From Tribonema minus (taxonomy: Eukaryota > Sar > Xanthophyceae > Tribonematales > Tribonemataceae), in contig JAFCMP010000522.1 in the NCBI GenBank assembly GCA_017506865.1, forward strand, positions 372,001-436,000: a stretch of DNA of 64,000 nucleotides, in the 5' to 3' direction. The position numbers and the translations under genes were made by a program. This document shows positions 1 to 64,000 of this stretch, in pieces (the stretch's first letter is position 1; the number at the start of each line of letters is the position of its first letter). A model generated the notes under the pieces. The model was given only the letters and a program-made list of their open reading frames with translations, was not told the origin of the DNA and searched no databases.

Positions 1-3000
1 TGCTTCACTCACAGCGGTACACAGCAGGTCAACAGCTTCCTCTCGACTTCCTACACTTCACAGACATCCAGAAATTGCTGTGCATGCAGACACAAGCAGT
101 GGCACTTTGGGTGTAGGTACCTGGCTCTTGTCGAGCGTTGCTGCAGCCTCCACCGCGGCAGCATCGAATCGCTCGCCACGGCGCACAATTCTGCTGTGCC
201 CCTTCTTCAATATGTCACGTGGGAGCGTCACTGATTGAGGAAGATAGTTGTCGTTGAGAGGGACAGGCACCTTCATCACTATCTCCTGCTCGAACGGCAC
301 CGATGACATGCTCTGGAGGGCCTTGAGGACGGGCCTGCACGGCCACATTGAGCATTGACAGCGCATGAGTTGTGTATTTATGTGGCTGTGTGCAGGTCAC
401 GCTGTGGGCATTCTGGCTCTCGTGTATGCTCTGAACTGTCTTTCTGAGGGCCGCTAGTCAAGTGCTTGAGTGTGCAGCAGATATCCCATTGGGCGGTCAA
501 AGCATATATTATGTATGCACTTCATGACATGCAAGCAGTGACTGTACAACCAGAAATCTGATTGTGTGCTTTACTCAAGCAGCAGCGCTTATTCTGTCTG
601 CAGCAGGTACTACAAGTAGCAGCACCTGAAATGGTGTTGAAGTTGATCAAAATGCGCCAGCATGGCATAGCATGGTCATGCTTACGGTGATTATGCAATT
701 GAGGTGACCTGAGCTCTGCGCTTGAGTGCTGCAAGTACAAATGCCCCACCCCCCTGCACACCAATGTACTACGGGCATACTATACCCTGGTCAGCATCCC
801 GACATGAATGAATGAATGAATTCGCGACCCCATCAACGTCTGCGAGCACTGCAGACCTGAACACAAAGTAGCTGGCGCAGACCATGGCGAGGCGCAGCGG
901 CACATTCTGCGCCCCAACCAGCCCCAGCGCCGCCTCCGTACTGTCGCCAAAGGAGATGCCCATGGAGCCGGTGCCGCCACTGCGCGGCAGCAGCTTGTGC
1001 TTGTCACGCGATGACACCATGCCAAACAGCGCTGCCTGGTGTGTGCGGCTGGTCGGATTGGGTGATTCAGCGTAGAGGCAGACCATGCTGCCGAATGCAA
1101 AGAACTTTCTGGGAGTGCGCGGCACGTGTGGGGGGTGGCAGGGGGGTCAGCTCATTGTTGTCAAGTACCATTTATCACGTGATGCTTCGAAGTATGCAGC
1201 GCTGGAGGGTAGACAACCAACAGTATGTGCATAGGTACTGTTAATTGGACTGCTGCGGGGCAACTCTGAACACCAGCAAGGCACCGTGAGCGATTGCAGA
1301 TTTAGCCAACACGCATGGCAACCACCACCAGAACACTTTGTCACTCTTGAGTTTGAACGTCAACTCTAGCAGCCTGAACTTCTGCAAATGACTCACCCAT
1401 CATCGTCCTCCAGCGTGCGGCGCGTCACACCTGGCGGGCGCGCAAAAGCAACTTCAATGCACACGACGTCGTACTCCCTGCTGCAATCCAGCCCGACAAC
1501 GCGCACTCCATCAAGCACTGTCTTGGCTGCGCCACCGCCGCCGCCCTTGCCCTGCCGCTGCCCCCCCCGCTGCTGCTGCTGCTCCTGCTGCTAAAACTGC
1601 AGCTGCTGTGCGTGCTCGCGCATCGGCGCAACCATATCCTCGCGCAGCAGCCGGAACTGCGCATCGAGCAGCCGCTGCGTGGCACGGCCGCCGCTCAACT
1701 TCAACTGCTTCTGCTGCGGCGCCTCGCCTACTCCCCTTGTGGATGATGGCCTGCTCAAGTCAGCGCTCGACAGCGATACCGACCCCATGCGGCTGGCCAG
1801 ACAGCTGCTGCCACCGCCCTGCCCGTCAACAACAGTGTCTTTGCTGTCGTCATCATCGTCGCCACTGTCCTGGTCGCTGTCCATGGGCAGGTACGGCGGC
1901 TTATCGCACAAGAGCTCGGCGGCCGTCGGCAGCAGAGCGATGTCTCGGAAGTTCAAGTGATCGTTGTCGTGGCGCCCGCCGGGTGGCTCGCGGACTTGCC
2001 ACGCCGCGCGTACGTCCGTGTGCCGCTGCTGCTGCTGCTGCTGCCGCTGCTGCTGCTGGCGCTGCGGCGTCGTGCCGGTGGCGATGCCGAGCAGTGCCAT
2101 GAGCCGTTCGGAGCCGGGGGTGCTGCGCTTGTGCAGCGTGCGCGCCATCGCATGCACCTGCGCAGCAGTTGGCAGTGCTTAGCAATGCTTGCAATTGGTT
2201 TGCGAGGTTGCCTTAAGCTGATCCGTACATGGTGTGCACGTGTCACGATTCTCGTGATCACTGCCATGGTGCTACTTCATGCCGAGAGCAGATTTTGCAT
2301 GCGCTTCCGTGTTGCAATGTTTAGCTGTGCGTTGTTGCTACAGACTGACACCCACATTGGCTGCGGCGCTGCTGCCCCATGAGACATGCATCGCCATAGC
2401 CAAAATGATGTACTGAGATGTGTGCATACAAAGATCATGATGTACCTGGGGGTTGCGACGAGCCTCGGCAACAGGGATTGCTGCAGCAGACAGGAAGCGG
2501 CAAATGGCGGTGCATATGGGCGCGCCATCCTCCAATCGCTCGTGAAGCTCTGCCAGTAGCCCAGGTGTCTCGTACACCCATCGCAATAGCTCGTGCATCG
2601 TGTGCTCGTGCAGCTTCCTGTTCCAGTCGTCGCACAACATGTGGGACAGCAGAGGTGCTGTGACAGAGGCACAGTGCCCAGCGCCTCTGCCGACTGTGAG
2701 GGCCTCGCGGACACGGGCCAAGCCATTCTCCTGGCTGCTGACCAGCCTGTACAGCAGCGCTGCTTGCGGTGCTCGCGGATGGCATCCACGAAGCGCTGAG
2801 CCAAACCGCCATGGCTGATGAAACCGGGCTTGACAGTCGTGAGAGCGACGTGCAAAAGTTGCCGCTGCTGGGCCTCACGAGACGTACTCGGGCCTCGACC
2901 ACTCCTGGCATTGACACGGCCATCGAAGCGGCCTCGACCTCTTCCGAAAGCTCTGGGTCCAGCGGAGCGCCCCTGGACGCCCCGCTGCTGCCCGCGGGGC

Positions 3001-3038
3001 TGCTGCACTCCCTGCCTCCAAGGTGGATCGTCGTGCAT
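1..3038 (-). CDS. ZNFX1: ZNFX1-like (NFX1-type zinc-finger helicase) gene, 5' part, possibly broken
   Basis: Seen: minus-strand exons at about 3038-2446, 2157-1397, 1108-857 and 334-121, with GT-AG borders; the gene runs off the left edge. Exon 2 carries NFRDIALLPTAAELL and, further on, LLDAQFRLLREDMVAPMRE; exon 3 carries FFAFGSMVCL and MVSSRDKHK; exon 4 carries SVPFEQEIVMKVPVP. In this order these match the region just before the helicase core of ZNFX1-family proteins (family knowledge), which are superfamily 1 RNA helicases linked to small-RNA inheritance and antiviral sensing. The first exon holds an Arg/Gly-rich N-terminus, then an all-helical stretch (LLSHMLCDDWNRKLHEHTMH). Odd: exon 2 has an in-frame TAG at 1591-1593 within a CAG run, and exon 1 needs a one-base frame change near 2760 to join IREHRKQ to LLYRLVSSQENG. 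The gene is therefore either a pseudogene, recoded, or affected by assembly errors. The helicase domain is outside the window. Identification is firm; intactness is not. Confidence 0.8.
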
Positions 3039-4808
3039 GTCTACCGCCACGTCCGACGTGTGTGAGGGGGCAGCGACACTACACTCACTTTGATGTAGAT
3101 TTTGTTCAAAAATACGGTCACGTGAGCGCATGAGTTGAAACTTGAAGTACACGAACCTTGAGCTCAGACAAAAGACGAGGGCCCTAAAACAGTGCGGCTT
3201 ACTGCAGGGTAAACGACAGCGTCACTAGACAAAAGACACGACAAAGCCAAATCCACAAAGCATGTAATTGACCTCTACTGATCAGACGGCTCGCAAGGTC
3301 GAAATATTGATGCAAGAGGTTGAAACATCTCCACTTCAATACATGGCACACTGTCTGACGGGCAACAAAGGCGGAGGACAGCCAAACTACACACACATTG
3401 TATGTACAGCATGCGCGGTGTGTGTATTTGTGCAAGCGCCGCAGTGGCAGGGCCAGCCACAGCGTTTATTTACAAGGCGCAGTGCAGCGTGCTGAGCACT
3501 GACGGCTGGTGTAACTGCCTGAACTGTCATAACCGCCGTGTGTCCTCCCCCAGTTCTCGTCCGTCTTCTTCCGCCTTGCTCTCCTCTGCTGCTAGCGCCG
3601 TGTCGTCTGTGTTTAGCCCAGAGTATGGCGCCACGTCTGCAGCATACATTAAAACGCAACGAGAACACTTGTGAGAGGGGAGATGTTAGACTTCAAGCGT
3701 GGTTCATGAGAAAAGCTGTCCCCTTTCTCTGAGTGGCTGCCATGGCACCAATGCTGTGTGCTGGCGTAGACCACAGAGATGCCAGCACTCGGCGATGATG
3801 CGAAGCAGCATGGGCTATGAGCATAGTAGGCTATCTGTACTGATATGCAGGCTGAACAGCGCAGCGTGCCTTCACAGCGCCAACGGTTTGCGGGGTCAGT
3901 CGAGCAATCTCAGGCTGTGTCAATTTTGTGCTGAATGCCTGCTTCTGCATGGCGTTGGTGTTTTCAGCACCGACACCACTAAGATGGATGATGGCTGCGC
4001 ATTCAGGTGTGTACAAGTGCGACGGAGTTTCCCGCAGTCCAGTAGTTTCAACCGCAAACGCAGACCCGACACCCTAAATTTGCTGATCAACTCGGCACTA
4101 GAAGTTCCCATACAATGACGTTATCACAGGCCTTACTGCACTTGCCGCTGAGGAGCCAAACAGCTGCCACTGACGCCTGCTCACGTACTGCCACTGCGTG
4201 ACGCAAAGTGTGGCTTTGGCGCCATCGCCAACACGACTGCTGCCGCGCTACTCCAACCTGCAACACGCTTCTACACCACGCCATTGGCCCTCAAATGTTT
4301 AAGCGGCTTCACGATTGGACCAACGTTTACTAACGCAAGCGTCCAGCGAGTCCCAGAGGACAAGACGACTTGCTGCGGGTTTTGCATCCGCTGTTGAAAT
4401 GAGCACACGCCCACCTGGATATAGATATCCGTCAGCAGCAACAACACTGCACGGCTGCTCACTTGATGCAGCGGGCGCTCAATTAACTGCCGCCTGCTGG
4501 GGTCACATGTAATTTGCCTGTTTGCCAGACCTTGCTGTTGACTGACCATGCTACGAAAACCTAAACACCTTGCTTCAACTATGCACTTGATTCAGGGTTA
4601 GGGTTGACGTGTGCGACGAAGCCGTTACTTGCCCATTTGCTAAGCGACAGCAGTGCCAGGCTGAATGATCTCACCATGGGGCTCTCAGACAAGTACTTGT
4701 AATCCTGCGCCAGCACACCTCTGCAGCAACTTGCGATCTGAAACCCGCTCGCATGAACCGTGACAATCCAAATATCCGGTCCTAACTTCAAGTCGGGCTA
4801 GACTAGGC
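3039..4808. other. Intergenic stretch, no supported gene
   Basis: Only short ORFs without recognisable motifs or convincing splice structure. One short telomere-like GGGTTAGGGTT stands near 4596-4606. It separates the 5' end of the ZNFX1-like gene from the 3' end of the cytochrome b561-like gene and probably holds the former's promoter. Confidence 0.5.
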
Positions 4809-6025
4809 TTAGCGCGCACCTGGCGGCCGTGGCTCGCTCATCTGGTAGTTGATGTTGACCCAGAGCAGCACCAGCATGAGCATCATCACCAGGCTGCTGA
4901 GCGTCACCACGCCCACCAGCGCCCACAGCCCCGTCAGTATCGTCACCGCCGCCACGTCATACAGCAGCAGCCCCATCTTCCCGTGCCACAGCTGCTTGCG
5001 CTCCTGGCGCCGCGTGAGGCTGTCGTACTTCAACTTCCCGACCGTGACCTGCACGGCCGTGGCCACCAGGACCGCGCTGCCCAGCACGGCGTGTATGCTG
5101 TGCGGCACGACGGTTGAGCCGTGCTTCAGCTTGCTCGCAACTATGAACAGCAGCCCCAGCAGGATGAAACCGCCCGCAAAGGACTGGAAGGTGATGTGCA
5201 TGGTGCGGCTTTTGGTGGTCGGTCCGTGCATCATGATGGGGCTAAGCAGGTCCAGCAGGAACTTGTTGCGGTACGCAATCACACCCAGGGACATGCACAT
5301 CAGGAAGCCCAGCGACATGAACAGCGGGTGGCTGGAGGGAACGCAGGGGACCAGCAGTCAACAGCAGTGCAGGGGGGGGGGGGGGGCGAATCAGCAGTTG
5401 GCGGTGGCAGCAGCAGCAGCAGCAGCAGCAGCCGCGCAGTAAGCAGCTGTGACAGATTCATAACATGTTGGTCTCACTAATGCGCCCGAGCACTCAGCAT
5501 CAGCGTTACTTCAAGATGACAAGTGCAGTAGGAAACATGGCATGGCCAAATATGACACTTCGGTGGACAGCGCACGATGATGGCACTGATGGATGGCGGC
5601 ATCAGCACCACAAAAGCTGTTGCTTATATACCAAGCATGAGCTGATTCCGCTGCCGTTGGAGACTTTCACAAAAAGACAGTTTTTAATAAAGCTGCGTCT
5701 GTCATGCACAAGGGACGCACTGCATGCAGCGCCTGGTGACAAACGGTGGTGTTGTTGTTTACAAATTTAAACGGAGTTGCGATTGCTAAAACAATGGTAT
5801 TCAAGCGCGTAGCTGGGGCAGGCAATGCAACCTGGATGAATACACTGAACACAGCCGACGGCACAGGGGGGTCATGCATATATATTCAAGTCAAAACTTC
5901 GGGTGCACTCACAAGCTGAAGACGCTGAAGGTTCGTTCATGGATTGCCACGATAACCACAATGGTGATCACGTTTGCTGCCGCCAGCACATGTGTCATGT
6001 ACTTCGGCTTCAGCCATTTTGGAGT
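4809..6025 (-). CDS. Cytochrome b561-type transmembrane protein
   Basis: Seen: two minus-strand exons, 6025-5913 and 5331-4809 (stop TAA at 4809-4811), joined in phase 2 across a GTGAGT donor and a CTCCAG acceptor. The joined protein shows a first membrane helix (VLAAANVITIVVIVAI), then FHPLFMSLGFLMCMSLG, later MHGPTTKSRTMHITFQSFAG, then VPHSIHAVLGSAVLVATAVQ, LWHGKMGLLLYDVAAVTILT and a last helix near the C-terminus. The regularly spaced His residues in helices 2 to 5 are the heme-coordinating pattern of the b561 family, which moves electrons across membranes to reduce ascorbate radical or ferric iron (family knowledge). The upstream end is incomplete. An ORF starting at 6486 (MAAAVSENLRAALDETTV...) could supply a soluble first exon, but no clean donor links it. 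Alternative: a DUF-type b561 domain protein with a non-ferric substrate. Confidence 0.75.
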
Positions 6026-7275
6026 CTGCGAGACAGCGAAGCATGTTGCGACAAACAGAGAACCCTCAGCGCGACGCCAACTGCGCCAACACGGGCGTCT
6101 CCGGCGCGGAACGTGATATTGAACGATAAGAGGACAGCAGCATCGTTGCAAGGAGTATGTAACAGCGTTGTTGCGAGGGTGCAGTAGTTGCAAGCAGCAA
6201 ATATAGCGGACGCCGTTCCCAGCGTGCGAGCTCCTGTTGTTGAAGGCAATCGCAATAACAACAGTTACTCAAGGCCTTTCTGTCATGCTAGCCTGATGAA
6301 GTGCATGAGTTGCAAGCACTTGGTCAACACAGTAGAAGCTGAGGGACGAGACTCCTTGCGTCAAAATTTCACTGTGCTTTTCAGTGAATCTTTGCAGGCT
6401 CACCGTGAACGAGGAGAACAGCCTAGTACGTCGAACAGTCGTCTCGTCCAGAGCTGCCCTCAAGTTCTCCGACACTGCCGCAGCCATACCGCTCAGTCCA
6501 TGCGCTCCTCGCCAAGCATCAATCCTCTCATCTCTCACGCCAGGCAGTTGAAGTAGCACCTCGATTTAGGTCGGGTCTCTGTGCACCCGACCTAAGTCGA
6601 GACCGAAAGAGGTTTGACACTTCTGAACACATGCTGATGCATACGCTGAGTGTGTCTGTATTATGGTAGGGCACCAAGCAAATACAACAGACAAGCATGA
6701 GCACCCATACAATACGTGCACAACTGCAACAATGTCACGCATGTCGTCAGAGCATGCCTGGATATCATGAGCATGGTCTAGAAGCACCACTTCACAACAT
6801 GTCATGCAGGTTTGCACCACACAGTTGCGTCAGAACTTCAACAATGAGCGTGCAAAGCACTTCAGTGCAGTATGTTGTACAAGCCAGCCACATGTGCATG
6901 TGCAGGTTTATGTGCATCTATTTGAGTCAGCTCGACCATAGCAAATTGCGCAACCAAGGCGCAAAAGATCATCCATGCCCTTGATCGTGTTGCAGCCAAC
7001 TCAGGTGTCGCTGAAAGTCACATGTTTGGGAACTGATGCGTACAACCTGGCAGCACTGCAGTTGAAGTTGTAAATCTCCACCTGAAGCCCTTCCTCACGG
7101 CACTACAGTATCTAATGTGTGGTAAACCCATATAGGCTCGAAAGCCACACGAGGACTGGCTTGCTGTATCGGCGCGCTGTGTTTGTGTGTGCTGTGATAG
7201 TGTAGCGGTGCTTGCCCCCCTTCCATGCCTGATCCCCATGCTGCGCCATTGCGCCCAGAGGCCGTGCACCACCCC
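6026..7275. other. Intergenic/possible first exon of the b561-like gene
   Basis: The minus strand 6486-6270 is open from an ATG and encodes a short amphipathic segment (LFSSFTVSLQRFTEKHSEIL) that could be a first exon of the cytochrome b561-like gene; this is inference only. The rest, 6602-7275, shows no gene. A hairpin at 6560-6601 is listed separately. Confidence 0.3.
6560..6601. repeat. 17-bp-stem hairpin
   Basis: Near-perfect inverted repeat: left arm 6560-6576, 8-base loop, right arm 6585-6601, with a single mismatch that would be G-U in RNA. The arms contain TTAGGTCGGGT and ACCCGACCTAA. There is no U-run after it, and it lies just upstream of the candidate b561 first exon. Confidence 0.7.
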
Positions 7276-8517
7276 TCAGTCATTGTACTCGTCCACTATG
7301 TCCGCAATGACAGGCGCCTCTTCCTCCTCTGAGATGACAGCCTGCTCTTTGGCACGCACCAGTGCCTCCTGCTGCTCCTTAGCCTTCTCCACATACTCCT
7401 CCTTCTCGTACTTGCTGCGGATGGAGCAAAGCCACAGGGCGCGCACATGTGTGTAAGCAGAAGCGTCGGCCAGTAGTAGTGAATGCGAGTAAACCAACAG
7501 AGCGCTGATCATTATGTCATACTTCTATACAGCCAGGAAAACAGAAGCTTGGATCTGACTTGAATGCACCGCTGCCGTGAACACATGGGAGGCGTGATGT
7601 GCCAAAGACATGTACATGACGCTGCCCAGGGCCTGCAGATGTGTAGAGCCATACGACAAGGAAATGCGATGTGGCACCTGCGCCGTATCACCAATGCGCC
7701 GGAAGCATACCTACGAGATGGTTTGAAATGACACGCTACATTGAGGAGCACGTTGACCGATGCCCTTGTGAAGGTACAGTAGCTGATCAGTTGCGGGCAT
7801 AGCCTTTGCAAAATCAGTCATGTGCATTGATCAGCCGTGCGCGCAGCCCTTGCTAGTCCCACCATTACTGAGCTTTCATCAGCTTCATGACACATGAAGT
7901 GCGCTGCTGTTTGAAATGCTCAGCTCTGAACAGCGATCCGCCTTCACACAATAATCAAGGTGGTTGCTTCGCCACACGTCTGTCTCTGAGATGATACTTG
8001 CTGCAGGTATGCGCATATTGCGAATACTTGCTGCAGCTTATCGTATGTCTAGGCGGACTCCAACATTTGCAGCTAATGCCATGCTCGATTTTGATTGCTT
8101 CACGCCCGGCAGGCTGCTTAGCATTAAAGCCCGTAGCTCCCAGGTCAAACTTCTGAGTCTCAAAGCACTGCAACGCTGCAGGCGCTCTGCATGAAACTAG
8201 CAATGCTGCAGACACGCATGTATAGAAACCCCCAATAAACCACCTGGCAGTGCATCGCGTGCTTACACAGACACATTACAACATGACTGCAAAACTCACC
8301 CGCCGAGCTCCTCTGAAAGCTCCTCATACATGTCCCCTCTGTCCACAATCACGCTGACAATATAGGCCACCACCACTCCGCTCAGCATGATGATGCAACC
8401 CCCCAGAAAGATGGGTTGAAAGAGAGGGCTGTTGGTGCCGATGTTGCCGAATTCGGTAGCTGTGCCCGCGCTCAGTAGGACGGAACTGGCCATACTATCC
8501 AGCGGGCTCATTGACAT
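7276..8517 (-). CDS. Small single-pass membrane protein, function unknown
   Basis: Seen: two exons, 8517-8300 and 7414-7276, joined in phase 2 (GTGAGT donor, CCGCAG acceptor), giving 118 residues. Residues about 1-33 are Ser/Thr-rich (MSMSPLDSMASSVLLSAGTA). One membrane helix follows (FLGGCIIMLSGVVVAYIVSV), then an acidic stretch (DRGDMYEELSEELGG), a charged helix (KYEKEEYVEKAKEQQEALVR) and an acidic tail ending IADIVDEYND. The exons join to an exact multiple of three, which supports the model. I do not recognise the family. Size and the one helix near a charged C-terminus would suit a small organelle-membrane subunit, but that is a guess. The start could be the upstream in-frame ATG near 8649; the later ATG is preferred because the upstream segment has no recognisable character. 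Confidence 0.6.
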
Positions 8518-11086
8518 GGTTGTGGTGGCAGTATGTTGGCCCCGGTGCTTGCTCGTGAGCGCGCTGTGAGATTGTATGCTTCTTGTCGTTGCAGTAGTGG
8601 CCGGTCTGAGTATGCACAGATGCAGCGTTGGCGGCGTTAAACACACCATTCAAAAGATTCAATAGTCGATAGTCAAAACACATCGAACCCAACTCTTGGT
8701 GGATGCAGCGTGTGCTAGCTAGCACGCGCAATTACCTCGCACTTACATGAACGCAGATCCCTGGGTGGCCAAGGCTGCTACACATGCTGTGCATAATGCT
8801 GCCGCTCGCGATGTCTTCATGATGTCGCTTCGTACTCTTTGTCAATTGATTAGCGATCAGCGATCAGCCGGTGCGCCCAACGAGCTGCAAACACGAGCTT
8901 TGCTTCGGCGGACTATCAAAGTTCAAGACTTGGTTGAGGTTTTGGTTGAACGTTGTTCAACGAAATGAAACCGCTCTTTTCCTTATGCCAGGAGATTAGA
9001 GTTGCACCGTCGAGTGGCTCAGCACGCTAGCGCTGGCTTTGAGGGTTGCTCTTCGCCGCAAGCCTGGCCAGCGGCGATGCAGCAGCACAGGGCTATGCTG
9101 CCGATCGAGGACGAGCGCCGTGCACGATACACCGGAGTGAACAGCTTCGCTCGCTGGCCACACGCGGCATACATCTCATCGGCTTGCGAATACACACGCC
9201 ACGGCTAGCAGCAGCGCCGACACGCCATAACAGCAGCAACAGCAACATATATACATATAAGCCATGCGACGTTTCCTACCGATGACGACCGAGCCGGAGG
9301 GAGTGGCGCTCAGGCCACAAGCAGGAGGTGCAGCAGGACATGGCACAAATGGCGGCGGGGCCATGAAGAGGGCACAGTCGCATTTCATCGATTTTTGTGG
9401 CCACCCCTGCACCTGGCTGCTGGTCATCGCCATTTACGAAGTGGATTGCCTCAAGGCAATACTGCTGTCTTACCAGGCAGTCGTACTTTGTGCCATCGCC
9501 TACGAATTGGTGGGCCAGTTAAGGCTGGAGTACAAGTGCTGGCGCAAGGGTTCCTGGGCAACTCAGGCAGGACTGCTGGGAGAATGAACCGCAGCACAGC
9601 ATGTGCATAGGCGTACAGGTTCACTACATGTTGAAAGTTCACGTTAGGATAGGAGGCCCAACAGGTCCAGTGCCGACATCACAAACACATTGCTTGTTAG
9701 TTAGTGCCAGTCGAGCTTCCAACTTGACAGCACCTACAAGCACACAATATATGTTGCTTCATCTTGTTATTGTCACCACTTTCGATCTCATGGTGTTGTC
9801 TTGCTGTGCATGCCTGATGGAGCCCTTTGCCCTGCAGTGCCCTCATACTGTGTGTACCCACGTCTGCCATTCCTGCAGCAGCGGTGGCCTTGCACATGCA
9901 TCTCCTCCATGGAGCCATCGAGAAACCTGCGCATATAGTAGTTTTGCTGTGTGGAGCTGAAGCATGAGCATGCACATGAACTCTCATACCCTTGTTGACG
10001 CCACGCCTGGGGCATGCATGCAGGAGCCATGCGCATGCTCTCGCAGGCACTGACCATTGCCGTTGATGCCGCAGTGGCGGCTGTGAGCACACATGCGCTA
10101 AGTGCAGACACTGCATGTGCACGTGTGTTGATCATTAGATGTGGAAGTACAGCCTTGCAGACTCCTAAAAGCTGAGTCCCCGCAGCAGCCAGCAGTTAGT
10201 TGCTTGCGGTTGCGTGCTTGTGCACAGTGCCAGCGGCGGCGCTGTTGGGTGTCTGTGGTTCAACCTGCGTCCGTGCTTAACGTATCACACACTGCGCTGG
10301 TGCCCATGCCCAGTGAACGCGGCACTGCACTGCTCAAAGTGAGGGACTGCCTCAGCGGAAGGCTCGAACACAGCAGGCGGTTGCGCCAGGCACACCATTG
10401 AACTCTCAAAGTCATCATCTAGCACCAGTGCGGAGCTGCTCAGGCAACGCTCACCCTTGACCTTGCACTACAGGCGTTACTGCATACGGTGGGAGTACAT
10501 ACGCGATTGGCTGTGGTGACCTTTCCCGTCGGGAACATCACAGGTGTCGAGCTGACTGTACGCTCATGTGCCACAAGCAGCGCACCGACTTGCATGTGGT
10601 TTAGCTGTATATAAGTATATTCACATGCTAGAACAATGCATGAGTGCAGCAGAGTGTGCGTATATACATTTGGAGCGACGATAGCAGAATTATCTATTTT
10701 TGGCGCTACTCAGGTTTGGTTTGCTGGCTCAGATCGTCAGACCTGCCACTGATGCCGTCATGCACCCGAGCTCACTCATTGCAGCTATGGGTAAGGTGAC
10801 AAGATTCTATGGATTTGATGAAGAGATTGCGCAACATTGCTTCACCGTAGTTGTCGCTTGCATCATGTCTCCTTACAATTGGCTGCTTGCTACACTTGAA
10901 GAATCAAACTGAAGCTTTTGAAGATCACAGCGCACCGCAAAACAGCACTCCGGGCTAGCACCAGCGAAGCGATGCAATGCAACACACGTCACCTCCTCTG
11001 ACTTCAACTTCATCCTGGAAGCTTGAAGTTGGGAAATCTACTCTCATCCAAAGCCATTCATAGCCAGAAGGCAGCGGCAGGTGACG
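8518..11086. other. Intergenic stretch with weak ORFs only
   Basis: Short plus-strand ORFs at 8747-8968 (73 aa, contains LISDQRSAGAPNELQTRALL), 9264-9587 (107 aa, contains WLLVIAIYEVDCLKAILLSY) and 10700-10912 show no family motif and no clear partner exons. They may be chance. Nothing else is evident between the two flanking membrane-protein genes. Confidence 0.4.
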
Positions 11087-12820
11087 ATGGTAAAATTCGT
11101 AGCGCTAGCAGCCAAACTGGAGGAGAGCGTAGACCTGAATGTCAACAAGGTGCTGCAGTACCATGCAATCATATCCATCGTTGTGGGGGGAATAGCTTTC
11201 TTCCTGCCGCACGGGCTGGCGAACACGCTTTACGGAGGAGAGCTCACGCACCATCTGCACGAGGTGGTCAGGATGTACGGAGCCCTCACGCTTGCTCAGG
11301 TAAAAGGCGTGCTTTCCGTGCTGATCGATCTGTATCTTTACTGTTGCATACAGCCTGACCAAAGCCTCCCTTGAGTTGGCGAATTGGATCGCCCAATTTT
11401 ATATTCTTCGAAAGCAAAGTAGATGCACGTGTGAGGACCACATGCGCACCGATGACAGTTGCTGTCTGCAGTCGCGCAGCTGGCGCGCCTACAAGCTCAC
11501 AGTCATCAAGATTCGAGCGCCTCATGCAGAATGCGCATGGTGCTGACATTGTTGATCTAGAGGTTCGGCTTTGTCATGTGCCCGCCTTCACGTGCATTCA
11601 TCCAAGTGCGCCTGTACTCAGGCCCCACTGGTGTGCATAATTTTCCAAATACAGAAACGCTTAAGGTGCTGCAAACTACATGAAAGCATTGACGCTAGCC
11701 CAAAGATATCCGCTCACTCATTCTGATCACAACAAGACACCCCTAGCAGCTGATGAAGGACATGACATCAGCCGCCCTTGTGCCCTCCACCCTCGCATTT
11801 CTTCTGTCCATCAGTCAGCGCATACGAGTGCACACATTGCAGGGCGTCGATGCCTGTGCTGCTGCACTGCGCTGCATGACACGCAGTGCACTGATGCCGT
11901 TGCCAGTGCGACAGCGGCCTTTGCTGTCGCTGTCTTCCACGGGGCTGGCTGATGCAAACAGGGGGTCTACTAGCCTAAGGCTAAAGTGCACTGACTTAAT
12001 AGGGACGCTGAAGAGTTCATACTGTGCTCTCAAGGGTTTCCTCGTTCGCACCGGCTGTCACCTGCATGCAAGGTGCTGACGCTGTGCACGCTGTTTCAGC
12101 GCATTCCACCTCATGTCGCATGTGATGTGCCAACGATCCTTGCGCGCATGCAGCACGTCGTGGGCGAGACACAGCACTGACATCACCCCTTCCTTTTCGG
12201 CTTGAACTCTCTTGAAAGTGCGCGTCGTCGATCCATACTCATGCCATCACGGCTGCCGGCGTAATGAATTTGGCATGTCAGGCTGACAGTGCATGCATGT
12301 AGCGCAGCACGTCATAAACGACAGTCAAACGTTGAGGAATGATGTCAACATGCTGGTAAACACTCTGATGCAGCAGCAGCAGCAGCTGCGGCACACAAAA
12401 ATACTGGTTGCGATGCGCTCACACGTCATGGCCATACCCCTTTTGCTCCTCACCCCTTTCTCCCCACGCCTCCTCCTTCCCACCTCCCTCTGTCTATGAA
12501 GAGCATCACCTGAACAAATGTACCTGTGCTGGCCCGTGCGCTCTGCCCGCCTCTTGCAGGGCTGGCTGACGCACGCGACGCGCCAGGCGGGCGATGCGCG
12601 CGTGAAGCGCGCCATGAGCGAGGCCTACGCCGTCTCCTACGGGCTGCAGATGCTGGCGCTCGCGCGCGCGCAGTGGACCAGCCCCGACAGCCACACTGCG
12701 CTCAACATTGCGGGCATTGCGCTGTTTGCCAGCCTCAGCGCGTTCTACGCGTACGTGCGCTGGCGCCGCACCATCAAGATCTTTGAGCTGCCCACGGAGC
12801 AGGTCAAGTCCACGTCGTGA
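11087..12820 (+). CDS. Small four-helix membrane protein, TP53I11-like
   Basis: Seen: exon 1 11087-11299 and exon 2 12560-12820, phase 0, donor CAG|GTAAAA and acceptor CTTGCAG|GGC, giving about 157 residues. The start is the ATG of MVKFVALAAKLEE. Hydrophobic segments: AIISIVVGGIAFFLPHGLA; MYGALTLAQGWLTHATRQ (across the splice); AYAVSYGLQMLALARAQW; and ALNIAGIALFASLSAFYAYV, then a basic tail (RWRRTIKIFELP). The sequence HHLHEVVRMYGALTLAQ resembles the 'H.vRlYG..LLAQ' signature of the tumour-protein-p53-inducible-protein-11 type family (family recollection, not tested). Function is unknown, probably in an internal membrane. The 1.26-kb intron shows no genes. A (CAG)17 run lies just 3' of the stop, likely in the 3' UTR. 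Confidence 0.65.
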
Positions 12821-12860
12821 GGGCCGCTGCGGCGGCTACTGCGGCGACACTGCTTGCCAT

Positions 12861-12861
<1 letters not shown>

Positions 12862-12912
<51 letters not shown>
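12862..12912 (+). repeat. (CAG)17 microsatellite
   Basis: Seventeen perfect CAG units, followed by CGG/CAG-interrupted sequence to about 12945. It starts 42 bp after the stop codon of the preceding gene, so it is probably transcribed as 3' UTR. Similar CAG tracts follow the ribonucleotide reductase gene near 28440-28500. Confidence 0.95.
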
Positions 12913-12914
<2 letters not shown>

Positions 12915-15035
12915 GCGGCGGCAGCGGCGGCCGCCAGCAGGGGTGGGAGAGTCGCCTTTCTGAGCTTAATTGGCGCTCGTCAGAAGGCTGCGGTTGCAGC
13001 GCTCACCACGGAGATTGGCAGCAGCGCCCGTAATAGCCTGCGACAGCAGCGCTCAGGTGTGAGACTGCGGTGCCAGTGCTCAGAGCAATTGTATGCAATT
13101 CAAGCCGCAAAGCTGTGCTGGATAGCTGGCCGGAGCGGGGAAGATATGGGGGAGCTGCTGCCAGCCAACATTAGCAGCGGCGACAGCAGCAGCAGCACAA
13201 TCGTGACAGCCACAGCTCATGTGGCAATGCTTGGCAGCGGGGGTGACGGAAGGTGCTGCTGCAGCTGCAGCAGTGTCAGCAACTGCATTGCAGTGGGCGG
13301 CTGCATGCATAATGCACAACCGCCACTCATGGCGACTTTGCTGGTGATGGCAGCATCTGATGATGCTTGGACGGCCAGCGCCACCAACGGGAGTTGCAAA
13401 CAAGTTGACGTTGCCACTGCGGCAGCGTCAGTCGTGCCTAAGGCAGGCAGCTCCTTTTGGTGTGAGCTGTTGCTGTTGAAATGAGCACTGTTTTGTAGCG
13501 GTCAGGTTGCACTTGAAGTTGTGCACTTGACGTTGCAGTTTGTTCGAGATCTGTTCGAGATCAGTTCGAGATCTTTTGCATGGATGACTCAGCAATCCTG
13601 AGCCCAGGCTTGCTGTGCTTTGTAATATCACTTCCTTTCCTACACACTAGCACGTGTGTGTGACTTGTTGCTGTCATGGCTCAAGCTCAGGTTCCTCTGC
13701 ACGGTGATTTGCGCGATGTCAATATTGCAACTTGCATACACCACGAACCCCTCTCCATTGCAGCGGATTTTGTGCAGGTGTATTACGGGCAACCTGCTTG
13801 CATTACTCCACGGCTGTACATCAGTACAAATATACCGGACACCTCCCAGCCCCCAGGTGGCCGGGCCCAGGTGCATGACACTGTTCAGCTGCCACATTGT
13901 GGCACGACAGTCATGAGCAGATCTTGTGCCCTCGGCTGGCAGTGTATGCTTGTTAAAGTGTTTGTGGCAGGTGAAGCTGGTAGCCGACCATAACTTCGAA
14001 GCGCACAGCAATGGGGCTGCTCCAGCGCTAGCAGATACGGTCGTGTGCAGTCTAAGAGAGGTGAGCACAGGAGTCAATGGCCTTGACATGGACAGATGCA
14101 TGGACAATCCAAGACAAATGAGTATGCTGAGGTGCTCATCCGCTGCTTGCACATATGTGCCAGTGCCACACAGGCTGCTCTTGGTGCCTTGCCTTTACAT
14201 GCTTCTATGCAATATCATTGACCCTTCCATACAAGCGGCGGTCTTTTGCCCTGAGGTCTCACTGAAGTGCGCTCGTTCACTGAGGATCATGCGACCACCT
14301 TTTGCCATGTTCGCTGCTGACTCTGTTCAATTGAACTCAAGTCTTCTACGCAAAGCTCATGTGTTCAGGACCTCAGCTGCAGCGTTCATGCTATGACAGT
14401 TCTCACCTGGGCAGCAGGCAAAGCTGCCAGTGGCGTTTAGAGAACCGGGAGAGTCTTGCATGGTGTGTTCCTCCGCATGCCAAACGTTCAGTGGCAGTTG
14501 AAAGTAACGTCATTGTCACCACAAAGCTAGCATTGCAATGTCGACTAATTCTGTGTTCAGCGCAAGGGTTCATGCGTCAACTAATCTCCGCTGTGGTGCG
14601 GTCACTGATGAGCAATGCTACATACTGTTGCATTGCCTTTGCTATACCAACCAACAGATCAGATGCAAGTGCTGCTTGTGATCGGTGTTCATGCATCATT
14701 CCCCAGCAAGATGCTGTGCTACACATCGCATCGCCGCCGTGCACTGCATTATGGGCAACTTGTTGCATGCAGGGAAAAACGACGCTTGGCAAAGTTGGGC
14801 ACTGTCCACGTTTCACAGGAAGTGGCAGCATATTTTCCGCAAGTCAATCGAACGAGCGCGTACTCCAGTATGTAATGAACCACTCGCACGCAAGCAAACT
14901 AGTTCTACATGCAGCCCACCAGCAAAAAGCAGCACACCGTGCAAAGCCCACAGTGAGTGCATGGCGACGAGAACATGGACTTCACCAAAGTAAAACACTT
15001 CTGAAGTACCATACTTCAAGTAGAAGTGTTATTAA
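12913..15035. other. Intergenic stretch, no supported gene
   Basis: Several ORFs of 100-250 codons overlap on both strands (for example plus 13676-13993 and plus 14359-15069) but show no family motif, no consistent hydrophobic or catalytic pattern and atypical composition. I treat them as chance. A short tandem repeat of a unit like GTTCGAGATC occurs three times at about 13540-13575. Confidence 0.45.
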
Positions 15036-18000
15036 TCATCTATCAAAAATGGCAACGGTCTCTATGTGATCTGACCCCGGGAACAGCACGTGTCCCTCGG
15101 AATGCACCATGCGCCAGCCCCCCTCTGCCAGCGCAACTGCGTCATTCTTGAGCGCGTCAAAGCCGCAGCTGACATAGATGATGCGCCGCACAGCGCCTGT
15201 CATGGATCCTGCTCGTTCGCGTAGGCTCGCTAGAACTGGTGCGTCCAAGCCCTGTTCAAGCGGAACAATAAACATGAGAAGCAAGCAGAAGCAGGTGATG
15301 ACGTTGAGGGTTTTACTGACGACAACTAGCCATTCCAGGAATTGGCGCGTTTGTCATTCAGGGTTTGCGGTGACACCGCCTTGGCATTTCCAGAGATTGC
15401 AAGGTTTGTCAGAACACCAGAGCACGATTGCATGCTGTACTTCCTGTCATTGCCCAAAGGTAAACTTTAATTTGAGGCTTTGTATCTCACTTGGTAACAC
15501 GTGCACACACACATGATGTAGCCGCATCAAGTAGCCGCCATACGGTATGTACCTTGAAGCGCCGTGACTTGCGCAAAGGAGTCTGTGCTGACGCATCGTG
15601 TGCATTCGCAACATTGTGCAGGCATTCGTGTTGGCTGTAACAACACTTCTGCCTACCTCAGGGTACTACTGCCTACCTAGCCAAACTCCGTGCTGCAACA
15701 CTGTTATTAGCACAATATTGTTAGATGTTGCTGCCGATCAATATGCTGAACGCTCAAAGAGAACGCGGCACTGATGCGCTCAATAGCTTGCGAACTTGTC
15801 CTCCGCCATTGGACCCAAAAACCTGTTGCAGCGGCAACGAATGCCAGCTTGTACTTTCACTGACATGCTTGGAAGCAGGTATTTCTTTGAAGTCTGAAGT
15901 GCAGACTTATTCACCAGCTGGTACTCTTGTAACAGACATGCTTGAAGTAGAAGTAAAGCTTCTTGAAAAATGCTAATAAGGTCTTTCACCTTCCGAGGCG
16001 GGTCCACAATGATGCATGTGGCTCCATCCGCCTCCCCCTCTTCAACGGCATCCACTGCTGACAACGCCTGCACACAAGGCAAGGATGGGCATATGTCATG
16101 CGCTTACAATGTATCAGACAGAGGCCCACACCAGCGGCACCAGTATGTCAGGTTCAGGCCCACTCACTGCCGCAATATGTTGAAGTTCGACTTCACTGGG
16201 CGCTCATGTACACCAAAGTGGTAGTCAAAGGGTACATGCGCCAATTGAATCTGACTTTTGGAACTTCCCTGCTAGTGTAACATGGTCCATGGAGGCCATC
16301 GCCAGGCAAGGCGCTTGATTTACGACATGCACTGTTCAGCACTGCCGTGCTAGGCGTGGGCTAATGCTTGAGTGTGCCTGATCACCTATTGTATGGGGCT
16401 GCGTAATAGCGCTGCTGGCATTAGACGCCATCATCAGACTCCCTGAACAGTGCTCCTGCAACGCAAGCACTGCCACATGAGCTGAGGCTCATGCAGCTGA
16501 TCGCATCGTGATCCTAACTTAGTGCGATGCTATTGGTGTCAGTCGCGCTGTATCTGTAATACAAAGTGACCCATGCCATCGTCCTGCCAATTCACTGCTT
16601 GACGTATGGGTTGTGGTCACTGGCTATGTTGACTGTGAGTGTAATTGCATGTCCTGATTACATGTACAAACGTACGTCATGCGACACAAGGGGTGCGTGC
16701 AGGCGCATCTCAAGTACTAGGCTTAGCAATCGGTAATGACGCGTTGAACTGAGCAAATTCCTAAGCACACATGCATGATCAATGATCACGCTCCTTGCAG
16801 TTTTGACAGGTCTGATGCACGAGGTGCAAGCGGCACAGTGTACCATCTCTGGCATGCGACCATTAGGACAACAGCTACATTCACGACACCTACATACCTC
16901 CGCACACGCGCCTGAACGCCGTGCTGCTATGGCAACTGGGCCCTCTTTGCAGAGCTGGCCAAAATGACAGCTAGACCTGATCTGACGTATAAACCGCAAC
17001 TTCGGTGGACAGAGGTTGAATGCTCAATGATACATACCTGCATAATGCTTCATGATACATACCTGATACCGCTGAGCACTGTAGACAAAACTTCTGCTCC
17101 GAAACACCCAACCCGACATACTCCGCACCAACCCCACTCAATAGGCCCCTTCACGAATGTAACCCTGAACTACACATGGGGGACAGAAGCACACACGTTG
17201 TACCGCACACATACGACGTACCTGGTAGGTAGTGCGCGCCGCGACGTCAGGCGCGAGCCGCTCGCGCGCGCGTGCAAACGCGCGCGGGTTCGCCGCGTTC
17301 ACATCCGAGCAGCGCACCCACTCCGCCTTGTCAGCAACGCTCAGCCCCAGCAGCCCCACCCCCGCATACAGCTCACACACCGCCGCGCCGTTCGGCGTCC
17401 ACTCTCTCACCGCCTCCACTATACGCCCAAACTGATCCAGGTTCGCCTGCCTAAAGAGCGCAGGGCTGAAGCTGAAGGAAATGCCGCCGGGCACCGCCGC
17501 CTCTTTGAGGAATTCGGGCCCTGCGCAGCGGTGCCACGCGTGCGCGTTGCGCGAGAATATGGCGTTGCCCGGTCCAGTGCGGAAGTTGGCCCAGATGGAG
17601 TGGAAGAGGTCCGGGGCGCGCGCGCGCAGCTCTTTTACCAGCAGCTGCAGGTGCGGCGTTGCCCCGCGGTAGTCCTCTGCGTTCCAGACGAGGGTGAGCT
17701 GTACCTTGCCGCTTGACCGCTCCACGCTCGCCTGCGCGTGCAAGAGGAGCATGCAGCGCTGTCGTGTAAGCTTCTCGGTCAATGTATATGCCGGCTGCAA
17801 TGCTCTGAGGTGATACCATGGGGATTCAATGTTGACCCCACTTCACCTGCTTCAACTTTCTTTCATAATAATTTACAACTGTAAACAACCTTGTGGGGCC
17901 GCGACAGTCCTCGGTAGTTATAAATTTGCAGCTGGAGTGAATCGCGCTTGCTGCGCGTGCGCATCAACGAAGGTTGTCTAGCGCTCTCATGGTGCAAACT

Positions 18001-19722
18001 TGACTTGCTGTCATTTCATGTGGTGAGCGTATGCTGTGGGTGACCAGTTGCGCAACGGCAGAGAAGGACCTACAAATGCTGCCACTAAAGTGGATCTGGC
18101 AAAAGTGACCTTGTCGAGCTGCGTCTTGCCAGCCTGTTCTACACACAGGGTCAGCATGTGTGAGTCCAGCTCAAGAAGTCAACTGCTTTCATAAATGCTA
18201 GCGGCATTGCTAAGCCTACATGACAACCACAAGCATTCCACACACCCATCTCTCACCTGTACATATCTTAACATGCCTTCCATGCGATCCTCCGAATACC
18301 CCGTAATGCGCGCCTTGGTCGCCTGCCATGAGAAGCAGTGCAGGCAGGTAGCGCATGAGTGCCTTAACGTAACCGTAACTCGAACTCAAGTCACAAATAT
18401 GGACCATAGCAATGGTCTGGTGCCAATGACCATGGTATGCGCTCCAATACTCAATCTGCTGCTGCATTTGAGGTGCGCGGCAACACGCAAAAGCACTTGA
18501 GCACAAGGTTTTGGCCGTGGGCGCCCTGCATCATGCGCTATGGAGATAGTTCAGCAGGGCATCACCAGAAATGCTGCAGTGTGAGCATGGCAATAGTAGT
18601 GCTGTTCGCACTCAAACACTATTACATACAATTAAACAGGCACGGGGTGCTGCGGACGCCACACGGCACTGTGCTCGAATCAGATATAAGAAGTATGTGA
18701 CTGCAAAAGTAGTGCCTTCAACCTGATCGCCAACACACGACTGCTGGGCCTTGGCAAATGAACAAGCTTTTCACAAGTGCGGCACAGATGCGGTCTCTTG
18801 TTGACTGGTTCCTTGTTAACAACCAGCCATGGCCTACATCAGTATACGACTATATCACATTCGTGTGCACCAAGAGCCTTTGTGATACCTGATAATAAGC
18901 AATTTGTTAGTGACTCACCGCCTTAGTGAGCACTTCCACGGCCTCGTTGATGGCCGGGTGGTGAACCTTGCAGTTGGGAATGGCTACCACGCTGTGGCTC
19001 CCAGCCTTATACAACCCCAGTCTCACCCCCCCGTACTTCCCTGTTGGCGCAACTGCCAGCTTGGCATGCGTTCGCCACCCATGAGGATTGCCCAGGTGTA
19101 TGGAATAGCGTGGAGCATCTGCTTCGCCCCGCGAACCCAACTTGGCTCTGGCAGCAAGCGCCATCTGCGTGTCGCAGAACGAGCTGGCTTCGCTCATGAT
19201 GGGCGTGTTGTCGAAAGCCCTGTCGACAGCGCAGCCCGGGCACTCAGCGAAGTGGGGGCACTGCAGCTGGTCCCCCTCAGGCGGCCCCAGCACTTTGGCC
19301 ATCCCCGAAGCCGTGCCCCCTCTCCCATCCTCACCACTGCCACCGCTACTGCCCCCCTTGCGTTTCCCGCTGGCCTTACCAGCTGCTCCTGCCGCCTTGC
19401 CGAAGCTCTTCCAGTTCTGCTTCTCCACCCTCTCCTTGCGCTCCAGATAGGAGTTGCTGGCTGGCCCTGCGAGCTTATCAGGTGGCGGCAGCACCCTCCT
19501 TGCCGATTTTCCTACTCCATTTTTACTTTTCTTGCCGATTGGAGGCCCACTTGGCCTGCCTGCGCCGCCACCTGCTGCCTGTCGCGCTCCAGTCGCCAAG
19601 GCTCTGGATGCTCTCCGCGCAGTGGCTGCAGAGGACGGCACCACGAAGGCCTTCGTCAGGTTTCCGGTGGTCAGCAGGAATGACAGCACCGACAGGGTCA
19701 CAGTGCTGGCGGCCCAGGACAT
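15036..19722 (-). CDS. Plastid-targeted RNA (uracil-5-)-methyltransferase, TrmA/RlmD type
   Basis: Seen: five exons, 19722-18919, 18322-18257, 17731-17222, 16067-15990 and 15251-15036, all joined in phase 0, giving 557 residues. The N-terminus is a signal peptide (STVTLSVLSFLLTTGN) followed by TKAFVVPS, then a Ser/Arg/Gly-rich transit-like region: a bipartite heterokont plastid presequence. Next come the Fe-S cluster cysteines (CPHFAECPGC), the family segment HGWRTHAKLAVA, YSEDRMEGMLRYVQ, the SAM-binding CELYAGVGLLGLSVA, VDPPRKGLDAP, and the catalytic-Cys motif IIYVSCGFDAL, ending LFPGSDHIETVAIFDR. The family methylates C5 of uracil in rRNA or tRNA using SAM (established). Which RNA is modified cannot be told; a plastid 23S rRNA or tRNA is inferred from targeting. 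The start is the Met immediately before the signal peptide. The gene lies head to head with a plastid tRNA-binding protein. Introns 3 and 4 are about 1.15 and 0.74 kb and show no other genes. Confidence 0.9.
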
Positions 19723-19817
19723 GGGGAGGCAATGGTGCGGCTGGGAAAAACTCAACTTGGAGTACTTCATGTAGCAGTTGAAGTCTTCATGCGTGTGATC
19801 ACCTCCACGTCCTCACG
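19723..19817. promoter_or_regulatory. Compact bidirectional promoter between two plastid RNA genes
   Basis: Only 95 bp separate the inferred start codons of the methyltransferase (minus, 19722) and the tRNA-binding protein (plus, 19818), so 5' UTRs and promoter elements must be very short or overlap. No TATA box is evident; CTCAACTTGGAG and AGTTGAAGTC stand inside. Shared control is inferred from geometry and shared organelle destination. Confidence 0.55.
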
Positions 19818-22273
19818 ATGCAGTTGTCGAGGCAGGTGTTCGCTCTGTCGGCCCTCGCAGGTGCGAGCGCCTTTGCGCCAGCGGCTGTGTCCCGGGCCGC
19901 GATGGCCCGGGGGCGCAGCTGCTACCATGTGCAACATCACTTGGCCAGGAGCGTGAACAAGGGATGGGCCATGCAAATGTCAACGGAAGCTAGTACGGAG
20001 GAGGGAGCTGCAGCTGCTGCTGAGCCAGCTGCGCCTGTTGGGCAGCTGACGGAGTTGGCGCGCTTGGAAATGAGGGTGGGGCGAATTGTGGAGGTGAGTA
20101 CTGCTACCACGTGTGTCCTGCACCTATACAGCATGCAAACAGTTCCGCACGGAATGCGTTATGCTATCGTAAGATGGCAGTTAGCATTCAAACATGCACA
20201 GTACGAAAGTCAATCAACACTATCGTGAGAGGAAGTTGGACTGTTTGGATCATGATCGTGGACGTCAGTCTGATCATGTCTTCAAAAATAACATCCAGGC
20301 AGGCTGGTAGCACCGGCAAGCAACGAGACAGCACTTTGTTGACCAAGGTAAAACCATACGCTGGCCAGTGATGGAAGCAAGCCATCCTTTGCTGCCTACA
20401 CAGTTCATACACGTGATGCTGTAAACCCGAAGCTTCTGCTTCCACAAAAGCACTGCCGCATGCAGTCAGTGCTGGGGTAGCACTTGCACATCAAGCAGCA
20501 GCAGCGCAGTGAGCAGCGATAGCTATGACCCTGGCATGCAATAGGGCGTGTGCATTTTTGTTGCACGTGTACATGATTGTGCCATGACAAGAAGCGACAA
20601 TGCCAACAAGATGTGAAAATGATTATCACAAGGCTTGGTCAATTGCAGTGACGGTATTGTTTGTGCAATGTACATACAATGCGACAGCATGACACTCTAG
20701 CACATGATGTGTCCAGCCTCAAGTCATTGATGCACCAAGTCACAGGAGGAGTGGTGTTTTCACTTGAAGTTCAGTCAAATCGCAAACAAAAATCAATAGT
20801 GACTATGTGAGTGTCGCAATAACAACAATGTGAACCATGACTCTGTTTGGGCATGTGAAGGCAGGCACTCAGACAGCTATGTAAAATGTTGTACTTCGAA
20901 GTACATAACTGTCGATCTTGTCTCAAGCACCGTCTGCCAGCAATGCTGCAGACAAGTGACCTGTCGCAAACATCGCCTCCCATGCGCATAGTACCGGCGG
21001 TAGGTTTGCTGGCAGCTCCCAAACTGCCAAGCCATATACACCGGCGGTGTGCAACGCATGCGTGATATGCACGAAGCTCTGCCTGCTGGTGATGCGTGCG
21101 GCCGCCACCGCACCATCACTGTCATACCATGCTTGCTGCTCATGCCATCAGGCAGGGGCTGATTGTCATCCTCAGCGCGCCTCTGTTGCTGGCACGCTCG
21201 CGATCGACGCAACATGCACCCCCTATTGCAACAGAAGCGAGCCTTGCCTGCCTCCGCAAGTGCGCTCAATCTCAGGCCAATACATTTGTGCTGGATCAGC
21301 AAGAGTTTGATGTTGTTTGTGTCAACGAAACTTCAAGGTATACTTTGTATTTCAACAAGCACCTATGCATAATGGGCGTCTCATGCGCCCTCATTCATTT
21401 AAGTCATCTGAACTTTAAGTATCTGAAGTTGGAGTTCTACTATAGCCATGCTTATCGCCCCTTCCTGGTGTGAGCCACAGATCGGCAGGCACCCCGATGC
21501 CGATGGCCTGTACATGGAGCAAATTGACATTGGCAGGCTTGCACGCTGTTGTACAAACACTTTATACGCGCTGGTACGCACGGTCCTCCTGGTGCAAAGA
21601 ATCAACTCACATTCAGTCGCGCTTATCGCCCTCTCCGCGTGTGTGCCACAGATCGGGCAGGCACCCTGACGCCGACGGCCTGTACACAGAGCAGATAAAC
21701 ACTGGCAGGCTTGTACATGCACTTCACATGCGCTCGTACGGCGCTCTTGGTACATAATAGCAATTCCACATCAATTAACGCCTACCACCCCCTCCGTCCT
21801 CATGCGCACCACAGATCGGCAGGCACCCCGACGCCGACGGCCTCTACGTGGAGAAGATAGACATTGGCGAGCCCGCAGGCCCGCGCACCATCGTCAGCGG
21901 CCTCGTCGCCTACTGCAGTGAGGCGGACCTCCTCAACCGCGACGTCGTCATCCTCGCAAACCTCAAGCCCGTCAACATGCGCGGCGTGGAGTCCGCGGGC
22001 ATGGTGCTGTGCTCCAGCAACGCCGACCACACGCAGGTCGCGCCGCTCGTGCCGCCCGAAGGGACCCCGCTGGGGGAGCTCGTGACCTTTGAGGGGCACC
22101 TGGCGGCCCCCGTGGAGGCGGGAAACCGCGCGGTGAAGGCTTGGAAGAAGGTGGCTAAGACGGTGGCGGTGGGAGAGGATGGGGTTGCGCGCTTCACGGA
22201 CGAGGCGCTGCCGGCGGCGTTTGCCACGTCCAAGGGGGTGGTGACGTCGCCGCTGCCGGGCAACATCTCATGA
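19818..22273 (+). CDS. Plastid-targeted EMAPII/Arc1-type tRNA-binding protein
   Basis: Seen: exon 1 19818-20093 and exon 2 21815-22273, phase 0 (GAG|GTGAGT ... CACAG|ATC), giving 244 residues. The N-terminus MQLSRQVFALSALAGASAFA then PAAVSRAA is a textbook heterokont plastid presequence with Phe at the signal-peptidase site. The OB-fold tRNA-binding domain begins near residue 70: LEMRVGRIVE joined to IGRHPDADGLYVEKIDIGE, then VVILANLKPVNMRGVESAGM (the conserved 'NLKP..mrG..S.gM' segment). A C-terminal extension (GELVTFEGH ... KAWKKVAK) matches the EMAPII-like tail seen in tyrosyl- and methionyl-tRNA synthetase cofactors. Members bind tRNA non-specifically and aid aminoacylation (established). 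Its role in plastid translation is inferred. Odd: the 1.72-kb intron carries two extra copies of the start of exon 2 (see 21455-21814). Confidence 0.9.
21455..21814 (+). repeat. Tandem copies of intron end plus exon-2 start
   Basis: The real exon 2 starts at 21815. Two upstream copies of the same block start after CCACAG at 21481 and 21652, spaced 171 and 163 bp, each preceded by a matching pyrimidine-rich stretch (CTTATCGCCC-type). Copy 1 (21481) keeps an open frame encoding IGRHPDADGLYMEQIDIG and then diverges. Copy 2 has a one-base insertion giving IGQAP and a stop. Similarity ends after about 60-65 exon bases plus flanking intron. This looks like unequal tandem duplication across a 3' splice site. 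Confidence 0.85.
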
Positions 22274-23487
22274 GTCGTGACTCTGACTTTGACTCGTGTG
22301 GGGTTCGGGGAGGTGGAGCAGCACTGAGAAGACTTGCGAATGGCAGTTTATGGGATCATGCCTGTGCAGGTGGTGCGGTGACGCAGAGCTGTCAAGGGGG
22401 CAAAGGGGTGGCAGTGTCACTTTCGCGAGGGCCTCCTGATGGGCAAGAGAGTTGAATTTGACTAATAGTTACAGATTGAATCATTACATCGAGTTGGTGC
22501 CATCGTCAAGCTTCCATGTGTTGCTTTGCGTGTCTGATCTGATGCCTTTGAAGTGGTGCTTGGCAAAGCCGGTGGCAGAAGTACCACATTGGCCAATATC
22601 AGTCCTCATGAATGCTAGTTTCGAACTTGCTGTACCACACAGAAGGTCTTGTTATGCCGCTATACTACTTCCCTCCAGTCTGCATGGCAGCACCTTGACG
22701 CATAGTGAACAGGCTTCAGAACAGCAGCTTTCTGTCAGTGCAGTCTCGTCAAATTGTGCTGCTAAATGAAAGCTGAAAGCACCTTCCTTTGCACGCACGT
22801 GTACTTGTAATGCATGCTACTCAGAAGTGTATTGAAGAATGATTTCCAGGCAAGTGGATTGCCGCATAGACCAACAAGCAGCGTCTGGCCTGTGCTGCTT
22901 GAAGCATACAAATTCACTGTTAATTACATGCAAACTTCACTCAGCATGCAGAGTATTTGCAAAACTCAAACATACAGAAGTGACAACAATACAGACGAGG
23001 CATGAGGTGTGAGCAAATGTCAAGTCGCATGCAAGTTGAGCACAGTTTTGCGAAAGTCCCAAGCCTCATGACCAATGTATGGCTGAGGCAATGCGCAATT
23101 GACAGTTGCGGAACCATGGCATGCAAATGCTGCAGTGCCGGCACATGCATATATGATCATATATGTCGTGTTGAACTCATGCAAGGTGTAGGTCATGCAA
23201 TGAACAACACTATCATGCTCAAAAGACAGCAGCAACAGCGATGAATACCAGGACTATCAGTGGGAGTCAACAGGAAATCATGTGTGATGCCACAGATCCA
23301 TGTGGTGTACATCAGTATATTGAAAGAATGTGTTCACAGCCTTGGGGCGGCAGTTCCGGCCAGCGGCTGCTAAAGTTACTTTTGGTAAGCAACGCGCTCT
23401 ACGCCCATGCAGCGGGCAGGGGCGGAAACGTGTACATACATGATGATCGAAATGTCACACTTATGTTGCCAGCGTATGTGACACCGC
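22274..23487. other. Intergenic stretch between convergent genes
   Basis: Lies between the 3' end of the tRNA-binding protein (plus) and the 3' end of the ribonucleotide reductase gene (minus). It should hold both 3' UTRs. Small ORFs here show no motif; I see nothing else. Confidence 0.5.
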
Positions 23488-25643
23488 TCAGAAGTCAGCC
23501 TCCAATGTGAAGAGCTGGTCCTGAGCCTCCACCCCCACGCCGCTCTTGGAGTACTCCCCTACGCGCTTCTCAAAGAAGTTGGTCTTGCCTTGCAGCGAGA
23601 TCATGTCCATCCAGTCAAAGGGGTTGGTCGCGTTGTAGACCTGCATGCAGCAGTGAGAGTGATGGAGTCAATATGACAGCGGATAGAAGTCCATGAGCGA
23701 TCGACAGTCAGAACGCACGGATGAGAGCTCATGAGCTGGTGGCAGGCTGTGCATCACCCGCACAGCCACAAGTAAGGTTTGATTTGGTGATGACAGCAGG
23801 CATATTCAGCGCATGAGAGCAAACAGATGCGGTGTGCTCCAAGGCGCAAACATGTAGACTTGCACAGCACTGCCCGACGCTGATCTGACGACGGGGTTTA
23901 CTGTTCACGTAGGAGCCATTTGTCGCAGCCACATACTTGTGACATCATGGCCTAACTTGTACCAGCAGAGGTATACATGTGGCGACCGATGTCTCGACAT
24001 TGAGTTTCAACACCGAAATGCATAAATCACCCGAATTCGATGCAACAGCGGCGGAGCGTGCACACCTATGGCATTTGCGCTGTTTGACGTTCACAATTGA
24101 GCTACACAATTGAAATAGTTTTTCTGATCACTGCATAGTTGCGCTGCAGGAGCTCAATTATGACGCAAAAACATGCAGGGTAGCAGAGCAACGCGCCAGT
24201 GCAAATATACAGCCACAATCAGCGACAATACTGCAAGCATCTCACAGCCCCATCACTTGCACAAGTTTTGTCAAACCTCAAGCACAGCAAGGGACCTAAA
24301 CGGTTGTATGCCTTACTGTGTTGCCTCATTTATAGTTCTGTAAATAAGCAGCATTGATTGATGTTCATGGTGTGCATAACCACCAGAAAAGCGATCACTT
24401 GTAGGCAGTGCTGGGCTTGCCGGGTGATGATCACCTGACGCCGTACGCCAGACCATCATTGAAACATCAAGGGACAAAACACTACATGGATGTACGTGCT
24501 GCAGTCGCTTGCAGAAATCACAAGGCTTGAGCTCGAAGCCGCCTCAACATACTGACCGCAATTCGATCCTTGACTGCTGATGGTGCCCAGTTTGTTTCTA
24601 CACATAATTCAACATTCAATGCATCTACGCCTGTTGCCTGCGCAGTATGTATGCATTTGCTTGCGACCAAAGCTCACCTTGTCCACGCCGAGCGCCAGCA
24701 ATAACCGGTCCGCCACAAACTGGATGTACTGGCACATGAGCTTGCTGTTCATGCCAATGAGCTCCACCGGCAGCGCGTCGCTGATGAACTCCGTCTCTAT
24801 CGCCACAGCGTCCTGAATGATCTCCTGCACCCGCTCCGCCGGCAGCTTGTTGACCAGCTTGTTGTACAGCAGGCACGCAAAGTCCGTGTGGAGCCCTTCG
24901 TCTCTGCTGATGAGCTCGTTGCTGAAGCACAGGCCGGGCATGAGACCGCGCTTTTTGACCCAGAAGATCGCGCAAAAGCTGCCGCTGAAGAAGATGCCCT
25001 CAACTGCCGAAAAGGCGACGATGCGCTCCGCGAAGCTGGCGGCGCTGCTGTCGAACCATTTGAGTGCCCAGCTGGCCTTCTTGGTGACGCATGGGACTGT
25101 CTCTATGGCGTTGAACAGCTTGGCTTTCTGCATGCTGTCCTTGACGAAGGTCTCTATCAGCAATGAGTAAACCTCTGAGTGGATGTTTTCTATGGCGATC
25201 TGGAAGCCGTAGAAGGCGCGAGCCTCGGCGGACTGCACCTCGCTGCAGAAGTTCATGGCGAGGTTCTCGTTGACGATGCCATCGCTGGCCGCGAAGAAGG
25301 CCAGCACGTGCGACAGGAAGTGCCTCTCGTCGTTGTTGAGCTTTTGCTCCCAGTCCTTGGTGTCGTGCACAAGATCGAGCTCCTCTGCTGTCCAAAAGCT
25401 GGCCTCCGCCTGCTTGTACATCTGCCAGATCTCGTTGTCTTGGATGGGGAAGACCACGAAGCGGGCGGGGTTGGGTGTTAGGAGAGGCTCGGGCTTGAGC
25501 TTGCCCGCCATCTCAAGCTGCTTCATATTGGTTTGGCTCCCCGGTGTAGGGCACGTACTGCCGTTGGCTGCTAGGGAGGAGTCAATGAAGCTGCCATTCT
25601 TGTCGATGAAGAGGGCGTCTACGAGCTCTGCTATGGGGGCCAT
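23488..25643 (-). CDS. RNR2: Ribonucleotide reductase small subunit (R2), copy 1
   Basis: Seen: exon 1 25643-24678 and exon 2 23640-23488, phase 0 (AAG|GTGAGC ... GCATGCAG|GTC), giving 372 residues, normal for class Ia R2. Ligands of the di-iron centre are visible: Asp in [11 protein letters not shown], Glu in VNENLAMNF, Glu/His in [11 protein letters not shown], Glu in AVEGIFFSG and Glu/His in [11 protein letters not shown]. The radical Tyr is in [10 protein letters not shown]. The C-terminus ends FTLEADF, the tail that docks on the large subunit. The protein supplies the tyrosyl radical for reducing ribonucleotides to dNTPs (established). The N-terminal ~35 residues ([20 protein letters not shown] ...) differ from copy 2, whereas the rest is nearly identical. 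It is head to head with copy 2 over an E2F-like promoter. The 1.04-kb intron holds no gene. Confidence 0.97.
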
Positions 25644-25821
25644 GGTATGTAAGTGTGTGTGAGGCGTGTGTGTGTGCTTTGAGGGCTTTGAGGGCACTTT
25701 CGAGCGTGACTCAGGGCGCCAAAAATATGATTTTGGCGCTCAAATTTTGAACGCGCAAAACGCCGAGCAGGAACATCCGCGCGTGCCAAAGCCAAGCCAG
25801 CCACACACCGGAGCTTGCACG
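25644..25821. promoter_or_regulatory. Bidirectional RNR promoter with clustered E2F-like sites
   Basis: The 178 bp between the two RNR start codons contain a perfect inverted repeat: GCGCCAAAA at 25716-25724, a 6-base spacer, TTTTGGCGC at 25731-25739. A further GCGCAAAA follows at 25753-25760. All fit the E2F/DP consensus TTTSSCGC in one orientation or the other. R2 genes are classic S-phase E2F targets in plants and animals (established). Cell-cycle control of both copies here is inferred. Confidence 0.75.
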
Positions 25822-28409
25822 ATGGCGACCCCCGAGCTGGCTTGCAACCTTGGAGAGCTGGCTCTCGACGAGCAGGTCACTGTAGGGGGCATGCGGATCA
25901 CTCATATGAAGCAGCTAGAGATGGCGGGCAAGCTCAAACCCGAGCCTCTGTTGACACCCAACCCCTCCCGCTTCGTGGTCTTCCCTATCCAAGACAACGA
26001 GATCTGGCAGATGTACAAGCAGGCGGAGGCCAGCTTTTGGACAGCAGAGGAGCTCGATCTTGTGCACGACACCAAGGACTGGGAGCAAAAGCTCAACAAC
26101 GACGAGAGGCACTTCCTGTCGCACGTGCTGGCCTTCTTCGCGGCCAGCGATGGCATCGTCAACGAGAACCTCGCCATGAACTTCTGCAGCGAGGTGCAGT
26201 CCCCCGAGGCCCGCTCCTTCTACGGCTTCCAGATCGCCATAGAAAACATTCACTCCGAGGTCTACTCTCTCATGATAGACACCCTCGTCAAGGACACCAC
26301 TGAGAAGGATCATCTCTTCAACGCCATACAGACGGTGCCCTGCGTGACCAAGAAAGCCAGCTGGGCTCTTAAGTGGTTCGACGCCAAGAACGCCAGCTTC
26401 GCGGAGCGGGTCGTCGCCTTCTCCGCCGTCGAGGGCATCTTCTTCAGCGGCAGCTTCTGCGCGATCTTCTGGGTCAAGAAGCGCGGTCTCATGCCCGGCC
26501 TGTGCTTCAGCAACGAGCTCATCAGCAGAGACGAAGGGCTTCACACGGACTTTGCGTGCCTGCTGTACAGCAAGCTCGTGAACAAGCTGCCAGCGGGGCG
26601 AGTGCAGGAGATCATCAAGGACGCTGTGGCGATAGAGGCGGAGTTCATCAGCGACGCGCTGCCGGTGGAGCTCATTGGCATGAACAGCAAGCTCATGATC
26701 CAGTATATTCAGTTTGTGGCGGATCGGCTGCTGCAGGCGCTTGATGTAGATAAGGTGAGCCACGACGAATAGCCGGGTGGTGGAGGTATGCATTGTACGG
26801 TTTGCTCAAGACCAGATTTTATATGGTGGAATGCGTGCACTTGTGCACGCGATGCGAAGGCGGTCATGAACTCCGCTGCAAAATTTTGGTACTTGTGGCA
26901 TTTATACAAGCATGTGGATAAGAGCCTCATAAACGGCAACTGCGATCAGTTGCGTGCACCAGAAATTCAAACCGGTAGTGTTTGTCTGCAATCTTCGCTG
27001 CGACGTGGACATGGCACAGCACACATGCAACCAGGGTTTATGCGCTGTGAGCGACATTCAAGTGATACTGCTAAGAACGTGAAATCGCAACAAGCTCAAC
27101 TTTTGTGCTTGCTCTTAAGTCCAACCTGCGTCTAGCTCTCCAATACGAATCGAACTTGCAGCCTTGTGGTCATCTGTAAAAGTAGTTACAAGGGGAATAA
27201 ACCTGCTTTTGCTCAATTCTTCGCGAACCCTGAAAAGTTGTGCACTTCTGTACTGAACTATTCAAAAACTGCGTCAAAACCTGCATGGTATTGAAGTATG
27301 ACTTCCAGTATCCATGCTCAGCAGCAGCTTTCGCTATGAGGTATTTCCTTGTTCCCCCAAAGAAAGCGGCACTCCTAATATATTCAGACACACATGCCAT
27401 GCCATTTCAAGGTCAGGACTTTCATTGTTGCTGGATTGAATCATGAGCAACACGTCGCAGTGTTGGTATCATATCAAGGTATAACTATGTACAATACGGG
27501 CTGCATTTCAGTCACCATCTACTCACAAAACCACTTGAGGATGCTAAGTAGATGAACAAACTCCACAATTGAATTTGAATGTGGTCAGTGATTGGATTCG
27601 TGACATCCAGAAGGGGTTTGGTTGCACCTGTATCCTATTTCCATCATTGGAGCACTTTCATGGTCGTGGCATCATAGTACACATCAGCGCTGGTATGCAG
27701 CACCTGGTGCAAAACCCGGCTGCCGTTTTGTGCCCAATATCTCACAACTCTGTGGCTGTTTTACCGTGCCTCGTCTGTGGGCTGCAAGTTTGCAGATTGC
27801 GGGCGCACCGCACAGTCTTAGTGCCAGTCTTGTAGCTCAAAACTTTTGCTTTGATGAGGCAGCCAAAATCATCAGGAGCACATTGTTGAACCAAGGTTCG
27901 ATTCGTGTATCCATGCTGCACACTTCTGATATCAACCTCATAGCTTCAAAGCTTACATCTCAAGACAAGCCCGTGTTGCGCCGACGCTGGTGATATTGAC
28001 AATACTTGTAAAGAGACATTTGAAGCTGGGATGTGAGATGTGCTGTTGGCTAGCCAGTCTACTTTCTGCGCAATGGATGCTAACAAATGCCTGGTGCCTT
28101 GAACACCAACCCCAACAGTGTAATGGCAGACGTTGACCGATGCTGCAGCAGCCATGCGCGCCTCTGATATCGTATCTTTATCTCACTGCATTCATGCCGG
28201 CGCCCATGTCACTCAACGTCATGTGTGCACTGCGCGTGTGCTGTACGCCCTGCCAGGTCTACAACGTCACCAACCCCTTTGACTGGATGGACATGATATC
28301 CCTGCAAGGCAAAACCAACTTCTTTGAGAAGCGTGTGGGGGAGTACTCCAAGAGCGGCGTGGGGGTGGACAAAGCGGAGCAGGCGTTCACAATGGAGGCA
28401 GACTTTTAG
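25822..28409 (+). CDS. RNR2: Ribonucleotide reductase small subunit (R2), copy 2
   Basis: Seen: exon 1 25822-26754 and exon 2 28257-28409, phase 0 (AAG|GTGAGC ... TGCCAG|GTC), 361 residues. All di-iron ligands and the radical Tyr ([10 protein letters not shown] context SFYGFQ) are kept, as in copy 1. The C-terminus is FTMEADF instead of FTLEADF. It differs mainly at the N-terminus ([20 protein letters not shown]) and around [20 protein letters not shown]. The intron sits at exactly the same codon as in copy 1 but is 1.5 kb and unrelated by eye, so the exons are conserved (or converted) while introns have drifted. The start is the ATG just before MATPEL; the open frame continues upstream to 25666 but that part lies in the shared promoter. 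Two functional radical-bearing subunits are inferred; neither looks like a p53R2-type divergent form. Confidence 0.96.
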
Positions 28410-29830
28410 ACTGAAGCTCACACCGGGTGCTCTGCGGAGGCAGCAGCAGTGGCGGACACGCAGCAGCAGCAGGCGCGCCGCAGGTACAGCGGCGGCAGCA
28501 GTCGCTCAGCAGCAGCGACAGCGCTAGCTCAGCACTCGCGGTCGTGCATCTCGGCCACGACTGACATGCTGCAGCTGAAGCAGCAGCAGCAGCCGCAGCA
28601 TGACGCGTGAATGATTGCAGCAGCTGCGGGTGATGCAGTCATACCGCTGTTGCGCCACCACCCAGCGCAGAAGCGGCAGAAGCGGCGGCAGCGGCGGCGG
28701 CGGCGGCGATGGCACGGCTGCGTTGCCTGCCGCAGTACAGGCGGCTGTGAAGACACCAGCGCCGGTCGCGTTGCACACAGTGTACAGCACACGTATGGAT
28801 TATGTGCGCATTTTTGAAGGTTGATTCGGCCTTGCCCAGAGGTCTGATTCTTAATGTGTGTTTCACGGTATAGTCTCGGCGGTTGGGGCCTTGTTTGCAG
28901 TCAAAGGCTTTGGCGTGACATGCACGTCTGACGCCTATGCACGATTCTCTTCAGGAACTTGAGCACAGCGCCTCAGCGGCAGCACCGCATGTAATGAATG
29001 GGGCGCAACACATACCACGCGGCATATTTGTGGATTTGTTGCTGCGTCACACTGCCGTTGAACCGTGTCCACATGACTGTGCAGATGTGTGATATGATGT
29101 GACCTTGAACTCGACACTGACATGACCTGAAGTGGTTGCTGTAACTATAGCTTGGCTGTCACCACTTTGACGTATATTATATGTTGTATTGATCCACGCA
29201 CTCACATGGTGGTCACAGTGACGTATATGTTGATATCTGCTGCACACAGTGCACACCACATAGTTGGGTGCCCTCCATATGCATTGTAGTGGCAACATAC
29301 AACCAATACCAATACCACTCTGATGCACCTGCGTACCCGTCTTGAGTGCAAAACTCATTGCAAAGTTGTCCCTCTCCATCTGCATCAGCTTGTTGGCCTG
29401 TATTCCCGTTTGCTTGTAAACACATCTTTTCGAAACTGAACTCTTCTGCACAAATTATGAGCAGCGCACACCTACACAGAGGAATTGCACATCGTGGTAC
29501 TCACCAGGGGTACCTACAGTAGTGCAATTGCGCAACAGGAAACATGGCATGGTGGTCCAGACTTGATGCATAACACCTGAGTCGTGTTCCTTACTGCATA
29601 GACCAGCTTGCCATCAGCACAACCAGTGCACTTGCAGCTGTTCTGAAGGCACAATTTGCGCTGCAAGTGTGTGTGCAACAAGGCCACAGTGCTTCAAATA
29701 TGCGTTCTGTCTATATAGCCATTTGCGGGCGGGGGTCCCCCACGTGCACCCCATCTCATCAGCGGTTACGTTTCCGGGGAAACGGTGAAGTTCAAGTTTG
29801 AATTGCTTGCTTTGTTGGTTGTTGCAAACC
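28410..29830. other. Intergenic stretch with CAG-rich 3' flank
   Basis: 28440-28600 is rich in CAG/CGG triplets directly after the RNR stop codon, probably 3' UTR, echoing the CAG run after the gene at 11087-12820. 28650-28710 is GGC/GGA-rich. No supported gene to 29830. Confidence 0.5.
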
Positions 29831-32800
29831 ATGAGGGTGCTGGTCCGCTGCCGATTCAATGAATCGGAGGAGCTGCTTGACGTGGCTGTGGGCGACGGCC
29901 GGAAGAGCTTCAAGTGGCTCGGCCTGGTCGCAGCCCAGAGGTTCGTGGCGCTAGCAAAGCCAGAAGGAAGGCGGCGACACAGGGAGATTAGGAAGAACAA
30001 CGACTTCCGCTATACGAATGCGAGGTTACTGCCTTCACGTGTATTGACGGAGGGCAACCCTTTTTGCCATCCCGACAACCTGCTCTGCAACGAGGTGGCA
30101 GACGGAGATGAGGTGACTGTGCTGCTGACGGATAAGATGGCCGTGGATGGAGTTGGCAGGCCGGCGATGGACAGGTGGATGTATATCGCTTTCGAGACCA
30201 GTGACCACATGAAAGGCCACCGCCAATCCGTCCTTGACCAGGCAAGTGGAAAATCGCATCGATGTATCAGGCACCTCATAGTAGCCAATGTACGCAGAGC
30301 TCGTCGATGGCGACATCGCGTTCACTTAGCATGTTTCTACAACAGCCGCAGCACCAAATTCGTTAGCGGCAAAAGTGCCAGCAGCAGTGCTGGAAAGGGC
30401 TGCAGACCTGTATTTGTTGTTGGTCAGCTTCTTGCATTTTCTGCGCACACTAGACGCCTGTTTCGTGCCCTGCGGTACACTTGTGCACAAGCGCCGCTTC
30501 AGCCGTGTGTCTTGGCCGTGCTGCCCAAGCCAATGCGCAACGTGGCCTGACGCTGCGGTTGAAAGATTCAGTATAAGAATGGCCCGCATGCCAATGCCAG
30601 AACACTGCCTGCCGCACAGGCCTGCATCACACATGTGAACACATAGCGGCATTTGCGGGCTCACAAACTCAATGGCTGCACATGGGCGCTGGACGTGTGT
30701 AGCAGTGATGCTCAGATGCCTTGCCACTCCCTGCGACAGGGTTGCAGCGCATTGAAGTTCAAGAATAGCAGCAACTATTCTGGTGGGCTTCACAACCTGT
30801 ACTAATCGTGCAGGCAGCAGCCGAAGTCCATTGGACCCCTCAATGCATGATGTTCACAAACAACTCAACAAGAGTGCTGCATACACCCGATGCCATGCCT
30901 TCACAGGAGTACAAGGTGCTGCAAGACATCAAACGCGCCAATGAGCACGAACTTCACATCAAGGCGGCAGCCATCGCACATGAGAAGGCCATGCAGATGA
31001 AGAAGCTCATCAGAGTTCAACTCTTCAGCCCTGACAAGATCATTGCGGCGTTCGACACTGATTGGGCCAAGATTGACAACCCCGTCTCGCAGGTATTGAC
31101 TACCATGCACTGAGCCCTTCAGTCATCTCTGCTAAATTTGACGCAAGCATAACAAACCTGTTCTGGTTATCGCTGCAGATGCCTGTGACCTCCTGAGGCT
31201 CAGAATGAACTCAGGTTCATACCGCTGGAAGATGATCCGTTTTGATACAACTCATTATATCCCAACATCCAGATACAAACGTTGATAGATTGCAGCAGCC
31301 TGGGCTATCACACACGGTCGATTCTGGAACGCTACTGACAACAGATGGACCCACTCTACGCTGCTGCTTGCCCGATGCCAGCCTTGACCCATCAACAGAA
31401 CCCTGTCAGGTTGGCATGCATACAAGTATGACCAGGCACACGTGTTGGCTCACAAGCACCAAGCAACACGTTTCAACCCCCTCGACTCCTGCGCCATGCA
31501 CCTCCAACCTTGGCTGCTTGTTGCTGTTCTCGCCTTGGTGTGTTCGGCGTCCAAGCTTGAGGACAAAGTGGTGGGGGCACCCCTGATCGTAGACATCAGC
31601 CCACGCTTGCGCACACATCGAAACTCTTACACAGTGCATCTGCTTGCCTTTCTCTGTCTTTGCCGAGAAAGCCCGCTGTGTCAGCCCATTAACAAAATGG
31701 TGCAACCCGACTATGAATCACGCCAAACAGGCCCTGCTCTTGCACCCATGACATGGACTGTTTGCCATTTGTTGTCGCCGTCACGGATGCTTGTCGCTAC
31801 AGCCCATTGACAAAGTGGTGGGCAGCCCCTCCGAGCAGCAGCGCATACGTGACATGCTGCGCGAGAACTACCTGAGCATCAGCGAGCTGTTCAAGAGCTA
31901 CAGCAGCGCCGGCTCGGGTGCACGCACCGACGACATGGACTTCATGGAGTTCAGCGTGTTCATGTATGATTCCAAGGTGAATGAATTCATGACCAGTCCG
32001 TTGAAATTGAAGTAGCGCGGAGGTAAACTCCATCGTTTTGATCATCGACTACACTAAAGCGTCGATACATGCACCCTGCTATGCGCTGCTGCCATCAAAA
32101 GCTTCGACATAGAAGACAGCATGTATGCATTCAGGTGTGTGTCAACTGCTCAGATGACATGTGTCCAATTGTTGCGAATGTGTGAGCTCAGAGCATGACA
32201 CCTAATTGTCCTGGAAATCAACACCAAGTGTGCTGAACAGTCAATGTAAATAAAACTGTGCGCATTGATGATAGCGGCTAGCATGTTGGAAGAGAGAGAG
32301 AGAGAGCAAGAGCGGGCCAGCACCGACAAGGCAAAAGTTCCCGGTATCTGGTTGTTTCTTGACTTGAAGATTGCCCATTGCTGGCCCCCATTCTGATGGC
32401 ATACATTGTTGAGATGACAACACTTCCTTTTCGCCAGTATCGGCGATCGAAGTGCTGAAGGCTCATGTTTGCTGCATAGTGAACGTGCATGGTGGAGGTC
32501 ACTGATTACGTCAATGACTTCATGATGCTGTTGACACAGATCTTTCCCGCCAGCAAGAGCCGCGAGGTCATTGAGCGCATGTTCCAGGAATGCTGTAACA
32601 ACGGCCTGGGCAGAGGCACAAATGCTACCACCGGCATGAAGCTGCACGAGTTCTTCCTGGCTCTCATCAAGGTATGTATGTACAGTCAGCATATTCTTGT
32701 TGCACAAGTTACTCAATTGTGACATGCTGTACTCATTCAGCCAGGTGTGCTGTGCAAACCATACAGAGACATTCACAAGGCGTGCATGTATGATGATGAT

Positions 32801-35618
32801 GTTGACGGCACAGGTGTGTGCCAGTATCATGTAGTTAGTCACTACTGCCAAGAATTGTTAGCTTTGAGCTTCATGTGCATTGACAGCTGGTTCTGTTTGA
32901 CGTCTCAACAGTAGGTTCATGATGCAGAGCTGCTCCAATTGCGGCTGGCGTTTGTATATGGACACCTATTTCAGTTGTGTCCTGCTCTGATCGCTAGCAT
33001 GGCTGTGGGCAGGTCTGCCCCACTCATTTGAGTGGAATACATGCAATTCATGTGCCATAAAGAGCTGTTGTGCACATCGCCCAAATGTCATTCTTGGCCC
33101 TGTCTGGCTCGCTCATGCTTGCTATTGCGAAGCATTGCTGGCTAGAAGAGCACTCGGTCGTGGCAGAGAGCAATTGCAAGTTTCTGCGTTGCACTCCACT
33201 GTGTATGTAAATAACTGTTGTGTAACAGACAGGCCGTTGTGCATACTTGCAAGCCAATACGCTGGCCGTGTGTTACATTTGTAGTATGCTATTGCATGTG
33301 CAGCTACCTGAAATTGTTACATGGCCATACAGGCTGCAGTACTTGCGTGTTGATGGTAGGCAGAGTGAGTGTCTAGCTACCGCCAGCATGCAATCACTCT
33401 TCGGGTATGAATGGCAGGGGAACGAGTGTACCACCGTGGCCTGGCCTTACCAGCGGTCCTGCATTTAACCAACTCAAACAGGGTTAGGGCTAACCCTAAC
33501 CCTAACCCTAAAACTCAAACATGCAGCTTCTCTCAGAGCAGTCATGCAGCGCATACGTCTATTACACACCCAACTGTACGGAGTGCCCACGTGCCCACCA
33601 AATGCTTCTCTGTCAAATTGTGCAGATGGCGTTGCTCAAGTATCAGGTGGCCGGTGCGGGCGATGTGAAGAGCTACCACATGGGGCCCACTGCAGAGGGC
33701 GGCAGGCGCGCAGAAACCGCCCAGGACGCAGTCAAATGGCTGTTGGAGGAATTTGTCACACCGATGGTCGAGCAAAAGGCAAGTAGGACGAGACATTCAA
33801 AGTGTGGGTCGCTCGAGCACTCTGTGAACAACACCTGCAACGACTGTGGTATGACTTATTACTTGACACTTGTGGCCAAGTCGAAAGACATAGCTCTGTC
33901 ATGCCGCGCGCCATGCATTACTGCGCATTGAGTGCAGGAATGATGCATATGGTAGGGTCAAGCTGGACTGACAACAGCTGTCAACAGAGTCTTCTCCTCC
34001 ACTGACCTTGGTCAGCATGCAACTCCATCATGAAGGCGCCATGAAGACCCTGTTTTTGTCCTGTGTGAAGTTGCATGAAATGTTAGTCGCCGTGCAGTAG
34101 CCCCACACGCATGCGGCAAACTTGATGTTGTGCATGCTGCATGAGCGGGCTGCACCTGACTCATACTCAGACTCAGACTTATGAGTTCCCTTGGCCGCTT
34201 CACGACACGGCTCACAGAAGCTGCTGGGGCAACACCCATTTGACATGCATGTGGCATGACATCCTACAAGTAGTACTGGCTGCTGCGTTGCCCAAGCTTT
34301 TCGATTACATAGGCAACCCGGCCTCCCTTGGGCCTTTATAAATACAAGTCCATACGTACTTCAGCATCAAATAGCACACAGGGCATGCACATTGGAGCAC
34401 ACTGGGATGAATGTGCAGCATTGATGCACCTGAAGTCTTGTGCACATATCAGGCGCCTTGGGAGCGCCCCATATCCCCAGCACAGGCATACAAATGACCA
34501 CAGTCAAGTGCAATGACACGCCTACTACTGAAGACAAGTGCAGCAGTAGCTGTGTGCCCTTGTTTCCATGAGTGCACAATTCTCCGCTCATGCCCCCCCT
34601 CCCCCCCCCACCCCCCTCCTAAACCCCCTCTCCGCAGCTGTCGGGGCTGCAGGTGAAGCGCGCACTCGAACGCGACGACATCCTGGCCCTGCTCTTCGAC
34701 CACCACGACAACATGCGCGCCGTATTCGACAAGTACGGCAAGTCCGGCTCCGCCGCAGCAGCAGCAGCAGCAGCGGCGAGCGCAAACGGCGCGTCATCGT
34801 CTGACGCCACTGGCAGCGGCAGCGGCGGTGCCATGTCAGCGCTCAACGAGGAGTCTCTGGACATATCCGGTTTCGGCATGATACTGGAGGATGCGAGGCT
34901 GCTGGGCGGCAAGAGCAAGAGCGAAGACGAGCTGACCATCAAGGAGGCGCGACAGGCGTTTGCGGGCGCGCAGCACGCGCTGTGCGGCGAGGATGAGATG
35001 CAGGTGCGCGCGCGGTCATTGCAACAGTGCTCAGTGACGGGCATTGAGGCTTTTTTTTGCGCTGCTGCTGTGCGCGCCTGGCACTGCAAGCGCCTGCACG
35101 ACTGATGCTTGCTTGTAACATGCATGTACTGGCATCCTTTTCAAAAGTAGGGAAGGTGCCAAGTGCCTCCTGTCAATTGCTTGTGTGACACTCAAGCCGT
35201 CACAATGGCCTCAATGGGCGCAGCATCTCCGGTTGGTGACCATGCATGCTGGTCGTGGCACTGCTCTGTGTGGTGTCCAGCTGATCTTGTAGTCGGTGAT
35301 AATTGCAGCCCTCAAGTCAACAGCACCCTACTTTCATCATGTACACATTTAACAAGAACCCCCCAATCAACTTCAACTTCATTGCTGCAGGCGCTGAGCA
35401 GCAGCAACTCCCTGGGGCCCAAGTCCCCGCGCGGCGACCAATCCCAAGGCGGTTCACAGGATCAGATGAGCTACGCGGAGTTCCTAGAGGGCGTTGCACG
35501 CGTGGCAATGCTCAAATGGGAGGACCCCACAATTCCCCTCTTCAACAAGATGCAGTGGGCACTGGAGAGCGTGGGGGCACTGGCTGCGGGCGGGCCGAGC
35601 CACGAGCCACACAATTAA
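29831..35618 (+). CDS. Seven-exon conserved protein of unknown function, EF-hand-like segments
   Basis: Seen: exons 29831-30241, 30907-31092, 31803-31976, 32498-32671, 33626-33778, 34638-35003 and 35391-35618. Every junction is phase 0, giving about 563 residues. Two donors are GC rather than GT (CAG|GCAAGT at 30242 and AAG|GCAAGT at 33779). N-terminus MRVLVRCRFNESEELLDVAV suggests a small beta domain with FKWLGLVAAQRFVALAKPEG. Later parts are helical: SISELFKSYSS followed by DDMDFMEFSVFMYD, and YVNDFMMLLTQIFP with MKLHEFFLALIK. The last exons have DDILALLFDHHDNMRAVFDK, a low-complexity Ala/Ser/Gly insert, and MSYAEFLEGVARVAMLKW. The repeated 'F..Y......D..EF' pattern recalls degenerate EF-hand pairs found in large protist cytoskeletal/flagellar proteins. 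That is inference; no canonical calcium loop is present. The exon fit is strong, the function unknown. Confidence 0.7.
31555..31802 (+). repeat. Degenerate upstream copies of an exon start
   Basis: Exon 3 of the surrounding gene starts at 31803 with CCCATTGACAAAGTGGTGGG. Related blocks lie upstream at about 31683 (CAGCCCATTAACAAAATGG) and about 31559 (GAGGACAAAGTGGTGGGGGC), spaced about 120 bp. They appear to be tandem duplicates of the intron-end/exon-start segment that have decayed, as in the tRNA-binding-protein intron. Confidence 0.6.
33480..33512. repeat. Interstitial telomere-type repeat, two orientations
   Basis: GGGTTAGGG followed directly by four CCCTAA-type units, i.e. telomere repeats meeting in opposite orientation. 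It lies in intron 4 of the 29831-35618 gene, 113 bp before exon 5. Confidence 0.9.
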
Positions 35619-36086
35619 TGGCAGTCTGGTTTCTAGTTGTGCTGGAAGTGCTGCAGCGTCTGTGCTTGCATGCATGTGCATGCTTGAGACTTGTGCAGCG
35701 CGTACAAGCAGTGAGAGGCAATGTGCACGGTGTGCTGTGCGTAGCAGGTTGCCAATGGCCTGTGATCACATGAATGCTCAAATACACTTCATGGGCGACT
35801 GCGTGCAGGAGCATGACACTAGCATATGCTCGACTGTATGTGCCATGCATGGTGGTCAATACAATGGCAAACACCAAATGTGAAGCTGCATACAAGACAC
35901 CATGATGCACCATACATTTACACATTGCACTGGTGCACAACTGCCGCTGAGAGCAGAGTCAGGCGCATCACAGCTGTGGCAACGTATGTTTCATGTGCAC
36001 AGATCTGCCGGCTTTTGAGCAGAGCACTACAAAACACGGAGCCACGCAAGCGCACTGAGAATGACGTAAAGAACCTCAACATTTCA

Positions 36087-37327
36087 TCATGGCAGCGCCG
36101 CTGTGTGTGCCTGTGGCTGCTGTGGCGCTGCCACCAGGCACATGCGGACCGCTGGTATCCCTTTGAGCACTGCCTCTGCCTGTGGAACGAAACCGCGGTC
36201 GGCCAGCTTTGCCTGCAGCATCGTGCCCGATGGTGCCAGCACTACCACAGCTCCAACGCCCACCTGCAGCAGGCACATGTGCATAAGCAACATTCAGATG
36301 CAATCACAAACAGAAAGAGAGCGTGGCAACTGTGTACTTGAAGTTGGGCTTTGATGAGGAATCGATTTGGGGCGCGCTTACAAGCTTGAGAGTCAGCACC
36401 AGTCATTGTAATCTTGACTCTCAGGAATCCGACGGATTCGCTAGCACGCATTATGACGTGGGTCAACGGCAAGAGCCATTTGCCTACATATGGCTTGCAC
36501 AACATCTCGCAAGGGATGTGGTGCGCGACGAAGTACGCACAAAGGGTCTGCTCGATGCACAACAAGTTTTCATGAAGGCTCTGCTCGATGCACAACATGT
36601 TTTCATGCAGCAATGGCGTAAGACGGCAACAAGAGCGCCAACGGCTGCTGAGACGCAGTTATACTGATGGCTTGTCAACAAGCAAGACACGTCATGGTAA
36701 AACACTGGGGGGGGACCCACAGATGAGTATGGCAACATTTTCAAGAACCATTTCCTGGCGTTACTGAGAACACTGAACGCCTGTGAACCTGTAATCCATC
36801 TCTGGGCCAAGATACAATGATGGCTCAGCGGCATTGAGCTATAGCCAACACCAGCAGCACTCCAGACAAACAACTGCATCGCTCCATGCCTTGACACAAG
36901 TGCTATTTCAACTGCAACTCCTGCTGTCCAGCGCTTCACATTATTCAGTCAAGTGTTGGTGGTGGCACAGGCTGGCGACGCAGCGGTTTCATGAATTCAG
37001 GCAAAACACGCGCATCACAATACCTACACACATACATACATACATGGCCTCCTCTTCAGGGTCTACCACGAGGCACTTGGCCCAGTACATGTACTGGTCT
37101 AACTTTATTAAGTATGCACTGATACCTACATATATGCATACATACCTGGGCCTCCACAGCGACAGCGCTCACGTCCTCCAGCGCGTGCTCCATGGCCTTC
37201 CTTGCGAACCCACGCCCCCTGTACGCTGCCAGTATGCACAGCCTGTCAATGAGCGCTACGGCAGGGGCGCCTGCGGCCTGCGGCGGCTCTATGCGCCACC
37301 TCAAGCAGCCCACGGGCGCGTCTCCGA
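36087..37327 (-). CDS. GNAT-family N-acetyltransferase, 3' part
   Basis: Seen: exons 37327-37146 and 36263-36087 on minus, joined in phase 0 (CCCAG|GTATGT ... CTGCAG|GTG). The first has GDAPVGCLRWRIE, then ALIDRLCILAAYRGRGFARK with the acetyl-CoA pyrophosphate-binding R-G-R-G-F-A loop, and MEHALEDVSAVAVEAQ. The second has LADRGFVPQAEAVLKGIPAV then RMCLVAAP: the 'GF...g......GIPH..M' ending of ElaA/YjcF-like GNAT enzymes. These acetylate small amines or protein N-termini (family knowledge); the substrate is unknown. An 882-bp intron separates the exons. The N-terminal exon(s) upstream of 37327 could not be placed. The plus-strand ORFs overlapping it are shadows. Confidence 0.75.
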
Positions 37328-37883
37328 CTGCACGTACGAGGTGGCGTGTGCAAGTATACATACATACATGTGTCAGTATGCGGCAGGAAGACAAGCGGTG
37401 TTGCGGTCGGTGAGGCATTAGTCGAGAGGTAGGCATGCGCAACCATGCGCGTGCGCGCGGCAGTGTGTGCTGGAGAACAAGGGGGTGGTAGGCTTGGTCA
37501 GGCGTGTCTCGCTTTGAGGGACGCCGACATGTATTGTCAGCGTCATGTAGTGCTTGAGTAGATCAAAGTGTATCATGCATCATACGAAAGACATGATGAA
37601 ACTGCAATAGCAACCTTCACGTGAAGCAGACAACACGTGACATGATTTGAACCACCATTTCAAACAGCTATGCACAGGGGCGTAATGCTATAAGCATGAG
37701 CTTAGAATGCCGTGAGCCAGACCAGCAGCCCGCCAAACCAGTGAACTAGCAGTGCAGAGTCGTCACTGCAAGGGGCAGGCAGCCTGCAGACAGTAGCTGT
37801 GATGCGAGTTCTGCTGAAACTTCGCACTCTGAAAAGGATGCACTGCCTGGGCCGGATGGCATGATCAGCTTGCTGGCCATATC
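37328..37883. other. Likely 5' region of the GNAT gene
   Basis: The missing first exon of the acetyltransferase should be here or overlap here, but no segment with the expected 'R..VFv.EQ' type motif is visible. Otherwise nothing is seen. Confidence 0.3.
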
Positions 37884-38442
37884 TCACACAGTCTGGTCAT
37901 CCCATGCCCACTGACCCTGAATGATGATGTGCCTGCAGGTGCCATCGTTCTCATCGAATTCCATCTCTGGCACGCCCTGGAGCTCCTCGCAAAACACCCT
38001 CCTTCGCAGTATGCGGCATATGATCCAGTAGCCGTTGAACACGGTGGGAGGGACCCTCTGATCAAAAGCCTTGAAGTTGAGTCCTCCTGACACAAAGCCC
38101 TCCGCGAGCAGCCTGCAACGAAATCAGCATTGGCAGACGCAGACGTTTTCAGTAACCCGGTCGAGCGAAGTGCCAAACCGTCGTTTGCAAATGGATCCCA
38201 TTAAGGCTCTTAGCAAGCTTCGAGATTTACTGCAAACTCAATAATTGTGAACCACAAAAGCTTCACAAGATTTGATGCACAGAGAACTGCTTGCTGCCAA
38301 ACAGCAACATGCACCTCTCCGGATCCTCTTGCCTGTAGATCCTGCCCTTGCCCTTGTGGCCGCACTGAGGGCACTTGAGATGCTGGTGGTGGTGATGATT
38401 GCAGACATTGCACATGGGCGGGTCTCCTTCCGCTTCCTCCAT
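37884..38442 (-). CDS. Small zinc-binding protein, function unknown
   Basis: Seen: exon 1 38442-38267 and exon 2 38112-37884, phase 2, together exactly 135 codons including the stop. The N-terminus carries MCNVCNHHHHQHLKCPQCGH, a CxxC...CxxC zinc ribbon with a run of His between the pairs, then KGKGRIYRQEDPERCMLLFG. Exon 2 encodes GGLNFKAFDQRVPPTVFNGY then WIICRILRRRVFCEELQG and a C-terminus IIIQGQWAWDDQTV. I do not recognise the family; a compact zinc-stabilised beta protein is inferred. It is head to head with the Tat-SF1-like gene, with 286 bp between start codons, so a shared promoter is possible. Confidence 0.65.
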
Positions 38443-38728
38443 GCTCGCAGGCCGCCGCCAGCGCTAAAAGCCCCGGGCCGGCGGCTGCTTTTTGAGTTTC
38501 AGTGAAGTTGGATTTACACTAGGGCGATGGCCCACCACACTTCAGCACCTTGCGGAAGCAACAGCAGGTGGAATTGAACCTTGGCCGTGAAACAACCAGC
38601 TGGATTGCGTTGCTCTGTGGGGCGTGATCCCTGCGAAAAACTGCGCTGATTGGCATTATAAGGGAGCCACAACTTGAAGTTTTTCAGGTGATGCTAAGCA
38701 AGGGTGGGTTGCGGAAAGGGAAGGAGCC

Positions 38729-41700
38729 ATGAGCTTCGCCGGTCAGCAGGCCCTGGAGCAGCACATGAAGCAGCTGAGGGAGCAGCAACAGGCTCAGCAA
38801 GCGGCGGCTGCAGCAGCTGCTGCTGCTGCCGCAGCGTATGCTCAGCAATACGGCTACGCTGCGGCTAACCCTCAGCAAATAGCTCATCAGCAGTATGCGC
38901 AGGCCTATTATGCACAGCAGCAGCAGCAGCAACAGCAGCAGGTCGTGCAGCAGGTTGTGCAGCGGGTGTACGTTCATCCGCACGCTGCCTATGCCCAGCA
39001 GCAGCAGCAGCAGCAAGTGTACGCCGCTCAAGCCCCTGCTCACCCCTCGCCGCAGCCGGTGCAAGTCTACTACAGGTTGCCGAATGGCCAACTGGCACCT
39101 GTCACACCTGCGGTCGCTGCAGCGCAGCAGCACTACGCCCAGCCTCAGCAGCAGCAAGTGCACCTGCCACAGCAGCCCAGCCATGACATACGATTTGTGC
39201 ACAGCGGTCAGACTGGAGCGACAGGCGCGCCCTCATCGCATGCGCCGCGGCCCGATCAGGTGGTGGAGTCTCATGGCCAGGGCCTGGGATATCATGGGAG
39301 CACCCCTGCTCCCTCAAGCTTCAGCAGGACCAACAGCCTGTCAACCGGTGCGATTCAGGCGACCAAGTCATCAGGGAGGCCCGCGCCCTCTAAAGAGCAG
39401 ATACTGGCGCTGCTGGCGAGCTTCGCCCAGAAGCAGGAGGCGAGTATGAAGCCCTGCATATTTCTGGCACACCTTGCTTTGCTGCTGCAACTTGGTGGTG
39501 TTGGCACGGCTGAATGACTCCTGTGTTTCATTGCCATGTGGGCCTGAAGTCGCTGATCCTTGGCACTACGCTTTCCTCCGCAGCATCTGCCGATCACTGA
39601 GCACTGCGATCTAACCCCCTTCTCTTCACACGCCACTCGGCTGCGCGAAACCGCTGCTGCCGCTGCACACAACAATCCCCATGCACCGAAACCATGACGC
39701 ACAGATAGCGACGACGCCAGCGCTGGGCTGGCCCAAGGGCAACCGCGTCCCTGCGCGTGAGCGGGCGCGCCTCTCCAGCGCCACAGAGAAAAACCTTGCG
39801 TATGTGAAGAACAAGGATACGGAGGAGCGGCGGCGGAGGCTGGGGCTGGTAGACGAACGAGGCCACGACCGCAGCTCGGAGTTCCGGTCCGATGGCCGGC
39901 GGGACTATGACAGCAGGAGAGACTATGATAGGCGCGACGACAGGAGGGGCGGGCGGCCCGAGAATCTCATGTATTCGATGGGAGGGCAGTCGCGGTCGAT
40001 GGGGCTGGGGGCGGCGGCGGCGCGGCAGGCGCAGTGCGGCGTGTATGTCACTGGGCTGCCGCCGACGACGACACAGGCGCAGCTGGAGCAGCTGTTCTCC
40101 GCGCACGGGCCGATACGGCGCGTCAAGGTCTACATGGAAGGTGAGCGCAGCGGTGGCTGAGGCAGTGGCGGTCGTGTGGCGGGTCAGCAGTTGAATACGC
40201 TGCAGTGCAGCTTCTTGTAGGTTTTAACATGAAGTTAGCGTGATCTTGGAAGTACATTGATAAATATGTTTTGGTGTGATGTCTGCTTTTGAATATGAAG
40301 CATTTGGAATAGCTTCATGCAGTATGCCAGTCGAGCTCATACATACATACGGGGGACTCAAACGCACCAGTAGCAGGTTGGCCCTCTTGCCAGTATGCAC
40401 AGTAAGGTGCTCCATTGCTCCACTTCTGGCTCCACTTCTGGTCGGGTGCATTGGTTCTGAGCAGCCCAGATACGCCTTTGGGAGATATCCTTGCATGCAT
40501 CAACACTTAGCGGTAGATGGACTACAGCACGATGCACATTACGAAAGGCGTTCGCAGTGCGTCAGCGCAGTGCAGCCGTCCCCTCCCCTACCCCCCTTAA
40601 CCCCCGCCGCTTCACCATGCGCCACAACTTCAAGGCGGGGCAGACGGCGACAAGGACGCAAGCACCAGGTGCAAGGGCGATGCACTGGTGACCTATGTCA
40701 AGCCCTCGTCCGTGGACACAGCCGTGCCACGCCTCAACGGCCACCAAGTCGCGCCCGGCTTCACAATCAAGGTTACGCAGGCCGACTTCAGCCACAAGGA
40801 GGGCGGCCGCGACAGCGGCGGCAGGGACGAGGGGGGGTATGGGGGGTACGCCGACCTTGCAGCAGAGCCGCAGGGGGGGCGCAGGGGCAGCGAGCGCGGC
40901 AGCGATCGAGGCGGCAGTGAGCACGACGGCAGCGGCGGCGGGGGGCGGGGCGGGGGGTATGCCGACCTGGCCGCCAGCCCTGTCAAGAGCTACGCGGAGC
41001 TCGCTGCGTATGTGCCGCCGCCGCGGCGCGACAGCCGGTCGGGGTCACGGGAGCGCGCGGCAGTTACGGCAGTTACAAAGACGCCACTAGCGCGGCAGGC
41101 GCTGCCTGAGCAGTGCTGCGCGGAGCAGTACCCCGTGGTCATCCTGCACAATGTGTACACTGCGGAGGAGGTCACGGAGAATCCGGACGGGTTCTACTCG
41201 GAGCTGGAGGCGGATATGCTGGGGGAGTGCGCGCGCTTTGGCACTGTGCGCTGCGTCGTGACGCTGGAGGTGAGGCTGGCTTTGGTGATGATGATGCCAC
41301 TAGGTTTTAAGCAGTGGTCATTATGGTGTGCACAGCTCAGGGGGCCAATTTTAGCAGTGTATGTACATACACCAGGCAGCTGGGCTGTCCGCGTGGCAAA
41401 TGCATTTTGTCATGCATACTTGTATCAGTGGATTCCCACAACTACGTTTGCCTGTTGTGGAACTGCGTGGGTCTTCAACTTGAAGTTTAGTTGCCCAGAC
41501 GAACGGGCATGTGCAGTGACATGACTAGCTCGTTGTTTATGTACTTCATCTAGTAGTGTATGCTTCTCTATGTGCTGTGCAGAATGAATGTACAGGGACT
41601 GTGTCCGCTATGTGGACTGCGTCAGCCTTCAACTTGAAGTTTGGTCGCATCTGGTGACTGAAGTAGCTCAGTATTCCTGTACCTCACCTAGTAGTCTATG

Positions 41701-42315
41701 TGCTCTGCAGAATGAATATATATGGAACTGTGTTCGCAACACGGGCTCACGAGAGCAAGCAGACAAGCCGGATACACGCACTAGAGATCTGTTCACATGC
41801 TTTTAAAAGTGCTGCTCCCACAGTGTCGTAAACTTCAAGTTGAAGGCGCTTCACCTGTATGTACCACCCTTACACAGTACAGAGAGCATGCTGACGCATG
41901 CTCTACAGCAAATGCCGTCACACACTTTTTATTATAACTTACACTGCACAGTGTTTCCACGCACATGCAGGGCGAATACGAGGGCAGCGTGGCCATCACC
42001 TTTGCGGACTCTGCGGGCGCGCGCGAGTGCGCCAAGACCATGCACGGACGCTTCTTTGACGGCCGACAGATTGAGGTGGACATTGTGGGCAAGTTTGAGG
42101 GGGGGGCGGAGGGGTCTGTTGGCCAACTTCTGCTGCCGCTAGGCGACCAGGTGGATGCCGAGCATCGCGACGCTGCAGGCACGAGTGCTGCTGCTGCTAC
42201 TGCTGCTGCTGCTCCTGTTGAGAGCGCAGCGCCTGCCGCCGCGGCCGCACCTGAGCCCGAGCCACCGGTGGAAGAGATTCCGACGGATCTTGACAGTTTT
42301 CTCAGTTCTGTATAG
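38729..42315 (+). CDS. HTATSF1: Tat-SF1/CUS2-like splicing factor (two RRMs), poly-Q/poly-A N-terminus
   Basis: Seen: exons 38729 to about 39443, about 39709-40140, 40644-41269 and 41971-42315. The N-terminal 240 residues are Gln/Ala-rich (runs of up to 12 Ala and 9 Gln) and prion-like. Then comes a charged Arg/Asp-rich linker. RRM1 is split over exons 2 and 3: QCGVYVTGLPPTTTQAQLEQ ... GDALVTYVKPSSV. A Gly/Ser/Arg-rich linker follows, then a UHM-type RRM2: YPVVILHNVYTAEEV ... FADSAGARECAKTMHG with RFFDGRQIEVDIV, where R-F-F is the UHM ULM-binding motif. The tail is acidic (PEPEPPVEEIPTDLDSFLSS). Family members help U2 snRNP/SF3B1 assembly in the nucleus (established). The exon-2 acceptor is uncertain (39705, 39709 or 39721). 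Part of the poly-Q exon is copied at 54737-54802. Confidence 0.85.
41462..41740 (+). repeat. Tandem duplication inside the last intron of the Tat-SF1-like gene
   Basis: Two units about 150 bp apart share CTTCAACTTGAAGTTT (41473 and 41620 regions), TAGT-GTATG and CTATGTGCTSTGCAGAATGAAT (41571 and 41696 regions). Each unit contains an acceptor-like CTCTGCAG. Diverged, but clearly a duplication. Confidence 0.65.
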
Positions 42316-42665
42316 GAACTGGCTGGCATCTGCCGCCCGTATCACATGCACATACTTTGCACACGTGCCGGAATGTTACGTACTGACTATACTGATGCTT
42401 GTGCTGGATTCCGTGCTGCCTGCTGCCCTAGCGTGAGTGTAGCTTTGTCTGTGGTGAGCACTGCTGCAAGTCGGCCACCTACTGAGCCTGTATTGCCTTT
42501 GCTGAGATGCTGGCCCTGCATCTTGGCCCAATAACTGACATGCTGCTGAGATGCATGAGATAACAGTATCGAAAGATGTGCAATGCGAGTGTTGTATGAT
42601 TTTCGTTGCAGAGTTGTAGCAGCGGGCACAAATGCAGGGTTCAGCAGAAGCCGTTGTTCATGTAC

Positions 42666-42990
42666 CTTCAATAAATTATTGCGTAGGCGCGAAACGCCCA
42701 GACGGTGGATGACAGCTTGCTACCAAATCATCCTGTGGCTCGTAAAATCTTGAAAGTGTCTCAAAGCGCAGTAACAACAACTTCCTTAGAAACGACGTCG
42801 CCAAGCGACATGTCCCCCTTCTCCAAGTCCTCGTCCATCTGCCCCCCCCGGACTCCGCCATGTGCGTCACAGCACGCAATTAGCATGCCATGTGGAGCGC
42901 TGCCGACAGAGCTGAGCATACACGCACGCCACTGTGCCTTTTACGGCATCATCCTACTACATGTCATGCGATGCAGCACGACTGTGCAGG
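42666..42990 (-). mobile_element. Diverged 3' fragment of the RLE-type LINE family
   Basis: The minus strand reads HMAESGGGRWTRTWRRGTCR, related to the C-terminal HMAESRGGGAHGGGRRGGPR of the full element. The segment CATGTGGAGCGCTGCCGACA at 42889 is shared with 44119 and 47769. The 3' end (AATAAATTATTG-type) directly follows CATGTAC at 42659-42665, the same context as the other copies. It is older and more diverged than the 43900 copy. Confidence 0.65.
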
Positions 42991-43439
42991 CTCAGCAACT
43001 GCAGGATATGCGGCTCGCGTAGCACGCCCCTGGAGGCCTGTACCCAAGCTTCTCCATGGTGGCAGGGAGTGAAAGAGGCTCACTTGAAGCATATGTGTCT
43101 GATGCGCGCGGGGGGCATATGAGCACCCCCCCATTAGCCGCTACCTCTGAGCCAAAGTACACGTCCACCCCTACCCCGCCCTCACTGCAGCTCGCGATGC
43201 ACACACGTGCAGCGTTGGTACGTGCAACATGGGTGACCATCGGTGTCACCATTGGAACAGTGGGTCCACTGGAGCCTGACGCAGGGGCTGCAGCGCGCAT
43301 TGGCTCAACAACATGCTGACTAGGTGCCGGATTCACGCAGGAACCCGCCACTACTTTGCCTGACTTGCGCTGTAATGCGCCAGTGGCTGCGGGCTCAGTG
43401 ATTGGCCCGGCTACCATGACGAAGCGCTTGTCTTAGCAT

Positions 43440-45555
43440 GTGTTGACAATGAGCTTGCTAATCGCAATCCGCTGGTAAAGTATGTCCTCCTCTGAATGTG
43501 AACTGTAGACCCCCCTGACCATGGGACTGTGATGCCAGGGTTGTTGTCTACGCTGATTGCCAGAGTGTATTCGCCGCTGAATGCCCTGGTGTTCACGCTC
43601 ACTACCTGCCACACAGGCAAAGAAGACAAAAAACAGTACATGCATGCAGTAGTCCAAGCGTGTGTGAGAGCATGCCATATTGCGTGAATATAAATGGTAA
43701 CATGAATGTCAATTGTAGATTCTCCAAGAGCTTTTCTCCTGCCATCTGAATTCCTCATGCTAGCTGCTTGATGCAGGGCTGCAGCTGGCCACAAGGAGGT
43801 ATGTGTTGATCTGGAAGATGTGTTGCGTGCATGCTGAGTTCCACTCAGATGCGCGCCTGCACGATCTACAATGGTGACAAGTCTGCATGTACAGTGTACT
43901 TTTTATTAATTCTCGCTCAGGGCGCGAAAAAGCCCAGATAATTGGCATCTAGCTGTAAGGAATCTACATGTCGTATGACAGTCTGAAAGTGTCGCAACGA
44001 CAACCACTCAAACGCCGCCGCCGCCAAATGGCATCTCGGGGTCCTCCCCTACGTCCTCCTCCATGTGCCCCCCCCCCCTGGATTCTGCCATGTGTGTCAT
44101 GACACGGCCAGAGTACGCCATGTGGAGCGCTGCCGACAGTGCCGAGCGTAACAGTGTACATCATTCACTCATACAATCCAAACCTTGGCCTAATGAGAAC
44201 GCGACAAGCACCCCAAAAATATGCAACAAGCACTGGCTTCATGGCATGTTGACTAGAGAGTCAGTGCATCGAGCCTTCACAGGCACCTGTGCGCAGCACC
44301 CGGTTTCAGAAGAGCAGATGCACTACACAGCGGAAGGTCTGAGAGTGGTACTGTGCCAGTGACCGTTTAATGTGATAGCAATGTTTTCTATTGCGGTCAC
44401 AAATGCGTATGAGCACACACTTGATGATGTGAGCGCACGAGTTGCATATCATGCACTTTTCATAGAGTCATCACCCCTCAAGCGAAAGTAATTAAGTACC
44501 TTGCGAAGCGAACTTTAATAAAAGTACTGTGCATGACTCACCCCTGTTGCGGCATCGTACATGCTGCTTTGAAGATCCACGTCCACCCAGGGCGACGCCT
44601 TGTCGGTTCTGGCAAACAGAGCTGGCGCGTGCTCCCGGCAGTTCTGGCAGGGGCATGGGCTGAACCTCAGCTGCACATCACGAGCCAGCTCCAACGAGCC
44701 CTCACAAAGCAGCGTTGGCGACCAGATTGCATACCGCCCCCCCGTCGCGGCTGACCACGATGTGGCCCTCATTGTCGGTGCCAGACGTCACGGTGATGTT
44801 TGCTGTCTGTGTAGCTCTGAGGGAGTTGTCTGGTATGACGATGGATACGCCGTACCAGCGTGAGGAATAGACCCGCATTGCGCTACTAGGCTCCAGGTTG
44901 GTCACAAGCACCTCGTCCGGCCGCGTATGCATGCACGACATAATACAATTGTTGTTGGTGTGACCTTGCGATGGTTCAACTGCATGCAGTCAGGGGCAAG
45001 GGCCGGTGGCATGAATGCACTAAGAAGTCAGCACTGTACTAGTAGGTGCCGGATCCTAGCGCAGTGTCATGAATGAAGCAACGGCGCGCAAGTGCCGAAC
45101 ACCCAACACGTTGTAACTTTCAGGCACATTGCCACTGTACTGCTCCTAGAACCAAATAATCACATGACATGTGAAGATGCCCTTGCATGTAGAACTGGAC
45201 GTCACAGGAGCAACAGGCCCGCAAGGCAACCTGGTCCACGAGGGTCAACCGTGTCACAAAGCGGTCGCATTCAAGGGCGTTTTTGAAGTTTGAGTTGCTG
45301 CCCATGAGACCACAGGCAGCCTTCACAGAAAACACAAAGTGTCAACATGGGCACGTGAATTTGTCAAGGCTTGTAGCCATAAAAACTCACGGTTCGGCGC
45401 ACATCCAAGAGGATAAGGATCGGTGGCGACTACGCCAAGAGGAAACTCCATGCACTTCTTACATGCGTCAATGCAATGTTTCGATAAATTGGCCGGGTCG
45501 ACCACGCAAACCCTTCGCTCCAAAGAACAAATGCTGCTGCAACTCAAAGTGAAGA
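43440..45555 (-). CDS. Possible multi-exon Cys-rich secreted protein
   Basis: Several minus-strand segments look coding and have splice-like borders: about 45555-45391 (LSCSSICSLERRVCVVDPAN then KHCIDACKKCMEFPLG, donor GTGAGT), 45320-45231 (AACGLMGSNSNFKNALECDR), about 44920-44542 (YGVSIVIPDNSLRATQTANI ... CEGSLELARDVQLRFSPCPC, donor GTGAGT) and about 43611-43440 (AFSGEYTLAISVDNNPG). Cys-rich and beta-type extracellular composition suggests a secreted or surface protein; no family is recognised. In the third segment the frame must change at a run of seven G (near 44748), which could be a sequencing indel or a real lesion. A truncated retroelement (43900-44150) sits in the presumed last intron. 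The gene model is tentative and the 5' end unplaced. Confidence 0.4.
43900..44150 (-). mobile_element. 5'-truncated RLE-type LINE copy with 9-bp target-site duplication
   Basis: 251 bp nearly identical to the 3' end of the full element (47548-47799). It is flanked on both sides by ACAGTGTAC (43891-43899 and 44151-44159). It encodes the same C-terminal peptide (GGGAHGGGRRGGPRDAIWRR) and ends with TTAATAAAAA read on the minus strand. Direct evidence of a target-primed insertion. Confidence 0.92.
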
Positions 45556-46479
45556 AGCTGCCCGTGAATACCACAGTTTCCCGTGAGCGCAAGTATGTGG
45601 CAACACGATAGACCACTACATTCATCAAGTTGCGATGACCTCATGATCACAACGTCTGTTTTGCGATACATAATCACTTGCCTCAACTCCTTCCCATGTA
45701 GCATCAAATGGTGACTGGTCCATTCCGGAACACTGTTGTGGTAGCATTCAAAACGGTGCGCAAGGCCTGTGAGCGCGTGCAAGCAATTGGGCAAGCCGCG
45801 CACACAACTTTAGTTGAAGCTGCTAACCGACATCGCAGGCCACAGAGGCACCTGTCTCAGTGAGTGACGAGGCTCTATCCCTTGTCAACACGCGTAAATG
45901 ACGGTATGATTTGATCTCAGCCAGGCTGAAAGATGTGGCGCGGAACACTGGGATGGTGTGCAAGGGTGTATATACGCAGGAGAGTGGCATAAACATATAG
46001 CAAACCAAAGGCACTTGAGTGCAAGCATCGGCGCAGCAGGCCTTACAGCATCGCGCCAGCCCACACAGCGCGGTGACGTAGACAACTGATTGACATCGGC
46101 GCGTTCAGACTGACTACATGCCGTACAAGACGTCTGCAGAATAAAAAGTGGATGAGATTGGATTAGATCAGATTAGATTGACTCAATTCGTCAGGAGCAT
46201 GCGTCGCACTTGCCTCTGCGCAAGAGCAGCCATCATGGTTCCTCTGTGGCACACCGCTCTGCTTGTGTTTCTGCACCGACGCCTCCCTGCGCACCAAGCC
46301 CTTTCTTGTGCTGTGTGTGTGTTGTGCCGTGAGCGCGCGCTGCGCATGATGTTGAACTTGAACACACAGTGCTCAGCCGGAAACAGACAATTGGTTAACC
46401 ACGTTTTGCTGCGAATAGCATCTCACCGGAAACTGCGAATTTGATCATGCTTTTCAATTGGCTCGCGTTTTATCGGTTG
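45556..46479. other. Intergenic stretch
   Basis: Possible upstream exons of the Cys-rich gene (for example minus 45800-45690, ...FECYHNSVPEWTSHHLML) cannot be confirmed. A short run of degenerate GATTAGATTA-type repeat lies near 46155-46178. Confidence 0.3.
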
Positions 46480-47302
46480 GGGGAGAGGTATGAGCAATCG
46501 GGATTCGGGTCGACGCCCGACCCAGTTTTCGGCCCCCGACCTGACAAACCTCAAACAGTCTCAAACCTCCAAAACCTTGAGATATCAGCTCCCCTTGCCG
46601 CACAGCTACGCTTTCATTGGTATAGAGTCTGTGGAGACGCTAGCAGCTGCTGCTCATCATGAAGTCTCCCGTGCATATGCTGATTTACGACAGCACGGCT
46701 GGGTCCACAGGGCCGTAGCTTTGGGCTGATGAGCTGCTGGTGCAGGCAACTCTGCCTAGAGTCTTTGATCATCAGCAAAGGGCGCCAGGCACAACCGAGG
46801 TGCACTGTTCCTAGCGCAACCAGCGGGAGCAGTGAAGGAAGGTGGCACGAATTGTGAATTGTGCCGCCGACTCTCAGACATTGAGAGCTGACCACGCTGC
46901 AGGGGGTATGGTGATGAAGCACAGCAGCGCTACCGTAGTGACTGTATCGCCATCGCCCGCTGTTCGTCGTCGCGATGGTGCGGTAACCCCGGGAATGCGT
47001 TCAAGGAAAGTTCCACAGATTATTCCAGTCCTAACCCTACTTACCCTAACCCTAACGCTAAACCCTAGCCCAAACAGCCAGCCTAAGCTCACACGCCTGG
47101 GTTGGCGACTGACGTCACGGCACTTGCTCTGAACCATGCCTAGAGGTTATGACAGGCAGCATGAAGTAGTGTCACCGGACATCACCGAAGTAGTCGATTT
47201 TGGCCGGCATCGGTTTGACAAATAGGTTTGGTTTGAGTCGACCGACCGACCCACTTTTGAAATTTATTTCGACCCGAATCCCGATTGCTCATACCTCTCC
47301 CC
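46480..47302. mobile_element. Non-autonomous DNA-transposon-like element with perfect 34-bp terminal inverted repeats
   Basis: The first 34 bp (46480-46513, beginning GGGGAGAGGTATGAGCAATC) and last 34 bp (47269-47302) are exact reverse complements. The outside sequence is TTG on both sides, a possible 3-bp target duplication. The 823-bp interior has no transposase ORF but includes a telomere-type CCCTAA block. I cannot assign a superfamily. Confidence 0.85.
47031..47069. repeat. Interstitial telomere-type repeat inside the TIR element
   Basis: Degenerate CCCTAA units (CCTAACCCTACTTACCCTAA, then further units to CCCTAG) within the 46480-47302 element, on the plus strand in C-rich orientation. 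Confidence 0.85.
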
Positions 47303-47547
47303 TTGGTATCACGCTTGCAGATGCCAATATCTTGGTGCCAAATTCACAGCCTTGTCTTACCTTACCTGCCCTCCCCGATCTTGACTCCATCACGGGTCAC
47401 AACACGTGTACACAGAGGTTTCGCCATGTGAATCATGCTAGGGACAGAGTGGAGTGTATGTCATTCGGTGTTACGCCTTCGGGGCCCCAGAGCAGCCGCT
47501 CCAGAAGTTACATCTGTGAAGCCGCTGCCAACGTATACATCATGTAC

Positions 47548-50500
47548 TTTTTGTTAATTCTCGCTCAGGGCGCGAAAAAGCCCAGATGATTGGCATCTAG
47601 CGGTAAGGAATCTACATGTCGTATGACAGTCTGAAAGTGTCGCAACGACAACCACTCAAACGCCGCCGCCGCCAAATGGCATCTCGGGGTCCTCCCCTAC
47701 GTCCTCCTCCATGTGCCCCCCCCCCCCTGGATTCTGCCATGTGTGTCATGACACGGCCAGAGTACGCCATGTGGAGCGCTGCCGACAGTGCCGAGCGTAA
47801 GCGCGCCAGGGCGATGCCCTTGAGAGCTTTAGGGCGCGCTCCTCCGGGCACTGACATCCTGCTGGCATACTCCGTCGCCACAGCCTCCAGCAGCTTCCGC
47901 CCCTGCTCCCCGATGCTGCCAAATGACCCTATTGCCAAAGTGGCAAGTTTGTAGCAATTCTGATCATAATGACCAGAATAGTGGGTAGTCTTGGCGGCCT
48001 CTTGGTCGCGGCAGCATCGCTCGGGGTCTGCTGCAGTCTTCGCCGCCCGCGACGCCACCTGTGCCTCGAAGCAGGTAACGTCCACCATGAGCGGTAGGTG
48101 GCGTGTCGGGTCGTCGTAGCCGGTCACCGGGAAGGCGTCGGCAGGCAGCACGATGTCCATCCTGCGACTCCCCGGCGGCCCGGCGGACCCCAGAAACGGC
48201 GTGTAGTCCTCGTCCACCAGTCCCGTTTTGAGGTATTGCCGCAGGATGCGCTGCGTGGCCCTCTTGACGCTATTGTGGACGATGGTGTCGTGCGCCTTGA
48301 CGCGTGGCGCTTGACACAGCCGTGCATGCAGGGTGCCGCCCGGCGACTTCCCGCACAGCTTGCAGCCTGCCGTCTGCTCCTCTACTCCGATGGCGCGTTT
48401 GACGGCCAGCTGCCAGGATAGGCCATCGAACAAGCCGTTGTGGAGTACATGGGCTCGTTGAGGAATGCCATGCCGATCGAGTGCATGTGGCGCTGCGACC
48501 GGAATCGAGCAAGTGCTTGCGTGCGTTGCGTGCCCTGCGGCAGCTGTTGCAGGCCGCCTCCACCTTATCTGCAAGCTCGGTAGCGACGGCATCTGCAAGC
48601 GCACTCTGATTGGGGCGCTTCAGGCTACACTGCAACTGCAGAGCACTGGCGTCAAGTACGCAAGCAGCATCCGCACCAGTGCCACCACCTGCTGTCGGCC
48701 GCAGCGGCGGCTGCTGCGTAGGTGGTTGCTGCTGCAGTGGCGTTAGCGCTGGTGGCAGTATATGTTCCAGCTTGTCACCTGTTGCTGCACGTAGAGATGT
48801 GGCAGCTGTGGCGATCGTCCGCATGAGGGGCAGGCGCGCCACCTCTGCTGCTGCTGCGCCTTGTAGCATTACTGGTGTGGAACGCGCAGCGCCTGCATTG
48901 ACGGCTGCCGCTGCTGCGTGCGCTGGTGCTGCAGCTGTGCCGCCTGCCGTTGCTGCTGCTGCCAGTGGTGTTGCTGCTGCCGCAGGTGTTGGTGCAGCAC
49001 CTGCCGCATTGGCCGCTGCCACCGCCATTGCCGCTGTCGCAGCCGGCACGGTTGCGGCGCCGCCTGCCGACGCTGCTCCTGTTGCAGGTGCTGCAGCAGC
49101 CCTTAGGCTAGTAGGGCCTGTAGCAGCTGTGTTGCCTATGCCCGCAGCCGCTGCTGTTGATGCTGCAGTTAGTGATGCCGCCGAGGCCACTTGAGGTGCA
49201 ACATGTGCTGCCGCTGCTGCAGCAGCCTCTGATGCTGGAGCAGCTGCTGCTGCCGCCGCTGCTGCTGCCGCCGGAGTAGTTGCGCCGTGCGCCGCCGCTG
49301 CTGCTGCTGCCGCTGGTGCCGCCTGTGCTGCCGCCGCGGCCCCTGATCCAGCGGCAGCTGCGTCGTGTGTTGCCGGAATGGCTGCGCCATAAGCGCGGCC
49401 AGCCGCTGATGCAGTTGCCGCTGCCGGAGCGGTCGCGCCTCCACTGGCAACCGCCGCTGCCGCTGTAACAGTTGCCGCTGCTGATGCTGCTGGTGCTGGT
49501 GCTGCTGCCGCTGCTGCCGGTGCCGCTTGTGTTGCCGCATCCTCAGCAGCGTTGTCTGCAGCCGCTTGAGGAGCCGCCTGCTGCAGCACCCCCGCCCATC
49601 CAGAGAGTGCTGGTTGCAGCGCTTGCAACGTGCCCGCCACATACGCAGCATCAGCGATGTCGCAGGCGCTGGTAATGCCAAGGCCGCCATGCCGTGTTGG
49701 GAGTTGCGCTTGCTGTAAGGCTGGGCCGTGCGCTGCCAGATGGAAGTGGGCCCCACTTTGCTCAAACTGGCGCCAGGTCTGGCCTGGTGGCTGCAGGCCC
49801 ATTGAGTGCTCAAGCACCCACTGCGTGACCCGATCCCACTCCTTGGCGGCTGGCGCTGTCTGCGTAGTGGGAATGGTGAGCAGGCAGTACGTCATGCGAG
49901 GCACCTCGCAGTAGCGCAGTAACCTGAACATAGCCCTCGGAGATGTCAGGCGCGCGCATCGCTCTGCAAATCGAGCCCCTGCCCCGCCTGCACCCGCTTC
50001 CCTGCGCAGCCATGCGTCCACAAAGCTGCTGTGGCCCACCGGCACCCCCAGCAACACAGCTCCACGGTTTTGATTTTCATCCGTATCCCCCACTAGCTGA
50101 ACGCCCAGCTGCTGCAGCAGTTGCCGCTCGTGGTCTGTCACCACATGCCCCCTGCCAGGCAGCGCGCGTGACTTGGTGAGGTTTAGCTCCAGCCCCACCT
50201 CCGCAAAGTGTTGTTTGAGCTGCGCCACCGCCTGTATGTCATCCTGAGTCAGCGTGCAAGCGCCTGTTCGGACGTTGGCATCGTCCATGTAGGCGCCCAT
50301 CCGCCTCCGCGCGCGCTGCGCGGCCGCCGCCTCATTGAACCGTTTCAAGCACTGAGCAATGGCGCCGCAGAAGAGCATCGGTGCCGCGGGGTACCCCTGC
50401 TTAAACCCGCGCTGAGACATGATGATGCGCGTGGAGCCGTCGACGTGCTGGAACAGCAGGCGTGGCTGAGTGCGAACGTATGTGCCGATGAAGTAGTTGA

Positions 50501-52324
50501 GGAAGTCCGGCAGCTGTGCTGCTACCCATTCCGCTGCCGCCAGGACGAACATCATGTTGAAGGCATTCTTGAGGTCCAGCATGAACTGCCAGTGACCGAG
50601 CTCATACGCGAGTTTGCCGGCCATGGCCGCTTTCTCCGCTCCTGCTGAGACGGCTACCCCATACTGCCCGTCTGGCTCAAGGAGCTCCGCCAGGAAGTCT
50701 TTGCGGTCTGCCACGCACACCGAAGTGCATAGTCGCTGCAGCACCTCGCCGCAAACGATGGGCCGCTGCTTAGCTGTACCATCTTCCTGTTGTTCTGCAA
50801 GTGGCGTCAGGCGCCCCGCGCCATGCAACTGCCAGAAGGCATCCGGCAGCCGCGCAGCCTCCCGCATAACGGTCTGAAGCCACCGTGTGAGGACAGCAGC
50901 AAACTCATGCCGTCCCCAGCTTGTGCGTAGCGCATCCTGCAGGTGGCTGTAGCGCAGCCCCGATGGGCCTGCTCCACTGTAAGGGCTTGCTCGCTGGATG
51001 AGCTTGGCAACCGTCTCTGGCTCAATTCCCTCCCCCTGTAACAGGCTGAGTTCTGCTGGCATGTCGGCTGCTTTCGCCACAAGCTGATCAACCATGCCGG
51101 ATAGCTCATGGAGTTGTTCCCCTGGCGCAGCGGGGGGGTGTTTGGACTGCATGGCGGCAAAGCAGTCATCATCAGGTATCGCCACCGTTTTGGGCTGAAG
51201 GAAACGCGCTGCCTGCTGTAGCCCCCCCCGTGTGCCCATGCACTGTAGGACGGAGGCGTTGATCGCTGCCTCCGTTTGCTGGCGCGCGCGCCAGCGCCGG
51301 TGCGCACGCGCGTGTGCGAGGAGCGCTGGCACCAACCGGTCAAGCTCACCGCGTGCCAATATTCTGATTCTGTCGGAGCGAGTGATGCCAGGTGCGCCAT
51401 CGGTGGAGGTGATGAGTGATGGCATGAGGTGGTGTAGAATCGTGGATCTTTGCAGTCGCTGCACCCGCCCTGCGGAATCTGGCTCCCGCGCCGCATTGAC
51501 GAACATCGTCATTGTGTGTGCCAACAGATGTGTTGCTGCGTTCTCCAGTGCAGCTCCCACATAGCGACGATTGCGTGGTCTAGCAAGGCTTCTAGTTGAC
51601 GCGAACTGCAGCTTGCACAGCTCATCGAGGCTGATGCTGTCAAGCACTGCTGCAACTGCGGGGGTTGAGATGGTCCACGTGAAAAGCCCACCTGCCCCAC
51701 CTGCTGCGCCTGCAGGGCCTGGCGCTGCCGCTGCTGTCGCCGCACCTGCCGCTCTGGGGCCCCCTCCGCCGCCGCCGCGGCCGCCACGACCACAGCTTCG
51801 TCCGCCGCTGTCGCTGCTGCGACCGCTGCCACGGCCACCGCGGCCGTTTTGAGTTCGCGCGCCACTGCCGCTGTTGCTAGCACCGCCGCTGCGGCTGCTG
51901 GCATCACTGCTGCGGCCGTTGCCAGCGCCGCTGTCCTTAGTACCGGCTGCACTGCCGCCGCCGGCACCGCTGCTGCTGCCGCCTCCGGTTCTGCTGCCGC
52001 TAGTCGCTCTGCTACTGCTGATGTCTGCATCATTGCTGCCGCTGCGAACGCGTCCTCCATTGCCACGTCCGCGCCCTCCACTGCGACCCCGACCCCCTCG
52101 TGTAGCACTGCTGCCCCCGCGTTCCGGCCTCTTTGAGCTGCCAGAGGAGCTGCTGCCACCAGCCTGAGCAGCAGGTGCCTGCTGCGCGTGCGCTGGTCCC
52201 TTTGCGTAGGGGTTGCCGATGGGTGTGCCCGCCGGTTGCTGCTGTGGCAGCGACGTGGTAGTTGTTGCCGTCGATGCATCAGGTGCTAGCGGTGCTGCTG
52301 ATGCTGTTGTTGACAATGTTGCCG
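47548..52324 (-). mobile_element. RLE-type (R2-like clade) non-LTR retrotransposon, nearly full length
   Basis: 4.8 kb on the minus strand. One long frame holds an RGG-rich N-terminus, reverse transcriptase, an unusually long Ala-rich spacer, and then a CCHC plus PD-(D/E)xK-like endonuclease in a shifted frame. The 3' end is a short A/T tail (TTAACAAAAA). TCATGTAC occurs at both borders (47540-47547 and 52325-52332), a likely 8-bp target-site duplication; the start ATG overlaps it, so the copy may be 5' truncated. Two truncated relatives lie within 5 kb. Confidence 0.88.
47612..48604 (-). CDS. Retrotransposon C-terminal CCHC zinc finger and restriction-like endonuclease, frameshifted
   Basis: Overlaps the end of the reverse transcriptase frame; the protein switches frame near 48480-48500. 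Seen: CKLCGKSPGGTLHARLC (CxxC...H....C finger), then HDTIVHNSVKRATQRILRQY, then RRMDIVLPADAF ... LPLMVDVTCFEA and later AAKTTHYSGHYDQNCY. The spaced Asp (MDIVL), Asp (VDVTC) and downstream Lys/Tyr fit the PD-(D/E)xK endonuclease that follows the CCHC finger in R2, R4 and NeSL-like elements (family knowledge). It ends with a basic Gly/Arg tail (GGGAHGGGRRGGPRDAIWRR). The frame break is either a mutation that inactivates this copy or a programmed shift; the first is more likely. Confidence 0.8.
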   Translation of the reverse strand: MRLQMPSLPSLQIRWRRPATAAAGHATHASTCSIPVAAPHALDRHGIPQRAHVLHNGLFDGLSWQLAVKRAIGVEEQTAGCKLCGKSPGGTLHARLCQAPRVKAHDTIVHNSVKRATQRILRQYLKTGLVDEDYTPFLGSAGPPGSRRMDIVLPADAFPVTGYDDPTRHLPLMVDVTCFEAQVASRAAKTAADPERCCRDQEAAKTTHYSGHYDQNCYKLATLAIGSFGSIGEQGRKLLEAVATEYASRMSVPGGARPKALKGIALARLRSALSAALHMAYSGRVMTHMAESRGGGAHGGGRRGGPRDAIWRRRRLSGCRCDTFRLSYDM

Positions 52325-52328
52325 TCAT
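48270..52328 (-). CDS. Retrotransposon polyprotein: reverse transcriptase part
   Basis: 1352-codon open frame. Residues about 1-200 are Gly/Ser/Arg-rich with RGG repeats (RGGRGRSGGRGRGNGG), a likely RNA-binding region. Reverse transcriptase follows: SGAGPSGLRYSHLQDAL, RPIVCGEVLQRL, motif A MLDLKNAFNMM (near residue 584), RGFKQGYPAAPMLFCGAI, and the catalytic YMDD box in RRMGAYMDDANV (near residue 680), then LELNLTKSRAL and a thumb (LEHSMGLQPPGQTW). From about residue 930 to 1220 the protein is almost entirely Ala with Pro, Thr and Gly. The last ~80 codons are out of frame with the conserved C-terminal domain, which continues in the frame of 47612-48604. It synthesises cDNA at a nicked target (established for the class). 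Confidence 0.9.
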   Translation of the reverse strand: MTATLSTTASAAPLAPDASTATTTTSLPQQQPAGTPIGNPYAKGPAHAQQAPAAQAGGSSSSGSSKRPERGGSSATRGGRGRSGGRGRGNGGRVRSGSNDADISSSRATSGSRTGGGSSSGAGGGSAAGTKDSGAGNGRSSDASSRSGGASNSGSGARTQNGRGGRGSGRSSDSGGRSCGRGGRGGGGGGPRAAGAATAAAAPGPAGAAGGAGGLFTWTISTPAVAAVLDSISLDELCKLQFASTRSLARPRNRRYVGAALENAATHLLAHTMTMFVNAAREPDSAGRVQRLQRSTILHHLMPSLITSTDGAPGITRSDRIRILARGELDRLVPALLAHARAHRRWRARQQTEAAINASVLQCMGTRGGLQQAARFLQPKTVAIPDDDCFAAMQSKHPPAAPGEQLHELSGMVDQLVAKAADMPAELSLLQGEGIEPETVAKLIQRASPYSGAGPSGLRYSHLQDALRTSWGRHEFAAVLTRWLQTVMREAARLPDAFWQLHGAGRLTPLAEQQEDGTAKQRPIVCGEVLQRLCTSVCVADRKDFLAELLEPDGQYGVAVSAGAEKAAMAGKLAYELGHWQFMLDLKNAFNMMFVLAAAEWVAAQLPDFLNYFIGTYVRTQPRLLFQHVDGSTRIIMSQRGFKQGYPAAPMLFCGAIAQCLKRFNEAAAAQRARRRMGAYMDDANVRTGACTLTQDDIQAVAQLKQHFAEVGLELNLTKSRALPGRGHVVTDHERQLLQQLGVQLVGDTDENQNRGAVLLGVPVGHSSFVDAWLRREAGAGGAGARFAERCARLTSPRAMFRLLRYCEVPRMTYCLLTIPTTQTAPAAKEWDRVTQWVLEHSMGLQPPGQTWRQFEQSGAHFHLAAHGPALQQAQLPTRHGGLGITSACDIADAAYVAGTLQALQPALSGWAGVLQQAAPQAAADNAAEDAATQAAPAAAAAAPAPAASAAATVTAAAAVASGGATAPAAATASAAGRAYGAAIPATHDAAAAGSGAAAAAQAAPAAAAAAAAHGATTPAAAAAAAAAAAPASEAAAAAAAHVAPQVASAASLTAASTAAAAGIGNTAATGPTSLRAAAAPATGAASAGGAATVPAATAAMAVAAANAAGAAPTPAAAATPLAAAATAGGTAAAPAHAAAAAVNAGAARSTPVMLQGAAAAEVARLPLMRTIATAATSLRAATGDKLEHILPPALTPLQQQPPTQQPPLRPTAGGGTGADAACVLDASALQLQCSLKRPNQSALADAVATELADKVEAACNSCRRARNARKHLLDSGRSATCTRSAWHSSTSPCTPQRLVRWPILAAGRQTRHRSRGADGRLQAVREVAGRHPACTAVSSATRQGARHHRPQ

Positions 52329-52332
52329 GTAC

Positions 52333-52358
52333 CTACACAGAGAATTAATAAAAAGTAC
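52333..52358 (+). mobile_element. Tiny 3'-end fragment of the same LINE in opposite orientation
   Basis: GAGAATTAATAAAAA at 52340-52354 is the extreme 3' end of the LINE family, here on the plus strand. It is flanked by GTACCTACACA (52329-52339) and GTACTTACACA (52355-52365), which differ by one base, as expected for a target duplication. It gives the big element a false terminal inverted repeat with 47544-47562. Confidence 0.55.
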
Positions 52359-52365
52359 TTACACA

Positions 52366-52800
52366 AGTCGTTTGCCAGTCGGTCGGCTACCTCTACACGC
52401 CTTGCCAAATTTTGCAGCACACCCATCATTTGCACAAATTTGAGAGCACAATTAATCATGATGATGGCCGCAATAAGCACTGTATTCGCCGGTTAATGCA
52501 CTGCAGGAATTCCTGGATAAAAAGTTAACCTATCATTCGCACCGGTCATGGAGACAATATTTGACATAATGATTGAGTAGCTCTCATGAGTTGTCGAAAG
52601 CTATGTGTGGCGCACTGACCATGCAGGCATCATGCAGTGGCAGACAAGCACAACATACCGGTCTGCAGTGCTTAAAATCAATCAACATTGCCACTGGCAA
52701 CCAATAACTCCAGTGATAGCACTTTCGAGTGCAGGAACCCTTCAAGCTGCGCAACTACTTGAGCAATTGCGGGGTGACCCAAGGTGAGGTCTGCACAACG
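52366..52800. other. Intergenic stretch
   Basis: AT-richer sequence upstream of the retroelement. I see no gene or repeat. Confidence 0.4.
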
Positions 52801-52839
52801 GGCGCGAAGGTGCGGCAAGTGACAGAGCTTGGATTTCAC

Positions 52840-53460
52840 TCCAGCACCAGCGCCAGCACACACAGGGTCGGTAGCGGCAGTGCGATACCTATATGGGAGT
52901 CTGCAGCAGCAGCATGCTGCAGCAGCACGGATCCACACTGATCCTGCGGTAAGAAACTGTGCGAGCAATCAGCGGGCCTCATATACATATGCAATAGTTG
53001 CAGCACTCAACATCATTTGAACCACATCGTCAGCACACACAGGCTCAGCAGCGACAGCGCCATCACTATGCGGGCTTCTGCAATAACAGCGCGGACACTA
53101 CACCTGCATCAAGTCACTGTGTGAGCACTGAGCAGGCCGCATTTGCATTAGCTGTAGCTTTTACAGTGCCAACACATTAATGCAAGGCCGGCAGCGGCAC
53201 CGCCATCACTACGCGGGTCTCTGCAGCAACAGTGCAGGAACTACGACTGCTTGACGGGCCGAATTTGCAATAGCTGTAGCACTCAAACTTTGTTCACACC
53301 ACAGCGCCATCACAACGCAAGATTGGCAGCGACAGCGCCAGGACTACGCGAGAGAGAACAGCGATAGCGCAGACACTATACCTGCGGTAAGCCGCAGCGC
53401 AAGCACTCAGTGGGCATCATATGCAGTCACTGTGGCTGTAGCACTCAAACTTCATCCGAC
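52840..53460 (+). repeat. Degenerate tandem (satellite-like) repeat, about 125-160 bp units
   Basis: Four related units share 'CAGCGCCATCACTACGCGGG'-type and 'GCAATAGCTGTAGCACTCAA'-type blocks; the latter occurs at about 52991, 53143, 53268 and 53427. Each unit also carries a 'CCTGCGGTAAG...GAGCACTCAG' segment. Copies are clearly related but diverged. Confidence 0.7.
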
Positions 53461-53545
53461 CATCATAACGTTTTACTGGGCCGCCAGCTCTGCGCTGCCA
53501 CTGTGCTGTACATCACTGACAGTGCAGCGGCGCCTCTAAGGGGCC

Positions 53546-53950
53546 ATGGGTTTCTTGGCGCAATTGCCGAGCACTGACCCAGCGGAGACCATGTCGTCGC
53601 CAGACTTCCGCGAGATCGTGACGCTGCGGCGCCACCTGGGCGTAGAGCGCCCCGCCCCCGCTGCGGCGCGGTGCCTCAAGTGCCATCAACCAATGAACTC
53701 AGGCGCACCTGCGCCGCTGCACACAAGGGCTTAACGTCACGCGACACAACTTGCTCGCAGACGCGCTCTTTCAGCTGCTCAAGCAGGTGGCCCACCTCCG
53801 CGGTCTCGACCGAGACACCCTTGCCCCCTTCCGCCGCTACGCGGCGCGCCACGGGCTCACCAAGGTCATGGACATCGTCTTCGGCAGCAACCAGCCTGAG
53901 GTGTGCCTTCCGGTCCCTGGAGTGCAGCCGAGCGCAGAAGCGGTACTAGT
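53546..53950 (+). pseudogene. Decayed coding remnant, possibly a retroelement zinc-finger/endonuclease region
   Basis: Two frames together read DFREIVTLRRHLGVERPAP, then ARCLKCHQPMN, then HNLLADALFQLLKQVAHLRG and RRYAARHGLTKVMDIVFGSN. A CxxC finger followed by 'H N x L x D A L ... L' is the layout seen after the reverse transcriptase in RLE-type elements. The frame breaks between the two parts. The following 54149-54420 also has coding-like pieces (LAQLVAFWRRRTSLALQRAL) in yet another frame. Identification is weak. Confidence 0.3.
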
Positions 53951-54554
53951 AGCGGCAGGCTGGTGCACTAGACTGCGCGACGGCTTTGAAGTAGCTTGTT
54001 GCATAGACGTCACCATACGTGACAGCTCATGCCCCGGGGCCCTCCCGCCTCCGTCAGGCTCAGGGGGGCGCGCGCGATGTGCAGCGCGTGCTTGAATCGG
54101 CTTCGTAGTAAAAGATAGACACATAGTAATTAAGTAGTCTCAGGGGCCTTGGACCCCACTACATACACCCTATTTTCCGCAGCTTTTCACCACTTCGGCG
54201 CTATGTCATGCGACACCCAAGCGCTGCTACACGCACTCGCCGAGCAGACTCTGAGCTTGCAGGGCAGCTACCGTGTGACAATCTTGCGCAGCTCGTTGCC
54301 TTCTGGCGCCGCCGCACCTCCCTCGCGCTACAGCGCGCACTCACACGTGTCGTGATCGAAAACTTCAAGTTGTTGAACTGGAACGCGGTCATTGCCCCTG
54401 ATGGCGACATCAGCGCTTAGCGCCGCAGCGCACTGTTGCAAGTGCCGCGGCCCTCGCCGGCCAGCGCCGAACCGCTGGCCCCTCCGTAGATATAGTTATT
54501 GCAAGCCAGATTTATCGTGTGCTCAGCCCATGCGGTCCAGGACATAATGTACAA

Positions 54555-54780
54555 CTTCAACAAGCAGCAGCAGCACTGGCGGCAGCAGCAGCAGCGGCAG
54601 CAGCAGCAGCGGCAGCAGCAGCAGCGGCAGTCGCATCAGCAGTAGCAGCAGCAGCAGCAGCAGTGGCAGCAGCTGCAGCAGCAGCAGCAGCAGCAGCAGC
54701 TTGAGCAGCAGCAGCAGCAGCAGCAGCGGGCGGCAGCAGGTTGTGCAGCGGGTGTACGTTCATCCGCATGCTGCCTATGC

Positions 54781-54812
<32 letters not shown>
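54555..54812 (+). repeat. CAG-rich tract containing a copied piece of the Tat-SF1-like exon 1
   Basis: 54561-54726 is an interrupted CAG/CGG tract. 54737-54802 matches 38951 onward in exon 1 of the Tat-SF1-like gene almost perfectly (one C/T difference), including the non-repetitive GTGTACGTTCATCCGCA and CTGCCTATGCCCAG. The frame encoding QVVQRVYVHPHAAYAQQQ is preserved. A perfect CAG run follows to 54812. Confidence 0.9.
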
Positions 54813-54814
<2 letters not shown>

Positions 54815-55065
54815 TGTGCGCCCAGGTGGTCAATGCAACGCATTTCGACCTGTACGACAATGATTGGTGGTCAATGCAACGCATTTCGACCTGTACGACA
54901 ATGATTGTCGTACAGGTCGCAATGCGTTGTCGTACAGGTCGAAATGCGTTGCATTGACCACCTGGGCGCACAGCAGCACAGTCGTACAGGTCGAAATGCG
55001 TTGCATTGACCACCAATCATTGTCGTACAGGTCGAAATGCGTTGCATTGACCACCTGGGCGCACA
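54815..55065. repeat. Palindromic cluster of a ~45-bp dispersed unit
   Basis: Six copies of a unit starting TTGTCGTACAGGTCGAAATG and ending ACCACCTGGGCGCACA: minus 54815-54860 and 54866-54901 (short); plus 54905-54927 (short), 54928-54973, 54981-55013 (short) and 55020-55065. Arms 54815-54899 and 54981-55065 are a perfect 85-bp inverted repeat around an 81-bp centre. The cluster interrupts a CAG tract (CAG runs resume at 55065). Single copies stand at 60111 and 60906. Confidence 0.93.
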
Positions 55066-55099
55066 GCAGCAGCAGCAGCAGCAGCAGCACTGGCAGCCG

Positions 55100-56735
55100 C
55101 AAGGCCGCATGCTCCACAGCTGTACGACGCAGCAGCATTCCATTTGTCCAGGCATTCACCAATACGCTTCTTGCTGCGCGATTTACGCAGGTTAGCACAC
55201 AACTTTACGAGCAGAGCACATGCGGCAATCCACCCCCCGGGGCCCCCGTATACTATGCCTTTAAGTTAGTAAGCGGTTACATCTATTCACGAGTTTTGGG
55301 CCACTGTGATGGCCCCGCTCTTAAAAGCAAATTCGTTTCATGGCGATCAGAAGTCGGTTGTTGGTGCTGAGCATCAGAAATAGAGACTGCCATGGCTTCA
55401 GCTGCTCTGAGCAAAAAACTTGAAGCTTGACAATGTGCACACTTGGCCGCCAGGGCAGCCGTCCCCTTCTGGGGTGCCAGGATACCACACTGTCATTCTT
55501 CAGTTGGTTCCGCTTCAAACGGCCAGGTTCGAATCCTGTTCGAGGCAGGTTCTTTCCTTTAAAGCAATTGCCCAGACGGCCACCCATTAGTCACATGATT
55601 CTCTGTGAGAACCCCAGAACATGAAATTTACCTTACCTCAGAGTCTCAAGCTACACCGATCCGATCTGTCACTGGCGAATCCTGGACCAGTGGCGACAAA
55701 GCGGCAGTAACCGCTGCAGGATCCGAAATGGGCCGCGCCGACCTGCTGTGCATCCAGGCGTATCGGCGCCTGTACGACATCAGTTTGCAGCAGGTGGGGT
55801 GTGATATGAGCTGGGTCACTGCGCTATAGGCAGCGTGCAACAGTGTCTTTGTTATTCCTTTCGCAAGTGTGTTGTAATTCGTATAAGTCTTCGCTGCACT
55901 GTCATCTGCATCGTCATGCACGCGCTTAGGCCATCTTGCAGGCTGGAGCAGCGACGGCGCCGCGTACATTGCCTTCTTCTCTTTGTGCCTCCTTGTGACT
56001 TGGCAGCCTGCAGGCAGCCTGCAGGGCGACAGTGGAAAAAGTGCATGTACGTTGAAGTGTTGGTGCCAGTGGAGCCTCGCGTTCTTTGCTGCAGCAGCTG
56101 CTGCGCTCAACATCATGCGGAGCTCCAGCGTATGGCGATCACTGCTCAGGGAGCCTGAGATAGTGGGTCTGCCAAGTTGAACAACGAGCGAAGACACCTG
56201 TACTGCAGCAGTTGTGCTTGCCCAGGCCATGTTAATGTGCAGGCAGGTGGCACAGCCAGTGTATAGTATGCTTTCCGTTCATGCTTAGGTGTACTAATCA
56301 GGATATGCCTGTTCAACGATTGAGGTTCTAGTAGCATCATGGCGCGCCCTTGGCAGAACTTGAAGCATGATGAAGACTGTATCAGACATAATGCTGGGCA
56401 ATCGCATGGCGGTCGATGACCCCAGGGTGTTCCTACATGATCATCGCAGTGCAGGCTTCACACAGTTGTTTACATGCTGCTTCAAGTCTGTCCTAATCAT
56501 GCTGTTGTTTAGCAGCATGTTGTGCTGCATGCAAGTGTTCGGCCCCTTGGGTGGAAACGTGCCTGTAGTCTACGTGTGTGTGTCACAGGTGCTGCGTTGG
56601 CGGACATCTGGACTTGCTGTGATGGAGCGGGCGTGAGGAGTCTACACGCAGTCAAGCTCAAGTCGCTCATCATCATCTACAACTGCTCGATTCGAGGAGG
56701 GAGCTTCGAGTTGATCTGCGAGCTGCGTGCACGGC
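55100..56735. other. Stretch without supported gene
   Basis: ORFs here lack motifs and consistent splice structure. A tRNA-like B box (GGTTCGAATCC at 55527-55537) preceded by CAGTTGGTT suggests at most a tRNA-derived relic. Nothing else is recognised. Confidence 0.35.
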
Positions 56736-56739
56736 GCGG

Positions 56740-57130
56740 AGGGTGCTCAAGCGACTTGCTGAGCGCTGTCGAGCCTGGGGCGTAGCCGGGGGGCGTGTTC
56801 AAGCGAGTTGCTGAGCACTGCCAACACGAGGGCGGACTCAAACCAGTTTCTGAGCACTGCCCCAGGCCCGGAGGCGGATTGCGGACTAAGCTATTTGGGA
56901 CGCACTCATGCGAGCTGCTGAGCGCTGTCAACTTGACGGGCCTGGGCGGACTGGGGTTGCATAGTATGGCCTAGCTACGGCATGCAAAGCAAGTTGCTGA
57001 GCAGTGCCAAGAGCTTGGGGGCGTACTGTGGGAGTCAGGGCGGTCGAGCATGCGAGCTGCTGCGCCGCGCGGAGTGTGCGGTGCTCCTCACGTTGCTGAG
57101 CACTGCTACGGCCTGGAGCAGGGGACGTGG
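56740..57130 (+). repeat. Irregular tandem array around GCTGAGCACTGCC
   Basis: GTTGCTGAGCACTGCC or close variants recur at about 56755, 56807, 56845, 56912, 56992 and 57090, each followed within 10-20 bases by a G-rich GGGGGCG/GGGCGGAC block. Two more copies of 'GCAGTGCCAACATGTCGGGG' occur at about 60245 and 60319, so the module extends into the neighbouring terminal-repeat element. Confidence 0.65.
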
Positions 57131-57433
57131 CCATTGTAGCCGCCGACTTGGGGGGGGGCGTCATGGGGGGATGGGTCGTCAGCCTGGTTGGTAGCGCGCG
57201 GGAACTCGGGCCGTATGCCATGAGACTGACCGCAGCCGAACTTCTAGCCTCTTTCCTGTAAAGTTCAAGGAAATGCGGGGAGATTAGGCGCCAGGTGTAT
57301 CTTTTTCTTCAGCAGGTGCATAGTCCCGTCTACCAGCGCGCACCTTAAGGCACCGCCAACATTATGGTGACCTTTTAGGGGTTGGGGAGGGGTTATACCC
57401 CTATAACAGGGCGTGCATGACACGGGGTGTAGT

Positions 57434-57513
57434 GGGGGGTTGCGCGAGTGCCTCAAGCGGGAGCGCAGTAGTGTGGGGGTTGCGTGAGTGCCTCAAGCGG
57501 GGGCGCAGTAGTG
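57434..57513 (+). repeat. Two 40-bp direct tandem copies
   Basis: GGGTTGCGYGAGTGCCTCAA followed by GCGGGRGCGCAGTAGTGTG repeats twice back to back with two to three differences. Confidence 0.85.
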
Positions 57514-58536
57514 TGGAGTGCTGGTTTGCATCGCAAGTTGTGCGTTTGTTTGCTAGTGTAGGCAATTACCGGGGCGTATGTAAGTGGTGCAGCCTCTTTG
57601 ACGGGTGCAGCATTAGAGGCATATAGCCACACAATGGCAGTACTCCCCTCTGTTATTTCAGTACCATGACGTCAACATATGGTGCTGCTCTGCCGCTGCC
57701 GGTGTCGCCGCCACCGTGTAGCCGCAGCCGCCGCCTAGAAGGGTAGTAGTATCTGCTTGTGATGCGCAATCAGGTGTTGCAATCGCATCGACAACACTTA
57801 GCGCGCAGTAAAGTGGTGCCAGGCGTGCTGTGTAGTGAGGCAACCCTAGGTGGAGCAGTAGTAGAAGTAGGGCTTGCATTGCGAATGCCTTTTGTGCAGT
57901 AATCAGACACGACTTTAACCTTCAACATGGCACGGCTTCTTCTGCTTCTACCTGTTTAGCCACGCTTGCATATCAGGGTGATATTGCACTTGGGGAGGGC
58001 GCTCCGGTCCACCTCCCACGGCACCAGGCAGTGGGCATTTCCGGCTGTTTCAAGTCAAGGTTGAGACTGGGTCTCACACACTTTCACCCTCTGTGGTTGG
58101 CACACCACCACAATGGCTGATCTCGGCAGGTGCTGACCTGTCCAGTACTATTTCGGATAGTGCTCCAACACACAGCTTTCGCTGTTTCCGTCGGCACCTC
58201 TGCTGCACGCAACCTGAGGTGGCTGGGGTTCAAACTTCTGCACCATTAGCTGTGCCGTCTACTGGCGTCCTTAAGGGGCCACTTACAGCACTCGGTGGAT
58301 CCAGGGGCTTCAGAACCAGCCACACACGGAGTTCCGGTCAGCAGCAGCAGCTGTAAACGGCGACAGCAGAGTTTTCGGGATTTCTATAGCTGGGGGCGCG
58401 CTCGTCGTAAGGCGCCCTTCGGCTCTCCACTACTTAGCAGCAGCAGCAGCTGCTGCTTCAGCATACTGCCACCTTCCTGGCAGCACGTGCTCATCTACTA
58501 TTCAGCAGCACCTTAACACCTTTTACTGGAAGCAAA

Positions 58537-60003
58537 ATGGTGGGGGGGAAACGTGCTGTTGCGAGTCGGGCTGAAGCGCTTAGCGTGTACACCCGGCTGC
58601 TCAAGAAGGGACGTTGGGGCTCAGCCTCGGAATGGTTTTACAGCACCGGAGACAGGGATGTGGGGGAAAAGCTTGGTGAGGTGCTCAGCGCAATGACCTA
58701 TTTTGTCTCTGCGGAGGTCAAACTGCAGGAGGAGCGACGCCGGCTCAGCACGTGCCTTGCAGAAGCCACACAGGGAGTCGCTGAGGAGCAGCAGAGAGTC
58801 AGCATCCTGCAAGAGCGGCTACAGCAAAGCAAGAAGGCTGAGGCAGCAGCGCAGCGAGAGCTGGAGCGGCAATGCGCTGCTGATTCAGCAGCGCTGTTGC
58901 AGCTGCGGAGTCGGGTGTCGGAGCTGGAGGAGGATGCTGCGAGAATGGCTACAGTGCTGGCGTCGGCGCGCGCAGCCGATGGCAACGCGGGCACCAAAAG
59001 CTGCGCCAACAACAGCGGCGGCGTATGTGCCGCACGCTCAGCGCCGACGGAGGCGCTTCCAACATCGCAAGCATGCAGCAGTGGCGCGCTTGGCAGCAGC
59101 GGCACTGCAGTCGTGCTCTCAGCGCCGACAACAGCGGCGCATGCAGCTGTGCCTGCATGCGACATCGGCGGGCACAACAGCGGCGGCACCGCAGCTGCGC
59201 TTTTGGCCCCGGCGACAGCGGCGCTTTCACCGCTGCGCGCACGCAGTGGCGCGTGTGACAGTGGCGACACTGCGGCCCCGCTCCCAGCGCGCGGCAGTGG
59301 CGGCGGCGACAGTAGCGGCGGCGCGCGCGGCGGCGGCAGCGGCGGCGGCTGCAGCGGCGCACGCGACGGCGGTAGCGGCGGAGCACGGGGCGGCAGCGGC
59401 GGCGCGCGAGGCGGCGCGCTTGGCAGCAGCGGCGGCGCGCGCGGCGGCGGCAGCAGCGGCGGCAGCAGCGGCGCACGCCGCGGCGGTAGCGGCGGCGCGC
59501 GGGGCGGCAGCGGCGGCGCGCGAGGCGGCGGCAGCGGCGCACGCCACCAAGGCGGCGGCGGCGGCGCACGCCACCAGGGTGGCGACACGGGTGCGGCGAG
59601 CTCGGTGACGGCGACGGTGCCGATGCAACAGCGCGCCAGCATCAGCGCTGCGCGGCGCAGCATGCGCGCCGCAGGCAGGAGCTTGGGACGGTTGCTCTCG
59701 CGGCGGCAGCAGAAGCGGCGGGAGTACTGGTCGGCGCATACGCCTGAGGAGCAGCAGCGCCTCCGCGACTGGCAGGCGCGGCATAAGGCGCTGCACAGGC
59801 GGCATGCAAGCAAGGAGAGGCGTGGCGATGGCGCGCAGCCGCCAGATGCAGCAGCAGCGGGGAGGCGCGGCGGTGCTTACACTAGCACAGCATTGTCTCC
59901 CACCAGCAATCAGGCTGTGCTTAGCGCATATTGCGCTGACATTTGCGAGACACAGACGGCAGCAGCTCTTTTGTGCGCCATGTGTCTTACCAGTGCATCT
60001 TGA
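58537..60003 (+). CDS. Coiled-coil protein with Gly/Ala/Ser/Arg-rich domain, unknown
   Basis: 488 residues, intronless, starting MVGGKRAVASRAEALSVYTR at the first ATG. Residues about 1-60 are a compact basic/aromatic domain (LLKKGRWGSASEWFYSTGDR). About 60-150 form a coiled coil (LQEERRRLSTCLAEATQGVA, RVSILQERLQQSKKAEAAAQ, RSRVSELEEDAARMATVLAS). About 155-365 are low complexity with many GGARGGGS-type repeats. The remainder is basic (RRSMRAAGRSLGRLLSRRQQ, EEQQRLRDWQARHKALHRRH). The architecture suggests a self-associating nucleic-acid-binding protein, as in retroelement gag/ORF1 proteins, but no family is recognised. It lies centrally between 258-bp direct repeats. The long minus-strand ORF over it is a shadow caused by GC-rich codons. 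Confidence 0.6.
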   Translation: MVGGKRAVASRAEALSVYTRLLKKGRWGSASEWFYSTGDRDVGEKLGEVLSAMTYFVSAEVKLQEERRRLSTCLAEATQGVAEEQQRVSILQERLQQSKKAEAAAQRELERQCAADSAALLQLRSRVSELEEDAARMATVLASARAADGNAGTKSCANNSGGVCAARSAPTEALPTSQACSSGALGSSGTAVVLSAPTTAAHAAVPACDIGGHNSGGTAAALLAPATAALSPLRARSGACDSGDTAAPLPARGSGGGDSSGGARGGGSGGGCSGARDGGSGGARGGSGGARGGALGSSGGARGGGSSGGSSGARRGGSGGARGGSGGARGGGSGARHQGGGGGARHQGGDTGAASSVTATVPMQQRASISAARRSMRAAGRSLGRLLSRRQQKRREYWSAHTPEEQQRLRDWQARHKALHRRHASKERRGDGAQPPDAAAAGRRGGAYTSTALSPTSNQAVLSAYCADICETQTAAALLCAMCLTSAS

Positions 60004-60110
60004 GCGGTTTGGCTCATGGGGGCGCTTGTTTGCAGGTTCACTGTTGAGCCTGCACGTTTAGACACCACACCGCTTGCATACCATCAGCAGTGTAGTGTCC
60101 GGGGGCGATT

Positions 60111-60155
60111 GTCGTACAGGTCGAAATGCGTTGCATTGACCACCTGGGCGCACAA
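60111..60155 (+). repeat. Solo copy of the ~45-bp dispersed unit
   Basis: Full-length, essentially identical to the copies at 54928 and 55020, preceded by CCGGGGGCGA and followed by AACCCACCCGCC. It lies inside the 57831-60905 unit, 3' of its ORF. Confidence 0.93.
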
Positions 60156-60905
60156 ACCCACCCGCCCACCCTTAGTTTTGTTTCAGCTGTACATGCGCAC
60201 TTCTTTTGCGTGTGTTACACAAACGCTGGGGGGGGGGATAAGTGCGCAGTGCCAACATGTCGGGGGCGTACATACTACAGTAGTTGTAGAATGGTGGTGC
60301 GCTTGCTTGCGATGGTTGCGCAGTGCCAACATGTCGGGGGCGCATATAGCAGCAGAGCCAGTTGCTTGCTCGTTAGTTGTCTGTTGCAGCGTTAGGTCAT
60401 GTGTTGTTTTGCAACAATGTAGTTGCCACTCCAGCCAGACGCGCCACAGTCTTGCTGAGACTTGTTGGTGGCAGAGGGTTGCTGGTATATGCCATATGCC
60501 CGTGTTATTTGAGAGTTTCGGCGGTCATGGATGACAGCCGTGCTTGCATTGCATTTTGTAGCAGTATTGCATGTGTAGTGTCTAGGGCGCCTCACATGAG
60601 TGCATGGCTTCCGACTTGTGGAGTGGAAGAGCCATGCAGGGGGCGATTGTAGTGAGGCAACCCTAGGTGGAGCAGTAGTTGAAGTAGGGCTTGCATTGCG
60701 AATGCCTTTTGTGCAGTAATCAGACACGACTTTAACCTTCAACATGGCACGGCTTCTTCTGCTTCTACCTGTTTAGCCACGCTTGCATATCAGGGTGATA
60801 TTGCACTTGGGGAGGGCGCTCCGGTCCACCTCCCACGGCACCAGGCAGTGGGCATTTCCGGCTGTTTCAAGTCAAGGTTGAGACTGGGTCTCACACACTT
60901 TCACC

Positions 60906-60951
60906 ATTGTCGTACAGGTCGAAATGCGTTGCATTGACCACCTGGGCGCAC
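60906..60951 (+). repeat. Solo copy of the ~45-bp dispersed unit at an element border
   Basis: Starts at the base immediately after the right 258-bp repeat ends (60905), so the unit abuts the border of the terminal-repeat element exactly. Followed by GCTGTATCTGC. Confidence 0.93.
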
Positions 60952-61830
60952 AGCTGTATCTGCTGAGGATTTGCATTGCTTATTTGCGGTAGGCCGGGCT
61001 TGCAGTAGCTCCTTGCACGCTTCACTGTTATTTGATCCAGACGGTCGATGACGTCATGGATGGGGGCGTATGTCGTGAAGAGGCCGCCATTAACGTGCAT
61101 TAGGATGATAGATGTGTGTTGGCAGCACGTAGCACGCCTTGAGGTGGCCAGGGCTCAATTGGAGAGTTGTGCCCGTATTTGTCAACAGTCACCTCAAGTT
61201 GAATGGCAGCAGCGCTCAGCTGCATTTGTGCTTGTGTTCGCCTAATGATCAGAAACCGATCTACATGCTTTAAGAAAGGCTTTCGTCTGCTTTTGCACCG
61301 CCACGTTTACCGGCGCCATGGCACTTGGTATCTGGAGAGAGTAGTTGCAAGCGCCGCTGCTTTCTCAAGGCAACATTCGCAGGCTTTAGGCTGTAACTGG
61401 AGCAATGGAGCAGTTCCTCACTCCTGAAGAGTCAACACTGTGAGCTGGGACACCACCCAGTCACCACACTGCGAAATCGCGGTCGGTCGCAACTTGCTAT
61501 CGGTTAACCAATTGTCACACACAGTGCTCGCCTTAAAGATTCAAAGTGGCATTGGAGGGACCAAGGTAACTTGCATTGAATGCCCAGGGGGGGGGGGGAT
61601 TTGGTATCCTGGCACCCAGAAGGGACCGTCTAGGGGCCGCCGGGCCCTGCCAAGTCACTGTGGGGCTACCCTGCCACTGGCAAGTGGGGGGGGGATGACC
61701 TATACTCCAGCATATGCTGATCAGCGGGGTCCATTTGCAGAGAATGTGTTGCATGCAGTTTGCCGCGTGTGCAGCACATTTGCATGGTGCAGCACAGGAT
61801 GCATACAAGGCGGTACGGGAAGTGACAGGA
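60952..61830. other. Stretch without supported gene
   Basis: Contains a poly-G run near 61588-61600 and another near 61686-61693. ORFs are short and featureless. Confidence 0.35.
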
Positions 61831-62218
61831 TTGAATTGCGAAAAACGGGACCGGTCTGAATTGGAAAACGGCTGCCAGCGTTCGCTGCTGCATTTGAACA
61901 TGATGTTGAAGTTATTAGGTGGAGGGACCAGTGTTGAAGTTGGTTAGGATACCATGATGAGCACTGAGCCATTTTCAAACTTCAATTTGGAGTTGAACTT
62001 CTGTACTCAGCCAGACTTCACAGTTGAAGTTAAAGTTCAAGTCCAAGTTCAACATGGTACATCTCAAGATCCTGAGCGCAAAAAAAAATCTTTCTTCCAT
62101 TTATTTACTTCTAGGCGTGAATATCACACCCATGTCATCACAATTGAGAGAAGTCCATTTGCAGAGTTCACCCGCATGGGTCCCGTTTTGAATACAGGTC
62201 CCGTTTTTCGCAATTCAA
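61831..62218. repeat. 22-bp perfect inverted repeat, 388 bp apart end to end
   Basis: TTGAATTGCGAAAAACGGGA then CC at 61831-61852, and its exact reverse complement at 62197-62218. Between them is a run of TTCAAGTTGAAG-type sequence (61975-62055). A direct GTCCATTTGCAGAG lies at 61728 and 62154. It may be a decayed MITE-like unit. Confidence 0.65.
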
Positions 62219-62237
62219 ACGGTCCCTGTGAAGCGCA

Positions 62238-62309
62238 GCGGGAATGGGCGCCGTACTGGAATGGGCAACACGTACAGCAGCCGCGATGCTCAACGCCGTC
62301 GGGGGAAAG
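62238..62309 (+). repeat. Diverged copy of 63308-63382
   Basis: Shares GCAGCGGGAATGGGCGCCGT, CTGGAATGGGCAACAC and GATGCTCAACGCCGTCGGGG with 63308-63382, with small indels that break the reading frame seen in the second copy. Confidence 0.85.
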
Positions 62310-62740
62310 GGATGCGTTTTTCGGTAGCGCAGCGAGAGATAAATGCAGTTTTTTGGACCCAAGAATGGGGCCACCGGTTTTAGGAGGGTCTACCGCAGGA
62401 AACTTTCGCCGCGGCAGCGCGGCAGCCATTCGCTTCACACGGAGGCGAGATTTTCGCCAGTTCTACCGGGACGCGTGCCTCATGACGGACCGCCTGACCC
62501 ACTGGCAGACTGCCGACAGTGGACGCCACACGCATGGCAAAACCAATGCCGGATCCGGACCCGCTCTGCTGAGGTGGCACTACCTGGATGAGGACAGGCT
62601 GCCTCGCAGTGGACTGGGTGATAAGAGAACAACGCCAAGGCCCCCACACAACACCTTGATCAGTCAGTGTGCATAGGTATATTGCCCTGCTGCTCTAGAG
62701 TGAGAAGAACATGTAAGGGTACACCAACAGGTCATGTGAG

Positions 62741-62772
62741 GGGTAGGGTTAGGGTTAGGGTTAGGGTTAGGG
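62741..62772 (+). repeat. Interstitial (TTAGGG)n
   Basis: Five tandem GGGTTA-type units in the G-rich orientation on the plus strand, following TGTGAGGGGTAGGG. Confidence 0.93.
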
Positions 62773-62998
62773 ACAGCTGCTGGTCACAGACGTCAGCAAC
62801 TCGCCTTGCAACTGTTGGCTGAACAGAACACAATATGAAAGTTCAGGGGTGGCCAAATAGGCAAGAGTCAGACTCGCTGGCAAGGCCGAGTAAGACTCGC
62901 CCGGCGAGCCAGTTCGGCTCACCGACTGGGTTCGGCACACTAGATGTGGTGCCGAACGAGCTAGGAAACTCGCCAAGTGGTGGTCAGAGTCACCACAG

Positions 62999-63412
62999 CT
63001 CGCGGAGCACGGCATCGAGGTGCCGGAGCTCAACTTGACAGCCATGCTGGCGATGCTGACGAAGAGCAACGCGGCGCACACGCTGCTGCGGACTGCCAGC
63101 GCCGCGGCGGAGCAGCGCAGGCGGGGCACGGCGGCGGCAGCGGCGGCGGCGGCGACGGCAGCGGCGGGCGCGGGGGCGCAGGCCGCAAACTTCAAACGCA
63201 TGCGCTTCCCGGGGGGCCAGCGGGGGCAGGGCGCCGCGGCGTACGCGGCGTCGTCTTCGATGCAGCCGGGTACATTTGTGGCGCAGCAGGGGGGCGCGCC
63301 CACCGCAGCGGGAATGGGCGCCGTGCTGGAATGGGCAACACTACAGCAGCCGCGCGGCGATGCTCAACGCCGTCGGGGGAAAACTCTCTGTGGTCCCTGT
63401 ATCGGCCTCTGA
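62999..63412 (+). CDS. Possible exon of an unrecognised Ala-rich protein
   Basis: After an acceptor-like TCACCACAG the plus frame reads LAEHGIEVPELNLTAMLAML then TKSNAAHTLLRTASAAAEQR, a poly-Ala stretch, FKRMRFPGGQRGQGAAAYAA and QPGTFVAQQGG, ending at a TGA at 63410-63412. The start is well-structured and looks coding; the tail reads into the sequence duplicated at 62238-62309. No family is recognised, and partner exons are not found. Confidence 0.35.
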   Translation, partial: LAEHGIEVPELNLTAMLAMLTKSNAAHTLLRTASAAAEQRRRGTAAAAAAAATAAAGAGAQAANFKRMRFPGGQRGQGAAAYAASSSMQPGTFVAQQGGAPTAAGMGAVLEWATLQQPRGDAQRRRGKTLCGPCIGL

Positions 63413-64000
63413 TTGGTTCCGATTTAGTTGGTTTTAGTTCCGCCGTTCCGCCGAGTCTCCGGCAAAATCGTGCCATCCTGGAAACTTTACTGGACTGCCG
63501 CTGCCGCCAGGTGGTTCAGTGCTGCCGGTGCTACTGCTGCTGGAGGGCATCACGCAGCTGGGTCTCTCACAGGTGAAAATTCAAGCAATGTATGGCAATC
63601 TAAGCTGACGCAACGACGTGGTGTTACAGTGGCAATTCTGTAAGCCGCTACCTGCTCAGGCTGCCTCAAGATTAATTCTTACGTATTAGCAATCAAGCGC
63701 GCGCGCAAAAAGGGCTTTTCTTCGGCTGTCTGTGCAAGGCAACGATGCATCGAAAGCGGCGATGTGAGGTGTATGGAACTTCAACGTTGACGGAATCGCT
63801 GATGTTGACGCACACTGTTGCCACACGATAGTGCTGCCAAAAAAGCATCTGTCAACGTCTTTGCTGTAACAGTCGTCGTCCAGCAAGCTTAGGCAGCTAC
63901 AGCTGCTGTTGAATGCTTGGCGCACTCTGTTGCATCAACGCATAGGCGCAGCAGTGGGTGGCGCGCGTTTTGATCCGCATGGACGCGGCTTGCTAGCTGA
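63413..64000. other. Right end of window, no supported gene
   Basis: Short ORFs only. I see nothing recognisable. Confidence 0.35.

Follow-up and report, generated by a model that had tools for sequence, protein, structure and literature searches.

A palindromic insertion in Tribonema minus that looks like two end tags of a copia-type element without the element itself

The palindrome at positions 54815-55065 of the window (the whole stretch of 64,000 nt of Tribonema minus DNA that was analysed) resembles an insertion of two 46-base end tags from a copia-type element, the element itself being missing. Judging from its sequence context, the tag, a 46-bp unit here called U, is probably an end module (a 'mini-LTR' of 45 bp reading TG...CA) of a Ty1/copia family, fragments of which would be integrated together with the element's cDNA or instead of it. 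In the usual view, an LTR retroelement enters the genome as a single linear DNA bearing one LTR at either end. The joined ends, the target duplications and the inner border of the unit described below suggest, rather, that integrase joins two separate pieces at a single target site and that the remaining gap is sealed by the host.

Palindromes as insertions bounded by U

The arms of the palindrome (54815-54899 and 54981-55065) are 85 nt each and 100% complementary, exactly as an earlier note, made from the letters of this DNA, had described them, and lie 81 nt apart; over the whole 251 bp, 184 positions are self-complementary, the centre not being palindromic. The core of U is present six times, twice on the minus and four times on the plus strand, with a mismatch in one copy. 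The mixed orientation of six copies recorded in the earlier note therefore stands, but only three are full 46-mers (54815-54860, minus; 54927-54972 and 55020-55065, plus). The left terminal unit presents its outer end TGTGCGCCC to the target and the right terminal unit its outer end GCGCACA. Between them lie partial units serving as filler at 54866-54901 (36 nt, minus strand), 54904-54929 (plus strand, one mismatch) and 54981-55014 (34 nt, plus strand), together with the internal full unit at 54927-54972, which is followed by GCAGCA. This hexamer is templated filler; the same six bases form the right target flank, which is a CAG repeat. The insertion, two inverted units with no element body, sits in a CAG tract, and its flanking 4-mers (GCAT and GCAG) match at three of four bases; a related CAG tract at 38.9 kb of the window is uninterrupted. 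The tract at the palindrome adjoins a partial duplicate (54704-54801) of a glutamine-rich ORF located at 38678-39517. When positions 54000-62000 were compared with Rfam, 20 matches were returned, all below gathering scores and mostly CAG-repeat or hairpin-like, and no ribozyme was among them.

Two further full copies of U in the window are identical to the unit, as the earlier note had all but stated, their positions being 60109-60154 and 60907-60952 rather than 60111 and 60906; 100 shuffles gave 0 matches. The search of the whole genome that it had recommended was carried out on 158 Mb of sequence, the window lying in contig C519, and found U (TTGTCGTACAGG...GGGCGCACA) at 220 places with ≤3 mismatches, the reversed control giving none. 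In short loci, U stands inverted at both ends of an insert, GCGCACA outward, between 4-bp direct repeats. For the analysis of duplications, 123 genomic U ends among the matches listed were used, comprising 29 of the 74 rows of one flank listing and 94 of the 100 of a second (the best 100 of 162 places); the rows left out (45 and 6) are cassettes or filler copies. An exact 4-bp duplication was seen in 26 of the 29 nearest inverted U-U pairs listed and was absent from three, as compared with a shuffled mean of 1.3 and a maximum of 6. Once repeats were removed (C330 and C324 repeat the flanks of C136 and C102), 24 of 27 sites retained it. Terminal inverted repeats with target duplications, by which MITEs and foldback elements are recognised, were thus found in 26/29 pairs and at 24/27 sites. 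A separate scan of all extracted loci compared four kinds of end, scoring matching 4-mers at the true position and at five offsets. It gave 45 matches for U with U (some nested), five for U3 with U, one for the TG side of the unit with U and none for U5 with anything, while the five control offsets yielded 0, 2, 6, 0 and 2 matches over all kinds. Loci L083, L092, L095 and L098, as read, have no exact duplication, and in L080 and L103 the duplication matches only if the left end lost one base.

The palindromes are insertions, not target sites. The sites differ from one another, and when the joined flanks of nine of them were compared with the genome, close uninterrupted copies of the target were found elsewhere for two: site 4 (L068) has two such matches at 99% over 144 bp (C320, C201), and site 2 (L060), which lies within a repeat, several at 85-96%. 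Two other sites had uninterrupted matches near 78% only, and for five of the nine no uninterrupted copy was found in the genome. The idea of U as a site for recombination or integration, if a target is meant, is accordingly not upheld, while its description as the end of an unknown mobile element is borne out by the joining of its GCGCACA side to target DNA with 4-bp duplications. The concern that the unit might always lie inside a longer repeat with ends elsewhere proved half right: one solo copy does, and elsewhere the unit is the end. Taken as a whole, the earlier interpretation is partly supported.

It is not always the GCGCACA side that faces outward, a rule that was rejected on account of one locus, L052 (the same place as L009; positions 853-1068). 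Here a GCGCACA end and the TGTCG side of a unit, TGTCGTAC, share the duplication CATG; read from the TGTCG side, the insert passes through U, AA and most of the C tract that follows U in the source element, and then turns. Either side of the unit can therefore end up against target DNA, which is what a mini-LTR with its plus strand begun at PPT1 (the internal polypurine tract described below) should show. Among the loci extracted, joining through the GCGCACA side is far commoner than through the TGTCG side.

The interiors of 43 inserts (42 picked for a matching duplication, plus the window copy) were compared. A shared interior, as in MITE or foldback families, is not the rule here: 41 of the 43 are distinct, two pairs of inserts sharing one, and most consist of pieces of U patched together in either orientation. 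The arms are between 14 and 50 long, with a peak at 47 (28 of 86 arms) and none above 50. Counting filler copies, 87 distinct full units lie outside the cassette; in 76 of them TTG is preceded by A, and the base ahead of that A varies. From this border and the arm lengths it follows that the inner side, ATTGTCG, behaves as a physical end, sometimes trimmed. On its inner side U continues into scrambled U copies, LTR DNA or captured DNA, the joint often falling at the A before TTG. In three of 15 internal end copies (the window, L014 and L086) the filler continues into 5-6 nt of the site's own flank, and the filler of L103 likewise copies the flank of its own site; some of the filler was therefore copied when the ends had already been joined to the target. 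Copying of flank into filler is as in templated end joining. In one locus instead (L039, 892-4212), two U ends with the 4-bp duplication ACAA enclose ~3.2 kb of a different element that is RT-like by eye.

The element that carries the unit

The interval 57831-60952 is an LTR element, a family member that lacks copia domains. It lies between target duplications GCTG (57827-57830 and 60953-60956) and comprises a left LTR, LTR_A (TGTAGTGAGG...CACCACCACA, 57831-58112), a probable primer-binding site (58114-58131), called on its position, TGG start and 18-mer, and a 488-codon ORF (58537-60003) with no Pfam match. Then come an internal polypurine tract, PPT1 (GGGGGCG, 60101-60107), the internal copy of U (60109-60154), a G-quadruplex motif 2 nt past U (GGGTGGGCGGGTGGG, 60157-60171, minus strand), and a second tract, PPT2 (GGGGGCG, 60639-60645). 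PPT2 stands before a 3′ LTR copy (60648-60905) that lacks the last bases and shares 99.6% identity with the left LTR. A further copy of U (60907-60952; position 60906 is the A of ATTG) forms the integrated right end; all these features except the quadruplex motif are on the plus strand. The earlier note had correctly seen one solo copy abutting a terminal repeat, since U at 60907 comes one A after the truncated LTR copy; the other solo copy (60109-60154) is internal to the same element. The window holds three G-quadruplex motifs with 1-nt loops; of the other two, one (5372) is a G homopolymer and one (34593) a G-rich run.

A longer relative between the same LTRs, L106, encodes copia gag, pre-integrase, integrase core and RVT_2 domains, with the integrase (rve, 535-631) upstream of the copia-type reverse transcriptase (RVT_2, 920-1165), the Ty1/copia order; part of the DNA of the 488-codon ORF is also present in L106, downstream of the polyprotein. 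LTRs with TG...CA, a probable PBS and a PPT were found as well, and U belongs to this Ty1/copia family. A Penelope-like or LINE origin of the 2.8-kb repeat was considered and given up in view of the LTR ends, PBS, PPT and copia polyprotein. Tandem arrays of the 2.7-2.8 kb element with shared LTRs occur at L043, L044, L045 and L050. In C190, two ends with the duplication GCCG lie 21 kb apart, and in L038 (3620-3846) inverted LTR copies have a long run of A between them, reminiscent of a captured poly(A) end.

The cassette GGGGGCG-A-U-AA-CCCACCCGCCCACCC is present in both the window element and L106, the latter having CACG for CACA. A second PPT copy thus lies inside the element, GGGGGCG|A preceding both U and the 3′ LTR. 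Both the LTR (GGGGGCG|AT|TGTAG) and the unit (GGGGGCG|AT|TGTCG) start two bases after the tract, and U reads TG...CA, so the layout is PPT-AT-[TG...CA]-AA-G4, with a strong G-quadruplex motif on the minus strand two bases past CA. An apparent excess conservation of U within this first family was dropped as selection bias, exact units having been chosen; in four copies found by another route, U differs at 1, 1, 1 and 3 of 46 positions, roughly as much as the flanks do. One cassette, L110, has a broken C tract, and a sub-variant of U present in it (GCGTCGCAT) also occurs in the inserts L005 and L103.

A diverged second family (L107-L109) has the same cassette with a 49-bp unit. Relative to the first family, the PPT is kept, the C tract is identical at 17/17 bases, and the downstream sequence at 40 of 63 aligned columns. 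A pattern search gave 244 ends of the family-2 unit; among the 67 matches listed with letters, 65 are non-cassette, and six of eight inverted pairs among the matches listed have a duplication (shuffled mean 0.73, maximum 4). Locus L104 is an insertion with family-2 units as ends and the duplication GTTG. The units of both families are predicted to fold alike as a hairpin, with one compensatory change in the stem and weak z-scores (-1.0 to -1.5 as RNA, -0.3 to -1.5 as DNA), and the prediction allows PPT1 RNA to pair with the C tract.

Partners were sought for 36 left LTR ends, namely those of the 84 LTR starts listed that have no preceding PPT (two, in C9 and C35, join unit pieces, not plain target; two in C539 share a flank; C274, a repeat of C35, was left out). 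For 18 of the 36, a right end formed by U and flanked by the same 4 bp was identified: ten by the listing, with the same four bases on the same strand, and eight by reading, namely the window element (GCTG), L106 (TAAC), L054 (TATC), L075 (CTCT), L042 (GCGT), L045 (ACTG), L076 (GCGC) and C63 (GAGC, after repeated GGCGCACA). The other 18 had no partner among the matches listed (U ends at 100 of 162 places). No U5 end among the matches listed (22 of 98 U5 rows kept) matched any of the 36 left ends. Wherever a partner could be found for a left LTR end, that partner was U. Since those 22 rows show that LTR U5 ends followed by varied bases exist, U5 probably also serves as an end in certain copies or in sister elements.

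The position of the LTR-U joint is irregular: in the window element the LTR breaks off before its end, and elsewhere the joint lies 0 to ~18 nt beyond that end. In L054, the LTR is followed by TGGCGATCTCGGCAGGAC (18 nt) and then U, where the element's own PBS instead reads TGGCTGATCTCGGCAGGT. The same 18-mer comes after the LTR in 11 of the 98 rows listed and looks like a copy of a tRNA 3′ end; L065 extends further into tRNA-like sequence. This tRNA-like 18-mer before U suggests that U was joined to plus-strand strong-stop DNA. A 22-mer of the presumed tRNA 3′ part has four occurrences in the genome, one being the L065 copy, and ARAGORN found no tRNA gene in the window.

Other repeats and ORFs were recorded in the window. 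Divergent overlapping ORFs at 24609-25739 (minus) and 25663-26772 (plus), which look like ribonucleotide reductase small subunits, include an inverted repeat of 857 bp at 91%. A 258-bp direct repeat (43895-44151 and 47543-47800, 98.45%) has ends unlike TG...CA LTRs, and a long ORF at 48270-52358 (minus) shows, by eye, reverse-transcriptase-like sequence and long alanine runs.

A candidate mechanism and its rivals

What is read from the DNA itself is that the ends are joined to the target with duplications, that U is paired with U or U3, that the unit has an inner border, and that some copying followed the joining. The mechanism we infer behind them would begin with reverse transcriptase starting plus-strand DNA at PPT1, at the same GGGGGCG|A position as at PPT2; synthesis would usually stop at the G-quadruplex 2 nt past U, and the short product would be released as a double-stranded fragment. 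Integrase would then put two ends (U and U, or U3 and U) into one target, and the two inward-facing free ends would be sealed by templated host end joining, giving scrambled filler. How the second (minus) strand would come to end at U is the weakest step. Put more broadly, and tentatively, the PPT, the 45-49 bp mini-LTR and the G-quadruplex stop might mass-produce loose integrase ends with which the U3 end of the body cDNA pairs in trans, a possible mode of split-end retrotransposition. The U5 end of the body cDNA would keep its tRNA-primer sequence, the U3 end would integrate with a loose end, host end joining would finish the insertion, and loose ends paired together would produce the many bodiless palindromes. 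In yeast, a Ty1 reporter whose template strand carried a G4 motif 42 bp upstream of the PPT gave an extra, shorter cDNA, a band that did not increase with a G4 ligand or without Pif1 (PMC8074290).

Among the other explanations, the one that takes U for the terminal inverted repeat of a cut-and-paste DNA transposon (a MITE or foldback element), the interiors being scars of interrupted gap repair and the copia element having captured the unit, would account for the inverted ends, the 4-bp duplications and the junction filler. It appears quite improbable given that 41 of 43 interiors are distinct, that the arms vary yet pile up at 47 bp with none above 50, and that U and the LTR U3 end have one duplication in common; besides, two diverged families have the unit at the same position between PPT and C tract, and L104 has family-2 ends. 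An artefact of assembly may be set aside almost entirely: palindromes are error-prone in assemblies, yet matching target duplications occur at 24 of 27 independent listed sites on many contigs. Somewhat less improbable, though still unlikely, is template switching, whereby plus-strand strong-stop DNA jumps to a minus-strand U template, one cDNA is integrated normally, and the U-U inserts are snap-back products. Junctions that fall on the LTR end or slightly beyond it, as far as the tRNA-like 18-mer, would fit such jumps, as would the hairpin predicted for the unit in both families; a jump need not land at one base, however, yet 76 of 87 borders are A|TTG, and some filler copies the target flank, which means that copying continued after joining to the target.

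A serious rival, even if we are inclined to doubt it, concerns the weak step directly. It retains the split-end idea and differs in how the fragment is made: the cassette would be a second primer-binding module, an RNA on the C tract priming the minus strand after U, so that a strong-stop product would form without arrest at a G-quadruplex. Both strands ending at U would thereby be accounted for, the C tract is conserved at every base between the families, and PPT1 RNA is able to pair with it in the predicted fold. Yet the sequence after U is not a TGG-type site, and the fold z-scores reach only -1.0 to -1.5.

Should the proposal of integrated U fragments be true, 'foldback' palindromes would gain a source that needs no DNA transposase, the inserts would preserve natural examples of filler that end joining had copied from the target site, and an internal polypurine tract with a G-quadruplex would acquire a testable use. 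In the literature searched, mainly open-access, no description was found of integration ends supplied by an internal mini-LTR. The mechanism would be new if the fragment step holds.

Comparison with known systems

The family resembles Ty1/copia elements in its gag, in an integrase placed before the RT (RVT_2), and in its TG...CA LTRs, probable PBS and PPT. It differs from them in that the right end, where a partner was found, is a 46-bp internal module and not U5, and in carrying an extra internal cassette of PPT, mini-LTR and G4. Lentiviruses have a central polypurine tract with a central termination sequence, and Ty1 has an internal PPT; a second internal plus-strand start with a downstream stop would be the counterpart here, except that in this case arrest would set free an end ready for integrase, to be inserted as a piece of its own. 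Inverted ends, target duplications and, for the most part, the lack of a coding interior characterise foldback elements and MITEs. The inserts share with them the inverted ends, the duplications and a mostly noncoding interior, but their interiors are mostly unshared and their ends match a retroelement cassette. As with TRIM (on which see PMC4717578) and SMART elements, these are very small products of LTR-retroelement machinery; the U inserts, however, have two identical, inverted ends in place of a direct LTR pair. A parallel to the cassette's layout is the Ty1 G4 reporter (PMC8074290), which likewise has a template-strand G4 motif close to the PPT and yields shorter cDNA. That reporter is engineered and its motif inhibitory, whereas the cassette in T. 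minus is natural and would feed integration.
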